Shown in pieces: positions 1-64,000 of a stretch of DNA of 64,000 nucleotides. The position numbers and the translations under genes were made by a program. The first letter of the stretch is position 1. The number at the start of each line of letters is the position of its first letter. The DNA lies in contig JAJEKV010000028.1 of the NCBI GenBank assembly GCA_021234155.1, positions 10,122,134-10,186,133 on the forward strand, given 5' to 3'. A model generated the notes under the pieces. The model searched no databases. It was not told where the DNA came from and saw nothing but the letters and a program-made list of their open reading frames with translations. This DNA is from Isoetes taiwanensis. Its lineage: Eukaryota > Streptophyta > Lycopodiopsida > Isoetales > Isoetaceae.

Positions 1-564
1 TGATGTGCCAGCGAAAGTTGTTGTAGCTTCTTCACAAGGAGTTCGTTCAAACATATCTCTTATAGCAGACTGAAATTCTGCAAACCCATGTGTCACCACG
101 GTTGTGTGAAGAGGAGTAGATATTGCAAGGTCGTCTTCATTTGTAGTGAAATCATGGTGGGAGAAGCTGTGGTGAATCTCGCAGTCTTCAGAACGTGCTG
201 TATTCCTGGCATGTGTAAGTGAAGATGGAGAAACAACAAAGGGCTGAGGTAGTCTGTTTCGAACAATTTTCTGAGGTCGAGCCATTGTAGTGTCGGGGGA
301 TGGTACAAATGGTGGTGGAAGATTTCTATGTGAAACAGGTGAGGCTTTGAAAGGAGGTGGCAGCCGGTTCCCTACTGGACTTGGAGAGGGTTGGAAAGGT
401 GGTGGCAGTCTACTAGTTACTGGACTCGGAGTATCTTCAAGAAGCAACAAAGACCTTGTCGAGGTAGGTGTTGAAGAAGCATCTCCGTCTTGTGTTCCAT
501 CTGAAGTAGAGATACTTGGGCAAACAAATGGTGGTGGAAGTTTGTTCACGACGCGGTTAACCAT
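1..564 (-). CDS. Proline-rich repeat protein, N-terminal part (runs off window)
   Basis: Reading the minus strand from an ATG at 564-562, the frame stays open for 188 codons to the window edge; two in-frame stops lie just upstream (600-595). The product is proline-rich and carries five copies of a short repeat of the form (K/R/N)LPPPFxxSP: KLPPPFVCPS, RLPPPFQPSP, RLPPPFKASP, NLPPPFVPSP and RLPQPFVVSP. Ser/Thr-rich linkers follow, then a less repetitive acidic and histidine-containing tail. I recognise no family. A possible splice acceptor (TTTTTTGCAG) lies just before the ATG, so an upstream exon is possible. It points away from the ParB/methyltransferase gene and shares the palindrome-rich intergenic region with it, so common regulation is plausible but unproven. 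The repeat could also make the open frame a by-product of DNA repetition. Confidence 0.5.
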   Translation of the reverse strand, partial: MVNRVVNKLPPPFVCPSISTSDGTQDGDASSTPTSTRSLLLLEDTPSPVTSRLPPPFQPSPSPVGNRLPPPFKASPVSHRNLPPPFVPSPDTTMARPQKIVRNRLPQPFVVSPSSLTHARNTARSEDCEIHHSFSHHDFTTNEDDLAISTPLHTTVVTHGFAEFQSAIRDMFERTPCEEATTTFAGTS

Positions 565-1531
565 GCTAAACAACTGCAAAAAATTGTGGGCTTGTTACTA
601 ACTCACAAGTCGATTGGACTAATGATATTCGAGAATACAAATGCTATTCCTAATAGTATTTTTTTGTGCAAAAAGATTTGTTTGTGTGTGTGCAAAGATG
701 CTATTCCAGAATACACTTGTCCAGAGTGTTTGGACAAGACGTATTCCGCATCACATAGAAAAACACAACTGACAGTGGCCTACCTTTAAAAAGAAAAATT
801 GAGCGCCTCGATTCCGCCTGTGAGATTTAGTCAGCCCGAAATTTCTTCCGATCAATATTCATTTGCTGTATTCCGATTTAGCATGTAAAGTACATAGTAC
901 GTCTTTCTTGTGTTTCCTGATTTGCTTTTGTAGGCCAAAGTACACTTTGGGCTTCTGTCGAAGTGCAAAGTGTATTCTGGAATACACTTTTCTCACTGGC
1001 GAAGTGCAAAGTCCAGAATACACTTTGCTCACTGGCGAAGTGCAAAGTGTATTCCAGAATACACTTTGCCCATCTGGCGAATAGCAAAGTGTATTCTGGA
1101 ATACACTTTGCTCACTGGCCAAGTGCAAAGTGTATTCCGGAATACACTTTGCCCTTTAGGCGTAGTGTAAAGTGTATGCTATACTGGATACACTTTGCTC
1201 ACTGGCCAAGTGCAAAGTGTATTCCGGAATACACTTTGCACTTCGCCAGTGAGCAAAGTGTATTCCAGAATACACTTTGCTTGTCTTTTTGAGAACACTT
1301 GTTTTTTTGCACTTAAACAACCCACTTTTTAGCTGAAACAGACCACTTTTTAGGTTAAACATACCACTTTTTAGACCCATTATAGCATAAAAATTTAAGT
1401 TAGAGCGACAATATTTGTGCTTGTTTTCTTGTCTTTTGCTGGCCTTTAGGGTACAAAATTAGTAAATCTTATTCTGGAATATAGCTTTCGTCTCATTTTC
1501 TGTCTTCACATTGTTGTTTTAAACTTTTCAG
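565..1531. promoter_or_regulatory. Divergent intergenic region with palindromic sites
   Basis: This stretch separates the proline-rich minus-strand ORF from the first visible exon of the ParB/methyltransferase gene. It holds no convincing coding exon. It contains single copies of the palindrome TATTCNNGAATA at 626-637, 702-713 and 1470-1481, plus the dense array at 967-1278. A pyrimidine-rich splice acceptor (AAACTTTTCAG) ends at 1531, so part of this region may be an intron of the plus-strand gene. Function as a shared regulatory or binding region is inferred from position only. Confidence 0.4.
967..1278. repeat. Array of eight ~24-bp palindromes, 41-45 bp period
   Basis: Eight sites start at 967, 1007, 1044, 1086, 1127, 1169, 1214 and 1255. 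The full site reads AAAGTGTATTC, a two-base centre, then GAATACACTTT. The centre varies between CC/GG combinations (TCTGGA, TCCAGA, TCCGGA) while symmetry is kept. The second site has lost its left half and the sixth is degenerate. Spacers are relatives of GCTCACTGGCGAAGTGC; the last spacer (1238-1254) is this sequence in reverse complement, so the right end of the array is itself inverted. The core TTCNNGAA also matches a minimal heat-shock element. Short open frames across the array come from the repeat and are not genes. Confidence 0.95.
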
Positions 1532-3108
1532 TGGCAGGGAAGAAGGAAGCAAAAGGGCATCAAAAAAATATCTGAAGGTTAGGCGTCCACACCCTCAGAA
1601 GCACACCGCTGACACGAACGAGCCTGCGATTTACGAAAACTTTCAAACGCAATGGTTCAGAACCCGGGTGATAGCAGATGGAAAATACAAAGACACCGAC
1701 GTTTTTGTATGCCTCAGAAAAGTCTTTGGGAACAAAAGGTACGCCGACACCGAGTTTGTTAACCTTGGGACAATAAAAGAGGTCTTTGAGGTTGCGGGAC
1801 AAGGAGGTCAGATGGGGAGGCTATCCTTCAAGACCTCCCAAGGCTACATTGTTGTGGACATCGCATTCTTTAGAATTGTCAGTGTGCAACCACAGGCACT
1901 GTACAAATTTTTTTCACACTACCGGACAAAACGAAGCTTGTGTTCAGTAATTAGACAGGTTTGTTCCAGTACAAGCGAGGACTTTCCAGGCTTGAGTTCG
2001 AGCAATCAGATGGAGGTAGGTCACAATCATCACCTTCTGCTAGTACTTCAGGGAGGTCATCAAATGGAGGTTCCCAAGAACAAGACGAGGAAGAGCCCCC
2101 TGTGCCGCCAAAGAAACTTAGCAGGCCAAGGGCAACCATAGCCGCTAAAAAACCAAAGAAGCGAAAAGTACAGCAACTTGAAATCACAGAAATCCCCGAG
2201 GAAAGCTCAAAAAAACAAAAGGGAAAAGGAAAAGCTCCCGGGGTTGCAATAAAGGAAAAGAAGGTTGATAAGACCTCTGAAAGAATGGAGGTAATTAATA
2301 GAGAAAAATTTGTACAAGGGGTGACTTATCTTCCTGTGACTAGCATGAGGCTGCCCCCAAAGAATGAGTCTGGCGAAAGGCCGCTTCAAGTTCGAAAAAT
2401 TTATGCCGACCACTTAAGGAACTTGAAGGACAGAATTAGGAGCAATTTAAATGCTCATGTAGCCCCAATAGTTGTCCTTGTTGACAGGGAGCAATGCAAA
2501 ACCCCCCAGGAATATGACAGAGAAAACGCAGAAACATACACTCACTACGTCTTGGGAGGAAATCATAGCTTCAATGCAAGAAGGCAGTTGTACAAAGAAA
2601 AGAATAACCCCATGTACCTCTCTGTCTTGTGCGTCGTTTACTGTGGTCTCACCGACGAAGAAGCAAAAATCGTTGCCAACACCCATAATGCTGACAACGA
2701 GTACAAATTAAAGATGAGCTTCGTCGACAAGATCCAATTTATGCACAGGGAGTATATGATTTTTAAGGAAAAATATGGAGAAGATTTAAAGAAACCGGCA
2801 TACTCATTAGAACTGAAGGAAGCGTGCGCTGTGGAGTGCTGCCTTAAGTACGATGAAGCTAATAAATGGCAGTCTCTCATACCGCACCTACAAAATGAAA
2901 TTTTTACCATGTTCGAGCGTGGTGAATTAAAAAGTAAAGGAAAGGTCTCAGAAAAGAAGAAAGGTTCTGACGTCCCAAAGAAGGAAATGACGATCACGGT
3001 CTGGAGAGAAATGCAGGGCTTTACAGACATGGACATACTCGAAAGGCTACTGCAGAAGGTCGTAGATAAAGAGTTTACGCTTGAAGAGATGTCCAAGGAA
3101 CTGCACAA
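1532..3108 (+). CDS. ParB-like domain half of a ParB/DNA-methyltransferase gene (exons 1-2)
   Basis: Exon 1 (1532-1881) follows a TTTTCAG acceptor and encodes a basic, unrecognised N-terminal region; the true start codon is not located. A 77-bp intron (1882-1958, GT...CAG) restores the frame into exon 2 (1959-3108), which ends at AA|GTAAGA. Exon 2 first gives a Ser/Pro-rich linker and a classic nuclear signal (KKPKKRKV at 2147-2170), then a ParB/sulfiredoxin-like domain. That domain shows PIVVLVDRE (about 2464-2490) and the ParB-type box LGGNHSFNARRQL (2552-2590), comparable to the GERR box of ParB proteins. A helical Lys/Glu-rich C-terminal part follows. Coupling of ParB-like domains to DNA amino-methyltransferases is known in bacteria and phages; introns and a nuclear signal indicate a eukaryotic, long-resident gene. 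Exon 1 to exon 2 joining is inferred. Confidence 0.7.
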
Positions 3109-3157
3109 GTAAGAACGACAAAACTTTCATTTAAATTTTCCTTCCGTAGCAAGAAAT

Positions 3158-3285
3158 GTATTCCAGAATACGTTCTGGCTCAGTGTGTAAGCTGAGATGT
3201 CTTTCGAAACACACTCGGGAAGCCAAGGTGTATTCTGGAATACACTTTGGCTTCTGTGGGTAGTCCAATGTGTATTCCAGAATAC
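3158..3285. repeat. Three palindromic sites inside intron 2
   Basis: The intron between exons 2 and 3 (3109-3362) holds GTATTCCAGAATAC at 3158-3171, GTATTCTGGAATAC at 3230-3243 and GTATTCCAGAATAC at 3272-3285. The second has longer arms, AGCCAA...TTGGCT outside the core. These are the same sites as in the 967-1278 array, with a different spacer (TTGGCTTCTGTGGG-type instead of CTCACTGGCGAAG). Confidence 0.93.
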
Positions 3286-3362
3286 ACTTTGGCTTTTTCT
3301 TCTTGGTGCTTTCGTTTTCCAGAAAATAATACTCACCTAGTTTAATTGTTCTTGACTTCCAG

Positions 3363-4754
3363 CCAAAAAAATATTATTACGTGCCAGACATGTTTAATGG
3401 AGCAGTTGAACGTGGACAGCTGGGACAGGTGTAAAGAGCTCTATCCCATAGCTACATCCGACGAGCGTATTATTCAATACGCTCCAAATTTTGAGGGCTG
3501 GGTACGTCTTTTTCCTGTTTTTAATGTTTTTCCTTTGTGCTGCCTGCCTAACATCATTTACTAACAGAGCAAGAAGAAGAACAAGGACCTACCAGAAGGT
3601 TTTATGCATCTGGTAAGAACAGCCAGAGAAGAGAGGACTCTAGCGGATAGGCGTATTGTAGATGTTGAGCCGTCCGACTACGAGAGGTTTTCCATGTTTG
3701 ATCAAAATAACTTTTATTCTGTCGTTCATGGGGCCACAAGATTTTACTTTGGTCATAGCAGACTTGCCGTATGGGTTTAAGCTGAAGGATAGCCGCTACG
3801 ACGATCAGTCATTCAAAAACTCAGAATTTAATGCTTTCGTCGACGGAATTAAGTAGGTTACCACAGCAAAACACTGGCGTCTTGTTGTGTTCCACTCCAG
3901 CATGCAATCCGGACTTGTGGAAGCTACTTTCAAGAACCACTGCGGTTCTCCTATGTAAGCCGGTTATGAAAATATGGTCTGGTGAGTCTTCAAATCTCGA
4001 GTGCAGTTGAAACGTTCTTTCTTTCAAGTTTTGAATCATGGTTGCAGTTGTAACCCGTCATGTTCTATTCTGGAATACGTACTTACTATTCTGGAATACG
4101 ATCTTGCAGGTACAAAACTAATATTAACTACCATGGTGGAGGACCGAGGCTGCTGAGCAAGGTTGAGTATCTCCATGTAGCTTACTGGAGTTTCGACGGG
4201 AAGCGTACCAGGAGCACTTCAACACAGCAGCCTGCCAAATTTTTTCTAATGTCCTAGAGTTCCCAGCAGTATTATAGAAGCTCCAGGACCCAAGTGCACA
4301 AGGCAAAATTGTGAATCATTACCAGAAGCCACAGAAGCTAATTAACCATATTCTGGATATGTTTTCACGTCCAGAAGATTGGGTCCTAGATGCTTTCTCT
4401 GGCTCTGATACAACAATAGCATGTGCACTTAAAAAGGGTCGTAATTGTGTTGCCGTTGACATTGATAAAGAGGCTGTAGACTTTATCAAGATGCGTTTGT
4501 CTGCTCTACCAACTCTACCAGATGAAAATCAAGAGTTGGGAGCCAAATCATCATCAGATTTTGCCAAGATGACATCCTCTGAGATACAACCTCCTTTCAC
4601 AAGCTCTCTGGAAGATGAAGCTACCTTTACAGAGCTCAAAGAAGTAGCTCTAGCTACTATTCCTGAAGAGACTGTTGACACCAGCAAAGATAAAACAGTG
4701 ACAAAGGAACAAACTGAAGAGATAGACAAAGCTGAGACGAGCAAACCACACTGA
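3363..4754 (+). CDS. DNA N6-adenine/N4-cytosine methyltransferase half of the same gene (exons 3-7)
   Basis: Exon 3 (3363-3501) is flanked by CTTCCAG and TGG|GTACGT. Exon 4 starts at 3568 after CTAACAG. The catalytic motif IV is ADLPYG (3758-3775), a DPPY-type motif of N4/N6 amino-methyltransferases; the cofactor motif I/FxGxG is DAFSGSDTT (4389-4415), followed by GRNCVAVDID. Motif IV before motif I is the beta-class order. Exon 5 ends at AT|GTAAGC (3954), exon 6 begins at 4110, and exon 7 begins at 4278 after TTATAG; its acidic Thr/Glu-rich tail ends at 4754. Two defects are visible: the frame changes between 3662 and 3740, and an in-frame TAG lies at 3854-3856 inside otherwise protein-like sequence. 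The copy may be a recent pseudogene, or contain an unrecognised splice or assembly error. Substrate base (A or C) cannot be told from these motifs alone. Confidence 0.7.
4066..4099. repeat. Two palindromic sites in intron 5
   Basis: TATTCTGGAATAC occurs at 4066-4078 and again at 4087-4099, just before the splice acceptor ATCTTGCAG (ending 4109). They match the core of the upstream array, so this intron also carries the gene-associated palindrome. Confidence 0.9.
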
Positions 4755-5072
4755 GGACTTCGATTTAGACCTCTGACTTAGTTTTTGCTAAATTATTTAC
4801 TACTGGCTAGAAAATAATGCCATATTTGATGTACTGAAAGAAATTAATAAAAAAAAAAATATTTTTATTTTTACGTTTTTTTTATGTCCTCGAATTCATA
4901 GTAATATTCCTGGTGTATTAATGTCTGGAATTTTGCCATTTCCAAGTGCTCTTTTCTACAAATGCAAGATCATCACTTCAAAAGAGCCTAAAATGCACGA
5001 TAAAATATTTTGTTTCACTTGAAATCCCCAACTTCTTTTGAAAATAATCATTTTTTAAATCCTGGTGTTTTT
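4755..5072. other. AT-rich 3' flank of the methyltransferase gene
   Basis: No coding signal is seen. An AATTAATAAAAAAAAAAAATATTTTTATTTTT stretch near 4842-4870 is a plausible polyadenylation region for the upstream gene. The antisense LINE remnant starts at 5073. Confidence 0.4.
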
Positions 5073-6330
5073 TTAAGGGAATCTTTGAAACGGGAGTGAT
5101 GCAACACTCCCGTTTAATTTGCAATCGTGTTCACATCTCAGGAAAGCATGCTCCTCTGTTTCAATTTCCAGCTCTAGACATGCAGGACAGAATCTCTGAT
5201 TACGAGGAGTACCAGTCCACCTTCCAGTCTCTATATGGAGTGTATGCGATGACAATCGTAATTGAGAAATAAGCATCCGTATTTTCCTATCAATATTGGA
5301 TAAGAGATATTTCTGTTCTTTGTATTCCTGCAAGTCATTGACATTTGTTAGATAAAACTGTTTTTTAACCTCTTTTTCTGACTCCAATATCCACATTTTC
5401 TTGACAACTATTTCAGAAACCTGTGCGTGAACTTCCATGAACTTAAGCGAGACAGGCCAGATTGCACCTAGCCATCTTTCTGCCCAATGTTTGACCTCCG
5501 AATACCAACCTTTAACAGTGGATTGCTCTAAAGCCAATCGAGGGTATCGATCACCATCCATAGCAAGTATCCTATTGACATAGGTTATAGTCCTGCAAAG
5601 AGCTTCTACCTCAAGTGGAAGCATACCTGCCTCTGCCAACAACATTTCATATGGTGTTTGGGGTTTCGCCCCAAATTCTATGAGCAAAAACCTCTTTTGG
5701 ACCTTTTCAATTTCATTCCAGCTCTTCTTTGATAATCCTACCCCCCAAATGGGACTACCATAAAGGATCACTGGTTTCACTTGAACACCATATAGCAATC
5801 GTCTCAACTTCCAGTGATCGAAAATATTGATTTTACACTGATGAAGCATACTGTATAATGCTCGCATGCCTCCTGAAGCCCTCTTTTGGGCTGCCACATT
5901 TCATCTATAATTCTGTGATACTTCAATACCAAGATATTTATACTCACTTACTTTCTGTAAAGGTATTCCTCCAATAGAAAAAAATTGCGGTATCATGCCC
6001 CCCGAACACCATAATTTTTTACTTATATGTATTTATGGATAATCGCTTTTCAGCGCAAAAAGCATCCAGAACATTTAAATGCTGCTGTAAACCGCTTGCT
6101 GTTTTGGAGATTAGCACTATGTCATCTGCAAATAACAAAAGCTGAATAATATACTTCCCAAGTCTAACTCCAACACCACCAAGTCTTGATAAAATTTCAG
6201 CTTCATAAGTTGGATAAACCTCCATGAGAAGCAGTGGCAGTGGAGGTTTGATGATTGCAGTACTTTTATGAGAAGCAGTGGCAGTAAAAGTACTTGAGAA
6301 TATTGCCTCATGAACACTATAATTGTTGAA
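5073..6330 (-). mobile_element. LINE (non-LTR retrotransposon) RT remnant, antisense
   Basis: Minus-strand frames 6360-6019 and 5897-5073 together give the distal part of a non-LTR reverse transcriptase. The YADD-type catalytic box appears as LLFADDIVLIS (around 6120-6140) and is followed, after a frame break near 5900-6018, by the conserved connection region (ILYGSPIWGVGLSKKSWNEIEKVQKRFL). The C-terminal CPACLELEIETEEHAFLRCEHD is the zinc-binding tail typical of plant LINE ORF2. The N-terminal RT, the endonuclease and ORF1 are missing, so this is a truncated fragment. No poly(A) tail or target duplication was found. The 3' end near 5073 is read into a stop after a Phe/Pro segment. Confidence 0.85.
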
Positions 6331-6636
6331 GATCAAATAAGCAATTATTATCATAGTCATGAGATAGAAGGTGCATGTAAGAAGCAGCAGTTAGAAGATG
6401 ATTGCCTAGGTTATTATTTATCTGGTCAGCTTCAGGTTGATAATCAAGTGCATGGTTGCCTTAGCCAAGGTTGCAAATCCATAATGCCTAAGGTTGACTC
6501 AAGCATTCGAACATTTGAAGTGGTTATTCCTTGTTTTATTAAAACATAAGCTTCAATGGTTGAGAAAGCTATTTTCTTCTAACGTGCATGTGGGATAATT
6601 CCATAAGTGCCGATTTTCTCACGTATGCCCACAGGT

Positions 6637-6987
6637 GTACCCTCTCAAGTAATACCTATGGATAGTATTGTCATTGAATATCCTAAATACAATGGTCGAC
6701 TCTGTGGTGTGTTTGAGTCTAAGCACAAAGCTCTTTTCAACAAAGAAAGTTATGTTTGTGTGCCACTATGGACACCTTTGATAGAACGCGACAACCATCT
6801 GTCCTTCTTATTTGATTGGCTGGTAGGGTTGAAATATGCACCAGATTTTGCCAATTACATAAAGGAGCATAAGTTGGATGACTCTTGGGACATATATGGT
6901 GACATTATCATCAAGACTATAGTGGATGAATACGGCGAAGATATGAACAGAATAAAGGCCCTATGTACAATGCCTTTGATAAACTGA
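6637..6987 (+). CDS. Uncharacterised ORF (possible exon)
   Basis: An open frame of about 115 codons with ordinary protein composition: it contains PKYNGRLCGVFESKH, a Trp/Leu-rich segment FLFDWLVGLKYAP and an acidic helix KLDDSWDIYGD, then stops at 6987. I recognise no domain. It is followed at 7165 by a second plus-strand open frame; a splice acceptor-like GGATTAG precedes that frame, so the two could be exons of one gene. They run towards the transposase gene at 7806 and could belong to the same mobile element, but this is only a positional argument. Confidence 0.35.
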   Translation, partial: VPSQVIPMDSIVIEYPKYNGRLCGVFESKHKALFNKESYVCVPLWTPLIERDNHLSFLFDWLVGLKYAPDFANYIKEHKLDDSWDIYGDIIIKTIVDEYGEDMNRIKALCTMPLIN

Positions 6988-7164
6988 ATCTGCTTCACTG
7001 TAACTTTTCTAGATGTGGACTTGCTTTCATAACTCTTTTTGAGTACTTGTTAAATTATATCTATTATTAATATCTAAGGTTGAGGAAGTTTTATTATTAA
7101 TATTTAAGATTTAATACTTTATAAATGCTAATAACTTTTAACTTTTGTTATTGGATTAGAAGTT

Positions 7165-7665
7165 GTGGAAAATGAAATTGAAGAGGAATTTATACATGGA
7201 GCAGAACCAGAACAAAAGGAACTTGTACATGTACATGGAGCAGAGGTTGAACCAGATGAACCACCATCTCCTTTAGGGACTGAAGCAGAATATGTTCCAG
7301 ATGTACCATTCTCTTGTGGCTTAGGGTATGAAGCAAGATTCCTTACCAGCCTGCCTGGATTATGGGAACAGGTCGAACAGATCGAAGACAGAAGCACCAG
7401 GGATGAGATGGTAAGAATACTTTGGGCAATTCACAAGATCTATGATCCTGATCCTTGTGGAAGGAATCAGTTGCCAAGTGAACACGAGTCAACTGTGCTG
7501 CGTGAGGGCTGGAGTGGGCTTCCAATTGCAAGAGAAGCAGCAGTGGCCTCTGCCACAGCTAGTCCTAACATTATATGGCGCTCCGGAAATCTCAGGAGAA
7601 TGGATGCAATACCTATGAGATTTCCGCCACCACAGGATGTAATAGTTAGGCATAAAAGAAGTTGA
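7165..7665 (+). CDS. Uncharacterised acidic ORF
   Basis: The frame opens with an acidic repeat-like region in which HGAE recurs twice (IHGAEPEQKELVHVHGAEVEP). A more globular part follows, including PFSCGLGYEARFLTSLPGLWEQ and MVRILWAIHKIYDPDPCG, and a basic C-terminus (VIVRHKRS) before the stop at 7665. No family is recognised. It is convergent with the decayed transposase gene whose 3' end is 140 bp away, so it may be an accessory gene of that element or an unrelated host exon. Confidence 0.4.
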   Translation: MENEIEEEFIHGAEPEQKELVHVHGAEVEPDEPPSPLGTEAEYVPDVPFSCGLGYEARFLTSLPGLWEQVEQIEDRSTRDEMVRILWAIHKIYDPDPCGRNQLPSEHESTVLREGWSGLPIAREAAVASATASPNIIWRSGNLRRMDAIPMRFPPPQDVIVRHKRS

Positions 7666-7805
7666 TATATTCTATAAAGTTATCAATAACAAGAAACAAG
7701 TTTTGAAATAAGTTCATGTACTCAATTACAATGTAATATAAATCATGTTACACTAGCACTTTTCTCTTTTCAGATTACTTCTCTCCAACATATAATCTAT
7801 TCAAG

Positions 7806-8480
7806 CTATTCCAGATCATGTAGCATTTCAGGCAAACTTCCCAGTAGCATCTCATGCACATCAGTAGACAATGCATAAGCTGCAGAAGCACCCTTCACCT
7901 TATGATTTACTTTTGGCATTGCAAACTTTGCTCCAATAACAGACTCTGCAGGTACAAGAACTTCTTTGTCATCCAATAACTTATACTTGTGGTGACAACC
8001 AGGCAATTTTTGATGGTAATAGGCGGATATGACTGTTTCACCTGTATGGTGATAATTTTTGTAATCGTCAATAACATTTTCCTGCAAAACAAATTTTGTT
8101 TTCTTGCAAAGAAGGATATAGTATGGCACATTTTCTTCATTTCCTGGTGCAGCAAAAGAAGCAAACATATCACCCACCTGTACTAGATCTTCTAGCTCTT
8201 CATTTACATTTGCAAAAGCAGCAGTTTCCTCATTCTCTACTTCACAATGAGTACTTACTCGGGGTACTAGCTTCTTTAATTGCCACTTCCCACAGAATGA
8301 AATGGACTCACAAGCATCCCATTCAAAGTTAATGCAAGCATTGCAGAAGCAAGATAATGGTCTCACCATTACTAAGGTGGGGTCAGTTGGACTTATAGAA
8401 GCTATAGCATGCAATTTCTGAATACCAGGAAGAGGTTGCATATCTAATGCATTGGTTCTATCAATATCAGACTCCTTCAC
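7806..8480 (-). pseudogene. Transposase-like protein, C-terminal part
   Basis: About 224 codons continue the transposase after a one-base frame break near 8515: in the neighbouring frame the sequence reads NVNRVYWEVKESDID directly into this ORF. It contains a cysteine group SCFCNACINFEWDACE that could bind zinc, a Glu/Asp-rich linker, and a segment PYYILLCKKTKFVLQENVIDD. The stop is at 7806. It is convergent with the ORF at 7165-7665. It has no independent start and is best read as the tail of a broken gene. Confidence 0.55.
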
Positions 8481-8502
8481 TTCCCAGTATACTCTGTTAA
8501 CA

Positions 8503-8940
8503 TTAAGATTGCTTGCTCCTCAAGACAACACAAGCATCATGTGCACCTCTAATCTCTGTTCCATGTTCTCGTAACTGTTCGGCTGCAACCTGCTTGGCCT
8601 TGGCAGACTCTCCATCATGTTCACCTTTTCCATGCCCAGAACCAAAGTAGTTCCATTGTAAATGAATGCCATATTCAACATGGTACCTGGTAATGAAATA
8701 TAAATTTCTTCTGGACTTGTATTGTGCAGCACAACCATCAGACCACACAATATGATACTGTACATGAGATCCACCATTCTCTTTCAGCCATTTCAGATGA
8801 AGCTTAAATGTATGTTGTACAAAATGTGTATCATGATTCCTGTCATCAGAAATATACAAGTGAACAGTCTTCTTCAAGATGCCATTTACCTTTAGCATGG
8901 TAATCTGTACCATTATAGTAACTTGGTCCGCGCATTCCAA
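8503..8940 (-). pseudogene. Transposase-like catalytic core
   Basis: This frame carries the best motifs of the element: ECADQVTIMVQI, HLYISDDRNHDTHFVQHTF, then VWSDGCAAQYKSRRNLYF, and FGSGHGKGEHDGESAKAK. The spacing of an Asp in SDG and acidic residues in HGKGEHDG fits an RNase H-like transposase core. Just upstream (toward 9005) FAENYTLKPFKEV and HW are readable in another frame, showing a frameshift. The protein is therefore inactive here unless a frame is restored elsewhere. Confidence 0.6.
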
Positions 8941-9005
8941 TGTTACGACCGAACCTCTTTGAAAGGCTTCAATGTATAATTTTCTGCAAAGTCAACCACT
9001 TGATA

Positions 9006-9290
9006 TCAATTTGAATCATCTCTCGGGTTTTGAACACATCTTAAGATTCTTTGCTTTGCCGGTGAGCTGCAAAGTTGTGATGGATAAATGTCTTCATGTG
9101 ACCAAACATGGCATCCAAAGATTACAGTGCATTTGTTGTCTTGTCCACCAATCGAGCCTTCTTGAGACTCCTTTTTAGACTTCTCATCCACATAAGAGTA
9201 TATTTGCCAATTGACTTCACTTTCAATGTCATTTTCAGGTTTCTTTTGGACACAAGATAATGTTACGCTTACCACGATTCTTGCAATCAC
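9006..9290 (-). pseudogene. Transposase-like central segment
   Basis: The 94-codon frame includes SEVNWQIYSYVDEKSKKESQEGS, which resembles the region just before the first catalytic block of the same transposase family, and a decayed Cys/His stretch. Frameshifts separate it from the catalytic core downstream and from the N-terminal part upstream. Cysteine and histidine residues (CTVIFGCHVWSH) could be relics of a zinc-binding unit. Confidence 0.4.
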
Positions 9291-9693
9291 TTGTAATACA
9301 ATTTAATTTGTGCCACTTTCGTCACTATCCCTGTTTTGGACAAACCATACTCCTCCATAGAGTCTTGACATTACAAGTATGTATGCTTGTGAGCGACAAA
9401 TTCCATCATTTTTGTTAGCAAAGACAAACTTCACAATTGCGGCTACAATTGATGTGGAGCTTAGCCCTCATAGAATTAAATGCCTTCACGAAGTTCTCTC
9501 GCTTGCTCATGCTTGACACAACAACATGTGTTTCTTTCCTTTAGCTTCCTTACACAATCAGGTTTGAGGTATTGAACAATCGATGCCAATGTCTGCCTCA
9601 GGTGTTGCTCCACAAAGTTACGGTATGCATTTCGGCTGTGCATTCAAATCATCATAGTTAATAAAAGATTTTGTATGTGCAATTGAGTACATG

Positions 9694-9835
9694 CGAAGTC
9701 AAAATGTACTAACATGTACTCATAATGTACTCATATGTACTCATATGTACTCATATACTAATATGTACTCATATGTACTCATATGCACTCAGAATGTACT
9801 TACAATATACATAAGGACAACAGAATACACATTAC
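9694..9835. repeat. TACTCATATG-type short tandem repeat
   Basis: The sequence is a run of about ten imperfect copies of a 10-bp unit, ATGTACTCAT, with variants AATGTACTCAT and ATATGCACTCAG. It sits inside the decayed transposase region and accounts for the Tyr/Met/Cys-rich open frame seen there, which is not a gene. Confidence 0.9.
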
Positions 9836-10202
9836 ACATGTACATTAAATACATGTGTAAGGATAAAGTAGCAGTGTGGGTACATTACTGTACCCTAGAG
9901 CATATTACTATTCTAGAGTAAATTCTTGAAGTCCATAGGCACTATCTGAAAGTCCGAGTACAAGATATGTACTCTATAGACATGTATAACATACAATATT
10001 ATGCAAATATCTAATCTGTACATTGGTTAAGAATTTTGGAGTCACTGCATAAATAAGAAAGGAAGATTTAGTATAATATACATGGTCAATAAATGTAAGC
10101 AAACCAACAAAGGTGATTGCATATGTAAAAGTAAGTAAAAGTGAATACATAAATGATAGATCAGTCATTAGAAAGCATTCATACATCAAAACAAAGAAGA
10201 TA

Positions 10203-11014
10203 CTATAAATTCCAATAAAAGTGAACATATACATGAGGGATCAGAAGCATTTCATACAATAAAGAATGAAATACCTGTGGTATATCAAGAAACTGGATTG
10301 CTTGATGCTTTTTCTTTCTTACATCCCTGTATTTAGGTGAAACCTTGGTGTTGTTTAACCAAAATTGGATGACTAATTGCTTTGTGTCTTCGTCCAAACA
10401 ATCAGATCTTCTCTTTCTGGCGTCTAATGCCCATATAGTTGGACCTGCAATTTTCATTCTCTTTCTTACACTGCAGGCGTATGACAAATTTCGAGGATGG
10501 CGGTTCAACATTTTTGAAGCAACTCCTTTACGCTTCAATTCCCCATTTTCCCAACAATCATGGATAAAACAGAGTGCTTGGCTGCCAACTTGTCACTGCT
10601 ATTAGAAGATTTAACCTCTTCTAATCCATCTTTGAGATTTTGTAACAATGAATGTTTCACCACTGCTTCTGAAGGTAGCCCAATCACAGGTTTAAACAAC
10701 CCCAAGAGCCTGTTATCTTGCAAGATCCTGGAAACCAATACCTCTCTTTCACCAGGAGATAGAGAACTGGCTTCATTTCTGAAGCATTCAACAACCTTTT
10801 CTGCTCTTTTCCTGATTTTTTTGGTGAAGTACCTGGAATATGATCTGCCATTCTCACTGTTGACAGTATCACTCTCTGTCACTTCATTCAGCATGTCATT
10901 TAGAGTATCTTGTTCAACCATTTTCTGCTTCCCTTTGTCGATTTCGGTATCACCGTCCTCATTTTGGACATCAGCCTGAGTAATTCTGTTCATACTTTGA
11001 TTTTCTTGTGCCAT
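10203..11014 (-). pseudogene. Transposase-like protein, N-terminal part
   Basis: An ATG at 11014-11012 starts a frame (MAQENQSMN...) with an acidic, Lys-rich leader and SRYFTKKIRKRAEKVVECFRNEAS, and stops at 10535. It overlaps by four bases a second frame (10538-10203) containing YACSVRKRMKIAGPTIWALDARKRRSDCLDEDTKQLVIQFW and NTKVSPKYRDVRKKKHQ. The overlap suggests a single frameshift in one ancestral frame. The basic, helical character suits a DNA-binding N-terminus; no named domain is recognised. Confidence 0.5.
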
Positions 11015-11892
11015 GCCCCTACTACTACTATGAAAACTGATATGCATGCAAAGATCCGGCAAGAATTTGAAATTCTTTTCTTTGTTTTAGATTCTTAGAC
11101 CGTAGATTGGAGGGAATTTGCTTGCTTCGGATGGATTGGAGGGAATTTGCTTGGATCGGAGGGAATCCAGTGATTGTGCCCAAAATTTCGCAACAACCGT
11201 CGGCCACTTCATGTCATGATGACAAACAATCAAATATATTCCTTTTTTAAATATATAACGACAAGCACGTGGCCTCCTACCATACATTCAAAATTACATA
11301 AAAAACGGGTTTTCTAGTGCAAAATAGTACATGAATTTAGAACTAATGTATGACACCCTAGCATGCTTTTACCCTGTGGGATAATGATGAACACGATTTT
11401 CTCCAAGTTTAGCAAGCTATTCCGACTCCTACACCGCCGGAATGAATATAGATAAGCTCAAGGAGGAGCCAGAAGTATTAGAGGCAAGCACAGAGAGGGG
11501 AAAAGCCGTTTTGCAGTATGCACTAGGCTTGGGAAATCTAAGACAGAAAGGCATTTGATGGTAAATTGCTATAAGAAATGAGTCAATGACTCGAAGCTCC
11601 AGTTAAATCATTAGCATATGATTTATATGTCCAATGGTTTATAACTTTGCATAGGAATAGTTGGAGTTTAAAGTTTATATTGACATTGAACTTATTGGCT
11701 TGAATTATTTTGAGAATGAATGACCATATTGTGGCTTCTCAAAATTACTATGCATATTGAATGCAAGATGTATAGCCAATGTATGTGATTTGATCTTGAG
11801 TTCAAGAAAAGCTTGAGTTAAAAAAAATAAAATCTTGCTAGTCATTTGGTGAAGTGCTTTGTTTATCTTATTTCCTAGACTAAACCTATCAG
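11015..11892. other. AT-rich flank without recognised gene
   Basis: This stretch holds a short direct repeat (GGATTGGAGGGAATTTGCTT, around 11110-11165) and AT-rich sequence. Its right part should hold the 5' LTR of the Copia element that starts at the primer-binding site at 11893, but I could not match it to sequence downstream of the Copia pol remnant. Confidence 0.35.
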
Positions 11893-11904
11893 TGGTATCA
11901 GAGC
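11893..11904 (+). other. Primer-binding site (tRNA-iMet)
   Basis: TGGTATCAGAGC is complementary to the 3' end of initiator tRNA-Met and lies 8 bp before the gag ATG at 11913. Confidence 0.85.
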
Positions 11905-11912
11905 TATTTTTC

Positions 11913-13631
11913 ATGGCTAGCAGATTTGGAGCTAGTTTGCTCAACACCATAGAGGTGTACAAAGGAGGAGCAGGATTCCAGATTTGGAAGGATGCTATTA
12001 TTCATGTGTTGGATGTTGAAGACCTTTGGGAAGTTGTAGATCCCAATAGTCAGGTATCAGCAGGTGTATTGGCCAGAACTGCCTCTACAGGTTCAGTAGC
12101 AGGAGCTGGAGGTCAATCAGCTGAAAGTACAAGAGCTGAAGGGTCAGGAGGAGCTACAAGCAGAGGAGGCACAAGCACAACTGGAGGAAAGTCGTTGCAG
12201 ACTAAGATCAAGGAAGCTCAGGGCATTATAACCTGTAAGTTGAGTCCAGCTATTTGTTTAAGGGTTAGATCCTTAAGTCCAAAGGAAATATGGAAGTATT
12301 TAATTAAGCACTATGAGGAAAAAACTTCCTCTCAAATAGATGTCTTGGAAACTGAGTTGAGAAACCTAAAATTAAGGGAAGATGAGGATGTGTCCGAATT
12401 CTTCAATAAATTTGACAATTTAATAGCTGACCTTGAAGGGGCTGGGGTAAGAATATCTGACAGGAGTCAGGTGCTGCAAATATCCAGGGCTATAAGTGAG
12501 AATGAAACACTATCCTTGTTCATTAGAAACTCAAACAAAAGTAGAGAAGAAGCTGAAGTCATGCTAAGGACAGAATGGGAACAGAAAAAAATTTTAAGAC
12601 AAAATGATGAAACTTCTGAGATATTGATGGTGAAAAAGAAAGATAAAGTCATTTGTTACCACTGCCATGAAGCTGGACACTATAAAAGTGAATGCCCTAA
12701 AATTAGAAAAGACTTCAATTGTTTCACATGTGGTGGTAGAGGACATATGGCTGCCAAATGCTCTACACCAAAGAATTTTGGCAGAGCATCAAGAGGAAGA
12801 GGTGATTCAAGTACTGGGAGGTCTGGAAGGGGTAGAGGCCGAAATTATGAGAGAGCTTATGTGACACAAGAAGCACAAGAGGAAACCAAAACCAAATCTG
12901 CAGAAGATGAAGAAGAGGTAATACATGAGTTTGCAGTTAGCAATGAGGATGTTTGTACGGACAAAAGTAATCATTTGATAGTTGATTCTGGAGCTGAAAG
13001 ATCAGTAGTTCAAACTACTGATCTTTTGAAGGACATCTCAGCTGCAAAATCGAGGAAGATCCAAGTAGACAATGGAACATTACAAGATGTACAAGGGAGA
13101 GGATTGCTTCAGCTCAGGGATTTAGATGGAAATGTTGTTAACATAGAAGATGTGCTATGTGTGCCAGCTATTATAAAAAATTTAATCTCAGTGAGTCAGT
13201 TGTGTGATTTAGGATATCGAGTTACTTTTGATGCAGATCAATGTACTGTTTTACTTGATAATAAAATAAAGTTTTATGGAAAGAGGGTTGGCAATTTATT
13301 TGAACTTGACAACCTCATGCACTCTAGTGTGAATGCAATATCAGAAATTGGCATTGAAATGTGGCACAACAGATTGGCACATACAAATCACAAGAATTTA
13401 GATATTTTACACAAACAAGGACATATAGATTTCTGTGATAACAAAAGCAGATTTATTTGTGAAGGGTGTGCTCTTGGTAAACTTCACAGATTGTCATTCC
13501 CTAAAAGAAAGACCAAAGCATCTCAAACTCTGGAATTGGTACATTCAGACTTATGTGGTCCATTAAATGTGCAAAGTAGAAACAACAACAAATACTTTGT
13601 AACTTTCACAGATGATAGAAACACAGCATAA
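11913..13631 (+). CDS. Copia Gag-protease-pre-integrase polyprotein (truncated)
   Basis: The likely start is the ATG at 11913, just after the primer-binding site; the frame is open upstream but without a better start. Order: a UBN2-type Gag (YKGGAGFQIWKDAIIHVLD; LRNLKLREDEDVSEFFNKFDNL), two CCHC zinc knuckles (CYHCHEAGHYKSEC and CFTCGGRGHMAAKC, about 12655-12765), an Arg/Gly/Ser-rich spacer, a retroviral-type aspartic protease (LIVDSGAERSVVQ, about 12977-13015), then the GAG-pre-integrase zinc motif (MWHNRLAHTNHKNLD ... CEGCALGKLHR) and the beginning of the integrase core (HSDLCGPL). It stops at 13631 where foreign sequence begins. About 572 residues from 11913. Two knuckles instead of one is less usual for plant Copia Gag. 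Confidence 0.9.
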   Translation: MASRFGASLLNTIEVYKGGAGFQIWKDAIIHVLDVEDLWEVVDPNSQVSAGVLARTASTGSVAGAGGQSAESTRAEGSGGATSRGGTSTTGGKSLQTKIKEAQGIITCKLSPAICLRVRSLSPKEIWKYLIKHYEEKTSSQIDVLETELRNLKLREDEDVSEFFNKFDNLIADLEGAGVRISDRSQVLQISRAISENETLSLFIRNSNKSREEAEVMLRTEWEQKKILRQNDETSEILMVKKKDKVICYHCHEAGHYKSECPKIRKDFNCFTCGGRGHMAAKCSTPKNFGRASRGRGDSSTGRSGRGRGRNYERAYVTQEAQEETKTKSAEDEEEVIHEFAVSNEDVCTDKSNHLIVDSGAERSVVQTTDLLKDISAAKSRKIQVDNGTLQDVQGRGLLQLRDLDGNVVNIEDVLCVPAIIKNLISVSQLCDLGYRVTFDADQCTVLLDNKIKFYGKRVGNLFELDNLMHSSVNAISEIGIEMWHNRLAHTNHKNLDILHKQGHIDFCDNKSRFICEGCALGKLHRLSFPKRKTKASQTLELVHSDLCGPLNVQSRNNNKYFVTFTDDRNTA

Positions 13632-14180
13632 AATAATGAAGTTAAAGGGTCCTCTCTGTTTTTTATTGATATAATGCTGAAGGACGAAAATGCAAAAAAG
13701 ACAGAATAGCAAAAGACAAATAGCAATAAAAATGTGGAAGGAAGATACCTGTTATAACTATGCTTTGCTTGCTCTATGTTATCTTCAAGTCCTTCTCATG
13801 CATGCAAAATTACAATCTCCCAGCCCCAATAACATCGATTCACTTCAAGTAAACTCAGAAATAGTGGATAAGAAGATTCAACCAGAACACTCTCGGCTTC
13901 AAGCTGGCTCCAGCACCCAAAATAACTCTGTTGCGCTCCAGCAAACCCAATGTCGGATGTGAACAGAAAAAACATGGAAAGCCCTTTACCTTTAGATTTT
14001 CCCTCTCTTTTCTTGGTATGAGCCCCGGTTGGCAAGAAGCCTGTCGGCCAAAATCCGAAATGCCCTAATTTTTGGACGGGAGGAAAACTGGCGGTTTTCC
14101 AGGTTGGATGGAAAATTCACAAAATCAAACACATGATTTGGCTTGTGCCGCAGACTTTGCCCAACACTGATGGAAGCTGA
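13632..14180. other. Unidentified insert replacing Copia IN/RT
   Basis: About 550 bp sit between the broken integrase and the resumed RT. No retroelement protein can be read here. Both strands have short open frames of low quality. No clear terminal repeats were seen, so whether this is an insertion plus deletion or a recombination product is open. Confidence 0.45.
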
Positions 14181-14188
14181 ATAAAGCA

Positions 14189-15225
14189 GTGTATGGCTTG
14201 AAACAAGCCCCTAGGCAGTGGTATATTTGCATGGATGAATATCTTAGAGAGAAGGATTTTTCAAAGTTGCAGACTGATGGAAATATTTATGTTTTAAGAC
14301 AAGGAGATGAATTTTGTGTTATTGCATTGTATGTAGATGACTGCATTATGATTGCTAATTCTATGACTTGCTAGAATAAATGCAAAACAGTGCTTAAAGA
14401 CAGATTTAAAATGACAGACTTAGGAGAACTGCAAAACTTCTTAGGAATTGAAGTACACAGAGATCGAGCTAATATGAAGCTGTCTCTTACTCAGACTTCA
14501 AATATACAAGGCATGTTGAAAAGGTTTGGCATGGAATCTTGCAAGTCAATGGATACACCATTAGTTCCAGGACATAAGATCTTAGAGGATATGTGTCCTA
14601 AAACAATAAAAGAATCTGAGGATATGGAAGGCACCCCTTACAGAGAATTGATTGGATGTTTGCTCTATGTATCTAACTGCACACGGCCTGACATTGCATT
14701 TTCTGTAAGCCTGCTAAGTAGATACTCAAACAATCCAGGGAAGATGCATTGGATGGCAGCAAAGAGAGTGCTAAGGTTCCTTAAAGGAACTCAAGAACAG
14801 GGTATTTGCTACTCTAATGATAACATGACACTCATAGGATATTGTGATGCAGACTGGGCATCCGATTTAGACTGTAGAAAATCAACATCTGGATTTTCAC
14901 TCTTACTTGGAGGAGGGTCAGTTGCATGGAAATCCAAGAAGAGTATGCTGCCATCACACTTGCAGCAAAAGAGATTATATGGGCCAGAAAGATATTAAAT
15001 GAGCTTGGAATTATGCAAAGAGATCCAACTATATTACCAGTTCTTCACCAAAGAACTAAGCACATTGAACTTAGCATGCATTTTATAAGAGAAATGGCGG
15101 CTCAAAAGAATATTGCAGTTGAATATGTTAGCACACAAGAACAGGCAGCTGACATTTTTACAAAGGCATTGACACAAGTCAAGTTTGATAAATTCAAACA
15201 AATACTTGGTGTTACAGTCCAGTAG
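14189..15225 (+). pseudogene. Copia reverse transcriptase and RNase H, frame-broken
   Basis: Three frames: 14189-14374 with VYGLKQAPRQW and the catalytic YVDD box (ALYVDDCIMIA); 14390-14998 with DLGELQNFLGIEV, GTPYRELIGCLLYVSNCTRPDIAF and the RNase H segment CDADWASDLDCRKSTSGF; and 14926-15225 with EEYAAITLAAKEIIWARK, HIELSMHFIRE and ADIFTKAL. A stop at 14374 and a frameshift near 14950 inactivate it. All motifs are standard for plant Copia. Confidence 0.88.
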
Positions 15226-16055
15226 AAGATGTTGAGGTACTAGCTTTATAATGATGATAACACTTGTTACAATTCTACTGTAATACTAGAAAAGGATTCT
15301 GGACCTGTCAGATCAGCACAGATATTTGCTAAGGAAAAGGTGTTTATTATGAAGCTGAAGCACATACTTGTCTGATATTCCACATGCACATGAATAGAGA
15401 ACATGAACAGTGAATATGGTTGAAGAGGGAATATATATTAAAGGTTCAGAGCCACTGAACCAAAAGAAACTCATTTATACAAGGAGACCATGTTCCAAAT
15501 ATAAGCATAGATGGTGATTTAAATTGGTTGAATCGTATCAATTTACAGCAGAACAATGATATGAAGAGGGAATGTTGAATAAGTCAGATCATTGTGATAT
15601 TATTCGAAATATTACCTCAATGGTTCAATGGTTATTTTGAATGGTTAAGCCAAGTAATAGTATTAAGGCCCTAAATATTTCTACATTAGGGTCAATGTGC
15701 TGGCCAAATAAGTTGGAGCCAAGTCCCGAATCAAATACTCGGCAGTTATGGCTTAACCGCCGGATCCAGCCAGGTCGGCACCATAACCGACGGACCTGTG
15801 AGGATTGTAAACCTGTGAGGATTGATCATCCGATCGATCCTGCAGAAGGTAAGCATAAGAAGAAGTTACATAATGGATCTGGGTTTGATCGATATTGAGA
15901 TGTTAATTTTCTAATGGTTCATATGTATTGGTTGACTATTGAAACAATAATTTCTAGTGATTAAAAGTGAGAGCAAGGTTAAGCAATAGTTTGAATTGAT
16001 AAATTCTCTATAAGATCTAACACCCATATTTGGTTATCTCCGCTTTTGAGATGCC
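15226..16055. other. No gene recognised
   Basis: AT-rich sequence between the Copia remnant and an L1 ORF1 remnant. A low-quality 85-codon frame (15641-15898) is rejected. A short direct repeat, AACCTGTGAGGATTG, occurs twice near 15790-15825. The first part may contain a degraded Copia 3' LTR. Confidence 0.3.
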
Positions 16056-17424
16056 TTCAACTTCTTTCTTTTCAGTCCATCAAGTTGTTGGCGAAAAGCT
16101 TTGTTCTTACTGTGTTTGATAATAATGATGCAGTAGACTTTTTAGTATCAAGAGGGATCGATCCATGTGGTGGAGAATATAGAATATACTAGTATTACTC
16201 TTCTAGTTTTACGCCAGATATGATTTGCTCAGTAAAGATGCCTTCTAGTTCTCGATACCTAACCTTCCTCCTAATTTAATGACTCGTCAATTTCTAGCTG
16301 CAATTGCAACTGGACTTGGGGTTCATATCTCACACTCCATCATGAATGGTCTGAGAAGTTGTGTTTCTATGCCAATGGAATCATCTTTACCAGATTGTAC
16401 AATGATGAAAGTAGGTCTTCGTATAAGAAGTTGGATCTTAAGCTTCTGAATGGTCTAGAATTAGCGCATTTGTTCCTGATAAGAGTGCCCCTGTTAGCTT
16501 TCTTCAAGGTATTCGTGCGTCTCAGGCATCTGTTCAACCGTCTCAGGTTCAAGCTCCCATTGTTATTTCTTCATCTGCTCATGATCACCTCATGGCATGC
16601 TCAATTGGCTCTCAACCTAGCTATGCTAGGTTCTTTAACAATTGTGGTAGCTCATCACATGTATTCTATGCCTCCTTATCCATATCTAGCTACTGACTAT
16701 GGTACTCAACTTGGTGGGTATTGGCAATGGGGCTTACAGTTGTTCATTCGGGCTTCTCCCTTCCATTTCTACTGCAGAGCTCCGGGAAGAGAGTCGACTG
16801 AACATCTCAGTATCGGGACACTACATCCGATCCTCGATTATTGTCGAGCAATAGCTTCATGGCTAACAGGTCACACTTTGGCCAAGTATCGTGCAAAATA
16901 ACGTCCAAACGACCTTTGCCAATTGTTTTGCATTCCTTGGTCATGGAAGATGCTCTACTTCCAATTCCGATGGTGTCATCCTTAATACCATCAGTTGCAC
17001 CTGTAGTTCCTTCTACTCTCCATGTTTTGATGCTTCTTCTTCTCATGCATGTTATGTCTGATGGTCCTAATCTTCAGTGCAATAAAGAGTCATGGCAGTA
17101 AGTCAATTGGAAGAAGACGACGAGAAAGAAGTCTGTTATGTCATCTCATGAGGCTATCCCGCCTCGTACTATTCAATGGCATGATAATTTGATGTCTGTT
17201 GATGATCATCTTGATGTGGCAGAAGGCGTTGATTGTGATGAGACCATTAGATGCCTCAATGTGGCACAAGGAATTTGATTATACACTATGTATGGGTCGC
17301 TTTGCTTAGTGGACTATTTCGTCCTCTAGGTTTTGAGTCCCATGTCATAGGTCCGTTGCATGTATCTTGATTTTTCTTGATAATAGATTGTCATCCTTCA
17401 AAAAAAAAAAAAAAAAAAAAAAAA
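16056..17424 (+). mobile_element. Deleted L1-type LINE: ORF1 relic plus 3' end and poly(A)
   Basis: Between about 16070 and 16350 scattered frames align by eye with the L1 ORF1 at 61.1-61.5 kb: YQ/HQ-V-GEK, DFLVSRGIDP, then the conserved [16 protein letters not shown] segment near 16290-16345, equivalent to MANGLGVYLAHSIVQ at 18.5 kb. The ORF2 region is missing; sequence after 16.9 kb is short 3' region ending in TGTCATCCTTC and poly(A) 17400-17424. All frames are broken. It lies directly upstream of the next LINE. Confidence 0.65.
17400..17424 (+). repeat. Poly(A) tail of ORF1-only LINE
   Basis: Twenty-five A residues after TCATCCTTC; marks the 3' end of the deleted LINE and the border to the next LINE. 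Confidence 0.9.
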
Positions 17425-17528
17425 GGGAAGAGAAGGCGGTCGAATTGGGCGGTTGGGGTTCTGACGGCGAAACTTTGATCGGCGATATCTCTCTTATCTA
17501 GTGTCAGATTTCGGCGTGCTTAGGCTCG

Positions 17529-18574
17529 TTGGAAAGCTTGTTCCGAGCTCTTTCCGATGAAGAAAGCATCAGCAGTTTTGCATGTGGTTTGGTGCCGCAA
17601 ACAGCTGATTTCCGGACTGGTTCGGATGTCATGGCTCCTGCCAGACAGGCTGATGGGGGATCGATTGAGCCTCATGGCTTGGGGCTGAAGCCAAGGGAGA
17701 TGGCGAGGAGGAAGAATCCTCCAAGAAAGGGAAGGGCGCGGGTCTCGGCATGCATGAAGATGCGGGGGCTGTAGGAAGTGGCATGCAATTGGTGGCAGAG
17801 ATGAGGGAGCTCTTGGAATCCCCTTCGGTTGAGAGGTATGTGGATTGCTCTTCCTCTCAATATAATTCTGAGACCCCAGTAGATTGTGTTTTGGAGACTC
17901 CGGTCTTGATCCCATCAAGCATGCCCCCTTTGGAAACTGGATCTGTGATGCCCTCTTCCCTTGTGCTTGGGAAGGGATCACTTGCTGGTGATGCACCCTC
18001 TTCTAGGGTGCATGTAGCTGATATGACTCCTGGGGTGCCCCTGGATACCTCTCAGGATGCCAGGGCAGCAGCCCCAACTCCTGTGCGCCCGGCCTGGCGG
18101 AGCAATGACACTGTTGCTCGCATCATTCGGCCGGGGTTTTCAGATTGGATCAAGCGCAAGGCTCCGGAGTGTAGGACTGCCCGTGTTCAAGAGGCTCTAA
18201 AATTTGTAGAGGATCATCACTCTGTTGACCTGCAGGCAGCTCTTCCAGAGACTCCATGGATAGATATTGATCATACCAGGCATGTTCAGACTATTGAGAA
18301 TCTAGTTTCATTTGCAGTATTGGGCTACTTCACGGGTTACATATTGGACACGAGGAGGTTTAGCTCTTGGCTTGCTGGACATCTGAGGCGGATTGGTTTG
18401 CCCAGGTATCAGTCTCTGAAATTCCTCTCAAATAATTTTTTCATAATCATATTTGAGGCTGAGTCTTCCGTGCGGCAATTGGTTCCTCCTGATCTGATGG
18501 TGCCTGATTTCTTGGTTTCTATGGCTAATGGCCTGGGTGTATATTTGGCTCATTCTATTGTGCAGGTCCCCTAG
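17529..18574 (+). pseudogene. LINE ORF1 (DUF4283-like Gag protein), frame-broken
   Basis: Two overlapping frames, 17529-17774 and 17750-18574. The second contains a Ser/Pro-rich N-terminus, then FVEDHHSVDLQAALPETPWIDIDHTR, GYILDTRRFSSWLAGHLRRIGL, YQSLKFLSNNFFIIIFEAESSVRQL and MANGLGVYLAHSIVQVP before a stop. This arrangement is the RNA-binding fold found at the N-terminus of plant L1 ORF1 proteins (DUF4283-like); the same order is seen in the LINE at 61 kb. Downstream frames to about 19.2 kb are shifted continuation. Confidence 0.7.
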
Positions 18575-19265
18575 ATCTGTGTTGCTCGCTTTGCTTTGCA
18601 GCGGCTGTGCCCACTTCTCTTCCGATGACGTAGTGGTCCCCGCATTTTACGTTCCGATTGAAGCTTTTGAATGGCTCTGAGATCCGGTGGATGTTTCCAT
18701 CTATTGTCTTTGCCCATCCGACCCTGCTTGATGATCCTGGCTGGGTGGGTGATGTGGTAGGGATTGCGTGTGCTTGTGCAGGGCCCGATTCCTTTGTTCC
18801 CGAGGTAACAGCGAAGGACTTAGTGGGTGCGGAGTGGAGTTGGACCCAGAGGTGGTGGTGTGGTTGGGAGAGGTGGTGTGGGGCAGGCCTGGGCGGGGCT
18901 TGCTTTGGCCACGCCCATTGGATGGCAGGGCTAGGGGACGTGGTGGCTCAGGGGAGGGCTCAGATGATGATTTGGTTGTGGCTAGGTCTGAGGACAGGGC
19001 TGTGGGAGGGGCTGGTGATCCTGTTGGGGATGTCCAGATAGCGGTACGTGCTGAGCATGAGGTGGCTGGAGCAGTCCGGTTGGAGGTAGAGACTAGTGTG
19101 GCCCATGACTCTATGGAGGTGCCTGGGGGACTTCCAACAAGTATCACATACAGCGGCTGTGGGTCACTTTGCTGTGATTAATCCTCTGGCTCTAGGTGAT
19201 GACTATGTGGAGTTGACTGATGGCCTGGTGGGTGGGCATGTGGGGCTTGATACTTCTCCTCCGGG

Positions 19266-20114
19266 ATGAATAGGTCGATCCTCAGTTGGAATGTGCGGGG
19301 GGTGCGGTCCTCTAGTAGTAAGAGGGCCCGTGTTTCTTTGGCACTTCGGCAGTTGCGTCCTGATATTGTTTGCATTCAGGAGCATAAGTGTCACAGGGGT
19401 GATATGTCTAGGCTCATGATTATGGTTGGTAGGCAGTTTGCCTCTATTGCTTCTTCTTCCGGGCGGACTAGTGGGGGTACTCTCTTATTGCTTGGAGGAT
19501 GGATGTGCGTGTCACGCATTACTCTGCAGCCAGCATGGTTTGGTCGGTGGGCAATCATTAAGTGGATGGAGGGAGGGCAAGAGTGGGGGATTGTTAATGT
19601 TTATGCCCCTAATCAGCCTTCTCAGCGGGGTGCTTTATGGGCCACAGTTCGGAATAAGTTGCGAGCCCTTGGTGGGTTTGCAATTAAACTGGTTGTTGTT
19701 AGGGGACTTCAATATGGTAGAGCGAGTAGAGGATCGCCTGGTTCGGAACCCGTGTTGTGCATGGGTTTGAGAGGGACCGATGGTCTCGCTTTCTTGCAGG
19801 ATTTGGCCTTGGTTGAGGTCCCTGGGGACTTGTCTTTCACCTATTGTAATAGGCAGATTGGTGCGGGCCGGGCGTATGCTAGGCATGACCGGTGTTATGC
19901 TTCCCCATGCGCACTGGATGGTGTGCCCTCTTTGCGCCGGAGTAACATTCTGTCTACCTCCATTTCTGATCATTACCCTCAGGTTTTGTCCAGTCAGGGT
20001 GCGGTTGCCTCTCGGCCCTCTAGGACAAGTTCCGCTTTGAACACCCGCCTCGGGCCGATGCGGATTTCTCGGCCCAGTGCCAGGAGTTGTGGCTTGATAC
20101 CTTTTCATCTCTGA
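19266..20114 (+). pseudogene. LINE ORF2 endonuclease domain, frame-broken
   Basis: The frame starts MNRSILSWNVRGVRSS, the SWNVRG motif of the apurinic-like endonuclease, followed by LRPDIVCIQEHKC (catalytic Glu) and WGIVNVYAPNQPSQR. Near 19690 the reading shifts: the expected LLLGDFNMVERVEDR is in an adjacent frame (19426-19770), so one frameshift lies there. SDHYPQ near the end is the SDH catalytic motif. With this order and the RT downstream, an L1-clade ORF2 is clear. Confidence 0.85.
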
Positions 20115-20407
20115 AGGGTATGTCTGGTATGGTGACTGCCTTGGCCAGGGTGAAGCGTTTTGCCAAGGTCTTTGGTAGGCAGCGTGTGCAGCAGGAGCGG
20201 CAGGAGTTGCATGGTCTCTATCAGGAGTTGGAGAGGATTCGGGCGCAGCCTTCTGATGGCATTAGGGAGAATGCCGTGTTGCAACGTATTGTTGCTCTGG
20301 AGCAGGTTAAAGTGTGAGAGGCACGTGTGAAGGCAGCCCTTACCTGGTTGAAGGAGGGGGACACAAGTTCGGCTCTGTTCTTCTTGAGCAGCTAGGCAAA
20401 TGGCGAT

Positions 20408-22975
20408 ATGCAAAGATCTATGGCGTCCCTTGCTTTGCCTGATGGCCGGACTTTGGAGGATCCCACTGATTTGCAGAGGTATGTGCATGCCCATTTCTCA
20501 GGGTTTTTCGCACAGCGCACTCTTCCCTATGAGCAGGAGATGCAGGAGCTTGTTTTTGGGGCTGTTAAGCCATCTATTCTGCAGTGTGAGAGCTTGGAGC
20601 AGGAGCTCTCCAGAGAGGATTTAGCGGCGGCATGTATGTGCATGGCCAAGGATAAATGTCCTGGGCTGGATGGCATCCCTGTGGAGTTCTTTCAGACTTA
20701 TTGGGAGTGGGCTGGTGAGTCGGTGTACCAGGTGTACCTTGAGTTGCTGCAGTCTTCTCAAATGGATAGGATCTTGAATACCGCATGCATTTCCTTGATT
20801 CCTAAGGTTAAGTAGCCTTCTACTATTAATTAATGATTGGAGGCCTGTCTCCTTGTTGTCCTCTGTGTATAAGATTATTGCGAAAGCCCTGGCAGAGAAG
20901 TTGAAGCCGGTGTTGACTTCTTCCATTAGTAAGGTGCAGTCTGGGTTTGTCCCTGGGAGGAACATTTTGACTAATGTTGCCGCAGCTTATGAGGGCCTTT
21001 ATTGGGCCAGAAGAACAGGGCAAGGCATTGCCTATCTTAAGCTTGACTTTGCCAAAGCTTACGATAGTGTCCGTTTTCTTGTCTGCCATGATGTTAGCGT
21101 TGGGCTGTGGTCCACGCTTTACCGAGACAGTCATGAAGCTGCATAGGTCAGCACGGGCTACGGTGGTGTGCCAGGGTGAACCCTCCGCCTTTTTCTCCTT
21201 AGGTAGAGGGGTGCGTCAGGGGTGCCCTTTGGCGCTGTTTTTGTTTACGATTGTGGCGGAGGCCTTTGTCGCCTCGATTGTTTTTGCTTTGCGGTGGAGG
21301 AGGGAGTAGTGGATGGGCTTCGGATGCAGGATGGTAGCCAGCAAATTATTAACCAGTTTGCCGATGACACTTTCCTCTTCTTGGTGGCAGAAGAGAGGAA
21401 TTTGCAGAATGTGAAGGGTTTGTTGGATACTTTCTCCTTGGCCTCAGGCATTCTTCTGAATTGGGGTAAGTGCTCCGCATTATGGGCCCAGCTGACTCCG
21501 CCTCCCCCTTGTTTGGCTCTATTCCCTTGGAAGGTGCTTCCAGGTAATGTGTGTACTAAGCTGTTGGGTATTCCCTTTGGAGGGGATGTTTCCATGGGGA
21601 GGGTGTGGGATGAGATTTTGCAGGGATTGCAGAAACACCTCAATTGGTGGAAGGGTAGCAAGTTGTCCATGGCAGGTAGGATCACTATTGCCAAGTCAGT
21701 ACTTTGTAGCACTCATGTGTATACAGCATCTGCGATGCTAGCTCCTGAGGGTAAGATACAGGCTTTGGATAAGATTGTTCGAAATTTTGTGTGGGGCGGG
21801 GATGATGAAGGGGCGGTTGTTAAAGTGGCTTGGTGGAAGTGTCTCCGCCCCCGGGAGGATGGGGGCTTGGCCATTCTGGATTTAGCGCTGCATAGTAAGG
21901 TGTTGGTCTCCAAGTTTGTTTGGAGCATTCTGCAGGATGGAGCATCTTCTCCTGGTGCGGCGCTGTTGTTGCAGTCTCTTCGCCATTATGTGGTGTTTGG
22001 GAAGCCGTCTGTGCATGTGGAGTTGCCCTGGGCACTGTTGTATGGTCTTCGGCCTTTCCCACATGCATCCCCTTTTCTCACAGGAGTGGTGCGGGCTTGG
22101 GATCATGTGCGTGTGCTCTTCCAGCTAGATTATGCCTCAGTTTATCACCACTCTTCTCCTTTCTTGTGGGTTCCTTTACCCCCTGTGCACTTGCCCTTGG
22201 CTGCCACTGTGCATGCTAGCTTCGTGGGAGTTCCTTCGAGCTCGCTTTTACTTTGGGGCGGTGGCCAAGCCTATCACGGGAGCACGTGGCGGTGAGTATT
22301 CCGCTACACATACCTATAGTCCCTCAGGATGATGTGGTGGTGCAGGTTTGGAAGGTTCATCCGGATGTTGTGTCTTCTTGCTTTGTGCGGTCTTCTTATC
22401 GGGTGCTGGCTATTCATGACACACTACCCCCTTCAGGCAAGTGGTCTCTGCAGCTTCCGGGTTCTCGATGGCGCTCGGTTTGGACGTGGACATGGAGCTC
22501 ACTTCCCCCATCGAAGGTTAGGGTGCTTCTGTGGCAGGTGGTGCACCGTTGTATCAGGGTGAATGCCCTTGTGAGTCGGTTTAGGCCGGGTGTGAGCCCT
22601 CTCTGCCCTTGTTGTGGCCTTCATCGTGAGACTGTGGAGCATTGTCTGGTTTTATGCCCTCACTTGCAGGCTGCCTGGGATTGGGTTAGGGCTCTGTTTC
22701 AGGTGAGATTGACTAGCCAGCAGTTGCTGCTTCATGTGTATCCTGGTGCTTGGCCACTCTTGAGGCAGCAAGCCTTGCATCTGTGCGTGGCTTGGTTGGT
22801 GTGGCTGATTTGGAAGCGGCGGCGGTTGTGGATCTTTCGGGGGGATTCAGCGGCTTTGCGACCTCTCGATTCCTCGACTCAGGTACAAGCTATTTCAAAG
22901 CTTTCTGGTGTTCCCGGGAGTAGTAGAGCGGAATTTTGCCATTTGGCGGGACTTCTTGGGTGTTGTAGATGGTGA
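20408..22975 (+). pseudogene. LINE ORF2 reverse transcriptase and C-terminal zinc domain
   Basis: Broken frames give in order: KDKCPGLDGIPVEFFQTYW (20640-20705), LLSSVYKIIAKALAEKL and SGFVPGRNILTNV (20853-20975), LDFAKAYDSV (catalytic Asp), GVRQGCPLALFLF, and INQFADDTFLFL, the FADD active-site box near 21350-21385. The C-terminal frame 22253-22975 ends with the plant LINE zinc motif CPCCGLHRETVEHCLVLCPH. Stops near 20815, 21146 and 21309 separate the frames. Confidence 0.88.
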
Positions 22976-23125
22976 TGGTCGGTTTGTACAGCAGTAGAGT
23001 TGCAGTTTTTCTGTGAGTTTGTTGTGGAGTGTCGAGATATCGCTGTCTCTTTGGGGCAGTTCTCCTTCTTCCTCACTTGTTTTGTAACATTACCATTCTT
23101 TTAATATATTGATGACACAGTTCTT

Positions 23126-23126
<1 letters not shown>

Positions 23127-23160
<34 letters not shown>
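23127..23160 (+). repeat. Poly(A) tail of L1-type LINE
   Basis: Thirty-four A residues after GACACAGTTCTTC; the 3' end of the 17.4-23.2 kb LINE, with the same TTC-A(n) junction as the preceding element. Confidence 0.92.
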
Positions 23161-23162
<2 letters not shown>

Positions 23163-23183
23163 AAAACATGCATCCTTCACATA

Positions 23184-24690
23184 TTAATTTTCACTGCTAT
23201 TGTCTGAGCAATTTATGAGTCCTTTCTTTCCCATATATCTTACATTGTTTATATGTGTGTGAGATAATTTATCATGCCATAACTTAGTGTTTATGCATAA
23301 TGCAACATTCACAGTCTCAATCATGTCATTCTTAAACTCAAATACATTACCAACTCTTTTAGCAAAGAACTTCACTTTTATTATCATAAAACACTTTACA
23401 TCCACGTTTGTCAAAAAACAGTTTGTAGCTAGGATCAACTAATTGACTTACTGAAATAAGATTCGTCACTAGTGTAGCCGCACAAAACACATTTTCTATA
23501 TTCACAATGTTTCCATCCAAATCAAACAATTGAAGCAAGCTTTTTCCTTCTATGTCTTGTAAATCCCATTTCCAAGCTGTATATGTGTGGATCTAGAACT
23601 GATATTCACATTCTTCAATAATTTTGCATCTCCAACTACTGTTTGTTCTACTCTACTATCAACTACAAAAGTTTCAGCATTGGAACCAGTACCATCATAA
23701 CTTTTGTTCTTTACAAAGTTTAACAAGGCTGAGACAAATCTGACCTCATCTTCTAATTCCTTTTTTGCTTCATATTCTGAGTCAAATTTACTGCACTTTG
23801 CCTGACTCCTCTTCTCCTTTGTATATCTCCCCCTCTATTAGATTTCCCTCTTCCACTGCCTCCCCTTCTTTTTTAAGTCGGACACTCAGCTGTCATGTGA
23901 CCTCTTCCACCGCAAGTATAGCAGCTAATCTCTTTGTTAAGCTTAGAACAATACCATTTCAAATAACCCATTTCATGTCAATAAAAATATCCCATTATAC
24001 TTCTTATTGGCATCAATTCCCAGTGTTTCTACTGGAACTGCTCATTTTTGTTTTACCTTTAGTAGCAAATAAGACTTCTGTATCTTCTTCATGAAAGGCC
24101 ACATTATATTGCTCTAATTCAGTCCTTATTATTCTTTCAGCATCTTCTCTTGTCTCTGCCATATTTTTAACAAAATAGGAGTTTGTCCTACCTTGAGAAC
24201 ACATTAGATATTGCTAGAATCTGAGCTTCAACTGATAGATTTGCTCTTTCTACATCAAAACACAACGTCTAATTTTTCAAAAAATTCAGTTGATCTTGTT
24301 TTTCATCAAATTTCATGCTCCTCAATTCTGTGTTTAAAACATTCAATTGGGATGAAGATTTTACAGATGATCCCATATCTGCTTAGACGTCATCTTTCTC
24401 AAATTAAGCAATATACTAGGACTGACCTTGCTAGTAACGATTTCTTCAGCTTCTATTATTTTTGCGCTGACATCATTCTTATTTGAACTTCCAGTTTCAC
24501 CTTCTTTCTTTACTGTTGGAGTTGTTCTACCCTATATCCCACAATCCTTCTTGTTCAAGCACATTTTGTATCTTTTCCTTCCATACCTAGAAGCATGATC
24601 CTCCCCTGTATACATCCACAGCACTTAGCAACGAGGCTCCAAATCTTGTAGTCATTCTTGTTTCAATGTTACGGGCTATGGCTCTGATAC
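23184..24690 (-). mobile_element. Antisense Copia Gag/protease remnant
   Basis: On the minus strand the pre-integrase motif LWHDKLSHTHINNVRYMGKKGL is readable at 23438-23184. Upstream the protease site is ETFVVDSRVEQTVV, with DSG changed to DSR, and a Gag segment with MAETREDAERIIRTELEQ (24204-24013) lies further up. The end is marked by GCTCTGATAC, the reverse complement of a GTATCAGAGC primer-binding site, at 24681-24690. No frame is intact. Confidence 0.75.
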
Positions 24691-25352
24691 ATGGAATAAA
24701 ATAACGGCTAAGGTTAGCCAAATGGCTATTTTGTAGCAGTTTTGCCAAGAAAAACGGCTAAAGTAAATGGAAAAAATGCCAAAAAAAAAGAAAATTTTAG
24801 CCCAATTTTTTTGCCGCCTAAGTGAGCCTTTAGGTTGAATAGCCAAACCTTTACCTCCAGACATATCCATCAGGACATCGATTAGCTAAACCTAAGATAG
24901 AGCGGGCTTGAAAAAACGGATAGATTAGCCCAAAATTCAACACAATGTATGTACTAACTTTAAGAAATTTCAAATAGGGTTTATATTTTTCTCTTTTTTT
25001 TCCACTTTCTTTCTTGTTCCACGTACAAAGTTGAAGCATTAGAGGAAAAAGAACAATGTAGTCCCTTTTTTTAGGTTTTTGAACATGTTCATGTATGTTT
25101 GTGTCTTGATTTATGTATTTATAATAAATTCAATGTCTTTGCCAAAATGCTTGGATTTTTTTAAATTACTACAGCGTGATGGCTAATATTTGCCTTTCCA
25201 TTTTGTGAAAGTTTAGCCAAAAGCGAGAAACTGTGATGGAGAAAAACCATTTAGTTTAGCCAAGTGTTAGAAACTTCTAGCCCCAATTTGAAGGTAGTTT
25301 AGCTAAACCTATTTTGGCTACACTAAAATATAGAAGTAGTAATTTATTCCAT
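24691..25352. mobile_element. 662-bp non-autonomous MULE-like element
   Basis: The sequence starts ATGGAATAAA (24691-24700) and ends TTTATTCCAT (25343-25352), a 10-bp inverted pair with a few further matches inside (TAGCCAAA). It is flanked on both sides by the direct repeat GCTCTGATAC (24681-24690 and 25353-25362). A 9-10 bp target duplication is typical of Mutator-like elements. Internally it is AT-rich with recurring GGCTAA/TTAGCC words and no coding frame. It sits precisely in the primer-binding site of the antisense Copia. Confidence 0.75.
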
Positions 25353-25362
25353 GCTCTGATAC

Positions 25363-26064
25363 TAATATTAGAATTTAAACAATAAACCAAGTTTAAAGCC
25401 ACAAGATTTCTAAATGAAATAATAAAGATTCAACCATTAAAACATAGTCAATACTTATATTTCAATGATATCTTGGCGAGCCCAAGTAGTTCGCTGCAAT
25501 AGCATCATTGAGATATTATTTCCAGTTCAATCCGATTTACTGCTGCATCTGGATCATGACATCGTTCAACTTCATGCTTCCAATGCTTGCCAATTCAGGT
25601 ATTATCCTTCTAAAACTAACCGAGTCGATTCATTTTGGCATGGCTAGACCAAGTGTACCATGTTCCAAATTTTACTATTCATATCCATTATTCAACTGCA
25701 ATGGTCCAATGGTTCACAAGCATTTCGTTTTTCTTTCCACGTCCAATATTTTCCAATGCCATGATTATATCTCTTATACAAAATTTGAGGATAAGTGATG
25801 TAAGGTTGAAATAACCCTATACAATGTTGCCGAGGGATTTGAGGACAACTTAGTTATTGTCAGGCCATTTATGCATTGTAAAAGAATAGAATAGAATAAA
25901 ATAGAATAGAATAGAATAGAATAGTTTTTTAACGTCCACGGAGACCAATAGGTCATGGGACCCATACAATGGGCTAGTACAAACCCTAGATAGGATGGCT
26001 TAGATTTCATCATCCAATCCGGGGGATGAGAAGCCACGTCCCGCAGAAAAACAGAAAGAGAGAG

Positions 26065-26098
<34 letters not shown>

Positions 26099-26104
26099 AA
26101 AGAT
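25363..26104. other. Copia leader/LTR remains and simple repeats
   Basis: The left part continues the antisense Copia beyond its primer-binding site and should contain its LTR; boundaries were not resolved. An (AATAG)n microsatellite runs 25881-25924 and a poly(A) stretch 26065-26097. The poly(A) tract follows a unique 140-bp segment, which could be a short retroposed sequence, but no SINE boxes were recognised. Confidence 0.4.
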
Positions 26105-26269
26105 TGGCGTCGAGCTAGATAAGTTTCTCTGGTTTTGTAGGTGATCTTTTGGTATAAACTAAGTTTAATTTCTGGGAGATGAAGAAGATCTCAAGAAATA
26201 AATAAAAAGGCTTTAGAGATATAGGGAGCAAATTCAAGTGATGTCAAAGGATAAGAATCCCAATATATA

Positions 26270-26296
26270 CCAAGCAACGTCGGGCATTGCTTCTAG
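26270..26296 (+). mobile_element. Probable Helitron 3' terminus (degenerate)
   Basis: CCAAGCAACGTCGGGCATTGCTTCTAG followed by T aligns with the better Helitron end at 31654-31681. It keeps the CTAG|T terminus (CTAG at 26293-26296), but the terminal hairpin is eroded. The body of this copy to the left was not delimited. Confidence 0.5.
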
Positions 26297-28837
26297 TACA
26301 TTTTAACATTTTATTATGGCATATAATAACGCACTAAGAGAGAGCTTTAAGGTGGTGATTGTTCATGCATAGGCAAATTGGTTAGAATGGGCCATACCTT
26401 GGAGTTGATGCTTCCATTTCTATCGTCAATTAATACATGTATTATATTCCTACGAGGAACCTCATCATTCCAAGAATCCAATACCCACCACACATGTTAC
26501 GTGCTTAAATTTCACTTATCAGACGTCCATCCAGGTTTTCCAAGAATAACCTGGAGGCCAAGATTCTGGCGTGGAAGAAGTGCCAACTCGCATTCTGGCG
26601 TGGAAGAAGTGCCGCATGTCGACGCGAGGCACTGTATACAAAAAAGAACCCATGTATTATCTATATCTATATATAATAATAAAAGCAAAATGTAGTGTGT
26701 GCAGAGCATCTCGGCCGTTGTATTATAGACCGTCGGCCGTTGTATTATAGACCGTCAGATTTAAGTAGTTTTCTTTTCCTCTCTCTGGAACTCTTACGGT
26801 TTACCCTCGGCAGCCATCCCTCCTTCCAGAGGAGATTCAATTCTTCTGTGATATTTGTTGCCGAAGATTTGTTTTGTGTGCCGACTGCATAGTGTCGGTT
26901 GTTCGGTGGTTGCATTGCCACTTTGTCCAGAGCAATGTTCGGCCTTCTTTATGCTAGAGCCATTCCCTTATTTTTGCCTTTTTGTTTGCGTTCTTTACGT
27001 ATCCGGTTCTCATCGCGCTTATAAAAGCTCTACTCCGGCCCCAATTACCTCTCCATTGTTTCTCCTTTCATCTAATCCTCAGTAGCCTCCATCTTTTCTT
27101 GTACCAGTTTTAGCAGCTTGGCCCTTTGGGTCCTTTTTAGCAAAGTTTCTTTGCCCTTGGCAACAAAAACTTGATTCTTTGGATTTCGATTTGTCCTGCC
27201 TAGAATTCCAATTTTCAAAGGAAAAGCTTTGGAGCTGCTTAGACACAACGAATTGTAGAGAGTACCAAGGGAGATATGGAATTGCGTGATTAGATATCCT
27301 TCTTTCTCATTGGATAAGATCTCCTGCTGCAGAAAAAGTATTCCCTCCTTTCTTTTAAGTTATCTCTCCGGCAATAGCGATTAGTAGAAAGAAAGGTTGT
27401 TATATCATACTTTGCGTTTTAAATATGAGTGAATCATGATTATTAAACTTTAGGGCTTTGTACAATGCAGCCCTAGATGGAACAATGCAGGCATTTATCT
27501 CTATCTTGCATGCCTTTCTTTTCATCTCTCTAAAAGTCTCAATTGTGATCTCTAGCTTTGCGGTTCTTACATTGTATCATAGTTTGTTGCTTGTTGGAGC
27601 TTCATGGACGTGACACGGAAGAAGAGGGAAGTGTAGATGATCCAGCGTTCTTGATGGAGGTATGCTATTCTATCTATATGTTATTTTTCTCGAAGTTGCA
27701 TCTAAGAATTTTTCTATATTTAGATACATGATATGCATTATGAAAGTGTGGATCACGACACATTGCAACTATCATGATGGTTTTGTTTTAAAGCTCGAAG
27801 CTCGCAAAAACTCCAAACTCGAGCTCCGATGTTTGATGGAAAAAAATACCAAATGCATCTTTGGCATCGACCATTTCATTCTAGGGTTTTACCTCGAAAC
27901 ATTAGGCGTGCTTGGAGAATATGAAGGTTCAATGTGATGCCCGATTCCTTCATCAACAAGGTCGTCCCGAATATCGGATTTTGTGCGGAGGGTTGTTGCC
28001 TCTTACGGCGAGGCATGCTTCCCGCAGTTACCTTTTATGTAAACATGTTTTCGCGGTAGACAGGATTTTTCCTTTTGGTTTAAATTGAAATTCATCTATA
28101 TTGTCCGCTTAACTACTGAGAAGTGGATATTGCATCGTTGAGAATGTGTTTCATCTTTGCGACATTATTTCGGTTGCGGATGATAGTTCTATATCTTCTT
28201 CACCCTTTCAGCGATATTGATGTCCTTCCTCGGTGAGAAAGCTTGCAAAGAATGCATGATAGTGATAAAGAATCAAATTTTGATTGCCATTTTGCCATAG
28301 ACGTTGCCATGAAATCTCCCTCACAATTTTCCTCGCATTGTTTACGCTAAATTGATTAACGAAATGAAAAGAAGCGAATTGCATTTGTCCATGCTTATTA
28401 TAAGTGCCTATCGATAGCAATTATTGTATCTGAAATAAGGCCTCTTGGCGTGCTTTTGCTTGGCACCTTTTTGGCTTAGCACAGGCGGGGCGTGTGAAAT
28501 AAATATATATTAACCGGAAAGAACAATTCACCATGATATATTTATAAAATATTGAGTTGTCCCGTAACCAATATCATAAAGCTCTCATATTTTTGTAATG
28601 AATGTAAGTTGAAGTGCTAATTTCATCCGCGGGTAAAATGAATGACGTCTGCCCAGCAATTGCTATCGGGTTGTGAAGAACTTAGGGAGAGAAAACGACA
28701 AGTTAAATATGCCATTGAATGAAAAAATGCAGCAAAGTGGACATTGATTAAAGGTGATAATAAGAAAACATATTCATATCTAAAACTGCAAACCCGTTAC
28801 TCAATGTGTCATAATCACATATTTTTGCAGGTTCTAG

Positions 28838-28967
28838 GTTCTATACGATGCCTTTTTTAAGTACCAAACAAAGCCACTATCGGAAGGGAAAGAGTTTGAA
28901 GTATTTGCTCTTCCAAATTTGGCGGTAGAAGATTATCTTCCAATGCTTATTGGTCTTCTTGTTAAAG
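28838..28967 (+). pseudogene. Captured exon resembling splicing factor SF3B2 (SAP145)
   Basis: Bounded by a TTCTAG acceptor and an AAAG|GTATGT donor, the exon-like segment translates to VLYDAFFKYQTKPL followed by SEGKEFEV. Both pieces match my memory of the conserved core of SF3b subunit 2 (VLHDAFFxxQTKP...HGDLYYEGKEFE), with the HGDLY portion deleted. The remaining FALPNLAVEDYLPMLIGLLVK is not part of the SF3B2 motif I recall and may come from another source. Loss of internal residues and the Helitron context argue for a captured, nonfunctional gene fragment. Confidence 0.6.
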
Positions 28968-30335
28968 GTATGTATTTAAAATCGAAGTTTTCCAATTTGG
29001 TCAATTCTCCGCCCAACTTAGAGCATCGGCTAAAAGCTCTTCTCTATTTGATGTGGAATTAGCATCTAATAGTGAAGAAAGGGTAAGAGGGGAATAATGT
29101 CTCGACTTGACTTTGAGAGTGGTTAAAAAGCCGGTCATTACCGTTTTAATGTGTATTTCTTCTGTGCAAATTAAACTAAGGTAAATAGGCATTGACAGAG
29201 TACCTTTTAAGATCCATCACCTTATCTGCGTTATCTGTCTTCTTATTCTTATTCCAAGATAGCGGGCATACTAGGCAAAGCTGATCAATGGGATAGTTGA
29301 AGTTTGAGTACTAATACCAACCTGTTCCACATAGAGCTCTTTACTGCATTTTTACTATCCTCTCTCGTCCTTGATGTAAAAACTTTGATTCCTTTAGGTA
29401 TGCGGTCTTCTATCGGGTTTATCACAAAGCAAGGTGGTTCATGCATTTTGAAATACACTATTGGTTCTCATGTGTGTTTGGAGCAAAGCATTGTAGATTG
29501 TAATTTACAGTCTAGAGCTCTATTTTGGTCTCAAAGGCTTGCCTCCTGTATGCCATGTTCTCAAATTGCACTGCTCTCTCACCCACAATGGTACTTATAT
29601 CTATCCCATGTGCTTTTCTTTTATGAGTTCAATTTTCAAACTCCAATATCAACATGCGTGTTATACAAAACCGGGTAATATTGTTGTTGCACATTTTTAA
29701 CATTGTCATTGTCTAACATTGTCCAAATGCACTTTGAAAAATATTTGAGGAATTTAAGTCTTTCACATCTTTGGATTGTTTGAGCGAATTTGTTATCCTA
29801 TTGCTTGCCATTAAAAACTTGGTTCTTGGATCTTGCGGATTAAGATATAAGATGGATACTAATCGAAACATTGATGGGTTGAAATGCCAATCTTGGGTGA
29901 AGTCTGTGGCCTTTGCATTGGTTCCAACCATGCCTTCAAGGCCTTGCTAGGTATATGCCATGGACTTTTGTGCTCGAGGCAATATTCACGTGTCGATATA
30001 GTATATGCTTGCACAATTGTATGTTTAGGTTCTTGTCTCGCCATTAGTCTCTTTCGGAAGGATTTTGTTGTTCAACACGTTTATGCCTTAATTTTGGTTG
30101 CGGGGAGGTTGACAAAGTCAAGAAATGGAGCCGAGAACGTGGAACTACTGATGAAATGCAAATTTTTTGTTATTATTTTGTCGGTTTTATCCGGATTGGC
30201 ATTTCCTTTTCACGTTATTCTTTACCACAATAAACAGCCGAGACTATGTCACTATGGGGACCGATTGCGAAAATGAGTGAGAGGTCACGAAAAATGTAAC
30301 ATTTATCCATTGTTTGCCAAAATCCAAGGAATAAG

Positions 30336-30540
30336 CAAGCAAGAAGCCTTGTCTCAAGCGATCAGCATCGACATCGACTTGATGATTTATAACAAAGACA
30401 TTCAACATATAAATACAAGTGACAAGCGGTGATAGCAAGAAGTCTTGAAGCCTTGAGCCTTATCTCAAGCGATGCATCGACACCCAACTTGATGATTTGT
30501 AATAAAAGACATTCAACGTACCAATACATGTGACAAGTAA
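30336..30540. repeat. Imperfect tandem duplication (~115-bp offset)
   Basis: The block AGAAGCCTTGTCTCAAGCGATC...GATGATTT...AAAGACATTCAAC...ACAAGTGACAAG is repeated once with substitutions (about 30336-30425 and 30440-30540). It lies inside the Helitron. A second small duplication (CATTTTATGCCCAACTAA..GAACGACCATA) is at about 31528-31600. Confidence 0.7.
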
Positions 30541-31683
30541 TTTGAGCAAAAAATTAAATGTAAGTTTTTGAACTCATCTAACGAAGATGCATCATACATT
30601 GATGCCCGCTTGTCATAACGTTGAGCGACAATTTCTAAAGAATATAACTTTTTGGCTCAACTAGAGAAACAAAGATGCTCAAATGAAGGTTATTTTTTTT
30701 TTGACATAATGGTGAAACCCGACACTTTATATTAAAATTTGATTTACATTAAAAAAGCTTCAAACATCTTCTCTAGAATGTAGACGCTCACCGCTCCCAC
30801 AAATACAAAAACTAAACAAATTACATCCATTTAAAAGCGTTTTTGAATTGATTTCAATGATCATCTACCTTTGAAACTTCATGTTAATGGTTTCATGATA
30901 TATGCATGTCAATATAGAGTCAGGTATAAGCAATTTAAAAAATAACTTTTATTGTTTACCTTTTCTACCAAAACAAGCTATAGCTATGGGAGATTCTGTT
31001 AAGACTATGTTTAATTTTGTTCTTGAAGAGTTGATATTAGAGAACTTCTTCAAACCCTCACAACTCAACACCCAAAATTCATCAGATCAAGTCTCAAGGG
31101 AAGAGTTACAAATCCAGAGAGCATTTGTAGGTTTTACCCATATACTTCCTATGAATATTGGTCAAAAGCTAAAAATTCCATCAACATGTCACACCCACTA
31201 AGGAAACACCATTATTGTATTATAAACATTAGATCAGATGCAGAAAAGAACAACAAAAACCTAGACTGCCATCGATAAGAAATCATTGCCAAAATGCCGA
31301 CCTTCAGTGATTGCAATTGAATATATGAAAATGACGATGTTCTATGATAAGAGTGGAACTCACTATGGACAAAGTGCCAGAGTTCTAACAAGAACTAATT
31401 AAATATGAGAGCCTTGCGAGACAATAGAAGTCGACACACAAATTTAACCCCATGATGGAATGATTGATATGAACATTCAAAAACTATATAAGTTGTATTC
31501 AAAGTTTAACCTCAATAAATAATACATTTTATGCCCAACTAACGAACGACCATAAATGAGCATTTTATGCCCAACTAAGGAACGACCATATATGTCCAAC
31601 TAGATGCTATCAACCATAACCCTACCAATTTTGGAATTTAATCCCGACGAAAAGCCCAGCAACGCTGGGCACTTTTTCTAGTA

Positions 31684-31800
31684 TTCATATATGGGGAACC
31701 TCATAGTACCAAGAATTCATATTATATGGGGATTCGGGAACCTCATCGTACCAAGAATCCATATTATACTCATATATGGGGAACCTCATCGTACTAAGAA
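31684..31800. repeat. Short tandem repeats beside the Helitron
   Basis: Three imperfect copies of TATGGGGAACCTCATCGTACCAAGAATCC occupy 31690-31800. A related copy, GAGGAACCTCATCATTCCAAGAATCC, lies on the other side of the Helitron near 26455-26480, so the Helitron landed within a local repeat cluster. The remaining sequence to 32044 contains no gene and is likely the promoter of the thioesterase gene. Confidence 0.65.
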
Positions 31801-32044
31801 TCCAGGATCTCATCTTGCCAAAGAAAACCCCAAGCAACAGACCATGTGCATAACTTAGCAATAATACATGCAACGTTTTAATAACATGGTCATAAACCAT
31901 GTTTTTTTTATACATGGTCTGTTATGCACATGTTTGTTTACTACATGTTTTTGTGTACATGTTTTATGATCATCCAACGGCTGTGATCGACCTAAGAGTG
32001 TTGTGCAGCTTTTAGCTTTCGGTCCAGAAGCGCCAGTTTAGGGC

Positions 32045-33015
32045 ATGGCATCCGGCGATGGATGTTCCGGCGTGGCCCTTCTCGACTTCATCGGCTTCCA
32101 GTTGCTTAAATATACGCCCGACGCCGTTGAAGGAAAATTCGTCGTCTCTTCAAACTCTTCCCAGGTTCGGCATTCTTTCATTTATGATAACTTATGCTCT
32201 TTTTCGTATTGATCTATCTCTTTGTTTCGAACTGTGATTGATTAGTTCAAGGATCATCTTTTATATTTCGTGCATATCCTTCTCTGTTTAAACTCTTTTA
32301 TTGATTCCTCTGTTTTCCAGCCTTTTGGTGTTCTTCATGGAGGCATTTCTGCATATGTTTCAGAGGCTGTTGCTAGCATGGGCGCTGTTATGGCTGCTAA
32401 CTGGCAAAGAATAGCTGGAATCGAACTTAATATTAGCCATCTTCGTTCTGCTGACGTTGGACAGGAGGTGTATGTTGTCGGGAAGCCTCTGCTTGTTGGT
32501 AAAAGATTACAGGTCCGTTATCATTCTATTCGTCTTTTAGAAAGTAATAAATTTGCATTTGTTTATTCAGTCAATAAGTTAGGTAGTTATGTGTTTGTTT
32601 AATTCTATCCTTACCAGGATATTTTATTGTCTTTGCCCTTATAATGTAGATTAATGCCTGTTTTATACCTGTAACCCGTCTGTTAAGATAAGGAACTGGC
32701 AAAGAGATCTTTGTCTTATGCTGCCCGACGTTGGTCTATGTTTTACATATAACCATGGTTGCTGGGATTTTTGAAGTCTTAGAATTTGTTAAATTATACA
32801 TATCAACAATTCTCCAATTGTTTGTTAAACAAATTCAGGTTTGGGAAGTGAAATTCACTAGCAATGAAAATAAGACAGGGAAGTCAAAGGACACATCTGC
32901 TTCAACGAACTCGGAACCATATCTGGTTGCAGTCTCTAAAGTGACCGTGTTGATTGGACTGCCCGATGCTTCAAAAATTAGCCACTTTAGAGAACTTGCT
33001 TTGTCAAGACTATGA
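32045..33015 (+). CDS. DHNAT1-like: 1,4-dihydroxy-2-naphthoyl-CoA thioesterase, peroxisomal (three exons)
   Basis: Exons are 32045-32164, 32321-32512 and 32839-33015, all joined in phase 0 with GT-AG borders (TTTTCCAG, AAATTCAG acceptors). The 162-residue product is a single hotdog-fold acyl-CoA thioesterase of the PaaI/4HBT type. The active-site region is PFGVLHGGISAYVSEAVASMGA at the start of exon 2, with HGG and the following Glu in the expected places. The protein ends in SRL, a canonical type-1 peroxisomal targeting signal. In plants this enzyme releases DHNA from its CoA ester for phylloquinone (vitamin K1) synthesis. Size (about 156 residues in Arabidopsis) and exon layout fit, and no defect is seen. 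Other plant 4HBT thioesterases are the alternative. Confidence 0.88.
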
Positions 33016-33980
33016 TCAGTTCTTATTGAATCGTTTGTAAAGCCAGTTCATATTGAAACGGTCCGTCAAATATAATAATGTATTATATGGTGCTAATCTC
33101 TTTTTAATCTCTTTCTGAAGTTTGGTTTTTCAGACAAGTAGAAAACTTAATTGAGTTTTTGTTCAGGCACTTTTGCCCAAGGTTGTGGGGACTTTTCGCG
33201 CTACTTTTCATATAAATATGCATACTCGTGATACATTGTTTCTTTTGCTTGCCAAAAAACCTTTGTGGTGGACGTAAATATCAAGCACATTGCGAAAAAA
33301 CTACGAAGTTGAGGGGAGCTGGCAGCAATTGGGACGCTATGTCAACGAGCAAAAATGTAATGAATCAAAATATTTAACGAAACAGACATGTATCGAAACA
33401 AATATTGACGAAAGAAACGTCCACATTGCATAAACCTACGAAATTGAGGGGATCACAAGTCCCATAAAGCTATGGAGAGATACAAGTGAAGCGAGGTTAT
33501 TGGTGTAATTTTCTGTCCCTAGGAACACTTGATTTTCTGGAAAAATAAGTGTGGGGTTCACTAAATCAAATTATTAGGCAATTGGTATAATTTCTAGGGA
33601 AAATTAATTAAATGCCTTTATGTATTTTATTGAAATGCCTTTTGATATTTTCAAAATGTCCATCAATAAAATACCATTGTATTACAACATTCTTACCCTC
33701 AAATACATTACAATTTACCAAAATGGCCTCCTAAGCAAATGGCTCGAAATGTTTGTTGACCCATATCAGGCTCAAGTTGGTGCCCAATTTGACCGTTGGG
33801 GTGAGGTGTAAGGGGCGTTATTGGACATGCAAATTGGGCCACCGCCCAAAAATTGGGCCACCGCCCAATTTTCGTCCAAACCGAAACACGTTGAGACATT
33901 TTTTGGCGAATAAACAGTGCCAAATTGGGCGGTCCCCCAATTTCCCATTAGGGATCAGGTGCTAGGGGCATCTACAGACT
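33016..33980. other. No gene; local GC-rich inverted repeat
   Basis: Downstream of the thioesterase the sequence is AT-rich. Around 33828-33930 a cluster of CAAATTGGGCCACCGCCCAA and related GGGCGGTCCCCCAATT words can fold on itself (AAATTGGGC...GCCCAATTT). No coding frame is supported. Confidence 0.5.
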
Positions 33981-35317
33981 TAATGTTGCTATAGTGCCCA
34001 ACAATAATTTTGTGGATTCAAACACAGGTTCATCCAATGGCTAAGACATCCATTTGTTATGTCTCAAAATCCTCCTTTGCGGGTCCACTTGCCTCCCCTT
34101 CCTGAAAATATAGACTCCATAGCTTGCTCTATGAGGCATAGTGACATATATAGATGCAGTCAAAGAAGTCTAATCCTCAATCCGTGGCTAAAGGGAATTG
34201 CTATGACTCATGAGTGAAATTGTCCCGAGTTCTACCATGTTCCCATCCATCTCATCTGGATTCTAGAGCGTGGCATACGAGGTTAAAAGAGTTATTAGAC
34301 CACCTGCTCATGATGAGCCTGGATGGTGAATATATGGTGGACTACTATGATTCTTGTATGCTATTTCTCTTTATTTATACTTATGCTATTCGTACGAATT
34401 TGACATCCACCTATTACAAAGATGTAATCATATTACAAGTGATATAAGATATGGTAATGTACAAGAAGTCATACATGTATTAACTTAAAGATTATCTAGA
34501 TCAATGGCTGGAAGGTGCTATGTCTTTCCACATATCTACAATATATTTTGGACTTTGCACAACTTTTTACCTTTTCCCATTGGCATCCCAAGCATAATGA
34601 TTAGCATCTAATTTTTAGTACCTTGACGGATTGGAAGATCCGATTGCCAACGCTTAAGCAGTTTGTGTAGTCCCCTCTAGTAGGCATCCACCACGATACA
34701 TAAATATGGTCATAATTTATAGCTTCTAGATCAAGAATAACATTCTCCTCTATATACCCTAACCAAATTGCGGTGTTATCATCTCTGAATCTGACTAAAA
34801 CAATCATATCCTTTGAAAGGATCAACTTCTTTAAGAAGCATCACTAGACACCCATCTGACGGGTCACAATAAGAAGGTAGCAGCTTCATCGACCTCCAGA
34901 ACAAATGCAACTTGATTGGCCAGGACCTTGCCTTGTTTGTGGCCAACATGTATCATTTCGAGGACATCCTGAAGAAACATCTTCCATAAGAAGATGTATT
35001 TATTGATGCTATCGTTCAAGCCATGGAGAGCTTTTAATGTTGTTCTTGGAGGAATATTTTGGGGAACACCAAATAGTATCGTTGGTTTTTCCACATTTTG
35101 CCCTTTTGGTTTAGAATTGACTTCTTCTTTTAGACATTAGATGTTTTCTATATATCTTCCCCTATTTTTTGTGCTTGTTATTGTGGTTTTCCTTTTGGTT
35201 ACAAGGAACATGTCTTATTCTTGAACCAGCTATAATGAAGGTTCACTGCAATAGGGTCGTTTATATCATATCCAGATCATAAATAATGGGCTAGACATTC
35301 ACTCTAGGCAACTCCCT
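33981..35317. repeat. Direct repeat, copy 1 (~1.34 kb)
   Basis: This block starts TAATGTTGCTATAGTGCCC and ends CTCTAGGCAACTCCC. It is nearly identical to 36998-38357. Minus-strand frames inside it (35094-34601) read LFGVPQNIPPRTTLKALHGLNDSINKYIFLW and GYDCFSQI after stops, hinting at an old protein fragment I cannot name. The pair flanks the RING-H2 gene at 35800. It could be an LTR pair or part of a segmental duplication; no primer-binding site follows copy 1. Confidence 0.85.
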
Positions 35318-35799
35318 TGTTAAATTCTATGCCAAATGTGGTAGCTTAGAAGAATCATGTAAAGTTTTTGACAAATTGTTGGTTTCTATGCCAAATGTGG
35401 TAGCTTAAAGGAATGGGTCTTTTTATTACTTGTATGACTTCACTGAGTGGGAGGAGCTATTGTTAACCTTTATGTAGAAACATTTACACCTTTATGACAT
35501 ATTTAATTAAATTTGGACTTATTCAAATCTAATAAATGTACTTCAAGGATGCCATGATAATATTATATGTATTTTTAGCTCTTATTGATTTTAATAATTT
35601 GTTCTGTTTATCTTTAGATAAAAAATATGATACTTACCAAAATTTAAAGTAAACTAATTCTCGGTTTCAGCTATTTAGAATTAAATTTTCATCTAAGATA
35701 ACTCTGTATAACTAAAATGCTATTCTTTTCAAAATATTTAAAGAAAGTTTTAAAGAATAAATAGGTTGGGAGGATGATAGAAAGAGCATTTGGAAGAGA
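35318..35799. promoter_or_regulatory. Flank between repeat copy 1 and RING-H2 gene
   Basis: AT-rich. Two copies of TTCTATGCCAAATGTGGTAGCTTA (about 35325 and 35383) form a small direct repeat. Homology to the second RING-H2 copy begins about 50 bp before the ATG (AAAGAATAAATAGGTTGGGAGGA), so no extended promoter is shared between the two copies. Confidence 0.4.
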
Positions 35800-36219
35800 A
35801 TGGCAGCTCCGGAAGCGGATAGATTTGACCGACTAGAAACGGATTGGTACTCGCTTAAACGAATTGAGCAGGTAGTGGTTATGGTCGCCGTGCTGCTTCT
35901 GCTAGTGTTCGTGGTGGCCAAACACGTGTTCGAGTTTTTCTATCAAGTTGGCCGCCCTGAAATGCGCATGCCAGTCTTCTTCAAAGAATGCCCCGTATGC
36001 TTATCAGATTTTGAAATCGGCCAAATGGCACGGAAGCTCAACTGCGGCCACATTTTCCATTCTGTCTGTATTGATAAGTGGTTAGATTTTCGCACCACCT
36101 GCCCTCTTTGTCGCTCTGTTTCTGCAGATTCAAACTGGCCTCATAAACCAGGCAGATTCGTGGTGGATGTATTGCCCCAAAACAATTCTCAAGACGACAA
36201 GATCGATTTTCAAACTTGA
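35800..36219 (+). CDS. Membrane-anchored RING-H2 E3 ligase-like protein, copy 1
   Basis: A single-exon gene of 139 codons. Order: short hydrophilic N-terminus, one transmembrane helix ([21 protein letters not shown], about residues 22-42), then a C-terminal RING-H2 finger with CPVC ... [14 protein letters not shown] ... CPLC (about residues 65-107), all eight metal ligands present. This is the layout of small plant RHA/ATL-type ubiquitin ligases, which act at membranes; substrate unknown. A near-identical copy of the same length lies at 48789-49208. There is no stop or frameshift. The surrounding direct repeats and a shared LTR-like 3' flank show that it was duplicated together with mobile-element sequence. 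Confidence 0.85.
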   Translation: MAAPEADRFDRLETDWYSLKRIEQVVVMVAVLLLLVFVVAKHVFEFFYQVGRPEMRMPVFFKECPVCLSDFEIGQMARKLNCGHIFHSVCIDKWLDFRTTCPLCRSVSADSNWPHKPGRFVVDVLPQNNSQDDKIDFQT

Positions 36220-36555
36220 AATTGGAATTTTAACCACGTTTCATCGTAGTCTGTATACTGATTAAATGAGTTTGTAAGAATGGAATTGAGTTTTGTAAGA
36301 ATAGAATAGAATATTTAACCTCTACAAACACTTTTCCGTTAGACATATTTCACAAATGGGTCATACCAAATTATCTGGAGGATTTTGTTGGCAGGAACAT
36401 TTTTCTCTCCCTTTCTTCCTGTGAGTCTATGTTGTGATCATCCATTTAATGAGCACCAGGGCCTCTATCTTGCACATACATATCTGCCTTGATTTGGGCA
36501 TAATAATTGTTAAACTTGTTAATTACTTAAGAAAACACAAAAGAGAGAGGCATGC

Positions 36556-36906
36556 ACTGTCACGGGTCCAAGGACAAGTCGCGCTTACAGGCCTTGGACG
36601 GGGAGTTTGCCTTGAAAGTGTCACCGGTGGCCTGGGAATGTTCCAAAGAGCAATTACCGCCTAGGGGTAGTGTATGGGTTTTATTTACTTGGGGTATGAG
36701 GTGGCATCACTTGATTGGATCAAGTGTTAAAAGGGCGAAATTGAGTTTGTGGCATCGCAGACTGATAGCAGGCGGCCGGATCTGATAAAAATGACGGGAT
36801 CTGAATATAGGGAGCTCAATTTTAGTTGAGAAAAAGGCCCATAAGCCTTTTTCCGTCTATTCTTGGCCCTAGTAGCCCTATATAAGGAATTGGAGACGGT
36901 TTTGGA
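36556..36906 (+). promoter_or_regulatory. Gypsy LTR U3-like sequence downstream of RING-H2 copy 1
   Basis: From TGTCACGGGTCCAAGG (36557) to just past CCCTATATAAGG (36876-36887, a TATA box) the sequence matches the region 49541-49982 that leads into a Ty3/gypsy element. The match stops about 20-25 bp after the TATA box, near the expected transcription start. Here the following sequence (AACAAGTTTCTAC) is unrelated to the other copy. Confidence 0.6.
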
Positions 36907-36997
36907 ACAAGTTTCTACAAAAGCTACCAACTACAGTTTTGCAATTTCTGGGCATATAAGGATCATTTTCTTCTCACGGAACTGCACGTGATACTAA

Positions 36998-38357
36998 TAA
37001 TGTTGCTATAGTGCCCAACAATAATTTTGTGGATTCAAACACAGGTTCATCCAATGGCTAAGACATTTTTGTTATGTCTCAAAATCCTTCTTTGCGGGTC
37101 CACTTGCCTCCCCTTCCTGAAAATATAGACTCCATAATTTGCTCTATGAGGCATAGTGACATATATAGATGCAGTCAAAGAAGTCTAATCCTCAATCCGT
37201 GGCTAAAGAGAATTGCTATGACTCATGAGTGAAATTATCCCGAGTTCTACCATGTTCCCATCCATCTCATCTGGATTCTAGAGCGTGGCATATGAGGTTA
37301 AAAGAGTTATTAGACCACCTGCTCATGATGAGCCTGGATGGTGAATATATGGTGGACTACTATGATTCTTGTATGCTATTTCTCTTTATTTATACTTATG
37401 CTATTCGTACGAATTTGACATCCACCTATTACAAAGATGTAATCATATTACAAGTGATATAAGATATGGTAATGTACAAGAAGTCATACATGTATTAACT
37501 TAAAGATTATCCAGATCAATGGCTGGAAGGTGCTATGTCTTTCCACATATCTACAATATATTTTGGACTTTGCACAACTTTTTACCTTTTCCCGTTGGCA
37601 TCCCAAGCATAATGATTAGCATCTAATTTTTAGTACCTTGACGGATTGGCAGATCCGATTGCCAACGCTTAGTTAAGCAGTTTGTGTAGCCTCTAGTAGG
37701 CATCCACCATGATACATAAATATGGTCATAATTTATAGCTTCTAGATCAAGAATAACATTCTCCTCTATATACCCTAACTAAATTGCAGTGTTATCATCT
37801 CTGAATCTGACTAAAACAATCATATCCCTTGAAAGGATCAACTTCTTCAAGAAGCATCACTAGACACCCATCTGATGGGTCACAATAAGAAGGTAGCAGC
37901 TTCATCGACCTCCAGAACAAATGCAACTTGACTGGCCAGGACCTTGCCTTGTTTGTGGCCAACATGTATCATTTCGAGGACATCCTGAAGAAACATCTTC
38001 CATAAGAAGATGTATTTATTGATGCTATCGTTCAAGCCATGGAGAGCTTTTAATGTTGTTCTTGGAGGAATATTTTGGGGCACACCAAATAGTATCGTTG
38101 GTTGACCAATTCCATCCTCTTTCCACATTTTGCCCTTTTGGTTTAGAATTGACTTCTTATTTGAGACATTAGATGTTTTCTATATATTTTTTAGCCCTTC
38201 CCCTATTTTTTGTTCTTGTTATTGTGGTTTTCCTTTTGGTTACAAGGAACATGTCTTATTCTTGAACCAGCTATAGTGAAGGTTCGCTGCAATAGGGTCG
38301 TTTATATCATATCCAGATCATAAATAATTGGCTAGACATTCACTCTAGGCAACTCCC
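36998..38357. repeat. Direct repeat, copy 2 (~1.36 kb)
   Basis: Copy of 33981-35317 with scattered substitutions and a few small indels (for example an extra GACCAATTCCATCCTC near 38104). The sequence diverges from copy 1 immediately after GGCAACTCCC. High identity implies a fairly recent duplication. Confidence 0.88.
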
Positions 38358-38723
38358 TGGGTGAAAGTATGCTCGTGGGTATCAAATAAACGCGGTTCAG
38401 CACCCAGCACCAGCACCCTTCATACTATTTTTTCCACCCTTCACCAATTGAAGTCTAACCTATTCTATGCCCGTCACTTCACATAGGGCGTACCCGTTCC
38501 AATCATAACCTGCTTATCGCCCACCGTAACTAATGAATGTGACCCGAAGGGTAGCGAATTTTGAATTTGTAATTTGCAACCGTGTTCCCCACCTTTTGCT
38601 ACTCCGGCCAAATAGCCCGCGGAGAAGAAGCTCGAGAATTTCCGCATTCACTCTAGTATTCTAAAACTCAAACGCACTATTGTGAAGAAGGTTGTTAATC
38701 CGCCGGCTCAGCCAGTAATTCCA
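38358..38723. promoter_or_regulatory. Upstream region of RING/coiled-coil gene
   Basis: GC-richer than the repeat to its left. From about 38605 the frame of the downstream gene is open without a start (EKKLENFRIHSS... to the ATG at 38724), so an additional upstream exon, entered at AAATAG|CCC near 38610, is possible. Confidence 0.35.
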
Positions 38724-40700
38724 ATGGATGCCATGCGCAGGGTAAGCAAAATGCACTGCCAATTTTGATGGCTTATGGTGCCCTGTTAATTTGTTTTTCT
38801 TGCTTTCTTTCAGCCCGGAAGGAACGTGCCCCTAAGACCGGACCTGGCTGATTGCCGAATTGAGGAGGACTTCCATGCTTATGCGGGTCTATCAAACGAG
38901 GGTGTACATCCCTCTCAATTTCGAACGGATGTGATATCTGCAGAAGAGTATAATGAGGTTTGGGACACCAATGGTGTCATTCCCAACAAGACATCCATCG
39001 ACAAAGTAAGGCCAGAGCATGAAGAAGCTCTAATTGAACTGTTGAGCAAGATATACCCAGAAGGGTTGAAGAATAGAGAAGTAAGGAAGACGGTTTCCTT
39101 TTTATTTGCATTCAACAACTGCCAGAGGGCCAAGCAGGATCCAGAAAATTTCAAGGTTAATTGAGCAGCAGTGGCAGCAAAAAGCAGAGCCTATTCGAGC
39201 AAGGTCAAGAGTGAACCCAGCACCAGCGGCCCTGTGAGCACAGCAGAGCCCAGCAAATCACAGCAGACAATAGCACCTGAAAGCATAGCAGAAAGGCCAG
39301 CCTCAGCAGGCACTGCTGTAAAATTAGAAGGGAGGTTGTCATTCAGGAGTACTGCAATTTGTCCAGCAGCATTCTCAGCTTATGGGGAAAATATTTCCCG
39401 TCTGGAAAGCATGATCCAAGATATGCAGGAAGCCCTAAAAATGCAGCAGAGTGACCTAGTGTCAAAGAAGGAACAGGATGCACAATCTCAGGCAAAGGGC
39501 ACCTTCTTCTCGGCTGCAGAGGGGAAGTTGAAGACTATAAAGGACAATATTGCACGTCTTCAAGCACTGTCAGATCCTAATGCATGTGTCTCTGCTGAGA
39601 TTCATTCTTTGGAGAGGGAGAAAGATATGGCAGAGTATATGCAGAAGTCCCTACTTGAAATGGGGGGTGGGCCAATAGATCAAACCATGGTAGAAAAGGT
39701 GGTTGCACTAACTGCTGAGATTGCCAACAACGAGTCCCTCCTTGCAAAAGCCCAGCAGCACTTACAGAATGTCACCAGGCTGAGGGAGATGACCAAGAGA
39801 AATGATCAGCTGGTCAGCATCACTCCAATACCATTCCGATTGCCAATTGGAGATGAGGAGAGATGCTCCACCTGTGGTCTTGCATTCCAGGATGATTACA
39901 CCCTCAGCCTGCGGATGAAATGTGGACATCATTATCACGTTAGCTGCCTCAGTTTGCTCATGGAAAAAGGATGCTGCCTCGAGTGCACAGAGACCATTCC
40001 TACAGGGTTAGTGCAGGAAATAGGTAAGTTTAATACAGTAAAGCAGGAAGTGTTACATGCTGGAACATCTCACGAAACCGAGAAGAAGATAATTGATGTT
40101 GATGAGCATGTAGCCACAACTCCTTATAGCAGCAGGAAAAGGAAACAGGTCAACACACCAAGAAGTAGAAGGACCCCAGGATCAGCCAAGCACAAGTCCA
40201 CAAGGGTTCAAACTCCACAGCCAAGGCATGGGAAAAAAAGGTATATGCCTATTTTCAGTCTCTCATTTTGAATTGGCAGCATTAGAAGGTGCTGTAGACA
40301 TTGGACAGCAAACTACCAGCAGTCTTCAGCACACTGCAGCACCTCGAAGCACAGTGCTGGAGACACCAAAGCATGCAGAATCCAAGGGAGATTCAAGTAA
40401 TACTGATGGTGCCAACAATTATATTATAGTTCCAAATTCTGCAGCTGCCTCTACAAAGGCCTCCTCTAACACTGTTGCTGCAGGGAAGGAAAACGATGGC
40501 GAAGATGTCGATGGGCAGATTCATACAGTCGTTAAGCAGGTCAGCAGGTTGACACGATCAAGGGCCAGGAAGGTTGTGGAAGAAGAAAGTGAGGGTGAGT
40601 CAGAAAATGACCTTGATGAGGACGTCCCTATAGAAGTAGCATTTGGAAAAAAAAACAAGGCTAACGTAATTTTGTCTTATGTATTTCAGGCAAGCAAACC
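38724..40700 (+). CDS. RING-type zinc finger / coiled-coil protein of unknown role
   Basis: Exon 1 ends at CGCAGG|GTAAGC (38741); exon 2 starts at 38814 after TTTCAG and continues in frame to 40271, interrupted by one TGA at 39162-39164. Order: an unrecognised alpha-helical region (about 38826-39160), a Ser/Thr/Ala-rich linker, a long coiled coil (about 39390-39800, heptad-like Leu/Glu/Lys), a RING-H2-like finger CSTC ... CGHHYHVSC ... CLEC (39864-39990), and a basic tail with a nuclear-signal-like SRKRKQVNTPRSRR. A frame change at the A-run near 40233 leads into an acidic C-terminus ending around 40704 (VEEESEGESENDLDED). The single stop and frame change may mark early decay or missed introns. 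A RING ubiquitin ligase role is suggested only by the finger. Confidence 0.5.
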
Positions 40701-41429
40701 TTGATTTTGCAAGACAACCCTAAACCATCAGCCATCTAGACACGCTGAAAGGGTAAGCCCATCAGATCGGGATATTGGCCTATAAAGCGAAGGGGATAGA
40801 AACTCCCGATTATGTAAAGTAGGATTTGGATATGCAGATCCCAGTGGGGAATATCATACGCTGTTTTTTGGAAGAAAACTTTTCAAGTCCTTTAAGCTTC
40901 TTTCCTTGCTAGCAGGAAGCATCTGTTATTTGGCAGAGGCAGTTCAAGAGACAGGTAACTTATCCTTCATATCGATGCTGAGCAATCAGTTTTTTTCTTG
41001 TAAATATCAAGGATGCAAAAGATAATCCCGACAATGCTGCATTGATTAGCGCGCATGATATACTCGGAGGTATGGGACTCTTTGATATCAAGTTCTCTAA
41101 TTTGTACATGCTAGGGCTTTAAAATGTTTCAAGTACTGCTATGCTTGAACATTTTTTATGTGGATACTGATATCCAATCATATGCTCAAGTACTGATATG
41201 CTTGCAGCACTTTAGACCAGGTTCTGATATGCATGTGTCAATCTCAAGTACTATTAAGCTTGAGGGCAGCTGGGGGACTGTTATACTTCAGCCTGCATTC
41301 TGTTATCCTTTGCTTACAGGTTTAAAACTGGTTGCAAAATGTTTTTGAGAAAAGTATACGTTATCTGTTAATTGTTCTTTCTCGTCAGATAAATGCTGAT
41401 GTAAGAAAGCTTTTTGAGCATATTATGTA

Positions 41430-41555
41430 TCAGGCCAACAGGGCTTCATTGTGCTCATTCTTCCTATCTGATCTTTAGAGATCAATATTGTAATCTTTTC
41501 TATATTAATAGAAAACCACCTTGCCTTCAAAAAAAAAAAAAAAAAAAAAAAAAAA
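41430..41555 (+). mobile_element. L1-like 3' end with poly(A)
   Basis: The segment TCTATATTAATAGAAAACCACCTTGCCTTC followed by about 27 A (41529-41555) looks like the 3' terminus of a plant L1 element or a retroposed copy. No ORF2 is readable upstream, so only the tail, or a very short truncated insertion, is present. Sequence 40705-41430 otherwise shows no gene; it contains degenerate TACTGATATGCTTGA-type repeats around 41130-41250. Confidence 0.5.
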
Positions 41556-41943
41556 CCATCAGCCAAAAGGTTTTTGTTCAAACAATTAATATATTTGATC
41601 CCTGTTTTATTCCACCTTTAATGTGTAAATTTTGGTTTGGATTATTCATTCAACTTAGGCTTCTGTAAAAACTTGTCTGCGAGAAAAAAGAAGGCGACCA
41701 ATGGTTATACTTAGTGAATCGATGAAGAAGACAATACGAGATAAAGAAGTGTCGCCACAAACTCTAACATACAAAAGGTGCACATTATCCCGTTACATTT
41801 GAGAATGTGTATTCTCTACAAATTTCAGTTCGTAATTGGAGCTCATCCTTGCATGCAGGAGAACAAGACAGGTCGTGAATGAAGAAACCGAGGACAAAGG
41901 CACTGCAAGGGTTACTGATAGCCAGGAAACACCCATACATTGA

Positions 41944-42285
41944 TGGCAGGGAGATACTACTGCAGATGTATCTAACTATGGCTATCAGCACTCTCCATCA
42001 TCTGGTAGCAAAGATAAAGCAGAGTCCAGCAGGTCGCAGCAACGTCCAGCACCTCGTGATAGCACTTCCCAGCAGAGTCCAGCACATATAGCAGCACAGA
42101 CAAGCACGATGCAGCACACATCGACAGTGGTTGCAAACGTCGAGGGATGGACACCCAGACGGAAGTTGATGGTGCTTGACATAAATGGTGTACTGGCACA
42201 GACACAACAGAGGAGAATGAACCATAAATTCTTGCCTCCACCACAAACGAACCATGTTGTAAAAAAGAAGATTAGAAATATATAA
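41944..42285 (+). pseudogene. Fragment with FCP1-like HAD phosphatase motif
   Basis: An open frame without introns runs from just after a stop at 41943 to 42285. It has a Gln/Ser/Pro-rich leader (SQQRPAPRDSTSQQSPAH...) followed by WTPRRKLMVLDINGVLAQTQ. The KLMVLDINGVL segment matches motif I of plant FCP1-type HAD phosphatases (LVLDLNGxL), where the first Asp is the nucleophile. The second Asp of the usual DxDxT is replaced by Asn, as is common in the plant DLNG subgroup. The rest of the domain is missing after FLPPPQ, so it is a truncated gene piece. The CAG-rich leader resembles the linker of the gene at 39.2 kb. Confidence 0.55.
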
Positions 42286-43769
42286 GATACTTGAGATCTT
42301 TAAGGTCTAAAATTGAACTATTGCAAAACAAACAAAGTTTGGCATTTAAAGACAAACAAAGTGCAAAATTTAAGTGCACGCTAATCCATGAAACTGGAAA
42401 TGTCAATGACATCCTATTTTCACATCCAATCTTATGGATGCATCCATATAGACAAGATGCTAACGCATCAAGGGGTTGCCCGTTGGTTAACTATGCAAGT
42501 AGCATTACGAAAGGTCGATAAAATATGACTTTGATCCATGGAGTATACAATTAATTTAGATACATGAAACATGTAGGTGTTGTAAGACAGGTATGGTATT
42601 GCATTGGAAATATGAGGACCAGGTCGTAGGAGTAATGACGGTCATTAGCTATGTTCTGTGTCTTTTTTCTTTTCAATTTGTCTTCAAGGGAGTAATTAGG
42701 TACCATATTTGTTCAAATTTATTGTGGGATACATTTATAAAGTTTGTATGGTGATTGTAATAGCATCCACACGTAGGGTCAAACTAGTAGTTTGGGTATT
42801 GAAAATGAATATGGCTTTTTGTTTCAAATGGAAAAACTTCCTTGCTCTGCAATAGTAGAGGTTACACATGATTTTACATGCATATTTGTGTCAAATTATA
42901 TTCTACATGCACAGATCAAATAATAGTCTCAAAATTAAAATACTTTTGTATTTCTTTGTGTTGAAATTGTTCTTAAAACCCTTTGCACACCAACTTAAGA
43001 GGTTGAAATTCATTATTGGTTGGTAGTACTATGGTATGGAAACAAGAGTTAAATTCATTTTTAGGGTCAATCTCGTAATTGTTTATTTGAACTTCGACAG
43101 ATTAGTTTAACATTATTTGCTTCACTTCTTTTATGGGATGGATGTTAGACTTTTGACTTGTTTTTCATTGCAGAATTATTATTTGTCTTGTAATTGTTTG
43201 ATTGGGCTTCAATAAATTATAAGTGCAGTGTGTGTCTTATAGAGTTGCAAGGATGATGAAGATGAATGCTGACAATGCTTCAAAATATGAGTGTTCTTAG
43301 GTCTTGTGGTTGTGCAAAATATTTGTCTTTAAGGTTCGTTATGTTGCTTGTCCGGTACTTTAGTTGAGTGATGAATTTAATTTTTATTTATGAAATTGAG
43401 ATCCTTTATGGTAATCTATGGTAATCTGCAGTTTCGTTCTCAGTGGCACCTATTGATTTGGATATGGGATTGATTTTTGTGTAATGGCATGGTTTTTATA
43501 GAATGGAAATTTTAAGAATTTACAAAAGTTGTAGTTTTCTAAAGGATCCCAATTTGATTAGCAAGGAAAAATAACTCGAAATCGAATGGAATGGTGGCAT
43601 AGTATGGACCACGACAAGGTAGATGTGTCATTTTCAATCGCTCACTATTGTTTAGTTTAGTTCAGTTCGTTTTGGGCAAGATCTTGGACTCGTTGTGGAG
43701 TTCCGTTCAGTGGAGTTCGTTTTGGAAATAAATCTGAAGCTTATGCTATGAACTGTTTGAACTTGTCAG
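42286..43769. other. No gene recognised
   Basis: AT-rich sequence with no supported frame on either strand. A small duplicated phrase (ATGGTAATCT, near 43408-43428) and GTTTAGTTTAGTTCAGTTCG repeats near 43650 are the only features. The right end leads into the helicase remnant, so its missing N-terminal part may once have been here. Confidence 0.4.
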
Positions 43770-45238
43770 GCAACCGATTACTTACCTTTTGCAGAATGCT
43801 TATCACGCATTCGGATTGTACGACAGACGGATATAGATATTGAATTCATAAATAATGCATGTTGGAAACGGGCCCCTAATGATTTGACACTTCCATATTT
43901 GTTCTCGAAGTACAACGATGTGATGGCACATAATGAGCAGGTATCTCACGAACTTTTTTCTTTATTTAAATATGACAATATCATAAAAGAATATGTACAT
44001 GTGTAGGTCTTACAGAAGACGCATGAGTATTCTTACAATCGCACGGCCTTTGACGTACGACAGAAAGGCTGTTCACAGACATCACGTTTGTCAACTGATG
44101 CTCGCAAGATATACGGGTTGCACAAAGAATTAAAAGTGAAGTTGGGTATGCTTATCGATATAACCTCTAACATTGACCTATCGGATGGTTTAGTTAATGG
44201 CGCAGATGGGATACTAAGATACTATAGTACGAAGCCAGGAAAAGAATTGTTATGGGTGGAATTTCCATCGTCTTCCACAGGAGAGAAAGCTCGACATAGT
44301 TTAGAACATTTGCAGCCTGCAGGAGTAGGAAAATAAAAAAAATTGTGCCAAATTGGTAGGAATGAAAAGCACAATATCACGCGTGAACAATTTCCAATGT
44401 AATTAGCAGCAGTACGAACTACGCATAGGGGGCGACACTTCAACAACTATGTTTTAATCCAGAGAAAATTAGAAAGTTTGGAATGGCATATACAGCTTTA
44501 TCGCGAGTGAAGTCTGGAAGCGCTTTATATCTCATAAATCCAGTATGGCACTATAATTTCAAGGTGAATCTAGCAGTTGACGCCGAAATGAACCGATTTA
44601 GAAGGAAAATGGCATGGCAAATAACAATTCCGAATTTACAAACAATTAAAGCTCCTAACATCATACTGGCAACATTGAGCCATGGCTTATCAAGAGGATA
44701 TATGGGGGGATTATCAGTTGATTTGTATGTCTACAGCAATTGAGAAGTCACGTCCATGGGTTTATAAATTTAGAACGTTATATGGGAATATACAATTTCA
44801 ATAGGAATGGTATTGCAACCTTGTACAACAAATTTAGATTTGAGGTAATTGACCAGAATGAAATATCTTCAGCAAATCTCATATCTATCATTGTTTCTTT
44901 CATCGACAAATGGAAAGACAATTTCAGTTGTAAACATATATAGATCGCCTAATTCATTTGTACGAGGATTTGTGATGACTTACAGAATATCGTTAAACAA
45001 ACAGAAACTGAAGTGGCATCTGCGGTATTAGGAGACTTCAATATCAACATGCTGAAGGATAACGGATATTCGAGAATGCTAAAAGATGTCGGTACACTCA
45101 ACATGTCTGCAAATCAATAAGACAAAGCGCTCTATTAGACCATATATGGAGCAACTTTTCAGTTCAAATGTGTGATGTCGCTCCATGTTATTGGAGTGAT
45201 CCCCGCTGGGCTTTTATTGTTTCACATTCATTACAATG
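43770..45238 (+). mobile_element. Helentron-like element remnant: Pif1 helicase followed by endonuclease
   Basis: Exon 43770-43940 (after TTGTCAG, before |GTATCT) and exon 44007-44336 read as the C-terminal part of a Pif1/RepHel helicase: RIRIVRQTDIDIEFINNACW, then LKVKLGMLIDITSNIDLSDGLVNGADG. After a stop, REQFPM and the terminal helicase motif YTALSRVKSGSALYLI (44483-44545) follow. Beyond this, a different domain appears in broken frames: NGKTISVVNIYRSPNSF (about 44905-44960), VLGDFNINML (45028-45056) and LLDHIWSN (45132-45155). These are the apurinic-like endonuclease signatures. Helicase joined to a C-terminal endonuclease is the Helentron layout, different from ordinary plant Helitrons. 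Rep and the N-terminal helicase part are missing. Confidence 0.72.
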
Positions 45239-45547
45239 AACGTTTGATTGCCTTGAAATTCTATTACCACAATTAGAGATGCATATTACTTTATGTACAT
45301 ATTGCTTTATTACTTGGGATGCAATAGTTTTTTCGAGACTTGTGGTGCAATGCGAAGGACGACTTATTTCTATAAGTTAAATATCTGCACTCTATGCCTA
45401 GAGAATATTTCATGATGCAAATATACATTGTATGGATGCATAATGTGAGGCGGTGCATCATGTGACCCGTAGTGATTATCATGGGATCGAATTGAATTGA
45501 ACAACGTAACAAATACGTTGAAGGAAACAAGAAATGTCAAATATAGA

Positions 45548-45705
45548 AATTGAAGACCAATCAACACATGTAATATAATGATGAGTAGGTTAAAAAATTG
45601 AAGACCAAGCAACACATGTAATCTAATGAGGAGAACTAGGTTTTAGGTAAAAATTGAAGACCAAGCAACACATGTAATCTAATGAGGAGAACTAGGTATT
45701 AGATT
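45548..45705. repeat. Three-copy tandem repeat, ~50-55 bp
   Basis: AATTGAAGACCAAGCAACACATGTAATCTAATGAGGAGAACTAGG recurs at about 45548, 45597 and 45652, with the first copy more diverged. It lies about 300 bp beyond the endonuclease remnant. Tandem repeats near the ends are common in Helentrons, but a link is only positional. Confidence 0.85.
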
Positions 45706-47100
45706 ATCTTTATACCTTGCAATGTCGCTTAGACGTCCTAGTGGTTAGGACATGGATCAGATAATACCTTTAAGCATAATGCTTGAAATTAGGCAGTCAT
45801 CAATCGGATATATTTTCACCAAAATGTAAGGTGTGCATAAACTTGTTCCACAATTTGGCCTAGTTTTCAGGCAAGATTTTATTTTGAACTATGCCTTTTT
45901 CGAGTTCTGGAATGCAATTTCTGAAACACCTAGAATCAAAGTGTGCGCACATCAAATACTTGTTTCATTAATTTACATATGGAAGTACTAGGGCAACTTA
46001 TTTGTTATACAAAATCAAGGAATAAATATTTGCAGGACCAGTACGCAATAAAAAACCTTTTGGAATGGACTTGGACGCAACCACCCACTACAGCAACAAG
46101 GCCCCCTTTCTCTACTGGATTACACAAGTGCATGGATGTCCTCGTTTGTGTCACTCTTCTCGCTGCAAAAATGTATGAAGAGAGGAAACATTATTGTAAA
46201 TCAATTCATGAAGTGTACAATGCCCAATAGAGTCATGAAACTAGCTACGTATGAGATCGTGCACCTGCTTTAAAGTCTCTGTTCTAGGAGAATCGTTTCC
46301 ATAAACTTAGTATATCTTCCTCATTGCAAAACTAATTCATGCCTTTAACAGTCAAATCTCTAAGTATATCATTTGGTAAATAATACCTGGGTATGAGTAA
46401 AGTATGATGTTTAAAGCTCAATAGCAGCTAGGGCCATTCCTATCACAGAACTAACTTCCTAGAGTACAAGAGGATGTTAAGACCAGCTACAAACTTCATT
46501 CCGCTCTTGAAAGAACCAAGCAACCATGATATCATCAAGCTGCCACATTGTCACTACCCTTCCCATCGACAGACGAATACTTCCAAGATACTGTTCTCAT
46601 TATTCTTAAGTTTTTGAGTGAATAGAAGCTGTATACAAGGCACAACTTCGCCATGGGACCATTACCTTCTCTATTGCATCATCCAACTTTCGTGGAAAGA
46701 GGATACTTCAACAGTCAAAATCCAATCTCCCATTCTCATTTTCATATGAGATCACATATCATGTAGACCTCACATAAGTGAGCAGAAACTTTACAGAAGG
46801 ATTTGATGACCTTAGAAAGCTTGAATTAAAAGAACATTTTGGCTTTCAAAGGCTTCTGTTAAATCCAAAATTTACTACATTGTAATTGCACTAAGAACCA
46901 TAACTTCATGCAGACTTTGCCTTTGACCACACTGCATCAACAAGTGATTTGAATAAGTTCAATTCGCATAACAGAACAATGAGATTCGGCATTTGATCTT
47001 GGGCCCCGTCTCGTTCCCATTATAATCTCACGAGCTAACAGCTTTTGTTAGGCCTAGTCATTGGTTTTAAAGTGATAGTATACAACTTAAGGAAACTCAC
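45706..47100. other. No gene recognised
   Basis: AT-rich sequence. Any 3' exons of the minus-strand gene at 47.1-48.0 kb should lie here, but I could not pick one with confidence. The plus-strand frame at 45943-46230 is not supported by any motif. Confidence 0.3.
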
Positions 47101-48045
47101 CTCTGCCATTCCACTGGTATCTCCCTTAAATGAATTGCATTCACGTCCTCAATTTGCAAGAACAACTGGTTGTGAATTTCTGCAGAGGATAAGATTTTAT
47201 TATTGTTAAAATTTCTCGTTGAAAGTGCATATAAAATAAGACATTTATGCAATTTTTAACCTGAGCGTAACTTGACAAAAATATTCCAAGACATGCTAGA
47301 AGTTTGTTCCAAAATCCCAAAGTTATGTAAGTCTGAGCTGGAAGCACTCTGATCTTCAAGCATAAGAACAAGATGTGAATGTATGTATTTTCCGTTCATC
47401 TTCCTTGATCCTGGTTTCACCCCATCTCTAGCAATTTCTTGCAACAATTGTACAGCCACCTGAATGAATAAATGACAAAAGCATAAGGACCCCAGACTGG
47501 ATAACTGTTAGAAGGCAAGAATATTTATGAGGCTCTCATAAGTCATAGCTTATATGATAAAATATATCACCCAGCACTGATATGTTACTAACTACACAAA
47601 GTTTCCTACTGTCCCCTTGTAGATTTCCATAATACAATTGATATAGGTTCTACCTGAAGTTTAAGCTCCATGGCTGCAAGCTCTCTTTTGCACTTTAGGA
47701 GGCTCTCATTTGTTTCAAGGACCTGGAAGTTTCCAATATATAATTCAATCAACCTGTTTTGACAAGTGTCCACAGCATGACTTACTTCTCTCTAAAGAAT
47801 CCGATTATCTGAAACTGTACAAAAATGCAAAAGCAGATGAGTGATGCCACCTGCATTGGAAGAAGCAAGCATACAGTAGACGCTACCAAATTTCAACGAA
47901 ATTGTCCCTATGTTTGCATATTCAGGCTACAAACCGGAAGCAGATAGACAGAAGCTGTAAGACCAAAGCCATAAACTGGGTCATACATCAACGGGTCTTC
48001 CCATGAACCGGTTTGATTACCTTCATCAAGAAAAGCATCCACCAC
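47101..48045 (-). CDS. Unknown multi-exon gene, four internal exons
   Basis: Minus-strand exons 48045-47935, 47722-47654, 47459-47261 and 47179-47101 each have AG acceptors and GT donors, and the phases agree (0, 0, 0, then a split GAA codon), giving one open reading without a stop. The product contains VVDAFLDEGNQTGSWEDPLMYDPVYGFG, a helical LETNESLLKCKRELAAMELKLQ, VAVQLLQEIARDGVKPGSRKMNGKYIHSHL, and IHNQLFLQIEDVNAIHLREIPVEWQ. The last exon ends CAGAG|GTGAGT, so further exons are expected to the left, and a first exon to the right. I do not recognise the family; the middle exons look like coiled coil. The consistent splicing makes this a probable host gene rather than transposon debris. Confidence 0.6.
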
Positions 48046-48788
48046 CTGAGAAGTTGCTTCAGAACGAAACACGGATGCAAGATTACCTTGCTTGCTTTGT
48101 AGTTAGCCCCACAAACTCCTGTCGATGATATATAGAAATGCTCAAGAAATCGCTTGCCATCGTTTTTCCTTATAGAAGATTAAAGAAAAGACTAGCAGAT
48201 GCAATGGAATCACAACCCTAAGCCCACACCAACTTGACAAATCCGGCCCTTCAATGAGCTCGCCATGCCGCTTAAGGAAAACGGCTATTGGATACCCCTA
48301 CTGTCTCCTGCACTCACCTCCTGCGAATACCCCAGAGATGGAAGCCAACTCCTAACCTAATTTGCAAAAATTTGGAGAGGTGGCCAGAGTGGCGCTGCTC
48401 CTGAAGATGTGTTCCTGTTTTTTGGGATTGGACCTGAATACCTGCTGCTGCTAAAGAATCACCTATTACAGACAGGCAACCCAACCAAAAGCTGAGATCT
48501 CATCCCCACCTAATCCACACCATTTGTCGATCCTCAAGTATTCCTCAAATCCCAAAACTCCACAGCCACAGATAAAGAATGTTCTATAATATTCTCGAAT
48601 CTTGACCCTCTATCCATCCCTCCCCACACTCCCAAGGGTTGCCCGTAAAAATGAAGTAAAAACTATTGCTTGGGACATGAAAAAAGAAAAAGGGCAAAAA
48701 AAAGGGCCAAAAAGGTTCGAAAAAGGCAAAAAGGCTAAGTTAAAGAATAAATAGATTGGGAGGAGATAGAAAGAGCATTTGGAAGAGA
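48046..48788. other. Flank between unknown gene and RING-H2 copy 2
   Basis: May hold 5' exons of the minus-strand gene (for example a GTAATCTTGC-type boundary near 48085), but none could be fixed. Homology to the RING-H2 copy 1 locus begins at about 48738. The segment 48661-48735 is A/G-rich with AAAAAGGGCAAAAAAAAGGGCC-like repeats. Confidence 0.35.
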
Positions 48789-49208
48789 ATGGCAGCTCCG
48801 GAAGCGGATAGATTTGACCGACTCGAAACGGATTGGTACTCCCTTACACGAATTGAGCAGGTAGTGGTTATGGTCGCTGTGCTGCTTCTGCTAGTGTTCG
48901 TGGTGGCCAAGCACGCGTTCGAGTTTTTCTATCAAGTTGGCCGCTCTGAAATGCGCCTGCCAGTCTTCTTCAAAGAATGCTCGGTATGCTTATCAGATTT
49001 TGAAATCGGCCAAATGGCACGGAAGCTCAACTGCGGCCACATTTTCCATTCTGTCTGTATTGATAAGTGGTTATATTTTCGCACCACCTGCCCTCTTTGT
49101 CGCTCTGTTTCTGCAGATTCAAATTGGCCTTATAAACCCGGCAGATTCGTGGTGGATGTATTGCCCCAAAACGATTCTCAAGATGACAAGATCGATTTTC
49201 AAACTTGA
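48789..49208 (+). CDS. Membrane-anchored RING-H2 E3 ligase-like protein, copy 2
   Basis: Same length (139 codons) and start context as the gene at 35800; the frame is open upstream to 48756 but only with a TTG, so the ATG at 48789 is used. The transmembrane helix and the RING-H2 finger (CSVC ... [16 protein letters not shown] ... CPLC) are intact. Protein differences from copy 1 are about ten substitutions, such as K to T at WYSLxR and D to Y after DKWL. Both copies lack frame damage, so both could be expressed. Homology continues 3' through 49982 into an LTR-like sequence. Confidence 0.83.
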
Positions 49209-49540
49209 AATTGGAATTTTAACGACGTTTCATCGTAGTCTGTATACTGATTAAATGAGTTTGTAAGAATAGAATTGAGGTTTGTAATAATAGAATAGAA
49301 TATTTAACCTCTACAAACACTTTTCCGTTAGACATATTTCACAAATGGGTCGTACCAAATTATCTGGAGGGTTTTGTTGGCAGGAACATCTTTATCTCCC
49401 TTTCTTCCTGTGAGTCTATGTTGTGATCATTCATTTAATGAGCACCAGGGCCTCTATCTTGCACATATATATCTGCCTTGATTTGGGCATAATAATTGTT
49501 AAACTTGCTAGATACTTAAGAAAACACAAAAGAAAGAGGC

Positions 49541-50350
49541 ATGCACTATCACGGTCCAAGGGCAAGTCACGCTTGCAAGCCTTGGGACAGGGAGTTTGCC
49601 TTGAAAGTGCCACCGGGTGGCCTGGGAATGTTCTAAAGATCAGTTAGTTACCGCCTAGGGGCGGTGTATGGGTTTTATTTTACATGGCAAATGTTTCGTA
49701 TGCAAAAGTGACATTTAAATAAATTATAAAGGGTCTCCTTAAAAATCACTTAACCATTAGACTTGGGGGTATGAGCTGGCATCACTGGATTGGATCATCA
49801 AGTGTAACGGGGTGAAATTGAGTCTGTGGCGTCGCAGACAGATAGCAGGCGGCCGGATCTGATAAAAAGGGTCGGATCTGAATATAGGGAGCTCAATTTT
49901 AGTTGAGGAAAAGGCCCATAAGCCTTTTCCGTCTATTCTTGGCCCTGGTAGCCCTATATAAGGAATTGGAGACAGTTTTGGAGATCATAGTTTGCTGCTG
50001 GAGCTAAGCAATTGGACCACCTTGCTTTTCCCTTACTACTTGATCTTCTGGTTCTACGTGTTCTAACCCATTTTGAATTGATTGAGGATTGATTCGGGTT
50101 GTTCTGAGTTACTCCATGATTTGGTGCTTGCTTGTGGAGTTGTTCCGTTCTTGAAGCGTTCTTGACTCTTCTTTGAGCAATAGTGCTACTGCAGTATTTT
50201 CTTGTGATAGAACTTTTGAGACTGGGCTTCAGGCTGATCCTGGGGATCAGTAGTGGTTGTGCATGGGGAGTTCTGGGAACTCGCGGTTGAGAAGAACTCT
50301 GGGCGTTCTGGTAGCAGAATCCGTCCTACTTTCTGTAGGTTGTGACAGTT
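49541..50350 (+). mobile_element. Probable 5' LTR of Ty3/gypsy-type element
   Basis: The block begins near CACGGTCCAAGGGCAAG and contains a TATA box (CCCTATATAAGG, 49953-49964), a Leu/Phe-poor transcribed region and TTCTGTAGGTTGTGACAG, followed by TAGTATCAGAGC (50351-50362), a one-base variant of the tRNA-iMet primer site. A reversed relative of its right half is at 55210-55510. The exact left edge is inferred from the shared RING-H2 flank. Confidence 0.6.
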
Positions 50351-50375
50351 TAGTATCAGAGCATGGTTTGGATCC

Positions 50376-51890
50376 ATGGCTGATCCAACGCAGGGGATGG
50401 CGCGACCAATTGATGGTTTGCCGACTATAGCATTGACCGATGGCATAGTACCTGCACTCCGGGACATCCACTTGGAGGACTTGCCTGTGTTCGACTTTGA
50501 GTCATTGTTACAGGCACAGCCTAGTGTAGGGTTGTCAGTTCCTTCTATAACTGCTGTTAATGTGCAGCCTACTGCAGGAACCTGACACCCTGGGGGTGAT
50601 CCAGTTTCCCAAGCGAGCTTGGCAGTTAGTGGGCAAGTGCTGTTGTTAGTGGAGTAGGGTCTGGGAGCAGTACTCCTACAACACCAATATTGATGACTGC
50701 GACAGCAGTTACTGCTACACTGCGGGGGTTCCCAGGGTGAGCAATCCTTGATTGTTAAAACCCTAGACAATATGCAAAGACAAATGAACCAATGGATTAT
50801 TGAGGGCACTGCCCGGGAGCAACGCCTTAAAGAATCCCTTGATCGGCTCATGCAGAACTCTAGGAGTGCTGCAAACAACTCTACAACCCAAACGGTACGA
50901 GGTACTGCAAGGGGATGGGCGGCTGCGAGTGCGCCACTTGGAATTTGGCCGCACTATGCTGGACACAGCAAACCCAGCTGTGGGCGAGTCTTCTGAAGAG
51001 ACCTTGAATAGACTCTCTGAGGAGGAGATCAAGGCTCTGGAAAAAGATGAAGATGCCAGAGTTTGATGGAAAGGGTAGCCAGAGGATGCTATGCTCTGGT
51101 TGGATCGCATGAAATTATATTATGTGCCTACTAAGAAAGGCGATACAGCAAAGGTGTCGCACGCCTCTCTTAAACTAAAAGGTGCTGCTGCTTCATGGTG
51201 GGCAACCACACTGACAGCGGAAAGACCTTTCGGTCTTGGACCGGTTTTTGTAAACGATTTAAAGATGAGTATGCGCCTCATTTTGATAGTCGTCATGCAC
51301 TAATATCACTTCGGAAGTCAATGCAAATCGGGACTTTACAGGAGTATGTTAGTAAGCTCCGTGGGTTGTTTGCGAGACTTCCCGACCTTACCCCTCAGAT
51401 GAGGGTGGACCACTTTGTGAACGGTCTAAAGGAAATCAGTATGAAGACATACCTTTTGCAAGCGGAACCAAAGACTTCAAGGAAGCCGTTGAGCTTGCAA
51501 GAAAATTGGTTGGTCGTGAGGAACCTCAGAAGACCAAGAAAAGTTTTGATTGGTAGTCAAAACGAACTGAAAACTCTGCTAAGAAGAGGAAGCAGAATCA
51601 GTCAAACAAAAAGGCTGTGGGCAGTCTAAAGATTCCAGTAAAAAAAAGGCAGCTATAAAGTGTTATAATTGCCAGGACATGGGTCATTACACGAGAGAAT
51701 GTCCTAAGCCGCAACAGGTAAAAAAAGCGGTAGCTGCAACGGCCAAAACACCATCGGATGGTGAAGCCGTGAAGACGCTGTCGGCTATCGCGACGGAAGA
51801 AAGCATGGTAAATGTTTCTTCTAAGGTTTTCTTTGGTAAAGTTTTTCGTGTTCTAGGTAGCACAATCCGTTCTACTTTCTGTAGGTTGTG
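50376..51890 (+). pseudogene. Gypsy Gag, sense copy, decayed
   Basis: Begins MADPTQGMARPIDGLPT. Broken frames then give NMQRQMNQWIIEGTAREQRLKESLDRLMQN, PEDAMLWLDRMKLYY, AAASWWATTLTAER, FCKRFKDEYAPHFDSRHALISL, EYVSKLRGLFARLPDLTPQMRVDHFVNGL, and the CCHC knuckle CYNCQDMGHYTREC (51661-51705). Several frameshifts and an early stop at 50585. No pol follows; instead a U5-like phrase (GTAGCACAATCCGTTCTACTTTCTGTAGGTTGTGAG) recurs at about 51858-51892. Confidence 0.8.
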
Positions 51891-52016
51891 AGAGTTTATC
51901 TTGAAGTATCAAGTCCGCACCCTATGCTTGTTGATCTCCACGCTGAACCTGAGGACCCGCCTCTCCTTCAACAACATACGGAGTCACCTGCGTCAGCTCC
52001 AGGTTTAGCTCCCTTG

Positions 52017-52727
52017 CTAAGTCTGCAGACAAGAAATTGTCAGTGCTCGCAAAATCAATAAGGACAACCACATTCTTTTTCTTGATTTTACATAGAACAC
52101 AAATAACTTTACCAACTTAGAAGAAACATTTACCATGCTTTCTTCCCTCACGATAGCCGATAATGTCTTCATGGCTTCACCATCCGATGGTGTTTTGGCC
52201 GTTGCAGCTACCACTTTCTTTGGCTTTTGCGGCTTAGGACATTCTCTCGCATAATGATCCATGCCTTGGCAATTATAACACTTCATAACTGCCTTTTCTT
52301 GAGTGGAATTTTTAGACTGCCCTGCAGCTTTTTTGTTTGACTGATTCCGCTTCCTCTTCATAGCAGATGACGCTCCATCCGCAGAATTTTCAGTTCGTTT
52401 TGACTTCCAATCAAAACTTTTCTTGGTCTTCTGAGGTTCCTCACGACCAACCAATTTCCTTGCAAGCTCAACTGTTTCCTCAAAGCCTTTGCGTTCCGCT
52501 TGCAAAAGGTGTGTCTTAATACTGATTTCCTTTAAATCCTTCACAAAGTGGTCCACCCTCATCTGAGGGGTAAGATCAGTAAGTCTCGCAAATAACCCGC
52601 AGAGCTTACTAACATACTTCTGTAAAGTCCCAATCTACACTGACTCCTAGAGTGATATTAGTGCACGACGACTATCAAAATGAGGCGCATACTCATCTTT
52701 AAATCGTTTACAAAATCAGTCCAAGAC
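52017..52727 (-). pseudogene. Gypsy Gag, antisense copy, C-terminal half
   Basis: On the minus strand this frame reads MRVDHFVKDLKEISIKTHLLQAERKG, FEETVELARKLVGREEPQKTKKSF and CYNCQGMDHYARECPKPQKPKK, the same Gag as the sense copy at 51.2-51.9 kb. Less decayed than the sense copy in this part. It is cut at 52727 by the insertion of the solo LTR, beyond which its N-terminal half continues at 54346. Confidence 0.8.
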
Positions 52728-54345
52728 TATGACGCTCCCTACAAAATATACGACGCCCGGCCGTACACTCCGTAGGAAATCCCTCATCCGGTCCTTCGAC
52801 CGCACGGACCCTCCGTCTATCTCGCACTCCAGGGTATCCCTAGTGCGGGAAGGGGACATGAAGGTGTCTTGCGCGCCCTTTCCCTATGGGCTCCTATAAC
52901 TGCGGAAGCATAAACAACGTCAGAACTAGCAATAACAATACATCGAACTACCTCGAAGGGTAGCACATCCATCCATCCATAGATAAATAGAGATAAACAT
53001 ATGCCATAAAACATGAGAGCTCCTACCCAAGGCTCAGACTCATAGGGTGGTAGACTGATGGCTAGGCCATAAGATAGAGCAGACCGAGTCATAACAATGG
53101 CGGGGCTGGCTATGGACAATGGCTAGGGTAGACCACTCCATCCACCCCTCCTGTGCATACTTTGCAGATGGGCTAGATCGGGCTCTGGTATGACTCTAGC
53201 CTTCCGGATACGCAATCTCATGGTATCACCCATTGGGACTGCTCTGGGTTGCATCTCCCTGGTCCGACGAGGCAGGAAGGGTTCCATCTCCCCTTCCTGG
53301 GGTCTAGAGGTTCCATGGGCGACTAGAGAATCGTGGCGACACATGATTCTTCCCCGACTTACAAAACAAGAGCCAGGCCGACACCTGCAGCTCTTGAGAG
53401 GCAGGGTGACACCATTGCCCCAAGAGGTGTCGGACCCATGCCCGACCCACTCGAAGTGACCGGTCATAAGCCTAGCCCGTTATGGGGTCCCTAGTAGCCG
53501 CACTCAGCAGGGATCTTCCGTCCGTCTCGCCTCTAGCCCCGTTATGTAGTGCTGAGTCATACCATGGTTCCTATGCACAGGCCGCATAATAATAGGAACT
53601 AAAGGGTCTAAACTAGGAGCATCACTAAGTAATGACTACTAGGTCTCTACCCCCCTTCCCAATACAAGAGGAGCAAACATGATCAACCAACATCACATAT
53701 CTACATACATGATAATGATGAGAAGAACATCTAAACCTAATCATATACATCTAACTTACAGTTAGGGTTCATTGATTAGGGTTCAAGATCTAAACTGAGG
53801 GTTCTAGGAAGGCTTTACTAGAGACACGAAATGCTCTCATCTGGAGTTCTAACTTTCAGATGATCTACAAAGAATTCTAACCAATACCTGCTCCTGAGGA
53901 ACTCCCTCCTACTTCTGGCGTCTCCATGATCTTCAAGGTAGTTGAAGTAGCTCCCACTCCTATTGACGCGCACACGCTCCTGGGGCTGCTGTGCTAGGCT
54001 ATGCCACAGCAAACAGTTCTTGAAACAGAGTTTCAAGCGCGAAGAAAGTTCCCAGGCTGTTGGAGCCAGAAAAGAGGCCTAGGGTTAGGGTTTAGGCCAT
54101 TATAAGTTAGGGTTCACATGTTATGCCACATGGCTCCAATAGGGTAGGGCCGTGTGGTGGTTGCCCAATAAGATAAGGCCACGTGAAAAATGGCCTTATC
54201 CTAAGGGTGTCTAAGTTATATGAACAACTTAGACATGCATCCTATACCACTAACCTATGGTATACAAGGCTATGGAGATAGACTTGTATAGTGACGGACC
54301 TGGAAATATACGTATTTATGGCATATGTTTTCCTGGAACGTCACA
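52728..54345 (-). mobile_element. Solo LTR (~1.62 kb) with 5-bp target duplication
   Basis: On the minus strand the element starts TGTGACGTTCCAGG (54345) and ends GGGAGCGTCATA (52728), an imperfect 11-bp inverted end pair. It is flanked by AAGAC at 52723-52727 and 54346-54350. The Gag reading is continuous if the element is removed (KTFWS...SWTDF region). Length, inverted ends and 5-bp duplication fit an LTR left by recombination. No coding frame inside is supported. Confidence 0.72.
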
Positions 54346-55191
54346 AAGACCAAAAGGTCTTTCTGCTGTCAATGTGAATAGCCCACCATGAAGCAGCAGC
54401 ATCTTTCAGTTTAAGACAGGCGTACAACACCTTTGCTGTATCGCCCTTCTTAGTAGCCGCATAATATAATTTCATGCGACCCAACCAGAGCATAGCATCC
54501 TCTGGCGTACACGTTCCATCAAACTCTAGCATCTTCATCTTTTTCAGAGACTTGATCCCCTCCTCAGAGAGTCCATTCAAGTTCTCTTCGGAAGACTCAC
54601 CCACAACTGGGTTTGCTGTGTCCCACACACTGCGACCAATCCCAAGTGGTGCACTCGCAGCCACCCGTCCCCTTGCAGTATCTCGTATCGTTTGGGTTGT
54701 AGAGTTGTTTGCAGCACTCCTAGGGTTCTGCATGAGCCGATCAAGGGATTCTTTAAGGCGTTGCTCCCGGACAGCGCCCTCAATAATCCATTGGTTCATT
54801 TGTCTTTGCATATTGTCCAGGGTTTTAGCAATCAAGGATTGCTCACCCTGGGAACCCCCTGGTGTAGCAGTAACTGTTGTCGTAGTCGTCAATATTGGTG
54901 CTGTAGGAGTACTCTCTCAGAGCCTACTCCACTAACAACAGCACTTGCTCCACTAACTGCCAAGCCCGCTTGGGAAACTGGATCACCCCCAGGGTATCTG
55001 GTTCCTGCAGTAGGCTGCACATTAACAACAGTTATAGAAGGAACTGACAACCCTACACTAGGTTGTGCCTGTAACGTCGTCTCAAATTCGAACACAGGCA
55101 AGTCCTCCAAATGAATCTCCTGGAGCACAGATGCTATGCCATCTAGCAAACCATCAATTGGTTGCACCATCCCCCGCGTTGGATCAGCCAT
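54346..55191 (-). pseudogene. Gypsy Gag, antisense copy, N-terminal half
   Basis: Starts MADPTRGMVQPIDGL at 55191 and includes IHLEDLPVFEFETTLQAQPSVGLSVPSI. After a frame break near 54890 it continues NMQRQMNQWIIEGAVREQRLKESLDRLMQNP, TPEDAMLWLGRMKLYY and KDAAASWWAIHIDSRKTF to the solo-LTR border. It is the counterpart of the sense Gag at 50.4 kb. Confidence 0.8.
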
Positions 55192-55510
55192 GGCTCCAAA
55201 CCGTGCTCTGATATCAAACTATCACAACCTATTGAAAGTAGGACGGATTGTGCTACCTAGAACTCCCAAAGTTCCCCTCAACTGTGAGTTCCCAGAACTC
55301 CCCACGCACAACTGCTACTGATCTCCAGGATCAACCTGAAGCCCAACCTCAGAAGTTCTATCACAAAAACTCAATACTGCAGTAGCAGTATTGCTCAAAG
55401 AAAGGTCAAGAACGCTCCAAGAATGGAACAACTCCACAAGCAAGCACCAAATTATGGGGTAACTCGGAACAATCCGAATTGATCCTCAATCAATTCGAAC
55501 TGGGTTAGAA
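55192..55510 (-). mobile_element. Primer-site region and LTR part of the antisense gypsy copy
   Basis: The minus strand reads TTTGATATCAGAGCACGG (55203-55220), a degenerate primer-binding site, followed outward by sequence matching 50030-50350 in reverse (TTCTGGGAACTC, GAACTTCTGAGGTTGGGCTTCAGG). The match ends at about 55512, where unrelated sequence begins. Confidence 0.65.
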
Positions 55511-55913
55511 CACTCAGATGGAGATAGCAGGGCTGATATTGGTTCAGATTATCATGATGCAGAAGGATACATGGTGGAGATTGAAGGTGGAAACGAGTGG
55601 ATCCATGTGCTTCCAAATCATCTGCATCAAGGAGTTGAAGAATCAGACGAGGAGTATGAAGAATCATTACAAGGAGATATGGACGATGATAAATCTTCAC
55701 AAAGGAATGGTCTAGAGGTACACAATAGTAATAGAATCATTGTGCAAGATATTCAATTAGAATCGTTGTGCAAGATATTCAATTAAGAAAATGGCAGGAC
55801 TTTCCAATTTTTTTGGCACAAAGGTAGTCACAAGCAATGGACATGCATGATCCTCCAAAATCAGAAGTTATGATTGCAACAGTTGAAGGGGAAGCTTTTG
55901 CAGCCACAACCGG

Positions 55914-56130
55914 GAATGGATTCTAGACTGCAGGGCCACCTATATTATGACCTCACATCCCAGCTGGCTTCTCACATTAGATAAGGAATCTTCTCTCAAA
56001 CTTGTGAAAGGCATTGCATCTGGTCTTACTGTAGATGGGCAAGGCACACTAGAAATGGCATTTCTGGATCAACCTCGAACATTGTCTCAGGTACTTCTTG
56101 TTCATGGTTTGCAAAAGAATCTCCTGTCAT
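55914..56130 (+). pseudogene. Copia protease scrap
   Basis: The frame reads EWILDCRATYIMTSHPSWL, equivalent to the Copia protease site WILDSGATxHMT with Ser-Gly changed to Cys-Arg, then GLTVDGQGTLEMAFL and VLLVHGLQKNLLSLL, the usual segment before the pre-integrase domain. About 70 codons remain. The preceding 55.5-55.9 kb contains acidic low-quality frames that may be Gag relics. Confidence 0.6.
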
Positions 56131-56169
56131 TATTACGAACCAAAATTTTAGTACCAAAATTTCGATTTG

Positions 56170-57837
56170 TATTCACCTTAAACCATCAGAGTACACAGAA
56201 CAAGTACTGCCTCCCACGAGGCTATATACATGAAAGCCACGTATACAGATAACAAGGTGACAACACAAGATAACTACACACACGCATGCCCCGTCAGCTA
56301 TCAAACAGCCTGCACAAGCTTCCACATGTTAGTAACATGCACAAGAGTTATCTAGTAGTGTCAACATGAAGCAACGACTGACGACTGCAAGTACAAATAT
56401 ATGGATCCACCACACGCACCATAGCATCTGCCAAGCAGACACACCCCGCCATATCTAGACAGTACGTTGTCTAGAACCCCCGCGCTGGTGGATCCAAAGT
56501 TAGGGAGAAACTGCAGACATCTCCAGAACCTAAGTTACTAGACTGTTGGTTAGACCCAACACCATCCCATACCGGTGATAGATTTTGCCTCACTAGCACC
56601 TATGATTCTTTGCCAGATAAGCTACGCTTATCTATACGGATGTGATGCATAAAACTCCCTTGAAGAAGCACCCCCACACTTCATTATTCTCTGCAACTAC
56701 TCTTGTAGAGCTGGGTATCGTCATGATACTTAAACTAGGCTCTTGTGATACTGGACTGTTGATTCCCGCTTAACATCGTCCCATACCAATGCTAGGCGTT
56801 TGTCTCACCAGTGCACAAGGGTCTATTCATCTATGTGGCACAGAAGGGCTTATGGCTGTAAGAACAGACCTGCTATCAGAAAGCTGGCCAGCAGCCTTCC
56901 TAAGCAGCACCAAGCAGAAAAGAACAACCAGGTTCATGAGTGGCCAACCGGATTTATGAGTGAACAACCGGGAAGCTCATCCAACTACCCAGTATTCTGA
57001 TCAGAGAGCAGGTACGCCAGCTTATCACTTAGCTTCAGGTATTTCGGGTTGCCACAGTTACCCCAGTTAATTTAATGTTTCCCACCAAGAGCAGGAGACC
57101 CACATGAACGCCAAGTCTGATTATTGAATCGCCGTCCAGAAATCTACACAGACCTCCCAGCAATTCAGCCGATTGCCCGCCTCTGCAAATCCAGTCACTC
57201 CATCCTTTTTCTCTTTTCTTGAATCCGCCAAGTTCCCTTCTGCCGCCCCCCTTTCTTCTGTAACAGGCCGGCTTTCTCCTCCGCCCCTCTATTGGAAACT
57301 CCTGTCCACATGGCAGGGCCACGTGGCAGCATATCAGCAGCAGAGCAATCCGGCGGGAACAAAATCCGGTGGCCCAGGTCTCACACAGGCCAGCCCATCC
57401 ATGCTGCAAGAGGAGCCGTAGGTGGCATCCCCGATTTAAGGGGTGCTCACCTTTTTAGAACACAATGGTTTTTAAACCATTCATATACCTTTTAAACAAT
57501 GGCCATTTAAAACCATTGTCACATGTTGCTATAACAATATTATAACTTTAAGGGCTATTGGCCCCTAGATGGCCCAATGTCAATTTAACCATCCTAACCA
57601 TCCCGACCACAAGACCCCATGCCAACAAACAATGTCGCCACCACATTTATTATTGGCATGGACCCCGTTACACCCTAGCCGAAGATCTACTAAGGTGCAC
57701 CATTCACTTAGGCTAGAGAATAACATATGACCTCAACACGTCTATGGCCCAAATACCATAGAACATTCCATTATGCCAAATATTAATATGCATGCACAAT
57801 ATATAACAATGGTCTGTAAAATATTTTAGGCATAACA
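56170..57837 (-). mobile_element. Putative 3' LTR of the antisense chromodomain gypsy element
   Basis: The minus-strand polypurine tract CCCAGGGGGGGAA (57853-57841) is followed by TAATG/TGTTATGCCTAAAATATTTTACAG, which begins an LTR with TG at 57837. The region to about 56170 has no coding frame and ends near the Copia scrap. The far boundary and any duplication were not fixed, and the second LTR is missing because the element is truncated at its other end. Confidence 0.5.
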
Positions 57838-57863
57838 TTATTCCCCCCCTGGGATTCTTGTCC

Positions 57864-58160
57864 TCAAGAATCGGCTCCAGACCATTGAGCTATAACATCC
57901 GGGTATTGAGTCATGAAATGACGACTCTCCCACGTCGCCTTGGAGACAGGTCTATACTTCCATTTCACCAGAAATTCCATCTGGTCTCTTTGGCGGATCC
58001 GCACTATCCGAGAATTCAATATTCTTTCAGGGGTAGGAATTCTATCCAACTCCACCACGTGTTCCTGAGAAGGCACAACATTCGCAGCTTTCCCCAGAGC
58101 TGGTCGCAACTGGCTTACATAGAAAACTGGATGAATGTCCACATTCGGTGAAAGTTGCAA
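57864..58160 (-). CDS. Gypsy integrase C-terminus with chromodomain-like motif
   Basis: The frame has HPVFYVSQLRP, a normal ending of the integrase GPY/F module, then RILNSRIVRIRQRDQMEFLVKWKYRPVSKATWE, which fits a chromodomain (aromatic FLVKW and TWE positions). In related elements this module steers integration to heterochromatin marks. The stop is at 57864, close to the polypurine tract. One frame break separates it from the integrase core. Confidence 0.8.
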   Translation of the reverse strand: MQLSPNVDIHPVFYVSQLRPALGKAANVVPSQEHVVELDRIPTPERILNSRIVRIRQRDQMEFLVKWKYRPVSKATWESRHFMTQYPDVIAQWSGADS

Positions 58161-58958
58161 CTTGAAGGCATTTTCAAAATCTTGTAAGGACCACTGTATC
58201 TTGGGGAGAGCTTTGGTTTTTTTCCTGCAAGCAATGGCAATATTGCTTTTCTTTTCAGATTTGCGGGAAAGACCACACGAAGGTACACCATCTGACCTTC
58301 ATGCAGCTCGATCGGGGCTCTCGACAAATTGGCACGTGCCCTTGCTCGATCCTGGGCCTGTTTCATATGCAATTGACACAACCCAAGTGTCACATCCATG
58401 CCTTCAAGCATACTTATAGCAGCATCAGTTTTTAGCCCTTCAAAACCAAGCGATACAGGTTCTGTGGGATTCCTCCCAAACATAGCCACAAATGGGCTAG
58501 TTTTGATGCTTTGTTGGAACCCATTATTGTAAGCAAACTCTACAATTGGCAAATAGTCCTCCCATCTGGATTGCTGAGTGGCCACATAAGATCTCAGCAT
58601 ATTCTCCAGAATCTGATTCACTCTTTCAGTTTGCCCATCCGTTTCCGGATGATCTCCACTAGAGAACTGAAGAGTGCATTTTAATGCAGAGAACAATTCA
58701 CGCCAGAAATTCCCAGTGAATTTCACATCTCGATCGCTTACAATAGCTTTGGGTAACCCAAAAATAGGAAATACATATGCTGCATATAAGCCTTGGCCAC
58801 CCCAAGCCATCAGCATTCTTTGTCAGAGGTATAAAGCGTGCATACTTCGTCAACCTGTCCACAATCGGAGTATAGTGATGCACAGTACAAGGCAACTTCA
58901 CAATGAAATCCATAGAGATTTCGCTCCACCTCTCCTCTGGCACAGGCAGAGGTTGCAA
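58115..58958 (-). pseudogene. Gypsy integrase core, frame-broken
   Basis: Two frames: 58958-58698 with EERWSEISMDFIVKLP (first catalytic Asp) and DRLTKYARFIPL, and 58816-58115 with GLPKAIVSDRDVKFTGNFW (second Asp), HPETDGQTERVNQILENMLR (catalytic Glu) and FAYNNGFQQSIKTSPF. A frameshift near 58800 joins them. The D,D35E triad is present across the two frames. Confidence 0.85.
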
Positions 58959-59024
58959 TAGCCCTGGAGTCTTACCTCGACCCGCTTCAACCTGCTGACA
59001 AGTTTCACAAACTTTTACATATTC

Positions 59025-59774
59025 CTACACGTCTTCTTTCAAGCTAGGCCAGTAAAACATTCTTTTGAGCGATTCATATGTTTTCCATTCACCCCCATGC
59101 CCAGCATAAGGTGCATCATGAAATTCGTTCAATAATTTCTTTCTCAAAGTGTCCACAATAGGAACATAAATACGTCCCTTATAATACCAGAGTCCACTCT
59201 GGATATCCCAAGCATCAGGTAACTTGGATAGATGCTGCATACTCAAAATATAGGCATCCAACTCATATGTTTGTCGAATCTGTGACACCAAAGCAATTTC
59301 ACATTGAACCATTACATTTACTTCCCGAACCCTAGAAAGAGCATCAGCAACAGGATTCTTTTTCCCGGGAAGATGTTCAACATGAAAATGAAATTGAGAA
59401 AGAAAGTCCAACCATCTTGCTTGCCTTGGACTTACCTCGGCCTGGCTCTGTAGGAATTTCAAGGGTTTATGATCAGTATAGACCACAAACTCACACTTAT
59501 TGCGGAGATAATGTTTCCAAACTTTGAGCGCATGAACCATTGCCAGTAACTCCTGCTCATAGGTGGAATAGTTCTTCTCAGCAGCATTGAGTTGGCGACT
59601 TTCATATGCCACTACTCTATCATCCTGCATGAGAACAGCACCAATAGCATAACCACATGCATCCGTGTAAACCTCATAAGGTTTACTCATGTCTGGAATC
59701 AATAGAATAGGCGCCGAGGTTAGCAACCTCTTCAGCATATCCATTGCTTCTTGTTGTTCGCCGTCCATTGCCAA
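59025..59774 (-). CDS. Gypsy RNase H and integrase zinc region
   Basis: Contains [18 protein letters not shown] (RNase H first Asp, here TDACG), [19 protein letters not shown] (Glu), [12 protein letters not shown] (Asp) and [15 protein letters not shown], then the linker and the HHCC-type start of integrase ([20 protein letters not shown]). A stop at 59025 interrupts before the expected CxxC. It overlaps the RT frame by about 40 bases in another frame. Confidence 0.85.
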
Positions 59775-60541
59775 TGGACATTAGTTTTCAACAACATAGT
59801 CAAAGCAACTGCAATCTTGGCAAATTTCCAGACAAATCTGCGATAATAACTGGCCAATCCCAAGAAGCTACGCAACTCAGATACATTTTTTGGCATAGGC
59901 CAAGACTGAATTGCCTCCGTCTTCTTGGGATCTACAGCTACACCTTCAGCAGATACAATGTGGCCCAAATATTCCACCCGTGCTTTCAAAAATTTGCACT
60001 TTGACATCTTTGCATACAACTTATGCTGTCTGAGCAAAGTTAACACGGAATGCAAATGATTCAAATGCTCCTCCAAGGTTTTGCTATACACCAGGATATC
60101 ATCTAAAAATACTTCAATAAAAGTATCAAGACATCCTGCAAAAACCTCATTCATCATTTTGGAAAAAGTAGCAGGAGCATTCGTTAGTCCAAAAGGCATC
60201 ACCAAAAACTCAAAATGACCAAAGGTGGTCCTGAAGGCAGTCTTATGTACATCCGACTCCTTCACCCTTATTTGATGATAACCACTGCACAAATCCAACT
60301 TAGAAAAATACCTAGCTCCTGTTAATCTATCCATAATCTCGCCAATTCTAGGCAAGGGGTACCTATTCTTGATCATGATCTTATTCAAGGCACGATAATC
60401 AATGCACATCCGCATTGATCCGTCCTTTTTCTTGACTAGAATGATAGGAGCACCATATGGGGATTTGCTAGGTCTCACAAACCCTTTGGCTAACAGCTCA
60501 TGAACCTGCTTCTTTACCTCCTCTTGTTCCAATCTGGACAA
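59732..60541 (-). CDS. Gypsy reverse transcriptase
   Basis: A nearly complete RT domain: [49 protein letters not shown] (first catalytic Asp), [18 protein letters not shown], and the active-site box [10 protein letters not shown] (F-LDD in place of Y-DD, normal for this clade). [21 protein letters not shown] and [17 protein letters not shown] mark its end. No internal stop within 269 codons. Confidence 0.9.
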
Positions 60542-61023
60542 TCTACGGGCTACGAAACACAGGTTTGGATCCAGGCCCTAAATCAATCTTATATTCAATC
60601 TCTCTACTAGGTGGAAGACCTTCAGGCAGTTCCTCAGGGAACACATCCCGAAATTCATACAACTAATCCTGCAACTCTCTCTGGCCTTTTGAATTCTCTA
60701 TGACCTTACTATCAGCATTAATATGACAGCACTCAACAGTAGGATAACATTCATCAATAAACAGAAGAAAACATTGATTGGAAGATTTACGTACCAGTTT
60801 CTTGACCTGAAGCGACGACACAATCTTGGAAGCTCCCGTCAAAGGACTCTTTTGCAGATAGATCTCGTGTCCTATCTCCAGCAATTGCAAGCCAAGCAAG
60901 ACTCCATCGATGGCCAGCTCCCATCATACGAAATCTTTTTATAAGGTTCAGGAGTGCAGGGCAACTTTTGAGCATTTTGGGGCTCCAGTGGTGCAGATTA
61001 GCCATGAAGATCATTGACGACAC

Positions 61024-61899
61024 GTGGAGCAGTTGGTTGTGTGTTCCGTGGTTTGCCACTTCACTGGTCCTTTCTTGGATCTGAAGCGCGTGGGATCTTG
61101 GCTGTCTGGGCACCTTCATAAGCTAGGGCTTTCTGCTTATCAATCTATCAAGCTTGTGGAAAAAGATCAACGTTACTTTCTTCTGATGTTTGAATCTCCT
61201 GAGTTGGCTGCTCAACTCATAGAACGAGGTGTTGATCCTCTTTGGAAGCACTTCTTGCTCTATCAGCAGTATATTCTTGGATCCTTTCCAGCTAAGCCAG
61301 ATGCCTTATGTGCCCCCGTCTGGGTTGCTATTGAAGATTTTCCTTCGGAGCTACAGGACTCCAAGTTCATTTCCGCCATTGCTAATGAGATTGAGATTGG
61401 ACTCCATTTGCAACACTCCATAACCAATGGCATCACCAAGATTTGTGTTGTAAGGCCTATTCATCGTGATTTGCCTCAAACAATTGTTGTCCAGAGCAGG
61501 CCCATGTTCTTTCCATTTAAGTTGTCCTTGTTGAATGATCCTGAGCTAGCTCTCATGTTTCTTGAAGTCCCTCTTTTCAGGGTTCACCAACAGGGTCCTC
61601 CATCTGCTCCTCTGGCACTCCATGCTCCTAGATCAGATCCCACCTCAATGGATATCTCTCACATCCCTGTGCTTGTGACTGCTCCCCCTGCTCTTCCAGT
61701 TGCAGCTCCCCCACCTCAATCTCTGGATCACCAAATGTTGAGATTGGCTGAAATTCAGAGATTGCAAGAGCAAATTGAAGAGGCTCGTGGACAGTATATG
61801 GACATTGATCGGCGTGGCATCCACCCACCACCAAAACATCCACCGACTCTTCGTCAACCACGAAAATCAGCTAAGGGATCTAATTCCTCTGTATCCTAG
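61024..61899 (+). CDS. LINE ORF1 (DUF4283-like Gag protein), N-terminally truncated
   Basis: One open frame of 291 codons. It has FTGPFLDLKRVGSWLSGHLHKLGL, YQSIKLVEKDQRYFLLMFESPELAAQL, PVWVAIEDFPSEL, and ISAIANEIEIGLHLQHSITNG: the DUF4283-like RNA-binding fold of plant L1 ORF1. A Pro/Ala-rich tail with a short coiled coil (AEIQRLQEQIEEARGQ) and a basic C-terminus (RQPRKSAKGS) follow. No zinc knuckle is seen. The first codon is not a real start; the element is truncated. Confidence 0.75.
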   Translation: MEQLVVCSVVCHFTGPFLDLKRVGSWLSGHLHKLGLSAYQSIKLVEKDQRYFLLMFESPELAAQLIERGVDPLWKHFLLYQQYILGSFPAKPDALCAPVWVAIEDFPSELQDSKFISAIANEIEIGLHLQHSITNGITKICVVRPIHRDLPQTIVVQSRPMFFPFKLSLLNDPELALMFLEVPLFRVHQQGPPSAPLALHAPRSDPTSMDISHIPVLVTAPPALPVAAPPPQSLDHQMLRLAEIQRLQEQIEEARGQYMDIDRRGIHPPPKHPPTLRQPRKSAKGSNSSVS

Positions 61900-62080
61900 C
61901 CCTCAGTTCCTGCTTCATGTAGCATTGCTCCTCCCATTGCATCTCACTGTGGTCGCTTTGATCACTTCAGTGGGTTGATTTGGTTGATAAGGTTATTGCC
62001 ATGCCAGATGCCCAGGAAACATCCTCAAAGTCCCTTGAGACACCAGCGGTCTCATCTGAATTGGCCCCATCACAAGGTCA

Positions 62081-63789
62081 ATGCGGTTAGTTTCATGGAA
62101 TGTTCAGGGGGTAGCCTCCTCTCCCCTCAAGCGGAGTCGCATTTCTCTCTACTTATCGAGATTGGATGCCCAGTTTGTATGTCTTCAAGAGCACAAGTGT
62201 CATAAGGGAGACGTATCAAAGCTTATAAACATGATTGATCGAAGGTTTAATGTTCTTATCGCAGTAGTTGATTCTGCCAGTGCTGGGGTGGTGATAACAT
62301 GGCTTCCTTCCTTGTCAGTCATCTTCACTCAGGCTGATCATTTTGATCATTAAGCCTTAATTGGATGGCAGGAACAAGGGGTTAAATATAGTCTAATTAA
62401 TGTTTTTGCCCACAACAGGCCCCATCAGAGAGCTTCACTGTGGGCCTCCTTGCGAGGGAAGATGCTCAGCTTGGGCTGCCACATTTTATGGCTTCTCGTT
62501 GGGGATCTTAATATGGTGGAAATGGAGTCTGATCAGTTGGGGGCTACCTCTACAGTATGTCTGGTTTTGAACGCCAGGAGTGGCTCCGTCTACTCCATGA
62601 CTGCAACCTCTTGGAGATTGATGGTGAAGGTGCCTTTACTTGGTGCAATGGTCACGTTAGTGTGGGGGTCACGCAAGCTCTCGGTTGGATAGAGCTTACT
62701 GGAACGCAGATGCAGTTGTGGCACTTCCAGGTCTTTTTTGGTTCTGTCTCAAAGACAACTCAGTTTCAGACCACCATCCGCAATTCATTTCAGACGAGTC
62801 CCTGCAGCAGTGACAGCCTAGACGGACGTGTTTTCGCTTGAATGTAAAGTTCTTAAAGGATGCTGACTTTTAAGAAGGCTACAAGAACACTTGGACAACT
62901 GTCTTCAGCCGACGTCGAGGCATGACTGGCATAGTGGATGCAATTGCGGCAGTCAAAGGCTTTGCCAAATAGTGGGCCCAGAGTTTGTAGCAGTAGGTCG
63001 TGCGTTATTGGACACCTTGTATCAGGACCTACTCCATTCTCGACAGGGACGTCTTTCAAGTGTTTATGGTCATGACATTTTGGCACAAATCCAAGCATTG
63101 GAGGAGGAGCAAATTCAGCAAGCAAAGACGAAGACATGTTTGTAGTGATTTCGTGATGGAGACCATTGTACATGCTTCTTCTTTCGTGCGGTTAAGAGAC
63201 GTTGCATGACGTCAACCATGTCCTCATTGCTTTTGCCACATGGTTCGGTGCTAACAGAGCCTACTGGATTTTCCCCATCATCTCTCTATGAGCAACGCGA
63301 GTCAATAGAGGTGGCTATGACAGTTGATGATTTATGTTTGGCAGTCTTTGAACTGAAAAGAGGCAAGTGCCCAGGTTTGGATGGTTTGCCAATTGAGTTC
63401 TTCCAGGAGTATTGGGAATGGCTGGAGCCAGATGTGTATGATGCTTTCTGTGACTTTCGCCTGGCGGCCCATCACCTTATTGTCATCTGTATATAAGATC
63501 TTCGCCAAGGCTTTTGCAGAGCGGGTAAAGGACATCTTGGCAGACTTTATCTCAATAACCCAGTCAGGTTTTCTTCCAAATTAATGATGCATTCTGAACA
63601 ATGTTGCTGCTGCTTACGAGGGAATTTATTGGGCACGTAAGCAAAACCTTCTAGTTGTATACCTTAATCTTGATTTTGCAAAGGCTTATGACAGTGTCAG
63701 CTGCGAACTCATGCGTCGATGTATGCTAAGACTGGGATTTGGGGAACAATTTACATCAGATATTATGAAGCTGCATGTCTCTGCTCGGG
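62081..63789 (+). pseudogene. LINE ORF2 endonuclease and RT, frame-broken
   Basis: Fragments in order: MRLVSWNVQGVASSPLKRSR and AQFVCLQEHKCHKGD (endonuclease Asn and Glu motifs), LVGDLNMVE (GDFN-like), LLEIDGEGAFTWCNGH, KRGKCPGLDGLPIEFFQEYW, LLSSVYKIFAKAFAERVKD, SGFLPN, then NVAAAYEGIYWARK and LNLDFAKAYDSV (RT first catalytic Asp, about 63665-63700). Multiple stops and shifts. The active-site FADD lies beyond the interruption and is not in the window. Confidence 0.82.
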
Positions 63790-63872
63790 TGTTGCACTCT
63801 GTGCAACATTTGAGCAGAAGTCTTTTTAATCTAATATGTTGTGTGTTTTTGCAGGTAAGTCATTTTCTAGCA
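63790..63872 (+). mobile_element. Short LTR-like sequence with terminal hairpin
   Basis: Starts with TGTTGCACTCTGTGCAACA (8-bp stem, 3-base loop) and ends TTTCTAGCA; six bases later comes TGGTAGCAGAGCC (63878-63890), close to the tRNA-iMet primer site consensus. An 83-bp LTR would be very short, as in TRIM elements. The rest continues to the window end with further small palindromes (GGTGTGTTTATGAACACACC around 63935). The partner LTR is outside the window. Confidence 0.4.
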
Positions 63873-64000
63873 TTAATTGGTAGCAGAGCCACGAGTTTGC
63901 AAGAGGGCCTGGTGTGTTGGAACACCTCTTGGTGTGTTTATGAACACACCTTGGCCATGAAGGAGTTATCATGGTGCAGAATCTTAATAGCAGCCAAGAT

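Follow-up and report, generated by a model that had tools for sequence, protein, structure and literature searches.

Transposon at the locus

The window (the whole stretch of DNA analysed, 64,000 nucleotides) opens inside an 8,049-bp DNA transposon that spans from G000:C1032 10119216 to window position 5131, and positions 1532-4754 form part of its right half. Two genes are encoded on opposite strands within the same element. The first encodes a protein with a ParB-like region and a methyltransferase. The second runs leftward on the minus strand from window position 564 and encodes a DUF7869 protein, which we infer from its position within the element to be the transposase. The features of the transposon, other than the exons of the methylase gene, are as follows.

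1-5131, no strand: right 5.1 kb of the transposon; copy alignments run to about 5131 and then stop
L029:7083-10000: left 2.9 kb of the transposon, outside the window; left end read from L029
L029:8524-9048, minus: DUF7869 part of the transposase gene (Pfam DUF7869, E=6.2e-37)
1-564, minus: N-terminal part of the transposase gene, which begins MVNRVVNKLPPPF
565-1531, no strand: divergent promoter region and 5' intron between both genes, with eight exact palindromes
702-713, no strand: palindrome TATTCYRGAATA
973-1272, no strand: palindrome array, exact cores at 973, 1050, 1092, 1133, 1220 and 1261
1470-1481, no strand: lone palindrome in the inferred 5' intron
5107-5131, minus: right terminal inverted repeat CTCCCGTTTAATTTGCAATCGTGTT
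5132-5135, no strand: target-site duplication CACA, the second copy of which closes the left flank

The ends of the element are the inverted repeats AACAAGATTGCATATTAAACGGGAG and AACACGATTGCAAATTAAACGGGAG, equal at 23 of 25 bases. In an all-against-all comparison of copies, similarity ends at window position 5131, and a common left end is found in the spanning sequences L029, L030/L022 and L031/L027. A 4-bp target-site duplication flanks both copies for which both ends were read (CACA for the window copy, TTGG for L022); in L027, the third spanned copy, no right end was found. When the element and one CACA are excised in silico, a 179-aa open frame of a LINE is restored, while excision of 3 or 5 bp instead of 4 yields a LINE frame of at most 127 or 133 aa. 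The window copy is therefore a transposon of 8,049 bp that sits in a LINE, and with its terminal inverted repeats, 4-bp duplication and empty LINE site the element is a TIR DNA transposon. Sola elements generate 4-bp target-site duplications, which the Isoetes duplication fits, and membership in Sola1 is plausible from the duplication and the gene layout; the transposase is recognised here by its DUF7869 match.

The genome (1,658,258,908 bases in 1,110 sequences) was searched with the ParB-like frame as query. At least 154 matching stretches were found, with 107 of 4,910 first-look candidates scored. The longer matches are 60-100% identical and dispersed over many contigs, many of them in open frames of 400-600 codons. 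Twenty copies were taken with their flanks, mostly from the top of the match list and chosen for open frames, and three upstream stretches were added to them. When two match listings were compared by eye, at least 8 of 40 scored left ends were followed inward, at a distance of about 4.8-5.4 kb, by a ParB frame of matching orientation.

These copies bear on the origin that the preliminary description had favoured, a horizontally acquired plant gene for methylation of DNA at adenine or N4-cytosine. Bacterial-type domains, introns and a plant host would all suit such a gene, but the terminal inverted repeats, the target-site duplication, the linked transposase and the many dispersed copies make it very improbable, and a single host gene is ruled out by copy number and transposon ends. 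Contamination, which the same description had weighed against its own reading, is ruled out as well, as is a virus, given that the locus lies within an 18-Mb contig, that its introns are plant-like and that no close viral or prokaryote relative was confirmed with short peptide patterns. Searches of viral contigs and a prokaryote genome set with short peptide patterns, which reach close relatives only, confirmed no relative of the ParB region, and a search of phages with the ParB-like frame of the window gave none. The methyltransferase part does match phage methylases (64 records, best E 2e-7); all six that were fetched are separate genes of about 650-770 bp, which leaves no room for a ParB region.

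Structure and state of the methylase gene

The methylase gene is read on the plus strand, with the features listed here.

1532-2886, plus: exon E1, with N-terminal, basic and ParB-like regions; coding match from 1536; frame change near 1955
2147-2170, plus: basic stretch KKPKKRKV, in an open frame
2552-2590, plus: ParB-like box LGGNHSFNARRQL, with weak profile matches
2885-3108, plus: exon E2, fused to E1 by a deletion of about 104 bp in the window copy
3109-3362, plus: intron 2 (GT-AG), with palindromes at 3159, 3231 and 3273
3363-3501, plus: exon E3
3568-3981, plus: exon E4, with ADLPYG (motif IV) at 3758-3775; frame shifted near 3733, stop codons in frame near 3854 and 3956
3982-4109, plus: intron 4, with palindromes at 4066 and 4087
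4110-4754, plus: exon E5, coding for the X/I motif region of the methyltransferase (N6_N4_Mtase); frame shifted near 4203, stop codon near 4275
4389-4415, plus: DAFSGSDTT, in an open frame

The box, the basic stretch, ADLPYG and DAFSGSDTT had all been reported in the preliminary description, and all are present in the order described and in plus-strand open frames. Related copies indicate at least five coding exons with GT-AG introns and a further intron ahead of the first exon. The GT-AG junctions are common to the window copy and related copies, and a separately predicted fern protein, P0002, reads through the E1/E2 junction, so that the predicted introns are supported. The analysis located no start codon for the gene. 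The spliced copy L014 can be read for 889 aa before frame breaks appear in its C-terminal tail. Splicing, as first proposed, is supported for the family, though no intact gene lies in the window, where the frame is disrupted by shifts, stops and a deletion.

Exon E1 is covered in the window by the open frames 1485-2141 and 1955-3112. The second is long because the deletion at about 2886 removed an intron and fused two exons. The three in-frame stops raised the possibility of reassigned stop codons, which is ruled out, as related copies are open at these positions. Motif I is altered to GSDTT in the window copy. Among the 20 fetched copies, motif I reads GSGTT (SGSGTT) in ten and another variant in four, and was not found in six; DLPYG is present in 14, and the pattern was unmatched in the other six. 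With SGSGTT in only 10 and DLPYG in only 14 of 20, many copies are damaged. Judged from its sequence, the window copy is dead and cannot work itself. The locus, which holds a decayed copy of a ParB-methylase transposon, is ordinary; the family to which it belongs, with a candidate self-recognition signal that can be tested, is not.

Domains, relatives and selection

The Pfam N6_N4_Mtase profile matches 4278-4751 with E=1.5e-15, above its cutoff, and motif IV precedes motif I, in keeping with the beta class named earlier. PF01555 scores are 58.2 and 63.4 bits, compared to a curated cutoff of 26.7. The methyltransferase part of L014 (287 aa) matches the phrog_67 DNA methyltransferase over residues 52-280 (E=6.4e-24), as well as CcrM 6pbd (E=1.6e-10), MboIIA and RsrI. 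The C-terminal part is clearly a beta-class N6A/N4C amino-methyltransferase by sequence, with predicted activity. Catalytic motif IV of beta-class amino-methyltransferases typically follows the pattern (D/N/S)PP(Y/W/F); the element protein has DLPYG in place of the usual DPPY, and its relatives have ADAPYG and DPPYG.

The region that stands before the methyltransferase in the spliced protein resembles ParB less closely. Its box is present as described, and the ParB label is weakly suggested by profile matches between E 2.7e-4 and 0.019. The window frame alone matches the Pfam family DUF6551, which we take to be linked to ParB, with E=0.019. Nine of 13 aligned family members match DUF6551, the best with E=2.7e-4, below the curated cutoff. 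The ParB-like part also matches TIGR03764 parB (E=6.2e-4, 19.5 bits, curated cutoff 143.75) and phrog_1033 ParB (E=0.019). These matches hint at a region that is ParB-like rather than ParB. An hhalign comparison with SopB, a weak test against a single template, gave no match, as did the unrelated RepE used as a control. A sequence search of the ParB-like part against solved structures returned nothing relevant, and a plasmid search with SopB, meant to build a ParB set, returned close sequences only.

Two structure models have mean pLDDT of 42.9 and 49.5, with values of about 64-84 at residues 310-440 or so of the P0003 model. Both models are poor overall. Foldseek gave nothing at E<=0.001, and neither ParB nor a methyltransferase was listed in the fold searches. 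The rows of VIA-align mostly covered model residues 186-275, and the ParB-like and methyltransferase parts were therefore barely probed by it.

Three relatives were recovered by protein searches, namely P0001 (E=6.4e-3), P0002 and P0003. None is named as algal, and a third protein search gave no others. P0002, a 550-aa hypothetical protein from Adiantum nelumboides, resembles the element protein in the E1/E2 region and in ADAPYGF (profile E=1.6e-20), but as annotated it is without the ParB box and part of motif I. P0003 (995 aa, from an 8.8-kb ENA contig) has a ParB-like box followed by N6_N4_Mtase (E=3.7e-11) in the same order, but is only 26% identical over one third of the query, and its motif IV is DPPYG. 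The host had been taken for a fern; it is a lycophyte, the quillwort Isoetes taiwanensis, and P0002 provides a relative in a fern. The core of the original proposal is supported, in that a plant genome encodes a spliced protein with a ParB-like region followed by a beta-class amino-methyltransferase, outside the MET1/CMT/DRM and MT-A70 families.

Selection was estimated from open segments of the copies, at dS>0.3. The ParB region has a median dN/dS of 0.034 (35 pairs from 11 copies), E2 one of 0.019 (46 pairs from 15 copies), the motif-I exon one of 0.030 (7 pairs from 5 copies) and the N-terminal region one of 0.126 (22 pairs from 10 copies); the motif-IV exon had no segment suitable for the estimate. 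These values are somewhat lowered because open copies alone were used. The methylase family looks to be under strong purifying selection.

A palindrome private to the element

The palindrome TATTCYRGAATA has 13 exact sites in the window, all within the element (702-4098), and none in the other 59 kb. Each of 21 sequences, the 20 fetched copies and the window, has 10-18 exact sites; one of the 13 in L017 lies past the right end of the element. In the interval that opens 1 kb ahead of E1 and closes with the last coding match, and with the read-through tail of the E1 query left out of the exons, there are 268 sites in 36.8 kb of noncoding DNA and none in 54.8 kb of exon matches. An 18-bp form of the palindrome occurs 4,367 times genome-wide, compared to zero for a reversed control. 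Ten of ten hand-picked site clusters resemble the element; in two of these the similarity spans just some 160 bp.

The intergenic region, the inferred 5' intron and introns 1, 2 and 4 all carry sites; intron 3 was without a palindrome in the eight copies inspected. This distribution bears on whether it is the transposase, or another repressor of the element, that binds the palindromes as internal cis-signals for transposition, with the methylase in some other role. Such binding would suit the confinement of sites to the element in the window and its flanks, as well as four of the ten picked clusters (L039, L043, L044 and L047), which have a TIR and sites but hardly any coding match, or none. 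Because the clusters were picked for having sites, these deleted copies are no fair sample. In the two full copies, however, the transposase gene and the outermost 1 kb on each side are free of exact sites, and the sites are concentrated instead in the intergenic region and the methylase introns, which makes binding by the transposase unlikely.

The sequence of the palindrome is itself constrained. Among TATTC and GAATA pairs with 0-6 bases between them, the spacer is near-fixed at 2 (292 of 311), and the central dinucleotide is pyrimidine-purine in 273 of these 292. The centre counts are 129 CG, 79 TG, 65 CA and 5 TA, and the CG/TG/CA pattern fits what would be expected if host 5mC wears away CG. 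Heat-shock elements contain TTCnnGAA and comprise three or more in-phase nGAAn units. The palindromes could then be sites for a host transcription factor such as the heat-shock factor, with the element stress-inducible, given that the core includes TTCNNGAA and that clustering within a divergent promoter suits an enhancer. That a third in-phase unit is found in none of 278 sites argues against a heat-shock element, as do the TA flanks, fixed in 292 of 386 occurrences of TTCNNGAA, and the pyrimidine-purine centre, which a plain heat-shock element does not require. A host factor also leaves the lone intron sites unexplained. It is an unlikely explanation, slightly less probable than transposase binding.

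Of 162 spacings of 130 bp or less between neighbouring sites, 105 measure 41-43 bp, a pitch that tandem duplication may have produced. The dominance of 42 bp gives the pooled short spacings a preference for 10.5-11 bp, and helical phasing tested on distinct spacings is not significant (p=0.30). The arrays might thus be by-products of tandem duplication, hairpin repeats that bind no protein and perhaps feed siRNA silencing, an explanation for which both the pitch and the long inverted repeats formed by the arrays speak. It is improbable, given the conservation of lone sites. In the 5' intron, the core identity over 21 copies is 0.990, compared to 0.738 around it and 0.878 for the best other ten columns; in intron 1, present in 15 of 21 copies, the values are 0.987, 0.669 and 0.813. 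Lone sites are thus 99% identical where their surroundings differ by a quarter to a third.

Possible function of the methylase

A sequence that is private to the element, strongly constrained and noncoding, and that lies around the promoter and within the introns of a gene whose product is a DNA-binding-like methylase, finds its best explanation as the putative target of that protein. The accessory protein may therefore be a methylase that is self-addressed to its own TATTCYRGAATA arrays and serves anti-silencing or licensing, to which we assign a probability of about 0.5. In short, the ParB-like region would hold the protein to the palindromes, the protein would assemble on the arrays, and it would methylate adenine-N6 or cytosine-N4 within or close to them. 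Placed over the divergent promoter, the mark would most likely keep both genes active against host silencing, or else flag the element's copies for its own transposase. The same protein could act in trans on deleted copies that keep the TIRs and palindromes. A domesticated copy of the methylase gene may also exist elsewhere in the genome.

If the protein is self-addressed in this manner, 6mA or 4mC on the shared promoter and introns would be a private mark, one that host 5mC silencing does not write. More tentatively, the family could represent a self-addressed epigenetic writer of a vascular plant, in which a ParB-like protein on parS-like arrays places private 6mA or 4mC that protects or licenses coding or deleted copies. 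The existence of a land-plant enzyme dedicated to writing 6mA or 4mC into nuclear DNA is disputed. The Isoetes family offers a multicopy candidate writer under strong purifying selection with a defined 12-bp candidate target. Given thousands of sites with adjacent controls, the candidate can be tested directly with Isoetes methylome reads.

Comparison with known systems

CcrM, MboIIA and RsrI share with the Isoetes protein the order of motif IV before X/I and a significant sequence match, but they are bacterial, and the motif IV of the Isoetes protein is DLPYG. They are not known to carry a ParB region.

The preliminary description knew of no system of this build. Accessory proteins of the ParB-methylase kind are, in fact, already described for algal transposons (Dinatale et al. 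2025, PMC12477816), and the kind is therefore known. The closest by description is Sola1-1_Ec32 from the brown alga Ectocarpus, a 21.5-kb element with a 1104-aa accessory protein, in which a ParB-like and N4C/N6A methyltransferase protein and the transposase of the DNA transposon are likewise encoded in opposite orientation (PMC12477816). Similar proteins of green and red algal transposons are cited there (Iyer 2011; Petroll 2025, Bostrychia), and the proposal made in that paper parallels the self-recognition proposed here. In contrast to Sola1-1_Ec32, as described there, the Isoetes element is 8 kb long, resides in a vascular plant, has a methylase gene of at least five exons and carries conserved palindromes, which the consulted passages of PMC12477816 do not mention for Sola1-1_Ec32. 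The literature search found no land-plant case of a ParB-methylase transposon. Within the literature searched, the vascular-plant family, its exon structure and the candidate target site are new. The known range of ParB-methylase transposons, so far algal, thereby comes to include a vascular plant, and a fern shows a trace of them; the palindrome suggests a way in which ParB-methylase proteins could recognise their own element.

Sequence around the transposon

Transposon DNA appears to make up a large share of the window. The following features lie outside the 8,049-bp transposon.

5136-6390, with the end of L029 (the fetched sequence carrying the transposon's left 2.9 kb and left flank) before 7083, both minus strand: LINE relic, by eye
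7806-8991, minus: mobile-element-like protein frames, separate from the transposon (...SDGCAAQYKSR...NYFGSGHGKGEHDG...)
11853-15225, plus: frames of a Copia-like retrotransposon, with CCHC, integrase and reverse transcriptase/RNase H recognised by eye
17669-22975, plus; 61018-63496, plus; 57864-60577, minus: LINE-like and Gypsy-like frames, by eye
35761-36219 and 48744-49208, plus: RING-H2-like frames, by eye

The LINE relic, in which the reverse transcriptase FADD and a C-terminal Cys motif can be seen by eye, is one element interrupted by insertion of the transposon. The frames at 7806-8991 have no meaningful match in Pfam, and by eye their protein looks transposase-like. The RING-H2-like frames, almost identical and 13 kb apart, are judged by eye to be a local duplication.

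Exon E3 and the palindromes

Exon E3 of the ParB-like/methyltransferase gene (3363-3501) encodes a short CxxC stretch (ITCQTC; residues 543-548 in the related copy L014), present in both spliced copies, that may supply one half of a set of zinc ligands. In the palindromes of 21 element copies, the centre dinucleotides are CG (129), TG (79), CA (65) and TA (5), such that TA, with both positions changed, is rarer than independent change would predict, and the pattern looks like one-strand wear of methylated CG.
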